A stretch of DNA of 22,723 nucleotides from positions 1 through 22,723 of IMG/VR virus record IMGVR_UViG_3300024518_004596; one strand, given 5' to 3'. The translations under genes were made by a program, and so were the position numbers. Positions 1 to 22,723 of the stretch are shown piece after piece. Within the stretch, counting starts at the first letter, position 1. Each line of letters starts with the position of its first letter. This DNA comes from a virus. A model generated the notes under the pieces. The model saw nothing but the letters and a program-made list of their open reading frames with translations, did not search any database and was not told where the DNA came from.

Positions 1-154
1 CCGTGGCCTTGTCGTTGTTCACTCGGACTGCGATCACGCCGGCTCCGGGCTGCTTGTCTTTGTAGGTCAGGCCGTGAGGCGTCAGAAACGCCTGCCACTC
101 TGCTTGTTGCCAAGGCTTAGAGAACAGGTGCATCCTGAACAGGATCTCGGTCAC
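1..154 (-). CDS. Unknown protein, 5' part only (continues beyond window start)
   Basis: A GTG start at 154-152 opens a frame that stays open to the window edge, giving 51 codons beginning MTEILFRMHLFSKPWQQ. The start lies one base after the TAG of the preceding gene, and a GGAGG sequence sits 5 bases upstream of it (about 160-164, minus strand), so the start is well supported. The visible part has no signal peptide, unlike the three genes before it, and is rich in tryptophan and glutamine near residues 14-20. I do not recognise the family. Its position as the next gene after the fibre block suggests a fibre accessory, tail or lysis-associated protein, but this is only context. Confidence 0.6.
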   Translation of the reverse strand, partial: MTEILFRMHLFSKPWQQAEWQAFLTPHGLTYKDKQPGAGVIAVRVNNDKAT

Positions 155-155
155 G

Positions 156-974
156 CTACCCTCCACCAAAAGTCGCGGCGTAGAAGTCGTAAGATCGCGC
201 GGAGCCACTCTGGATCTCCAGTCCCGACGCCGGGCCCAAGGGAACCGTAGCGCCAGGCAGCGTCGTCGTGAGCACAGCCTCGCCCTCGACCACGAACGCG
301 TCAGACAGGAGGTAGACACGGATCTCAGTGCTACTCACTGAGTCGATCACCAGCCAGTGCACGGCAGCGTCAGCTGTGACACCCGAGTCGGTGAAGGTGT
401 CGGTCGTCCCGTTGCCCGCCGCAAACATGAAGTTGCTGTCGCCGGCCGGGGTGGAGAACCTCAGCCCGACATAGTTCGTGGCGTCCGTCGCCGCCGGTGT
501 GTTCGTGAGCGACATAACGTCGTCGTCGGTGTCGCTCACCGACACGTACGCGCGCACAGAGGTCGCCAGACTCAGCCGGAATCGCTGAGCGCACCAGTAG
601 CCCGCCTGGTCTCCCCGCAGGGTGCGGTCGCCCAGCGTCCACCCAGCCTGGTCGCCTGTAACAGTCCCGCTAGTCAGCCGCAGGCGCACGCCCTCGGCGC
701 GTGCCGAGGCCGTAGACGTCGTGCTCGTCTCCGTGATCGTCACGGCGGTGCCGGTGCCGGCGAGGCTGTTGTTTGTCATGTCCACCGAGACCGCGCCCCG
801 GTGGCTCGCGCCGAGGCGGTCGAGCGGAATATCGGAGCGGGCTCCACCGTGCACGGCGGTGCCGGCCTCGACGCTGACCGTGCCAAGGTTGCTCGTCCCG
901 TACGCAGGGGCGAGCCAGGCAGCGGTCAGGCACGCCAGGGCGGCAGCGAGGAATGCAGCGGCAGAGCGGTCCAT
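156..974 (-). CDS. Signal-peptide beta-rich structural protein (fibre block, third of three)
   Basis: A 272-aa protein. Residues 1-26 form a typical Sec signal peptide: MDR, then a long Ala/Leu hydrophobic core, with likely cleavage near APAYG/TSN. The mature protein is rich in Thr, Ser, Val, Gly and Ala with alternating hydrophobic residues, as in beta-structured fibre or surface proteins. It opens with TSNLGTV, very similar to ASNIGNV at the same place in the preceding gene, so the two are probably paralogues. The body (about 95-265) could be a single beta-sandwich, perhaps lectin- or laminin-G-like, but I see no diagnostic motif. The start is ATG at 974-972, one base after the upstream TAG, with GGAG 10 bases before it. 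No enzymatic residues are evident. Likely a virion fibre or a secreted accessory. Confidence 0.6.
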   Translation of the reverse strand: MDRSAAAFLAAALACLTAAWLAPAYGTSNLGTVSVEAGTAVHGGARSDIPLDRLGASHRGAVSVDMTNNSLAGTGTAVTITETSTTSTASARAEGVRLRLTSGTVTGDQAGWTLGDRTLRGDQAGYWCAQRFRLSLATSVRAYVSVSDTDDDVMSLTNTPAATDATNYVGLRFSTPAGDSNFMFAAGNGTTDTFTDSGVTADAAVHWLVIDSVSSTEIRVYLLSDAFVVEGEAVLTTTLPGATVPLGPASGLEIQSGSARSYDFYAATFGGG

Positions 975-975
975 G

Positions 976-1671
976 CTACGGGGTCTCCTCTGTCAGGGTA
1001 CCGTGCTCGTCGGTGGCGTACCAGTTTCCCGCGCCGTCTGCGACCAGCTCCAGGCGCGCGCCAGTCGACTCTAGACCGAGATACTCGCCCGCAGCCATGA
1101 CGCCTCCCGAGTAGGTGATCGTGTCAGAGTCGTGGGGGTTGGCGCGGAAGCTCTGGGCAGCCGCGCGCACAAACACATGCGTGGTACCGGCGGCAGCGTT
1201 GTCGGTGAGAGTCAGAGCCACAACGCCAGCGGCGCCGGCGTTGGTGAAGACCGAGTCGCTTTCCGTGGCAGCGATCAGGTCGTCGGCGGTGTGCGCCTGG
1301 TAGACCTTTCGCACGGAGGCGCCGCTGATATTCGCGGACGTGATCGTCGCGCTCGACCCGAGCACGAACACGGCGGCCTCGTTCCCGTCGAGCAGGTCGG
1401 CATTGAGGTTGCCCACGGCGGTCGTGCTCGCAATGATCAGCGGCGCGGTGCCGGTCGCCACAGTCGACTCCAGCTGGTTGCCGCCGACCGTACCGGTCGC
1501 TGTAAGCGTGGTCAGGTTGATCGTACCCGCGTCGACGTTTCCGATATTGCTGGCTGCAATCGCGGCAGGGATCAGCGCCCCGAGGAACAGGATCAGGGCG
1601 GGGAGAGCAGCGCGGCGGAGCGGGCTGCGGCGGTTGGGGTCGTGCCCCAGGATCACATTGTGTCGGTGCAT
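976..1671 (-). CDS. Signal-peptide tail-fibre-like protein (fibre block, second of three)
   Basis: A 231-aa protein. An unusually long basic N-region (to about residue 20) precedes a hydrophobic stretch ending AAIA/ASN near residue 40, a good signal peptidase I pattern. The middle contains TTAVGNLNADLLDG, a sequence style common in phage tail fibres. The C-terminal part (about 150-231) contains YSGG, a run of short beta-like segments and ends GTLTEETP. This region is clearly related to the C-terminus of the neighbouring 566-aa fibre, which ends FGTLTED. The ATG at 1671 is preceded by GAGG with a 7-base spacer, encoded inside the terminal TLTED codons of the upstream gene, and the upstream TGA lies one base before it, so the genes are translationally coupled. 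Role inferred: a fibre or fibre-tip subunit. Why it has a secretion signal is not explained. Confidence 0.6.
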   Translation of the reverse strand: MHRHNVILGHDPNRRSPLRRAALPALILFLGALIPAAIAASNIGNVDAGTINLTTLTATGTVGGNQLESTVATGTAPLIIASTTAVGNLNADLLDGNEAAVFVLGSSATITSANISGASVRKVYQAHTADDLIAATESDSVFTNAGAAGVVALTLTDNAAAGTTHVFVRAAAQSFRANPHDSDTITYSGGVMAAGEYLGLESTGARLELVADGAGNWYATDEHGTLTEETP

Positions 1672-1672
1672 G

Positions 1673-3373
1673 TCAGTCCTCTGTCAGGGTTCCGAATTCG
1701 CGGACCGAGACCCATTCGCCGGTGCCGCTGGTGGAGGTTGCCGCCGGCACATAGACCAGCTCCAGGATAGCGTCTGCGCCCAACTCTAGCCCGGTGCCGT
1801 CCTGGGCGAGCAGGCCGCCCGTGTAGCGGATCCGGTCAGGGACTATCGGGCGGGCTTCGAGCGCGGCGTTGGTTCTCTTGAGTCGAACGATTGTACCGCT
1901 CGGCGGCTCGCCGGGCAGGAATACGTCGGCCCTGGCTGCGTTGGTGCCCACGACGATCACGTCGGTCTGGGCCGACGTGATCGTCGTGTCCGTCGTCGCT
2001 ATGACGACGTCATGCAGTCTGCGGAGCGCGCCAGCGGGTGATCCCGCTGACCCGCCGTTATTGGCGGTGAGTACCTGGCTGCTGACGCGAGCGATACCAG
2101 CGTCTGGGGCGCCGTTGGCGTCTGCCGTGCTCGACCATCGGAGCGAGCCCGCGTTGTCAAGAAATACCCTGCCGACGCCTGCTGAAGTGTCCATGCGTGC
2201 GTCAGGAGCAGCACCGCTGGTCGCGGTCGCGAGGAACCGGAGGGCAGCGTACCCAGCCATGCCACCTGCCTCGGTGGCCACCTCTAGGTTGCCATTAGCC
2301 GACGGAATGTTGCGCAGCAAGATGCGCGACGCAGCCGAGAACCCGTCCGCGAAGTGCAGCCGCTCAACCAGCAGGGAGCCGTCAGCCCCCCCCCCGTCGG
2401 TGACGCGGAGCGTGTCGTCCATACTGGTGACGGGCGCGACCCCCGACACGACCGCCCCCGTGTTGAGAGGGTCGCTGATCGACAGCTCACCAGCGCCGCC
2501 CCGCGAGAGGCGCAGGTCAGGGAGGCCAGATACGCTGGCACCTGCGAAGTACTCTATGTCGCCCGTCGACACAAGCTGGAGACGGGGTTCCCCGCCGAAG
2601 CTGCGGAAGTATCCGTCCGCGGTGTTGTTCCCGTCGTCGTCGACCAAAAAACCGTCGGCAGCCATGGTCGACGCGACAGCGCCGTCGAACACGCCCAGGA
2701 CCCCCGTCGTGATATCGCGGAGCTTGAGCTGTCCAACCGCGAACATGATCGACTCGGCGAACAGGTGCCCGTTGCCAGACCCGCCAGGCCCGAACACACC
2801 CAGCGTGTCAGCCTCGGTCGTGACCGAGGCAATCGATCCGGACCCGCTCCACTCCAGCACGGTGCCTACACCGATCACGGGATTCGTGCTCGCCGTCGCG
2901 CCGCGGGCGAGCGTGCTCTCCCATGTGTCCACCTCGACTGCCGCCGCCTGCGCCTCCCAGCTCGCGCTGGTCGCCTCCCACGTGAGGAGGTCGCCGTCCG
3001 AGGCGGCGAGCACAGACGCCGCGGAGACGTCGCTCAGGTCCCAGGTGGCGGTGGTGCTGTTGACCCATGCCGCGCTGTCGAATCGCAGGTGATCGCCAGT
3101 GCCAGGTGTAGGTGCCGTGACGTCTGCCAGGTCGTCGAGGTTGCTGGCACCGACGCCTGCGTCGGCCTCCCACCTTTGGTCGGTGGCGTCCCATGTCAGC
3201 ACCTGGCCACCCGTAGGCTGACCCTGTACCCCGACCGAACCACCGAACAGAGTGGAGATCGTCCCGGTGACCTGGCCCACGCCCTTCCGTGCGGTCTCGG
3301 GGTCAGCGACAGCGACCCCGGCCATGCACAGGCATGCCCCCAGAGCACCGATCAGCAGGTGTCGTCTAGTCAT
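1673..3373 (-). CDS. Signal-peptide tail-fibre protein (fibre block, first of three)
   Basis: A 566-aa protein from the ATG at 3373-3371, which I prefer to the GTG at 3412 because it opens a clean signal peptide: MTRR, a hydrophobic core and cleavage at AVA/DPE near residue 23. Residues about 54-140 hold three copies of a phage fibre motif of the form G-x-x-L-x-W/F-D/E-a-x-x-x-x-W (TGGQVLTWDA, GDHLRFDSAAW, DGDLLTWEA), with an LDDLADVT spacer, strongly typical of tail fibres. The middle is beta-rich and repetitive. The C-terminus (about 475-566) is homologous to that of the next gene and ends FGTLTED. The gene starts 8 bases inside the end of the coiled-coil gene. A G10 tract (mRNA sense) at codons 327-330 could cause slippage. 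Lipoprotein processing at LGAC is possible but weaker than the AVA site. Confidence 0.72.
   Translation of the reverse strand: MTRRHLLIGALGACLCMAGVAVADPETARKGVGQVTGTISTLFGGSVGVQGQPTGGQVLTWDATDQRWEADAGVGASNLDDLADVTAPTPGTGDHLRFDSAAWVNSTTATWDLSDVSAASVLAASDGDLLTWEATSASWEAQAAAVEVDTWESTLARGATASTNPVIGVGTVLEWSGSGSIASVTTEADTLGVFGPGGSGNGHLFAESIMFAVGQLKLRDITTGVLGVFDGAVASTMAADGFLVDDDGNNTADGYFRSFGGEPRLQLVSTGDIEYFAGASVSGLPDLRLSRGGAGELSISDPLNTGAVVSGVAPVTSMDDTLRVTDGGGADGSLLVERLHFADGFSAASRILLRNIPSANGNLEVATEAGGMAGYAALRFLATATSGAAPDARMDTSAGVGRVFLDNAGSLRWSSTADANGAPDAGIARVSSQVLTANNGGSAGSPAGALRRLHDVVIATTDTTITSAQTDVIVVGTNAARADVFLPGEPPSGTIVRLKRTNAALEARPIVPDRIRYTGGLLAQDGTGLELGADAILELVYVPAATSTSGTGEWVSVREFGTLTED
2386..2395. 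repeat. Homopolymer tract of 10 C (G10 in mRNA)
   Basis: Ten consecutive cytosines on the plus strand, coding a Gly-Gly-Gly run in the 566-aa fibre gene (codons 327-330). Loss of one base would end the protein at the TAG at 2284-2286, about 36 codons later. Tracts of this length are slippage-prone. Confidence 0.9.
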
Positions 3374-3671
3374 GGACGTCTTCCTTGGCCCGCATTGTAG
3401 TCTCCAATTCACCGACCCTTTTTTCGAGCGCCGAGATCCTCTTTTGCAGATCCTTGTCGTCCTTGTCGTCCTCCGCGTCTACGAGCGACCACCTTTCGCC
3501 GTCCCAGCGGTGGTGCTGATCCGCGGCGCCGCGGACACATGCGGGCTGCGGAGCGTGCGGGCATGGGGACTCGCCGGGCCCTACCAGGGCAGACCAGTCC
3601 AGATAGCCCACCCGCAGCAGGTCTCCGGTCTCGTCGTGAATCACTCCCGGGACCGTCTGCCCTGTCGACAC
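3366..3671 (-). CDS. Small coiled-coil protein, possible fibre connector or chaperone
   Basis: A 101-aa protein starting at GTG 3671-3669, two bases after the TAG of the 1330-aa gene, with an excellent AGGAGG site 7 bases upstream. The N-terminal half (about 1-62) has beta-like segments, a proline/cysteine-rich stretch and ends with HHRWDGERWSLV, a W-x-x-x-x-W motif similar to those of the fibre gene downstream. Residues about 65-97 are charged and helical with heptad spacing (LQKRISALEKRVGELETT), a coiled coil able to trimerise or dimerise. The 3' end overlaps the next gene's ATG by 8 bases. A connector between tail tip and fibre, or a fibre chaperone, fits the position. The family is not recognised. 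Confidence 0.62.
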   Translation of the reverse strand: MSTGQTVPGVIHDETGDLLRVGYLDWSALVGPGESPCPHAPQPACVRGAADQHHRWDGERWSLVDAEDDKDDKDLQKRISALEKRVGELETTMRAKEDVHD

Positions 3672-3673
3672 CC

Positions 3674-6600
3674 CTACACCTCCTCAACGAATCCGACCAC
3701 GTCTACGCGCCCACCGCCGCCGCCGCCGAATGCTCCTGTAGCACGACCCTCGATACCCTGATCGGTGCCCTGCGTGTGCAGGTAGGTGATCACCTGACCG
3801 TCGCTGTCGGTGGCAGCACCCGAGTACGCCGTGATCGGGTGCTGCAGCGCAGAGGCACCTTGCATGTTTCGCGGGCGAACAGACATGCTGCTGATAGCAC
3901 CGCTGTTGCCGATCACTCGCACGCCGAGGTGTAGCTGAGACGCCGTCGGCGGGCTGAATATGTTTGCGATCGCTGTCCAGACTCCGGCGACGAACGCGGA
4001 CACGAGGGCAAGGGAGCCGTCCGTCTCGCGGTACTGGTAGGTCCGAGTCGTGCCTTGGCACCTACACGAGTAGCTCTTGCTGGCCTGATTGATACCCTCC
4101 AGCACGCCGGCGACGCCGACTCGGCGAGAGTCGGCAGCATGCGTGGCGGGCGGGTTGAGTAGGCGCGTCCGCTGAGATGAGATCATGGCGGCCACTCCGC
4201 CGGTGCCGGACACGACCCACGCATAGGTGTGGATCGTGTCGATAACGTTTCCGGAGGGCAGGCCGCCCAGCTCGATACCCAGCCCGGCTGCGCCGTTGGC
4301 GGTCAAGTCGCGGAGGACCATTGCGGTCGCGCTGGTCACATGCGAAATCGTCTCGGAGTCGAAGTTGCCACCGCCGCGGTCGATTGTGACGGTGGCGTTT
4401 TCTACGCGCTTGACGGCGGTCGCGCCTGCAGCGCCGAGGGCGAGAGAGGTCGTCAGCAAGTTGTCCTGGGTGATCGCAGTCACGTACACGAACCGCCCGT
4501 GTGCAGAGGACCCGATCAGGTCCCCGACTGCAATCTCGCGAGTGAAGTCGGTTCCGCTGCCTGTGACGACGAATCCCGCGGAGGTAACGGTGCCCGAGAG
4601 CGCATGCGCGACGGCGTCTAGCTCGGCCAGGAAGCTCGTCCCGACGCCCGTGATTGCCGTAGATATGGCAGTGGTGACAGTGCCGGAGAGGGTCAGGTAG
4701 TCTGCGCCTCCTGCCCCCGCCGCCGTGGTGTTTGCGCTCAGCCTGCCGTTGGCCTCGATCAAGGTCCCGTTGAGCCCGATACACGCACTCTCGCGCGCGC
4801 CCATGCGCGGGAGGAGATTGACTTGCGCTGCGAGGATCCCCGTGCGGTCGACGCGCTGGGGCGCGAAGCCGGAGATAGCGGAGCCCTGGGCGCGCAGCGA
4901 CCCGCCCGCCGACAGGTCTACTAGTGTCCCGTCATCCCTGCGCCACCATGCCTCATTAGCGCCCGCAGTGTCGCCCGCGAACAAACCAACGTCCGCTCCC
5001 GCCATCGGGTCAGCCGCTTGCTCCGCAAGGACCAGCCCCGTTGGGTCGATCAGGCCGCCGACCGTGAGCTTTCCCGTCACGTCGGCGTTGCCGACAACGA
5101 GCAAGCCACTTTCGCCGAATGTCATAAGCGGAGAGACAAGCTCGGAGCCGTCACCGCTGTCGAGCGGAATGAATTGCAGCCCGGTAGGGGCGTGCTTCAT
5201 GGCCACCCCGCCCCGCGCGCCGTTCTGCCGGTCAGGGGTCGAGAACACCAGGCGCGTCAAGCCGCCTGCCATGATCCAATCCATGACGTACGGAGACACG
5301 CGCAGCGGATTCGCCGGATTGTAGTCCCCGTCCAGCACATGGCGCAGCTCGACACCCGCGGGAAGTGGCAGTACGCCACCGCCCTCGGGCGCTGGGCTGC
5401 CGGTGCGGACAGCAGCGCGCCCGCCTGCGCCGTAGCGCCACCCGCGCCACGTGCCGTCGCCACGTGCGTGACCCTCTAGGACCATCGCTGTGGGCGCACT
5501 CCGGTATGTTCCCAGGCGCCTGGCGCTTGACGCGTTGCCGCCTCGCGCGAAATCCTCAGCGACAGCGTTGTCGGGCCTCGCCTTGATCGCGATACCCCCG
5601 GCAGCCACGACCTGCCCGGGAAACAGCGGCGCGCGAGTGTCCCGGCCACCAAGCTTCCCTCGCAGGCTGGTGCCCTGCTCTCCGGTACGCACCCAGACCG
5701 CCGTAGGCCACCCTGTCTGGTCCAGGACTCCGGCAGCCCTGAGCGCAGCCACCTGCCAGGCGGAGACACCCCTGCCGACGCCTCCGATCCCCAAGCTCCC
5801 GGCCGGCAGGCCCGACGACTGCTCTGCGCCTCGGAATGGGGCGCCGCGCGGGACTCCTCCCCTCGGCCCAGGCGCGGAGGCGCGCGCGAATCGCCCGGCC
5901 ACAGACCCGCCGAGACCGGCTCTGGCAACTGGCGGGTCCCCAGACAGGCGAGGGCGTCCTCCTCGTCCTCCTCGTGCGCCGACCCCACCCGGCCCGGTGC
6001 CTGGGCCACCCGCACCACCCATACCCGGCCGCCCAGCGTTGGCGAACGGTCCGAGGTTGGGAAGGGGCGGTGGCTGCAGGGGCGGCGGAGGCAACTCCGG
6101 CTCCGACGGGATCGCCGGCACCTCAGCCTCCCACCGCCACAGTCCAGCACCCACGCCGCACCGCCACTGGTGCGCAGACTCTGGGTCGTTGCGCAGGTGC
6201 ACAGGCGAGCGCAGCGGGTAGCCGTCCGGCTGCGAGTACGCGGTCGGCTCGAACTCCAGTGGGGCGTCGCCAGCGCCGCCGCGGAATAGAGTGCTGGTGT
6301 GCAGGTGGCCAGCGTTGATCGGGTGGCCGTCTCGGTCGGTGCCCACCTGGTGCTGGTCCACCAGTCCGCCGACCTCTAGAGGACCACCTGCCAAGGATCC
6401 CATGAGGGCGTGCACATTGCCGGGCGTGCGCTCCCCTCCGCCTCCCGGGTCAGCAGTCGTAGAGTCACCGCCACCGTCCCTGGTGCGTGTCTGTGTGTCA
6501 GACAGCGTCGACCGCAGGCGCGCGATCTCTCCGTCTATCTGTCGGATCTGAGCCACCAAGCGGTTGACCGCACCAGCCCCGAACGGCACCCCCGACCGGG

Positions 6601-7666
6601 CAAGGTCAGACTTCACCCGCTGAATCTGCGCCTGGATTCCAGCACGGCGCTGCTGCAGCTGGTCGATTGCGTCGAGCGTGCCCTGGATCTTGGCCGAGTA
6701 GCTCGACGCGCGCGGCGGCGCGAATGCAGGTGGAGGGCCGGGAGGCCGCTCAACCGAGGTGGGCTGACCGACTCCTGGCTGCTGCGGGCGGGCCCTGGTG
6801 CCGTTCGCGCCAGGATCGCGTGTCCTGGTACGTGTCGGGTCCTCCGGCTCACCAGGGGGCTCTGGGCGCCTCTCTGGCTCAGGGTCTACCAGCTCAGATC
6901 CTGCTCCCGCAGTGACCCAGCCGTGACCCGACTTGGCGTCTTGGCCGGAGACACCCAGCTGCCATGCCAGGGCAGGACCGTCGGTCGGCACTGCGCACCG
7001 CTTGTCGGGCACCAACACACGCCATGCGGTATGCAGAGGGGCTGGCTGCGGATCTAGTCCGCCGTTGTCGTCCAAGTCATAGACCAATGTCGATTTCTCG
7101 GGGTCACCTCGGCGGTTGACCGCGATCAACACACCCGGATCGGTCGGCAGGAACAGATTGACCTGCTTCTTTTCCTCGGTCGACACCAGGACTACGCCCG
7201 GCGTGCCCTTGCGCACGCGCGGAGAGTCGGGGTGCGCGAACGCCTGACCGGGGGCGTAGCGTGGGTCGCCGCCAAAATCGGGGCCGGTGCGGACAGGAAC
7301 GTAACGCACCACCCGCTCGCGGCTAGGCTCCTGCTCTCGCGCACGCGCGCGGGAGCCTGCGAGGGCGAGGGACGGAGGTATCTCTTCGTCCTCAGAGATC
7401 ACGACCGGTAACGCGAACGTCCAAGAGCCTATTGCCCGCGTTGCGGGCGGTACGAACTGTCCTCCTTGCAGGTCGCCCACAGTGGGCTGGGTGCCCTGCG
7501 ACCCAACGTGTCCCTCCGCGACGTACCGGAACGGCCAACCGGCCTCGCGCTTCTCGATCTGCAGTCCGTGAGGGACGTTCCTCGCCTCAGGGTCGACGTC
7601 CGGGCGGTGATCCCGCAGGGGCAAGTCGGGTTGGCTACCGCGGTCTGGTATGGATCGCCCGCTCAC
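3674..7666 (-). CDS. Large modular tail-tip or fibre protein
   Basis: A 1330-aa protein starting at GTG 7666, overlapping the upstream TGA (GTGA), with GAGG 8 bases before it. Modules seen in order: a beta-like N-terminal region of unknown fold (about 1-270); a Pro/Arg-rich linker (about 275-325); a coiled coil (about 325-400); a Gly/Pro-rich, collagen-like disordered stretch (about 515-580, PPPPLQPPPLPNLGP then GGAGGPGTGPGG); a region with fibre-style segments (GKLTVGGLIDPTG, RRDDGTLVDLS, about 870-930); two related beta units (GVGTSF near 1000, GSGTDF near 1040); and a C-terminal beta region ending after a GGGGGG run. Its place after the hub-like gene and before the fibres suggests a central tail-tip or host-recognition protein. 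No catalytic motif was found. The modular make-up suggests domain shuffling. Confidence 0.65.
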   Translation of the reverse strand: MSGRSIPDRGSQPDLPLRDHRPDVDPEARNVPHGLQIEKREAGWPFRYVAEGHVGSQGTQPTVGDLQGGQFVPPATRAIGSWTFALPVVISEDEEIPPSLALAGSRARAREQEPSRERVVRYVPVRTGPDFGGDPRYAPGQAFAHPDSPRVRKGTPGVVLVSTEEKKQVNLFLPTDPGVLIAVNRRGDPEKSTLVYDLDDNGGLDPQPAPLHTAWRVLVPDKRCAVPTDGPALAWQLGVSGQDAKSGHGWVTAGAGSELVDPEPERRPEPPGEPEDPTRTRTRDPGANGTRARPQQPGVGQPTSVERPPGPPPAFAPPRASSYSAKIQGTLDAIDQLQQRRAGIQAQIQRVKSDLARSGVPFGAGAVNRLVAQIRQIDGEIARLRSTLSDTQTRTRDGGGDSTTADPGGGGERTPGNVHALMGSLAGGPLEVGGLVDQHQVGTDRDGHPINAGHLHTSTLFRGGAGDAPLEFEPTAYSQPDGYPLRSPVHLRNDPESAHQWRCGVGAGLWRWEAEVPAIPSEPELPPPPLQPPPLPNLGPFANAGRPGMGGAGGPGTGPGGVGARGGRGGRPRLSGDPPVARAGLGGSVAGRFARASAPGPRGGVPRGAPFRGAEQSSGLPAGSLGIGGVGRGVSAWQVAALRAAGVLDQTGWPTAVWVRTGEQGTSLRGKLGGRDTRAPLFPGQVVAAGGIAIKARPDNAVAEDFARGGNASSARRLGTYRSAPTAMVLEGHARGDGTWRGWRYGAGGRAAVRTGSPAPEGGGVLPLPAGVELRHVLDGDYNPANPLRVSPYVMDWIMAGGLTRLVFSTPDRQNGARGGVAMKHAPTGLQFIPLDSGDGSELVSPLMTFGESGLLVVGNADVTGKLTVGGLIDPTGLVLAEQAADPMAGADVGLFAGDTAGANEAWWRRDDGTLVDLSAGGSLRAQGSAISGFAPQRVDRTGILAAQVNLLPRMGARESACIGLNGTLIEANGRLSANTTAAGAGGADYLTLSGTVTTAISTAITGVGTSFLAELDAVAHALSGTVTSAGFVVTGSGTDFTREIAVGDLIGSSAHGRFVYVTAITQDNLLTTSLALGAAGATAVKRVENATVTIDRGGGNFDSETISHVTSATAMVLRDLTANGAAGLGIELGGLPSGNVIDTIHTYAWVVSGTGGVAAMISSQRTRLLNPPATHAADSRRVGVAGVLEGINQASKSYSCRCQGTTRTYQYRETDGSLALVSAFVAGVWTAIANIFSPPTASQLHLGVRVIGNSGAISSMSVRPRNMQGASALQHPITAYSGAATDSDGQVITYLHTQGTDQGIEGRATGAFGGGGGGRVDVVGFVEEV

Positions 7667-9816
7667 TCGACTAGCCTCTCCACTATCCGCCGCGTACCCA
7701 TGGACAGGAAGCTACCAGGGGACCTGGGCGGCGGGTCGGAAGGAAAATCAAGAACCGTCGTGGCGCCTCGGCCAGCGCCGAACTCGTGCGCGACGGAGCG
7801 CGTGGTCCCAGCCGGGACCACGCCAGGTACAAACCCGGTATGCAGCTGTCCCTCTACACGATTGGCGAGGGACGCATAGACGCGCGCGGCAAACGCGCGC
7901 GCCTGGTCGTTAACCTCGTCCACATTGATGGGGTCCCCCAAGGCTGCGGTGAGATCTTCCTGCCCGGCCCAGGCGCGGTAGAACGCCTGGGCGTGTTCGT
8001 CTTGCCATCCGAATCTTGCTACGGTCGTCGTCGACTGCACTCGCACATGTATCTCAGGCCCGACGCCTCCTAATATCTCCGTGTTCGGGAGCAGCCCCAA
8101 GACGTCACTGGCCGTGACTGGCACCGTGTGAAACTTCCGGAGGCTGTTAGGGGCGCCCATGCCGACTGTCACTATCACGCTGATCTGGTGAACCACGGTC
8201 GCGTCAGCAAAAGCCAGCCACTGGTTGCTGGCCCTCGGGTCGTCCTCGGGTAGTCCGTCTGGTTGCTCAAGCGCAGTCGGATAGATCAGGGTCACCTGCC
8301 CTGTAAAGTCTCTCTCGAACTGCAGGAAAAGAATGCCCTGGTCCTCGTCCTCTACGAGCACCCGCACGGGCGCGGGCGCGAGATCCTCGATAGGGGTGTC
8401 AATTATCTGCCCCCCGGTTGGGGCGTTCGGGTTGGCAAACCTGTTCCTGATTGGGCGCCAATCGCGCTGGTCAAGACCTGCGAGCCGCACGGCCTCGATC
8501 TCTCTCCAGAAGGACACCTCGGCATAATCCGTGAAGACCGTAGCCGGGCCCCTGCTGCCGCGCTCTGTGTTGATAATGGCCACGCGCTCCGCCTTGATCC
8601 CGCGCACGCGATCTAGCCAGCGCTTGCGCAGCTGAATGCGCTGCCGGAATGCCCCACGCAGAGCCCGGATCCTGCGTCCCCAGATCCCTGTCACGTCCAG
8701 CTTGGGCACACTGTAGAGCGTGATCGCCGGGCTTGCGTACGCAGTGCGCAGCACGTCTAGCGTGATATCAGGGAGGGTGGGGATAAGCTGCTTGCCGGCG
8801 AGAAACTCAAGATAACCGTCGAGGTCTACATACGTACCCAGCACGTAGTCCTGGCCTCGTATCGTTGCGTCCTCCGGAAGTGCAACTACATAGTCACCGG
8901 TCGGCGGCTCCGCTGCGCGCTCTCCTCCGTCGACCGTTGGGTCCGCACCCTCCTCCACGTCTATGCGCAGCTCGACGCGCCTCGTGAAATGCACCAGCAC
9001 ACGGCTCGGCAACTCTTGCCTTCTGTCCTGCAGGTCAAAATGCGGAGTCTGCTCGTAAGGGTCTCCGATACCTGCGGCGGAGACGGCCGAGTCGGGCGAC
9101 ACGCTGGACCCTACGCCTTCGCCTGGCTGCGCCACTCCGACTAGGTCGCGCTCACCGCCGCTGAGGCGGTTGAATACGACGACCCTGCCGTCGTAGTCGA
9201 CGTACACGCCGTAAGCTCGCCCGAAGTAAGCGAGCACGCGAGCGAGCGCCACGTCGCCAGGGTCGTCCAATTCGAGCGCCTGAACGGGCGAGTTGTCACT
9301 GTCGCCCAAGACGGCAGCGACATCAGGCTCGATGTGATAGACCACCCCGAGATTGGTCAGAACGTCTCGCAGCACCTGTAGCCCGGTCCACCGGGCGCCG
9401 TTGCGCAGGGACCATGGCGCATAGGCCAGATCGTCGTCGATCTGGGCTACCGCGACAGGTGCTCCCGGCAGCCGGCGGCGGGCTCCTGTGCGGCGGGGCA
9501 TATTGTACGCGCGCGCGACGTGGAGCCGCCCCCACGTCCAGCGGCGGTCGACAACAATCAGCCTCTCTTGGTCGCGATGGTTTGCTGGGCTGGTGCCCAG
9601 GATCGTCAGGGCCTCGACCGTCTGGGTTCCACGGCCCTCCGCCGTGGCATCGAGCACAAGCACCGACCCGTGTATCCTCCCAACAGCGCGGTTGTACAGA
9701 TCGGTCGCTATCAGCCTGGGCAACACATACCCGCGAGCGTGGGGAGCGGTGCCCACAGTCAGAGCCCACCCCCCGCTGGACTCGTGCAGCACCTGGCCGT
9801 CCAACGTCACCTTCAC
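7663..9816 (-). CDS. Tail hub / baseplate hub-like protein
   Basis: A 717-aa protein starting at GTG 9816 (GTGA overlap with the previous stop; GAGG 8 bases upstream). Features resembling tail hub proteins (gp27/gpD-type): an N-terminal beta region; a helix-strand unit at about 145-215, where a stretch like LQVLRDVLTNLG precedes LARVLAYFGRAYGVYVDYDG and VVVFNR, the usual hub pattern of a short helical segment followed by a strand describing a model equation-like domain; and a C-terminal part (about 630-690) with an ARAFAARVYASLANRVEG helix, then an HTGFVPG segment and HEFGAGRG, typical of the last hub domain. No peptidase or lysozyme motif is visible. It would cap the tube and carry the 1330-aa protein. 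A near-perfect hairpin lies in its 3' part. Hub assignment rests on sequence style and order, not alignment. Confidence 0.55.
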   Translation of the reverse strand: MKVTLDGQVLHESSGGWALTVGTAPHARGYVLPRLIATDLYNRAVGRIHGSVLVLDATAEGRGTQTVEALTILGTSPANHRDQERLIVVDRRWTWGRLHVARAYNMPRRTGARRRLPGAPVAVAQIDDDLAYAPWSLRNGARWTGLQVLRDVLTNLGVVYHIEPDVAAVLGDSDNSPVQALELDDPGDVALARVLAYFGRAYGVYVDYDGRVVVFNRLSGGERDLVGVAQPGEGVGSSVSPDSAVSAAGIGDPYEQTPHFDLQDRRQELPSRVLVHFTRRVELRIDVEEGADPTVDGGERAAEPPTGDYVVALPEDATIRGQDYVLGTYVDLDGYLEFLAGKQLIPTLPDITLDVLRTAYASPAITLYSVPKLDVTGIWGRRIRALRGAFRQRIQLRKRWLDRVRGIKAERVAIINTERGSRGPATVFTDYAEVSFWREIEAVRLAGLDQRDWRPIRNRFANPNAPTGGQIIDTPIEDLAPAPVRVLVEDEDQGILFLQFERDFTGQVTLIYPTALEQPDGLPEDDPRASNQWLAFADATVVHQISVIVTVGMGAPNSLRKFHTVPVTASDVLGLLPNTEILGGVGPEIHVRVQSTTTVARFGWQDEHAQAFYRAWAGQEDLTAALGDPINVDEVNDQARAFAARVYASLANRVEGQLHTGFVPGVVPAGTTRSVAHEFGAGRGATTVLDFPSDPPPRSPGSFLSMGTRRIVERLVE
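7800..7823. repeat. Perfect inverted repeat, 10-bp arms and 4-base loop
   Basis: Arms GCGTGGTCCC and GGGACCACGC are separated by AGCC, inside the 3' part of the hub-like gene. No T run follows on either strand, so it is not a standard factor-independent terminator. It could form a stable mRNA hairpin about 137 bases before the gene's end. Confidence 0.85.
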
Positions 9817-11474
9817 TGGTCACGCCTCTGGTTTCTCAGGTCGCGAGGAGACCCTGGCGAGACCGAAGAACTCATGCTCGAAGGACTACCAGACTCGCCC
9901 GCGGCCTGCGGCGCAGGCCCTACGACTCGGACTGTCTCGCGAGTTGTGGTCGACTGTAGAGTCAGTGTATTAGGCGCGATACCGATACGCTGAGTGCGTA
10001 TCGTCGGGCGTTCGCGGCGGATCAAGAATGCTCCGCCCGCCAGCCCACCGCCCGCGCCCTTGCTCCCCCCGCCGCCGCCGATCCCACCAAGCTGCCCGCG
10101 GCCCCCGTTGGCTGGAGTGACAACTATGGAGAAATTGTCCCCGATCCCGAATCCGACTGCGCCTTGCCCGGGGAAGCGGATATGGACAGGTCCGGGCTTT
10201 CCTAGGTCGCTGAGCAATACCCTGCGGCCGACCCCGTCAGCGGGGCGCTGGCCTGCGCCTCCGCCTCCACGCGCACCGCGACCGGAGATCGTGACATCTG
10301 TGGTCGAGACAGTCCGCAGGATCACAGCAGAGCCAGGGCTAACGTCATGGGGTGTGGGCGCCGGGTCCTCGCCCTGAGTCGGGAATCTGTCCGCATAGTA
10401 CGGCCGGAATACATGGCGCCACTCCGTGGACTCCGACGTGATCACGACACGGCTGAGGAGACTGGTCGACCCTTGGCTGGCCAGCGCTCGCACTCGCGCC
10501 GTGAGCACGTTGAGCTTGGGGTCGTAGGAGGGACCAGACTCGATCACAGCGATATCAGAGCCGCCCGTAGCGTCCCGGATGTTCTGAATCACCCACGGCA
10601 GCAGCCTGCCGTCCCACAGGCTGCGGAGCGACGGAACACCTGTGATTACGTCCTTGTCCACGTCTGCGCGGAATGTGGCGAGCACCTGGATCAGTGGCGC
10701 CGAGGCGCTGCTCCCGTCGTCGTCCGCGCCTGGAGTCGCTGCCTCGATCACAAGCAACTCGTTTGCGATATCGGGATCGTCCAGCAGTCCGGCACTCTCG
10801 TTGTGGATCAACTCGCGGAAACTGCGCTCCCATGTGGTCACGTGGTCAGTGTCGTCCGTAATCGTGCGCTCACCGATTCCAGGCACGGCGGCCCATGCGC
10901 CACCCAGGAGCACCTGGATGGTTGCGATCTTAGTGCCGGCAGCAGCGTTGTAGCCGGCGAGTGAGGCGGTCCCTGACCCGTTGTGCGTGTAGGTACCGCG
11001 CACAACCAGAGTGCGCACGCGAGACGGTGAAGTTGACACCTCGTAGGTGAGGTCAGACCGCAGAGCGGCGGCATCGTAGTCTGCAGGTCGACCGCCGCGG
11101 ACGATCACGTCGAAGCGAACGGATCGTCCCGACTGCCCCTCTTGGTCCTGCGGCTGGCTGATCTCTGCCTCTACATTCAGAGCCTCGCCGGTGGAGTGTG
11201 CTGCAGACAGCAGGGTCCCCTCACTGGCCCCGGTCCCCGCGTTGACCAGCTCCACCAGCAGATCAGATCGGGGAGTACGGAATGCCGTGGTGGCCGCAGC
11301 GATCTCAGTCGCGAGGTCAGCGGCGCTCGTGGTCCCGGCGATTTGCAGCGTGAACGAAAACGAGAACGCGTCGGAGGAGTCTGAAATCGAGAACGGGCCC
11401 ACAGGCTGCCGCTTCGCCTGTCCCTGGCCGGCTACATAGGATCCATATGTGATCCTCAGCTCGCGACGTGGCAC
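9813..11474 (-). CDS. Beta-rich tail structural protein with glycine-rich segment
   Basis: A 553-aa protein from GTG 11474, two bases after the upstream TAG; the binding site is weak, so coupling to upstream translation is likely. The N-terminus (about 1-130) shows ITYGSYVAGQGQ followed by alternating beta segments and a helix (TSAADLATEIAAATTAF) before PRSDLLVEL, a layout seen in tail proteins that package repeated beta domains. The central region (about 130-390) is beta-rich. Residues about 395-475 are Gly/Pro-rich (RGARGGGGAGQ, GGIGGGGGSKGAGGG), like the glycine-rich caps of some fibre-tip proteins. The tail end is Ser/Pro/Arg-rich and probably disordered. It lies between the short tape-measure candidate and the hub, so distal tail or tip-collar protein is the best guess. 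The family was not identified. Confidence 0.5.
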   Translation of the reverse strand: MPRRELRITYGSYVAGQGQAKRQPVGPFSISDSSDAFSFSFTLQIAGTTSAADLATEIAAATTAFRTPRSDLLVELVNAGTGASEGTLLSAAHSTGEALNVEAEISQPQDQEGQSGRSVRFDVIVRGGRPADYDAAALRSDLTYEVSTSPSRVRTLVVRGTYTHNGSGTASLAGYNAAAGTKIATIQVLLGGAWAAVPGIGERTITDDTDHVTTWERSFRELIHNESAGLLDDPDIANELLVIEAATPGADDDGSSASAPLIQVLATFRADVDKDVITGVPSLRSLWDGRLLPWVIQNIRDATGGSDIAVIESGPSYDPKLNVLTARVRALASQGSTSLLSRVVITSESTEWRHVFRPYYADRFPTQGEDPAPTPHDVSPGSAVILRTVSTTDVTISGRGARGGGGAGQRPADGVGRRVLLSDLGKPGPVHIRFPGQGAVGFGIGDNFSIVVTPANGGRGQLGGIGGGGGSKGAGGGLAGGAFLIRRERPTIRTQRIGIAPNTLTLQSTTTRETVRVVGPAPQAAGESGSPSSMSSSVSPGSPRDLRNQRRDQ

Positions 11475-11476
11475 CG

Positions 11477-12046
11477 CTACTCACCACCCGTCGTTTGCGC
11501 AATGAAGTCCTCAAACGAATCGAAGCCTCTCCTAGACGCCTCGCCACCCAAGGCAGCAGCGCCCACCCGCCTGGACTGCCGCTGCAACATGAACACGTCA
11601 ATCTGCTGCGCGGCCTCAACGTCTGCGACGTTGCGAACCAGGTCGTCCGATATGGGCACACCAGCGCGCGCGAGGGGAGCGAGCTGCGCAGCAATACCAC
11701 CCTGGGTGCCTGACAAAATAGAAGCAGCGTCGACACCTGAGCGAATCACATCCGACAATTCAGCGATAGGCCCAAGCAGCACCTTGGCGGACTCACTCAA
11801 TTCACCCGCGGCAGCCACACCCAAGGTGATGGCATCGGTGAGCAAGCGGATATCTGCGGCTGTCGCACTCGCAGCCGTCCCCACGGCTGCGCCAGCGCCA
11901 CGGACGCCGCGGATCTGCGCAGCGAATCCGCGCTCTGCGTTCGAGCGCCCCTGTAGTGCTCTAGTGCCCTGCTGAAGGCGCTGCGCGAACCTGTCAAGGG
12001 CTGTCGCCGCCTTCTCGCTCGCGCGCGCCCCGTCACCTCTTGCCAC
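11477..12046 (-). CDS. Short tape-measure-like protein (candidate)
   Basis: A 189-aa protein from GTG 12046, three bases after the upstream TGA. It is mostly helical and Ala-rich: a basic N-terminal helix (about 1-45, with ALDRFAQRLQQGTRALQ), then an Ala/Gly-rich hydrophobic middle (about 48-82) and a second one (about 85-125), and a charged C-terminal helix. This composition, and its place between the chaperone-like gene and the tip genes, match a tape-measure protein. It is, however, far shorter than usual tape measures (several hundred to over a thousand residues; lambda gpH is 853). By the common rule of about 1.5 Angstrom per residue, it would specify a tail of only about 28 nm. Alternatives: an internal or pore-forming ejection protein, or a tail completion protein. 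Confidence 0.45.
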   Translation of the reverse strand: MARGDGARASEKAATALDRFAQRLQQGTRALQGRSNAERGFAAQIRGVRGAGAAVGTAASATAADIRLLTDAITLGVAAAGELSESAKVLLGPIAELSDVIRSGVDAASILSGTQGGIAAQLAPLARAGVPISDDLVRNVADVEAAQQIDVFMLQRQSRRVGAAALGGEASRRGFDSFEDFIAQTTGGE

Positions 12047-12049
12047 CTA

Positions 12050-12397
12050 TCACGCACCCAGACCGGTCAGCATGGCACCCGCCCGCGCTGCGGCCCTGTG
12101 CTTCTGCCAGCCGGCCCACGCAGAATCCGCGAACCGCTCGATCTCGCCGTCGGTCATATCGGGATCCGGCTCCTGCTCTGCGTGTGGATCGTGCGGCAGC
12201 CCGCTGCGCGCCTGCGCGAGGGCCTCCTGCTCGGCGGGAGACCACGAGCACCACTCAGACACTGGTACCACGACGCCTCCGCGCACCAGCCGGTCGGCTG
12301 CAGCCAGCAACGCAGCGGCCACGCCAGGGTCGCACAGCGCCTCCTCGAACTCGTCTCGCGAGAGAGACCCCAGGCCGCACGCATGCCTCAGGCTCAT
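12050..12397 (-). CDS. Tail assembly chaperone-like protein (by position)
   Basis: A 115-aa protein. I start it at ATG 12397-12395, which overlaps the previous TGA as ATGA, rather than at the earlier in-frame start at 12427. It is acidic and mostly helical: DEFEEALCDPGVAAALL near the N-terminus, a tryptophan segment (SEWCSWSPAEQEALAQA, about 48-64), a Pro/Asp-rich linker and a C-terminal helix (DGEIERFADSAWAGWQKHR). The tail tube gene before it and the tape-measure candidate after it are the usual setting for a gpG-type chaperone that coats the tape measure during assembly. No obvious slippery heptamer for a gpG-gpGT style frameshift is visible near the 3' end. The call is positional, with modest sequence support. 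Confidence 0.45.
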   Translation of the reverse strand: MSLRHACGLGSLSRDEFEEALCDPGVAAALLAAADRLVRGGVVVPVSEWCSWSPAEQEALAQARSGLPHDPHAEQEPDPDMTDGEIERFADSAWAGWQKHRAAARAGAMLTGLGA

Positions 12398-12963
12398 GGT
12401 GCGGTCATCTCCGACGTTGGCGCCCATTCCAGGCGCCGACCGTCACTAGGGCGGCGCGCAGCGACGAAGGAGACCAGCCATGTGACCTCTGAAGCGGCGC
12501 TCATGTCCAAGGCTGCCTCGCCTCCTCGCTCTGCGGCCACACGAGGCAGGGCCTCGTACAGGAGCAGCCCAGGATGCGTGGGATCGTCTGGAGTGAACAG
12601 GACCTGGACCGCTTCGTCCGAAGCCCACGCACCAGCGCGCACAGGGCCAGGTTCCCGGAGCCACTCGCCCGAGCTGGTGAAGGTGTTGGGGAATACGGCC
12701 GTGATCGCGTCGGCGTCGGCGCCGCGAATGCGCCACACGATCATGACGCCTACGCCACCGCGTACGTCGTCCACGACCTCCCCGCCGAACTCCCACGCGG
12801 TGAGCGGCGCCATCGAAATATCAGCCCAGCGCAGCGTGACATTCTGAGCCAGCCCCAGGAGCGTTCCTCCATTGGAGGCGGCGGCAGCGGTGATGTCGGT
12901 GAACGGTCCCACAGAGATCGTCCCTGGGATTCGCAGGGCCTGGGCTATGGACGGCGAGGCCAC
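12394..12963 (-). CDS. Tail tube (major tail) protein-like
   Basis: A 189-aa protein from GTG 12963, three bases past the upstream TAG; the ribosome binding site is weak. It has a beta-barrel pattern: TISVGPFTDIT, then NGGTLLGLAQNVTLRWAD, a loop, VGVMIVWRIRGADADAI with a helix, and a second half with alternating strands ending EVTWLVSFVAARR. This arrangement, in which the strand after LG leads into a long loop (AWEFGGEVVDD) that could form the inner tube hairpin, is typical of tube proteins. The position between head-tail joining genes and the chaperone/tape-measure pair supports it. It would polymerise in hexameric rings. The 3' end overlaps the next start by four bases. Not confirmed by alignment. 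Confidence 0.5.
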   Translation of the reverse strand: MASPSIAQALRIPGTISVGPFTDITAAAASNGGTLLGLAQNVTLRWADISMAPLTAWEFGGEVVDDVRGGVGVMIVWRIRGADADAITAVFPNTFTSSGEWLREPGPVRAGAWASDEAVQVLFTPDDPTHPGLLLYEALPRVAAERGGEAALDMSAASEVTWLVSFVAARRPSDGRRLEWAPTSEMTAP

Positions 12964-12966
12964 TGG

Positions 12967-14307
12967 CTACGGGTCCGAGATCGTGGGGGGGGTTCCCGCC
13001 ACTGTGTGAGGCAAGTAGCGCGCAGCGACCAGAGCAAGCATCTTCTGGATCTTGCTGTCGGGCGTCAGCGAGTCCGTGAACGTGTACTCGTCGTCTAGCT
13101 GCCAGTCTGCGACACCAGACCCCGCGTCGTTGCCGAGGCTCTGGAGCATGTACCAGAGGCCGGCGAACTGAGCTAATGACGAGAAAATGAACTCCGTAAT
13201 CAACAGAGTGCCCGTCGTGCGGGAGGCGAGTTTTAGCTCGACGACTGCGGACGACTCGATAAAGTTAGCAGGCCACAGGTCGGCGTCAAATGCGGGCTCG
13301 ACCAGCGTCCAGCGATCGTTGGTCAGACTGGACACGGCCTGGGTAGTCGTCTTGCTACCTACCTTCATTGTGAAGGTGCCGTCACATGACACCTGCCGAC
13401 GAACCGCAATGGCGCGGTAATACGGCACACCTGTGCCTAGCTGAACATTCGCATCAAGGAAGGTCTGCGTGAGCGTGACGTTGTCGTCGAGCTGCAGGCT
13501 GTGCGGGTTGGCAACCCCCTGTGGCGACCGGTAGACGGTATTGCGGTTGAGCGTGATCTTGGTCACGTCGTCAACGGCCCAGGACCTGATCACGTCAGAC
13601 GCGATCAGCGTGTACAGCCCGCCGGAGAAGTTAAGGGCGCCGCCCACGTCGTAGAAGCCTGCATTGCTGACAATCGAATCGGACGCCTGCACACCGCGCG
13701 TCGCGTCACCGTCGCGCAGCACCAGCCCGCTGCCCTTGCCGCTGGCGCTCTCGTACCCCAGGTCGGAGCGCGGCGCATTCGCACCCTTGAATTCAAACAA
13801 CTCCTGGTAGCGCGTAGCCCCCAGATTCTGGTCTGCCACGCAGCGCACGCGTACGGCCTCCGCGAAGGCCGCCTCAATGTCCCGGCCAAACTCGTCGACT
13901 GTCAGGCGACGCAGCACGCCGGTGCCGACGTTTCCCGCCGCGGCGGCGGGAGTGGCGAAGGTAAAGCCGCGCGTAAGGATCGTCACCGGAGTCGGTGTCC
14001 GCGTAGCCCAATCCAGGAAGATTCGGTCAAGGCACGGATCAAGAGTGCGCTCGGGATCCCCGAGGATGTGGTGACAGAACGCTGCGGCCCAGACCTCCAG
14101 CACGCCCCGGAACTGCTGCACAACTTGGCCAGCACGCGTCTCGATAGCAGACATGGCTCCGCGATGCTGCGCGGCGAAATCATTGAGGACGTTTGCGTCT
14201 GCCGTATCGATATCCGCGCCCACAGTCTGCTGTGACAGGTAGTTGTCGAAGATCCTGGCAATGTCTTGCAGCTGCGTCCTGAGCTGTGCCTCGGTCGGCG
14301 CGGCCAT
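12967..14307 (-). CDS. Virion protein with helical N-terminus and possible jelly-roll domain
   Basis: A 446-aa protein starting with ATG 14307, immediately after the upstream TAG, with a GAGG-GGG sequence upstream. The N-terminal quarter (about 1-100) is helical and Gln/Ala-rich. About 100-200 is mixed. Residues about 265-380 read like a carbohydrate-binding-type jelly roll: LTQTFLDAN, YYRAIAVRRQVSCDGTFTMKV, NDRWTLVEPAF, then VVELKLAS, TLLITEFIFSSL. The C-terminus (WYMLQSLG to ARYLPHT) is helical. A C8 tract occurs in the last codons. The place between the head-tail adaptor and the tail tube suggests a neck or collar appendage, or a head-tail completion protein with a sugar-binding domain. 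Family not recognised; the jelly-roll assignment is inference from the strand pattern. Confidence 0.5.
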   Translation of the reverse strand: MAAPTEAQLRTQLQDIARIFDNYLSQQTVGADIDTADANVLNDFAAQHRGAMSAIETRAGQVVQQFRGVLEVWAAAFCHHILGDPERTLDPCLDRIFLDWATRTPTPVTILTRGFTFATPAAAAGNVGTGVLRRLTVDEFGRDIEAAFAEAVRVRCVADQNLGATRYQELFEFKGANAPRSDLGYESASGKGSGLVLRDGDATRGVQASDSIVSNAGFYDVGGALNFSGGLYTLIASDVIRSWAVDDVTKITLNRNTVYRSPQGVANPHSLQLDDNVTLTQTFLDANVQLGTGVPYYRAIAVRRQVSCDGTFTMKVGSKTTTQAVSSLTNDRWTLVEPAFDADLWPANFIESSAVVELKLASRTTGTLLITEFIFSSLAQFAGLWYMLQSLGNDAGSGVADWQLDDEYTFTDSLTPDSKIQKMLALVAARYLPHTVAGTPPTISDP

Positions 14308-14637
14308 CTACACCCCCTCGTGCGAATGCAGCCTCGCCAGCTCGACGTCTACGATCCGCGACCCGCCGCGTGGGTCCTGCCACGCCACGACAAGCCAATC
14401 CTCGCCGGAGTCTCTGATCACGTCGTTGCGCCTCGGAGTCGGCGCGTAATCTGCGATAGAGTAAGTGTACACTCGCGCGCGGTGCGAGTCGTCGTCACTC
14501 CTGCGCTGGCGAATGGCCAGGGACGCGAGCGCGACAGGAGTCCCTCCTGCCGCGGGTACGTAAAAGATTGACGCCTCCCCGTGGACCTCCAGCATCAGAT
14601 CCCGTGCGGCCGAGAACAGGTCGTCGGCACCAGCCAT
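14308..14637 (-). CDS. Head-tail adaptor / stopper-like protein
   Basis: A 109-aa protein from ATG 14637, four bases after the previous TGA, with GAGG about 8 bases upstream. The first part is a helix (DDLFSAARDLMLEVHG); the rest is a small beta barrel with YSIADYAPTPRRNDVI, then GEDWLVVAWQDPRGGS and IVDVELARL. The combination of a short N-terminal helix with P-R-R-x-D/G-x-I followed by a strand ending in a W/Y-x-V-V pattern is characteristic of lambda gpFII / HK97 gp10-type stopper and joining proteins that close the portal channel and join the tail. It is positioned after the capsid genes and before the tail tube. I am moderately sure of the class but not of the exact family. Confidence 0.6.
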   Translation of the reverse strand: MAGADDLFSAARDLMLEVHGEASIFYVPAAGGTPVALASLAIRQRRSDDDSHRARVYTYSIADYAPTPRRNDVIRDSGEDWLVVAWQDPRGGSRIVDVELARLHSHEGV

Positions 14638-14641
14638 GACG

Positions 14642-15154
14642 TCACCTCACCCACAGGTCCAGAGTGCCGGCCGACGGTACAGCGACCACCTTGACGGCGT
14701 CGCTGCCCTTGCTGTCGAAGTACAAGGCAGGTGCCATGAATGCGGAAGCCCCGTCGGTGTAGGTAGCTGACGCAGACAGCGTGGCCACGCTGTGGCTCTG
14801 CGTGGTCCAGTCGCCGTCGTTGGCCAAGTCTCCCCGGATCACGACGACCGTTGCTGTCGCGCTCGCGTTCGTGAACCGGCCGCTGATCTCCACTGTTGCA
14901 GACCCCGCAACAGTGAAGGTAGCCAGCGTTGCGATACCGGTAGTGGCGCCGACGTCGCCCTCGCCGGTCGACGTGCCCAGAGACGTCAACGACGCGTCCC
15001 CGGACAGGTCGGTGACCAGGGCGTCGTCCACAGTCGACCGCAGCGCAGAGACCGTGGACTCGTCGGGATAGGTCTCAAACACGCGGTCCTGAGCCGCGAG
15101 GGCGGCAGTCAGCACGAGCAAGAGGCCAGAGGCTACAGCGGTGCTAGCGCGCAT
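14642..15154 (-). CDS. Signal-peptide beta-rich protein near capsid gene
   Basis: A 170-aa protein from ATG 15154. Residues 1-21 form a signal peptide (MRASTAVASGLLLVLTAALA, cleavage before AQD). The mature part starts acidic and helical (TVSALRSTVDD), then turns into a Thr/Ser/Ala-rich beta region (ATFTVAGSATVEISGRF, ATATVVVIRGDL, TLSASATYTD) ending TLDLWVR, consistent with a single beta-sandwich. It follows another signal-peptide protein and precedes the head-tail adaptor. The 5' region holds a G9 tract (mRNA sense) 7 bases before the ATG, exactly where a Shine-Dalgarno sequence should be, and no other one is visible. Possible roles: head decoration, head fibre or secreted accessory. Family unknown. 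Confidence 0.6.
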   Translation of the reverse strand: MRASTAVASGLLLVLTAALAAQDRVFETYPDESTVSALRSTVDDALVTDLSGDASLTSLGTSTGEGDVGATTGIATLATFTVAGSATVEISGRFTNASATATVVVIRGDLANDGDWTTQSHSVATLSASATYTDGASAFMAPALYFDSKGSDAVKVVAVPSAGTLDLWVR

Positions 15155-15161
15155 GACACGG

Positions 15162-15170
15162 CCCCCCCCC
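15162..15170. repeat. Homopolymer tract of 9 C (G9 in mRNA) at a ribosome binding site
   Basis: Nine cytosines on the plus strand lie between the stop at 15173 and the ATG at 15154. In the mRNA this is G9, ending 7 bases before the ATG, the usual Shine-Dalgarno distance. No other Shine-Dalgarno sequence is present. Tract length changes would alter spacing and initiation, not the frame. Confidence 0.9.
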
Positions 15171-15172
15171 TG

Positions 15173-15724
15173 CTAGTTGGCGACGTCCACGAACGTGGCG
15201 CTAGCGCCTGCTCGGTAGTACATGACGTACGGCAGCTCAATGTCGCCCTGCTCAGTGCTGACAAGGACCATGATCCTCGCGCGCTCATTGGGCCCGACAA
15301 CGCCGAGGTCGAGCGTGATAGACCTATCACCGGCCAAGGTGCCGGTGATCGTAGACGTCTGCTCCTCGTTGTCAGTCCGCCAGTTGGCGGACTGGAACCG
15401 ACGCGCCACAGCAAACCGAATCGTCTCGCTGGTGTAGCCGCCCGCGAAGCCGTCGTTGCCGTCGCCCTGGTCAAGGTCCACGTGAACCTTGACGTCGTTC
15501 ATGGCGAAATTGTCCTGCGGCGTGATCGTCAGCAGGGTCTGATAGCTGGTGTAATCGGCCGCTGAGACGTCGACAAACGTGCTCGAAGACTGCACACGCA
15601 TAATCGACGCATCGTAAAATCTAGGCGACGTCTCGACCGCCTCGGCTCCAGGAGGAAGGAGAGCCAAGACGGCGAGAACGGTCGCAAAAAAGAGAGTGAC
15701 AATGACCGCGGTCTGCTTGTTCAT
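15173..15724 (-). CDS. Signal-peptide structural protein directly after capsid gene
   Basis: A 183-aa protein. I start it at ATG 15724 because AGGAG lies 6 bases upstream, overlapping the capsid gene's TAG, and because the resulting N-terminus is a textbook signal peptide: MNKQ, hydrophobic core TAVIVTLFFATVLAVLALL, and AEA/VET cleavage near residue 29. The mature domain has alternating strands (STFVDVSAADYTSYQTLLTI, NDVKVHVDLD, RSITLDLGVVGPNERARIMV) and ends with TFVDVAN, which repeats the FVDVS wording found early in the mature region. It may be a beta-sandwich that caps or decorates the head. Transcription is surely shared with the capsid gene. Family not recognised; the secretion signal is unexpected in this position. 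Confidence 0.62.
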   Translation of the reverse strand: MNKQTAVIVTLFFATVLAVLALLPPGAEAVETSPRFYDASIMRVQSSSTFVDVSAADYTSYQTLLTITPQDNFAMNDVKVHVDLDQGDGNDGFAGGYTSETIRFAVARRFQSANWRTDNEEQTSTITGTLAGDRSITLDLGVVGPNERARIMVLVSTEQGDIELPYVMYYRAGASATFVDVAN

Positions 15725-15732
15725 TATGGCTC

Positions 15733-17100
15733 CTAGACGCGCGCCGGCGGAGTAGTGGCAGACAGGTTCTGAAGCCAGCCGACGTAGTCGGTGACACCGA
15801 TCTCCATATCCCAAGCAAGGCGCACGCGGACAGCCTCACGGGTGCGGGTGTACGCCTCGGTGCCGGTGCCGCTGTGGGTGCTGATCTCGGGCGCAAGCTT
15901 CCACTTGCGCACGAACAAGAACTGTGGGTAGCCGTAGTACCAAGCCGTGCCGCTGAGGTCGTCGAGCTTGGGAGTGTGCAACAGGCGAGTGCCGGCGAAC
16001 AGGCCGCCCGGCCCAAACGGGTTGGCCTCATTGAGGACGCCGGGCGTGAGCTGCGAATTGAGGATTTTGAACGCTCGCGTCGCGAGTGCGGCCGGCACAA
16101 GGAGCGTGGGCACGCCCGGAAACAGGATCCTCCGCCCGCGGCTATTTGTCATGGCCGCGATTCTCAACCGCGCAGTCTCCAGGTCACTCTCGTCCTGCAG
16201 TGAATTATTGGTGATCCGGTTGCCGGTTGCCGGCAACCGAGTCAGAGGCGCCGCGTTGCTGGTCACGAACAGCGCACGGCCCGCGTTGGCGAGCGGGCCG
16301 TGGAGCACGAACGGGTTGGCTGGAACAGCGGCCGAACCGCTGTTGTCCGTGACCCGCTCCAGGATCTGCTCCTCCTGCAGCTCGCGGCCGATCCTGCCGA
16401 CCGCGGTGATACGGTCCTCGACACCAGCGACGTCATTTTCGTCGATCAGCCGCTGGGGGATCACGACCTGCAACCCCTGCTCGAAGTGCTCGATCAGGAA
16501 CCGCTCCTCACCGGCGCCGATCTGAGTGTACTCGGTGGTCTCGTCGGTGCGGCGGTAGTCAGCCTTGGGATCGGTGACAATCCCAACAAACACCGACATG
16601 GCCTTGTTGTCCTGCCTGTCGCGCACAAGCATGTCACCCACTGCGGGGACATCCTCGTACGCCTCGGTAATCCCAGCAACGGTCAGGCCGTTCACCAGCA
16701 GCGGGAATGCAGCGGTGGTCACAGCGCGCTGTGACGCCGCGTCGGTAACGCGCACGTCGATCGACTCCAGCGCCGCGTGCATGCCCTTGATATCGCGAGT
16801 CTCCGCGAAGCTGAAGCCGGCCGCGTCGTCGTCGTCGACCGCGTAGCCAGAGCGCTTGGCACGAGACCAAGAAATACGGCGCTTGTGCAAGTCTCGGATC
16901 AGGTGGGCATAACCCTCCGGGTCCTCCTTCGCCTTGCGCCGGAGGCTGGACAGATGCAGCCCCGGAGAGCTCAGAACCTCGACGCCGGCTCCGAGGCGGA
17001 TGCGTGGCCCGACAACTCTCTGGGGGTAGGCGGCAGGATTGACCTGCCGGGTGGTCGATCCGCCTCGCTCGCTGCGAGTTGTGTGCATGACTTCGGTCAT
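15733..17100 (-). CDS. Major capsid protein (HK97 fold)
   Basis: A 455-aa protein. ATG 17100 is chosen over the in-frame start at 17166 because GAGG lies about 8 bases before it and the longer version would run into the decoration-like gene. The N-terminal region (about 1-110) is basic and likely forms the N-arm. The protein shows the usual E-loop/P-domain/A-domain pattern: an LGRELQEEQ-type spine helix (GRIGRELQEEQILERV, about 215-230), RLRIAAMTNSRGRRILF (about 295-315), then FPGVPTLLVPAALATRAFKIL, typical of the capsid A-domain, and a C-terminal WKLAPEI...RVRLAWDMEIGVTD segment. Its place between decoration and joining genes fits. It assembles the procapsid shell around the scaffold. There is no clear N-terminal delta domain, which agrees with a separate scaffold. 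A 16-bp palindrome lies within the gene. Confidence 0.82.
   Translation of the reverse strand: MTEVMHTTRSERGGSTTRQVNPAAYPQRVVGPRIRLGAGVEVLSSPGLHLSSLRRKAKEDPEGYAHLIRDLHKRRISWSRAKRSGYAVDDDDAAGFSFAETRDIKGMHAALESIDVRVTDAASQRAVTTAAFPLLVNGLTVAGITEAYEDVPAVGDMLVRDRQDNKAMSVFVGIVTDPKADYRRTDETTEYTQIGAGEERFLIEHFEQGLQVVIPQRLIDENDVAGVEDRITAVGRIGRELQEEQILERVTDNSGSAAVPANPFVLHGPLANAGRALFVTSNAAPLTRLPATGNRITNNSLQDESDLETARLRIAAMTNSRGRRILFPGVPTLLVPAALATRAFKILNSQLTPGVLNEANPFGPGGLFAGTRLLHTPKLDDLSGTAWYYGYPQFLFVRKWKLAPEISTHSGTGTEAYTRTREAVRVRLAWDMEIGVTDYVGWLQNLSATTPPARV
16217..16239. repeat. 16-bp perfect palindrome preceded by a partial copy
   Basis: CGGTTGCCGGCAACCG at 16224-16239 is a perfect palindrome, preceded by another CGGTTGC at 16217-16223. 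It codes Arg-Leu-Pro-Ala-Thr in the capsid gene. It could be a protein-binding site or an incidental pattern of GC-rich coding DNA. Confidence 0.85.
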
Positions 17101-17128
17101 TTTAGTTTCCTCTTCCGTCCCGCGGGGA

Positions 17129-17623
17129 CTAGCTGCCGAAGTCGGCCAGGTAGGAGACTGCCTCAAGGATCATGAACCTCACTTGAGACGTGTTGACAAC
17201 GGCGGTGCCGTTGTCGACCAGTCCGCCGCTACTCAGGTGATTCTGGGGCCGCGGAAACCCGTCGTGGTCCCAGACAGTGCCCAGGGCATTGGTAACGGTG
17301 GTGGTGACAGTCGTAGCACTGGCTACGGCGATCGTGGAACCGCGAGCCGGAGAGTCCGCCGTGGCGAGGTCGAACTCCCACAGGTCCAGCTTGCGCGGGA
17401 CTGCAATCCAGTATTCGCCTGCGAGGTCGCCGGCCTTGATGTCCTCGGCTGCAATCGCGACAGTGCCAACCATGGCCTTGTCGCTTGTGAGCGGCACGAA
17501 CACGCCGCCGCTCAGCTCCAGCAGGTCGCCGCGGTTGATCTCCTGGGTCGTGCCGGCCTGGAAGTTGCCGCGCTGCAGCAGGGGCTTGCTGGCCTCCCCC
17601 AGGTGCTTCACAAAGCGAATCAT
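17129..17623 (-). CDS. Head decoration-like protein
   Basis: A 164-aa protein with ATG 17623 just three bases past the protease TAG and a strong AAGGAG 6 bases upstream, which suggests high expression. The sequence is a beta-barrel type: INRGDLLELSGGVFVPLTSD, MVGTVAIAAEDIKAGDLAGEYWIAVP. The phrase GDLLEL-x-x-G-V-F-V-P and the GTVAIA strand recall capsid cement proteins of the DUF2190/gpD-like class that occupy threefold or pseudo-threefold sites. The location between protease/scaffold and major capsid protein is the same as lambda gpD. The C-terminal part (about 100-164) has a further Thr/Val-rich strand region. Moderately confident in the role, less so in the exact family. Confidence 0.6.
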   Translation of the reverse strand: MIRFVKHLGEASKPLLQRGNFQAGTTQEINRGDLLELSGGVFVPLTSDKAMVGTVAIAAEDIKAGDLAGEYWIAVPRKLDLWEFDLATADSPARGSTIAVASATTVTTTVTNALGTVWDHDGFPRPQNHLSSGGLVDNGTAVVNTSQVRFMILEAVSYLADFGS

Positions 17624-17626
17624 CCG

Positions 17627-18250
17627 CTACTCCTTGCGCAGTGCGCTGACCAGTCCAGACGCGGTGCAAGCGTCTGGACTGGTCGTCGGGGTCGACGTAT
17701 TGCCCCCGCGCTTCGACGCGGGTGCGGGGGGGGTTCCGACGGGGCGCATGGTGCGCTCCCGCTCCGCGATCAGCGCGGCGCGCGCCAAGGCGGGGGTGAT
17801 CTGGGGGTCCTCGAGCAGCAGGCCCTCGGCGAAGCTGCGCAGGTCACACGGGCAGAAGGACATGATCAGGCGGCGGCGGTCCTCGACCTGGCGAGCGACG
17901 ATCCCGTCTGCGGTACGCTCTTCTTCTTCTTCGTCGTCGTCGTCGTCGTCGTCGTCCGCTCGTGGGTGCTTCGGCTTCTCGCCCCGGTCGTCGTCGGACG
18001 TGTTTTCCGGGGTCCCGTTGGCGATCATGCTTCCGATCTTCTCCAGGAAGTCGGTGGGGGGATTCTTGATCTCTCCGGACTTTATCGCCCCGATGACGCC
18101 GGGGGACCGATCGGTTCCGGCAGCAATCTCTTTGATCGTGAAGCCCATACCCTCGGCCTTGTCGATCAGGTCTCGTGCCTTCTTTCCGTTGCCCTCCGCG
18201 CCCTCCTCGCCCTCGTCGTCTCCTCCGTTTACCGCTTCTCGCTGGCTCAT
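17627..18250 (-). CDS. Candidate nested scaffold protein, internal start in the protease gene
   Basis: A 207-aa in-frame product that would start at ATG 18250-18248 (codon 172 of the protease gene) and share its stop. AGGAG lies 6 bases upstream of the ATG, a near-ideal site, and the start falls right at the end of the protease domain. The product opens MSQREAVNGG, is very acidic, includes the helix-turn-helix-like segment and the Asp/Glu run, and looks like a scaffold. This is the arrangement of lambda Nu3 inside C. Seen: start, spacing and domain boundary. Inferred: that it is actually translated. Confidence 0.5.
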   Translation of the reverse strand: MSQREAVNGGDDEGEEGAEGNGKKARDLIDKAEGMGFTIKEIAAGTDRSPGVIGAIKSGEIKNPPTDFLEKIGSMIANGTPENTSDDDRGEKPKHPRADDDDDDDDEEEEERTADGIVARQVEDRRRLIMSFCPCDLRSFAEGLLLEDPQITPALARAALIAERERTMRPVGTPPAPASKRGGNTSTPTTSPDACTASGLVSALRKE

Positions 18251-18763
18251 GTGGATCTCCTGGTAGGCGCGCTTGACGGCGTTGGGGTCGGCGGGGACGG
18301 GTACGACTGACAGCTCCAGCAGCGACCACTCGGTGACGACCCGCGCGGGGCCGGTGACCTGGCGCTCGCCCTCCCCGTCGGTCTCGCCCCGGCGAAGCTC
18401 CCGCGCCTTGCGCGGCTCGAAGCCAACCGAGACCGCGGACAGCATGCCGTCACGCGCCAGGGCGAGCGCTTCGCGCCCGGCCTGCGTCGCCTCGGTGAAG
18501 GTGACCCTGCCGACGACCTCGGCGCCCTCGACCCGCATGGTCGCCTTGCCGACAATCTGGGAGACGTCGCCGTGCTGGTGGGTGTTGAGCACGACCGGGT
18601 TTCGCTCGAAACGCGACAGGTCAACGCCGTCCGCGCGCAACACCTCGGGCGTACCGAACACGTCGACCGGCGTTTCGGTAGACGCGGTGAAGCGGTACGT
18701 CCGGTCATCCTCGTCCTCGTGCTCGCGTAGCTGGACATGGAGGGCGCGGGTTAGCTTGATCAT
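17627..18763 (-). CDS. HK97-type prohead protease with fused scaffold region
   Basis: A 378-aa protein; ATG 18763 overlaps the portal TGA (ATGA). Residues 1-160 are an HK97-family (S78/U35) serine protease: NPVVLNTHQHGD at 56-66 (catalytic His probably H62), LSAVSVGF at 108-115 (catalytic Ser S112 or S109) and EWSLLELSVVPVPADP at 145-160, the conserved third-site strand. The remainder is not a normal protease. Residues about 173-195 are acidic; 196-248 read like a helix-turn-helix; 270-283 are an Asp8-Glu5 run; 284-378 are helical then disordered. No separate scaffold gene exists, so this C-terminus probably scaffolds the procapsid, as in lambda C/Nu3. An internal ATG at codon 172 has its own ribosome binding site. 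The protease would cut itself, scaffold and capsid precursors. Confidence 0.82.
   Translation of the reverse strand: MIKLTRALHVQLREHEDEDDRTYRFTASTETPVDVFGTPEVLRADGVDLSRFERNPVVLNTHQHGDVSQIVGKATMRVEGAEVVGRVTFTEATQAGREALALARDGMLSAVSVGFEPRKARELRRGETDGEGERQVTGPARVVTEWSLLELSVVPVPADPNAVKRAYQEIHMSQREAVNGGDDEGEEGAEGNGKKARDLIDKAEGMGFTIKEIAAGTDRSPGVIGAIKSGEIKNPPTDFLEKIGSMIANGTPENTSDDDRGEKPKHPRADDDDDDDDEEEEERTADGIVARQVEDRRRLIMSFCPCDLRSFAEGLLLEDPQITPALARAALIAERERTMRPVGTPPAPASKRGGNTSTPTTSPDACTASGLVSALRKE
17918..17956. repeat. Trinucleotide repeats coding Asp8-Glu5
   Basis: Eight GTC units are adjacent to four TTC units plus CTC (plus strand), coding eight Asp then five Glu in the scaffold-like part of the protease gene. 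The acidic block is plausible for a scaffold that repels DNA. The near-identical codons suggest expansion by slippage. Confidence 0.9.
18248..18263 (-). promoter_or_regulatory. Internal ribosome binding site and start for nested scaffold
   Basis: On the minus strand AGGAG precedes ATCCAC and then ATG, giving a 6-base spacer. The codons read Gln-Glu-Ile-His-Met, just past the last conserved protease residues. The signal could arise by chance from CAG GAG codons, but its coincidence with the domain boundary favours function. Confidence 0.5.
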
Positions 18764-20541
18764 GCGGCCTCCTGCACAGGCACGAAACCTTCGACCGGCG
18801 CGAGCATGCCCTCCACGGTCTCCCGGTCCAGGCCCGGGAAGGCTACGAGGACGGCCTCAACCGCCGTCTCGATCGGCAGGAGACCCGAGGCCACGTCCTT
18901 GAGGATCGAGATCAAAGCCACGACCTGGGCACCGTTGAGCGCGGTGTCCTGCACAGGCTCGTCGGAAGCTCCGCCCTCAATGACCTTGAGCGATATATCT
19001 GCACCGTCGTCTACCTCCTCCCGCAGCTCCGCCTCAAACCGCTCCTCCTCGACCTGCTGGCGCACGACCTCGCGCCAGTCCTTCCCGAGCCCGGCAAGAA
19101 TGTCGCGCTTCGTGGCGAGGCCCGCCTCCAGCAGGATCTGCGCGGCAGCCGCCTCCTTCTGCGGGTCGACCCATGGCACCGCGGGCGGGATCCACGACGC
19201 CAACGCGACCTGCTCCGGCGTCGCCTGCAGCTCGCCGCGCAGCACCATGTCCTCCAGCACCGAGCGGCGGATCCAGGCGAGGACCTCCACCACCTGCGCG
19301 CGCTTCACGCCGTACGAGACATCGGCCTCAATGCGATCCATGCGCTGAGAAGCAAAGTTGGCCTGGCTGAAATCGTGCAGCACAACCTGCCAGCTCACCC
19401 CGAGGGCGGCGCCGATCCGGCGCGCCAGGATACGGACCAGCACCTCGATATCTGGCATGGGGAAATTTGGTGAAATTAGGCTGATCTTCTCACCGGGGAA
19501 CAGCCGGAGGATCATGCCGGGCACCAGGTCCTGCTTGATTCTGGTCCCGTAGCCGTCGGCCGTCGCCTCGTTGTCAAACAAGTTGTCCAACGGCTCGGGC
19601 GACTCGATCGCGGCGCCGAACGAGGCGCCAACATGGACCCGCTTCAGCACCGCCTCTATCAGACAGTCCATGTCGCGCAGATCCTGAGACACGGCGTGCA
19701 GGTCGGTGACTCCCCTCGACTGGCCCGGCCGGTCGACCACCTTGAGGTGGCGGATCTCTTCGGCCGGGATCCGATCGAACTCCGACCGCACGAACGGCAC
19801 GTGGTGCGGCTTGAGCGGTCGTACCTGATTGCTGATCAGCTGGTCGCCTGGGTGCCGGCGAGAAATCCAGTAGGCCACGACCACGCCGTCCCGGTCGCGC
19901 TCGACACCTGCGCGCACTTGTCCCTCAGGGTCCTGCAAATCCCGTGCGCTAATATCTGTAGGGGTGCCGACCCTGTCCCCCTCGACGATCTCCACGACCA
20001 TGCGGCCACCGCGCTGGGCGCGGTGCACAAATATATCCCCGTCCCGCACCATGCCGTAGACCAGCAGGCGCTGGACACCGAGCCACCCGCAGCATTCTGC
20101 GGGTGCGACAACGTCACGCACGGACGACCACGCAGCATCAATCCGAGAGCTTGCGCTGGGGTCCTCGGTGGCTGCGCGGTCCTGGATCCCTACCCCGATC
20201 ACGTGGCGAACAAACGAGTCAATCACACCAGAGCCGAGAGGATCGTCTCGTCCTAGCTCGCGCGCCTGCTCTCGCTGTCGGTGTAGATCCTCCAGCGTGT
20301 GCGCATCAGCGCTCAGGCTGCGGCTGATAGACCGCCAGGGCGTAGTGCCAGGGCCAGGATTCGCATCCGCATATCCACGCGACAGAGCCGACTTGGCGGC
20401 CCTGTACGCCTCGCTGTACTCGAGATCTGTATCAAGTAGGTAGCGATGCCTGGCCATGGTGCCGCGGCGGGGGCTGAGGAGATCGAGCACACCCCAATAC
20501 GCACGGCGCAGGCGAGTAGTCGCAATTCGCCGCCCGGTCAA
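18760..20541 (-). CDS. Portal protein, lambda gpB family
   Basis: A 593-aa protein with the features of the lambda-type portal family: an N-terminal basic segment (about LRRAYWGVLDLLSPRRG, 11-27); DDPLGSGVIDSFVRHVIGVG (about 98-117), the early conserved helix; FVHRAQRGG (about 170); VVAYWISRRHPGD (about 225); and the long stem/wing region with FSQANFASQRMDRIEADV (about 390-410), a conserved portal pattern. It forms the dodecameric ring at the packaging vertex. The frame opens with TTG at 20541, overlapping the upstream TGA (TTGA); GTG 20490 and ATG 20457 are alternatives, but the TTG keeps the basic N-terminal segment typical of the family. None has a good ribosome binding site, so translation probably depends on coupling. 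The last 60 residues look helical and acidic. Confidence 0.85.
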   Translation of the reverse strand: MTGRRIATTRLRRAYWGVLDLLSPRRGTMARHRYLLDTDLEYSEAYRAAKSALSRGYADANPGPGTTPWRSISRSLSADAHTLEDLHRQREQARELGRDDPLGSGVIDSFVRHVIGVGIQDRAATEDPSASSRIDAAWSSVRDVVAPAECCGWLGVQRLLVYGMVRDGDIFVHRAQRGGRMVVEIVEGDRVGTPTDISARDLQDPEGQVRAGVERDRDGVVVAYWISRRHPGDQLISNQVRPLKPHHVPFVRSEFDRIPAEEIRHLKVVDRPGQSRGVTDLHAVSQDLRDMDCLIEAVLKRVHVGASFGAAIESPEPLDNLFDNEATADGYGTRIKQDLVPGMILRLFPGEKISLISPNFPMPDIEVLVRILARRIGAALGVSWQVVLHDFSQANFASQRMDRIEADVSYGVKRAQVVEVLAWIRRSVLEDMVLRGELQATPEQVALASWIPPAVPWVDPQKEAAAAQILLEAGLATKRDILAGLGKDWREVVRQQVEEERFEAELREEVDDGADISLKVIEGGASDEPVQDTALNGAQVVALISILKDVASGLLPIETAVEAVLVAFPGLDRETVEGMLAPVEGFVPVQEAA

Positions 20542-20813
20542 CGGTGCGCTGGCCGCGTCAGAAGAATGCGCTTACCGCGCGCGCCGGCCCTCACTGTGGC
20601 CGCCTGGATGAGCTCCAGATTCTCGAGCATAGCCTGGGGGTCTGGCAGCTCGCCTGCGGCGCCGTCGAGGGTCACATTGACCGGCAAACCGGCCCAGGTG
20701 GCCGCGTACGCGGCCCACGCTTTGTGTGCGGCTGCCCACGACGACGCCTGGACGGCGTCGTCGAACACGACAAGCGCGGCCCTGAGGCCAGCGACAGTGT
20801 GAGTGAGTGCCAT
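20538..20813 (-). CDS. gpW-position head-tail joining protein candidate
   Basis: A 91-aa protein at ATG 20813 that ends in a TTGA overlap with the portal gene. It is helical and Ala-rich (AAALVVFDDAVQASS-like helices), with a beta-like patch LPVNVTLDG, then a helix ELPDPQAMLENLELIQAA and a basic tail (RGKRILLTRPAHR). Its size, its slot between terminase and portal, and the order helix, beta strand pair, helix, basic C-terminus resemble lambda gpW, which joins the head to the tail. No strong Shine-Dalgarno sequence is seen. Sequence identity to gpW is not evident, so the call rests mostly on position and layout. Confidence 0.5.
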   Translation of the reverse strand: MALTHTVAGLRAALVVFDDAVQASSWAAAHKAWAAYAATWAGLPVNVTLDGAAGELPDPQAMLENLELIQAATVRAGARGKRILLTRPAHR

Positions 20814-20870
20814 GCCCGGAGACTAGCCGGTAAATGCAGCCCTGCTTAAGGAGTTCCGGGGCCGGATAAG
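20814..20870 (-). other. Longest intergenic gap (57 bases)
   Basis: This is the only gap of any length between genes in the window. It contains no convincing promoter boxes and no terminator-like stem with a T run on the minus strand. It may hold a weak leader for the gpW-like gene, but nothing firm can be read from it. Confidence 0.5.
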
Positions 20871-21026
20871 CTAGCGAAGCGAGTCGTTGCGGGTGCTCTC
20901 TCGCCCGCAACGCCGGCAGGCGTAGGTCGACCAGCCAGGGCGGAGGTTGACTCCGACTAGGCGGAGCATGCCTCCGCACAAGCCCTTGCGCCTCTCGCTT
21001 GGGTAGGGGCAGCGCACTAGTCTCAC
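20871..21026 (-). CDS. Tiny zinc-ribbon protein (51 aa), Com-like
   Basis: A 51-codon gene starting at GTG 21026, which overlaps the upstream TGA by four bases (GTGA), and ending at TAG 20871. The product begins MRLVRCPYPSERRKG and contains two cysteine pairs: C6 with C17, and C37-x-x-C40 (YACRRCGRES). The N-terminal style and the two-knuckle layout recall Mu Com and similar phage zinc-ribbon regulators, though the first knuckle has a 10-residue gap rather than two. It follows the 98-aa zinc-ribbon gene. There is a 9-bp stem hairpin near its 3' end. The coupled start, the cysteine arrangement and the lack of any other explanation for the interval make it probable. A regulatory or packaging role is inferred. 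Confidence 0.6.
   Translation of the reverse strand: MRLVRCPYPSERRKGLCGGMLRLVGVNLRPGWSTYACRRCGRESTRNDSLR
20885..20912. repeat. Inverted repeat, 9-bp arms and 10-base loop
   Basis: Arms CGTTGCGGG and CCCGCAACG flank ten bases within the tiny zinc-ribbon gene, over the codons for its second cysteine knuckle. It might act as an mRNA hairpin controlling the gene or its neighbour. No T run is present. Confidence 0.8.
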
Positions 21027-21319
21027 ACCGCCGCCATGCTCCACTTGTTCCCGCAGTGGCGGCAGAGTAGATACGCGCGCAGGCCAAGCTGCTCGGTGTG
21101 GCGGATCCCGTAGCAGATCACCGCCGCCGTTGGGTAGTCAGGCCGCATGACATGCATGCACTGCGGGCAGGGCATATACGGCTTGCGCTCGTAGCGCTTG
21201 GGCAGCGCTACCTCCTCCGGCCACCGGCAGCCGTCCACCAGGACGGGCCGCGCCTGCACCTTCGGGCGCCTGCTCCTCGGCTTCTTCACGCGCGCCGCCC
21301 CCCTCGTCTGAATTTCCAT
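21023..21319 (-). CDS. Zinc-ribbon protein (98 aa) next to terminase
   Basis: A 98-aa protein from ATG 21319, which has a GGAGG 7 bases upstream; the longer in-frame start at 21439 lies deep inside the terminase gene and is less likely. The gene begins 34 bases before the terminase stop. The N-terminal third is very basic (RVKKPRSRRPKVQARP), suitable for nucleic-acid contact. The C-terminal part carries CPQC near residue 53 and CRHCGNKW near residue 90, a four-cysteine zinc ribbon separated by a beta-like stretch (TAAVICYGIRHTEQLG then RAYLL). Small zinc-ribbon proteins near terminase genes are common in phages but poorly understood. Role in packaging initiation, or as a translational or transcriptional regulator, is inference. 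Confidence 0.65.
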   Translation of the reverse strand: MEIQTRGAARVKKPRSRRPKVQARPVLVDGCRWPEEVALPKRYERKPYMPCPQCMHVMRPDYPTAAVICYGIRHTEQLGLRAYLLCRHCGNKWSMAAV

Positions 21320-22723
21320 GTGCCGTCCTCCGCTGTCTCGTATCCCCGAGAAACTGTAGCCTCTGCGGCGCCCAGGGGCGCTCTGTGCTCCGCGCGAACG
21401 ATCTCCGCGCCAGCGGTCGCGTAGACCGCGCAATGCCACAGGTCACGTGGGGCGTGCTTGCTGTTGCGCTCCCAGCGCCAGCGCTCGACCCCGCCCGCCG
21501 TCCGGATCAGCACCTTCGCCTCGGCGCTCATGTGCCGGCCGTAGGTCGCGTCACCGGCGCACGTGGCCTCCTGCCACCGGTCCCCGTCCGCGACCGCGGC
21601 AGCCACCACGTCCTTCCAGTACTGCGTATTCAGCCAGACCAGGTCGTGGCGCCGGCGCGCGCCGCGGGCCGTCGTATCGATCGTCGTCCTCCTGAGCGGC
21701 GGCGCGCTGAGCGCGTCCCGCGCGTTTGCGCCCCGGATCGCGGTGACCCGCGCCTCCCGCCTCGCGAGGTCGTAGACCTCTTGGCTCCGGGAGCCGTCGG
21801 GCGTGTTCATGCCGCCGCCCGCGTCGACCAGGAGCACCGCCGCTCGCGCCTGACCGCCCAGCTCCAGCGGCCACGTCCGGTTGACCGTGGCGCGCAGCAG
21901 CAACGCCTCGGTCGTCGCCCAGCCCCACGCCAGGCCGCGCGAGCGCCCGCCCTTGCCGACGGCGCGCGCGACCCACCACCAGCCCGCCGCTTGCGTGTCC
22001 GCCGCGCAGACTACCGACGTGGCCCACGACGGGACCAGGCCGTTGGGCCACGTCGCCCGCGCCGCGAACAGATCCGCAGTCAGCGCACACTCCTCATCAT
22101 GGTACGCCTCGCCCAGGGTCTGATTGTGGTACTCCATGCGATCCTGTGGTGTGATCGCGCGCAGCCAACCGGCAGCCACCACCCCGAGCGGGTGATGCGG
22201 CCCGTAGAGGTCGCTGACATGGTACGCCCGAGAAGCCGCCCAGGAGCCCGGCTCCTGGGGGTCGTCCTCGAACTCGGGCTCAGCGTCCCGCTCTTCAGGC
22301 ACCCAGCCGCCCGCGTCGAGACACCGGGCCTTGTCCGCGTCGTGGGTCTCGCCGCCGCATGGGCAGGCCAGCCAGACCCGGCCGGGACCCTCTAGCAGCG
22401 CAGCCAGCGCCCGCCGCTCGTCCGGGTCGTCGGGGGCCTCGGCCGGGGACCCGCCCGCCCAGCGCAGCCGGTCGAGCGTGAGCCGCTCCCGCTCGCCGCA
22501 GCCGGCGCACGGGACGGCGAACACGAGCTGCTCGCCCGCGCGCCGCGCGGCGCGCGTGATCTCCCCGTCCGGGATCGTCGGGGTTGAGATCAGAACCTGC
22601 TTGTCCCGCGGGCGGTACGTCTTGGTCCGTGCAAACAGCAGCGCGGTCGGCGACCCCTCCCGCCCCGACCACGCCGGCCACTTGTCTACTTCGTCGCCCA
22701 CGGCGCGCGCGATCGGGTCGGCG
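21286..22723 (-). CDS. Terminase large subunit, lambda gpA type, C-terminal part (5' end outside window)
   Basis: The frame is open to the right edge of the window (A-D-P-I-A-R-A-V-G-D-E-V-D...), so the gene continues beyond it; 478 codons and a partial one are visible. Motifs in order: DEVD at 22684-22695, the gpA Walker B-type acidic motif; STPTI at 22573-22587, the coupling motif; two cysteine pairs (CAGC near 22505, CPCGGE and a later Cys near 22350), a zinc-binding insertion; then the RNase H-fold nuclease with acidic residues in AADTQ (about 21996), VDAGGG (about 21824) and PRDLWHCAVYA (about 21441). It translocates DNA into the prohead through the portal and cuts the genome. The small terminase subunit and the ATPase P-loop lie outside the window. 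Confidence 0.9.
   Translation of the reverse strand, partial: ADPIARAVGDEVDKWPAWSGREGSPTALLFARTKTYRPRDKQVLISTPTIPDGEITRAARRAGEQLVFAVPCAGCGERERLTLDRLRWAGGSPAEAPDDPDERRALAALLEGPGRVWLACPCGGETHDADKARCLDAGGWVPEERDAEPEFEDDPQEPGSWAASRAYHVSDLYGPHHPLGVVAAGWLRAITPQDRMEYHNQTLGEAYHDEECALTADLFAARATWPNGLVPSWATSVVCAADTQAAGWWWVARAVGKGGRSRGLAWGWATTEALLLRATVNRTWPLELGGQARAAVLLVDAGGGMNTPDGSRSQEVYDLARREARVTAIRGANARDALSAPPLRRTTIDTTARGARRRHDLVWLNTQYWKDVVAAAVADGDRWQEATCAGDATYGRHMSAEAKVLIRTAGGVERWRWERNSKHAPRDLWHCAVYATAGAEIVRAEHRAPLGAAEATVSRGYETAEDGTWKFRRGGRRA

Follow-up and report, generated by a model that had tools for sequence, protein, structure and literature searches.

The virions of tailed phages are normally assembled in the cytoplasm. 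What, then, are export-type signals doing at the N termini of five proteins encoded in the structural operon of one such phage? The question is raised by a viral record of 22,723 bases, classed as linear and possibly a fragment, with a GC content of 62-72%; the record was analysed entire and is referred to here as the window. As judged from the gene list and profile matches, all of its credible genes lie on the minus strand in a lambda-type order. The operon opens with a GpA terminase, a 91-aa gene, a lambda-family portal, an S78 protease, a gene with a weak decoration-protein match and the major capsid protein, so that the lambda-type set of terminase, portal, protease and capsid protein of a tailed phage is present in order. 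SP1, SP2, a gene with a weak lambda FII match and several unmatched genes follow, and the operon closes with a 1330-aa fibre/hub-type protein, a 101-aa coiled-coil gene, fib3, fib2 and fib1 (Table 1). Two signal genes are therefore found between the capsid and FII-like genes, and the other three end the tail-fibre region. Because the FII-like gene comes next after SP2, SP1 and SP2 are placed in the slot of FI on the lambda map.

Table 1. Features of the structural operon, with predicted N-terminal signals (a slash marks the predicted cut) and the basis of each assignment.
Feature	Coordinates	Strand	N-terminal segment (DNA)	Basis or remark
Terminase large subunit GpA	21286..22722	-		PF20454 / PF05876; 5' end cut by contig end
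Lambda-family portal	18760..20541	-		PF05136, E=1.2e-63
Prohead protease S78	17627..18763	-		PF04586, over cut-off
Major capsid protein	15733..17100	-		phrog_133/4523, E about 1e-5, plus gene order
SP1, 183 aa	15173..15724	-	MNKQTAVIVTLFFATVLAVLALLPPGAEA/VETS (15638-15724)	Predicted signal peptide; directly after major capsid protein
SP2, 170 aa	14642..15154	-	MRASTAVASGLLLVLTAALA/AQDR (15095-15154)	Predicted signal peptide; between SP1 and FII-like gene
Head-tail attachment protein, lambda FII-like	14308..14637	-		Weak: PF05354, E=0.0015 full length, under curated cut-off
1330-aa fibre/hub-type protein	3674..7666	-		No signal peptide; type judged from sequence only
101-aa gene	3366..3671	-		C-terminal coiled coil; between 1330-aa gene and fib3
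fib3, 566-aa fibre-like protein	1673..3373	-	MTRRHLLIGALGACLCMAGVAVA/DPET (3305-3373)	Predicted signal peptide with twin arginine
fib2, 231-aa NADLLDG-type tail fibre	976..1671	-	20-residue n-region, core ending ALIPAAIA/ASNIG (1555-1671)	Predicted signal peptide, long n-region
fib1, 272 aa	156..974	-	MDRSAAAFLAAALACLTAAWLAPA/YGTS (903-974)	Hydrophobic start; lipobox-like motif

Three further genes deserve mention. A 446-aa gene after the FII-like gene (12967-14307) has no family match. The sole tape-measure candidate (11477-12046) encodes 189 aa, despite the lambda-type head genes; this would suit a very short tail, unless the gene is something else. Beyond fib1, a short reading frame at positions 1-154 (VTEILFRMHLFSKPWQQAEWQ...), with no Pfam match, runs off the window.

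All five signal-bearing reading frames were confirmed, with starts at 15724, 15154, 3373, 1671 and 974 on the minus strand. The initial annotation credited each with a complete Sec signal peptide, comprising a basic n-region, a hydrophobic core and an A-x-A-type cleavage pattern. The last two elements are common to all five proteins, each having a charge-free core (19-residue KD mean 1.9-2.7) and small residues at -3 and -1. The basic n-region is present in four, the exception being fib1, whose n-region MDRS has a net charge of 0 and which is the weakest of the five as a Sec signal. Each protein has a predicted export-type signal, and the Sec label proves too narrow. Candidate twin-arginine motifs occur in fib3 (TRRHLL) and, less clearly, in fib2 (LRRAAL), and the fib3 signal appears Tat-like. 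Residue C15 of fib1 (LAAALA/C) fits a PS51257-like lipobox pattern that the other four lack, and fib1 may be a lipoprotein. The hydrophobic segment is single and N-terminal in each protein; the bodies reach at most 1.33 KD, with nothing membrane-grade elsewhere, and no other gene of the structural operon starts with a membrane-grade segment and an A-x-A-type site. The start of SP1, located 9 bp past the capsid gene stop, is backed by the Shine-Dalgarno sequence TAGGAGCCATAATG, and that of fib3, which overlaps the stop of the 101-aa gene, by AAGGAAGACGTCCATG; Shine-Dalgarno sites and tight gene coupling also support the fib2 and fib1 starts. The SP2 start is weaker, with a nine-G run (15155-15172) where such a site would be expected and a possible GTG start downstream. 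The run is possibly a ribosome-binding substitute, or else a site of slippage or assembly error.

Signals were scored with a home-made von Heijne-type matrix combined with rules for the n-region and h-region. The matrix is approximate, some column sums deviating from 36; trial sequences for the scoring were 17 textbook signals and six non-signals. A strict filter passed 0/86 in the fibre survey described below, missing real signals; because obvious signals were missed, it was relaxed, with a check against known signals, and the relaxed rule was chosen after those cases had been seen. In the window, four of the five proteins pass the strict rule, fib1 failing on n-region charge only, and the relaxed rule passes 5/19 genes, exactly SP1, SP2, fib3, fib2 and fib1. 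Across three locus sets, comprising about 360 phage loci, the relaxed rule passes about 2% of co-oriented ORFs, a rate that is approximate because the gene caller is crude. The window, with five of 21 co-oriented ORFs, has the top count, all other loci yielding four or fewer. At a 2% rate, and with independence assumed, the binomial probability of five or more passes among 19 genes is 3e-5; residue shuffles give a mean of 0.32 signals per operon and a maximum of three, with 0/2000 reaching five. At the sequence level, N-terminal export signals far above background are well supported.

The annotation of two of the bodies as fibre-like is upheld by comparison, which supports this type for fib2 and fib3 only. 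fib2 carries an NLNADLLDG segment. Its residues 66-142, a repeat segment in common with two known fibres, match the tail fibre of cyanophage P-HM2 (E about 6e-6), and residues 66-123 match the distal tail fibre of Thermus phage phiFa (E about 2e-5). The phiFa fibre starts without a signal, whereas fib2 starts with a predicted one. fib3 is tied to NADLLDG-type fibres only through the C-terminal domain that it shares with fib2 (32% over 130 aa). No informative match was obtained for fib1, SP1 or SP2; profile searches of all five proteins against PHROGs and Pfam, and of fib2, SP1 and fib3 against PDB sequences, returned nothing usable. Structure prediction without an alignment gave pLDDT values of 44 for SP1 and 55 for SP2, the low-confidence SP2 model consisting of an N-terminal helix followed by beta strands in the C-terminal half. 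Jelly-roll/CBM-like fold matches to this model were set aside as generic. The five bodies contain one cysteine in total, a scarcity weakly compatible with an oxidising compartment.

In the phage collections and loci fetched, no relative of the whole operon was found; distant relatives in the fetched loci are limited to the terminase, portal and protease. Because the window phage lacks close relatives, the NADLLDG fibre type was surveyed instead. Two DNA-pattern scans yielded 141 distinct 5'-complete NADLLDG ORFs from viral contigs, most of them without any N-terminal hydrophobic segment. Six were flagged for a signal, of which five (3.5%) are convincing; the remaining one, L143, was dropped by eye as a false positive. 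Four other contigs (G001-G004) carry the signal-bearing fibre inside a structural region. In G001, four signal-peptide genes, the fibre among them, follow one another upstream of the terminase, portal and capsid genes, and before these four comes a gene for a 716-aa protein that begins with a hydrophobic stretch; a relative search with its 154-aa signal-peptide protein returned only the query. The order in G004 is terminase small and large subunits, a 139-aa gene, a 1037-aa signal-peptide fibre, two signal-peptide genes and portal. The latter contig has 61,457 bases and is classed as linear, but the 127-base direct repeat that forms its two ends (L239, L371) points to a genome of about 61.3 kb that is circular or complete. 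To read the fibre, which runs across both ends of the contig, these were overlapped at the repeat. G001 and G004 are not fully independent, because their fibres share 74% over 61 residues. In G002, baseplate wedge genes are soon followed by a signal-peptide fibre and a 203-aa protein whose N terminus resembles a signal; among isolates, the fibre matches only a Maribacter phage. The fibre of G003 lies within a tail operon, and G005 combines a long signal-peptide fibre with two further flagged genes elsewhere in the contig. Several predicted cuts in G002, G003 and G005 expose Gln, which would fit real processing in those lineages, an argument not applicable to this window. Another phage contig (L170, 8172-10074) contains three consecutive signal-peptide-like genes; it was left out of the fibre count because its NADLLDG match lies in a short chance frame. 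Among cultured relatives, the starts read were those of the phiFa fibre and of the P-HM2 fibre-adjacent genes, and no signal was found on them. The uniqueness implied by the initial annotation does not hold, since one to four signal-peptide genes are found at like positions in other contigs. The homologous-operon search that it proposed yielded no whole-operon relative; the recurrence in unrelated phage contigs came to light through the fibre survey. The signals form a real pattern that is uncommon and that recurs.

On this evidence, most of the five proteins are probably exported. A more tentative proposal, and the one preferred here, is that they are late, exported fibre-type proteins that join virions at lysis. 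We infer export, cleavage, an external folding site and virion attachment, as follows. The host Sec machinery would carry the five proteins across the inner membrane in late infection, with Tat possibly serving fib3 and lipoprotein processing possibly acting on fib1. Folding into beta-rich oligomers would then take place outside the cytoplasm, and finished virions would receive the proteins at cell lysis, fib1-3 at the tail and SP1 and SP2 at the head. This reading is favoured because passes in the window lie so far above background, with a single N-terminal segment in each protein, and because fibre signals also occur in the structural regions of G001-G004. The structural slots that the genes occupy, together with their fibre architecture, are the grounds for ranking virion attachment first, with a surface role close behind and uncleaved anchors third. 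Against it stand the cytoplasmic norm of tailed-phage assembly, the tail-fibre relatives in cultured phages, which lack a signal where their starts were read, and the literature searched, which provided no example of exported fibres joining virions at lysis. Virion proteins with Sec signal peptides are familiar from filamentous phages, as in the coat proteins pIII and pVIII; there the virion is assembled in the membrane, whereas the window, with its terminase, portal and protease, belongs to a tailed dsDNA phage. A broader reading, at less than even odds, is that several unrelated tailed phages pass some of their virion fibres through the host export system and finish the particle outside the cytoplasm, at lysis or later.

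Somewhat less likely than virion attachment, the proteins could be exported but not incorporated, instead coating or modifying the infected-cell surface and debris or serving as adhesins. Masked receptors would stop progeny re-adsorption or superinfection, with fibre modules reused to bind the same receptor. Precedents for export include T5 Llp, a lipoprotein coded beside pb5 that blocks FhuA (PMC9586334), and lambda Lom, a signal-peptide protein coded between tail genes (PMC12309495). Lom resembles the window genes in being a signal-peptide protein from a tail region; it is described as an outer-membrane beta-barrel. Llp and Cor of T1-like phages are likewise phage-coded, exported and adjoin receptor-binding genes (PMC9586334), and the lipobox-like motif of fib1 is in keeping with such a role. 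Additionally, in one phage family, that of Porphyromonas gingivalis prophages, several proteins have predicted signal peptides and are proposed to modify the outer membrane (PMC10367356). Their cuts obey the Bacteroidetes signal-peptidase rule, in which Gln is exposed, and they are not known to be tail fibres (PMC10367356). Exclusion proteins such as Llp are, however, single, small and made early (PMC9586334), in contrast to five genes in a structural operon, of which two are fibre-like and two occupy a head-gene slot. Llp and Cor are small lipoproteins with a lipobox; the five proteins, at 170-566 aa and with a lipobox-like motif in fib1 (272 aa) only, do not conform to that type.

Still less likely, the segments could be N-terminal hydrophobic helices that remain uncleaved, or are cut by a phage protease, without export, and that act as trimer cores, particle anchors or membrane-active elements at entry. 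Those of SP1 (19-residue KD mean 2.68) and fib2 are long enough for a membrane anchor. Moreover, a predicted signal need not mean export: in the P. gingivalis case reported, it is presumably the prohead protease that takes the predicted signal peptides off the capsid proteins (PMC10367356). This possibility is countered by the A-x-A-type sites, which lie at the right distance in all five proteins, by the basic n-region in four, by the lack of such a segment in most tail fibres with the same body type and by the Gln-rule cuts in other contigs, which fit signal peptidase. That Ala/Leu-rich N termini in high-GC DNA merely mimic signals, or that starts are wrong, is very improbable, given the shuffles, the low background, four supported starts and occurrence of the pattern in contigs of 38-48% GC too, although window GC, the home-made predictor and the uncertain SP2 start lean that way.

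Single exported proteins from tail regions, and several predicted signal-peptide proteins per phage family, were already known. A search of the open-access literature found no report of signal-peptide fibre gene blocks in structural operons. New here are the proportion of NADLLDG fibre ORFs in viral contigs with such signals, about 3.5%, and the two contigs in which three or four signal-peptide genes form a block beside terminase/portal genes. Recurrence in unrelated phages raises the possibility, as far as sequences can indicate, that some phages export fibre proteins before lysis. If some lineages do so, the folding of fibres, the host range and the moment at which virions are completed would hinge on the host secretion machinery, and the exported fibres could act on the infected-cell surface before lysis. 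Any cultured phage with one of the recurring signal-peptide gene blocks would allow a direct test.
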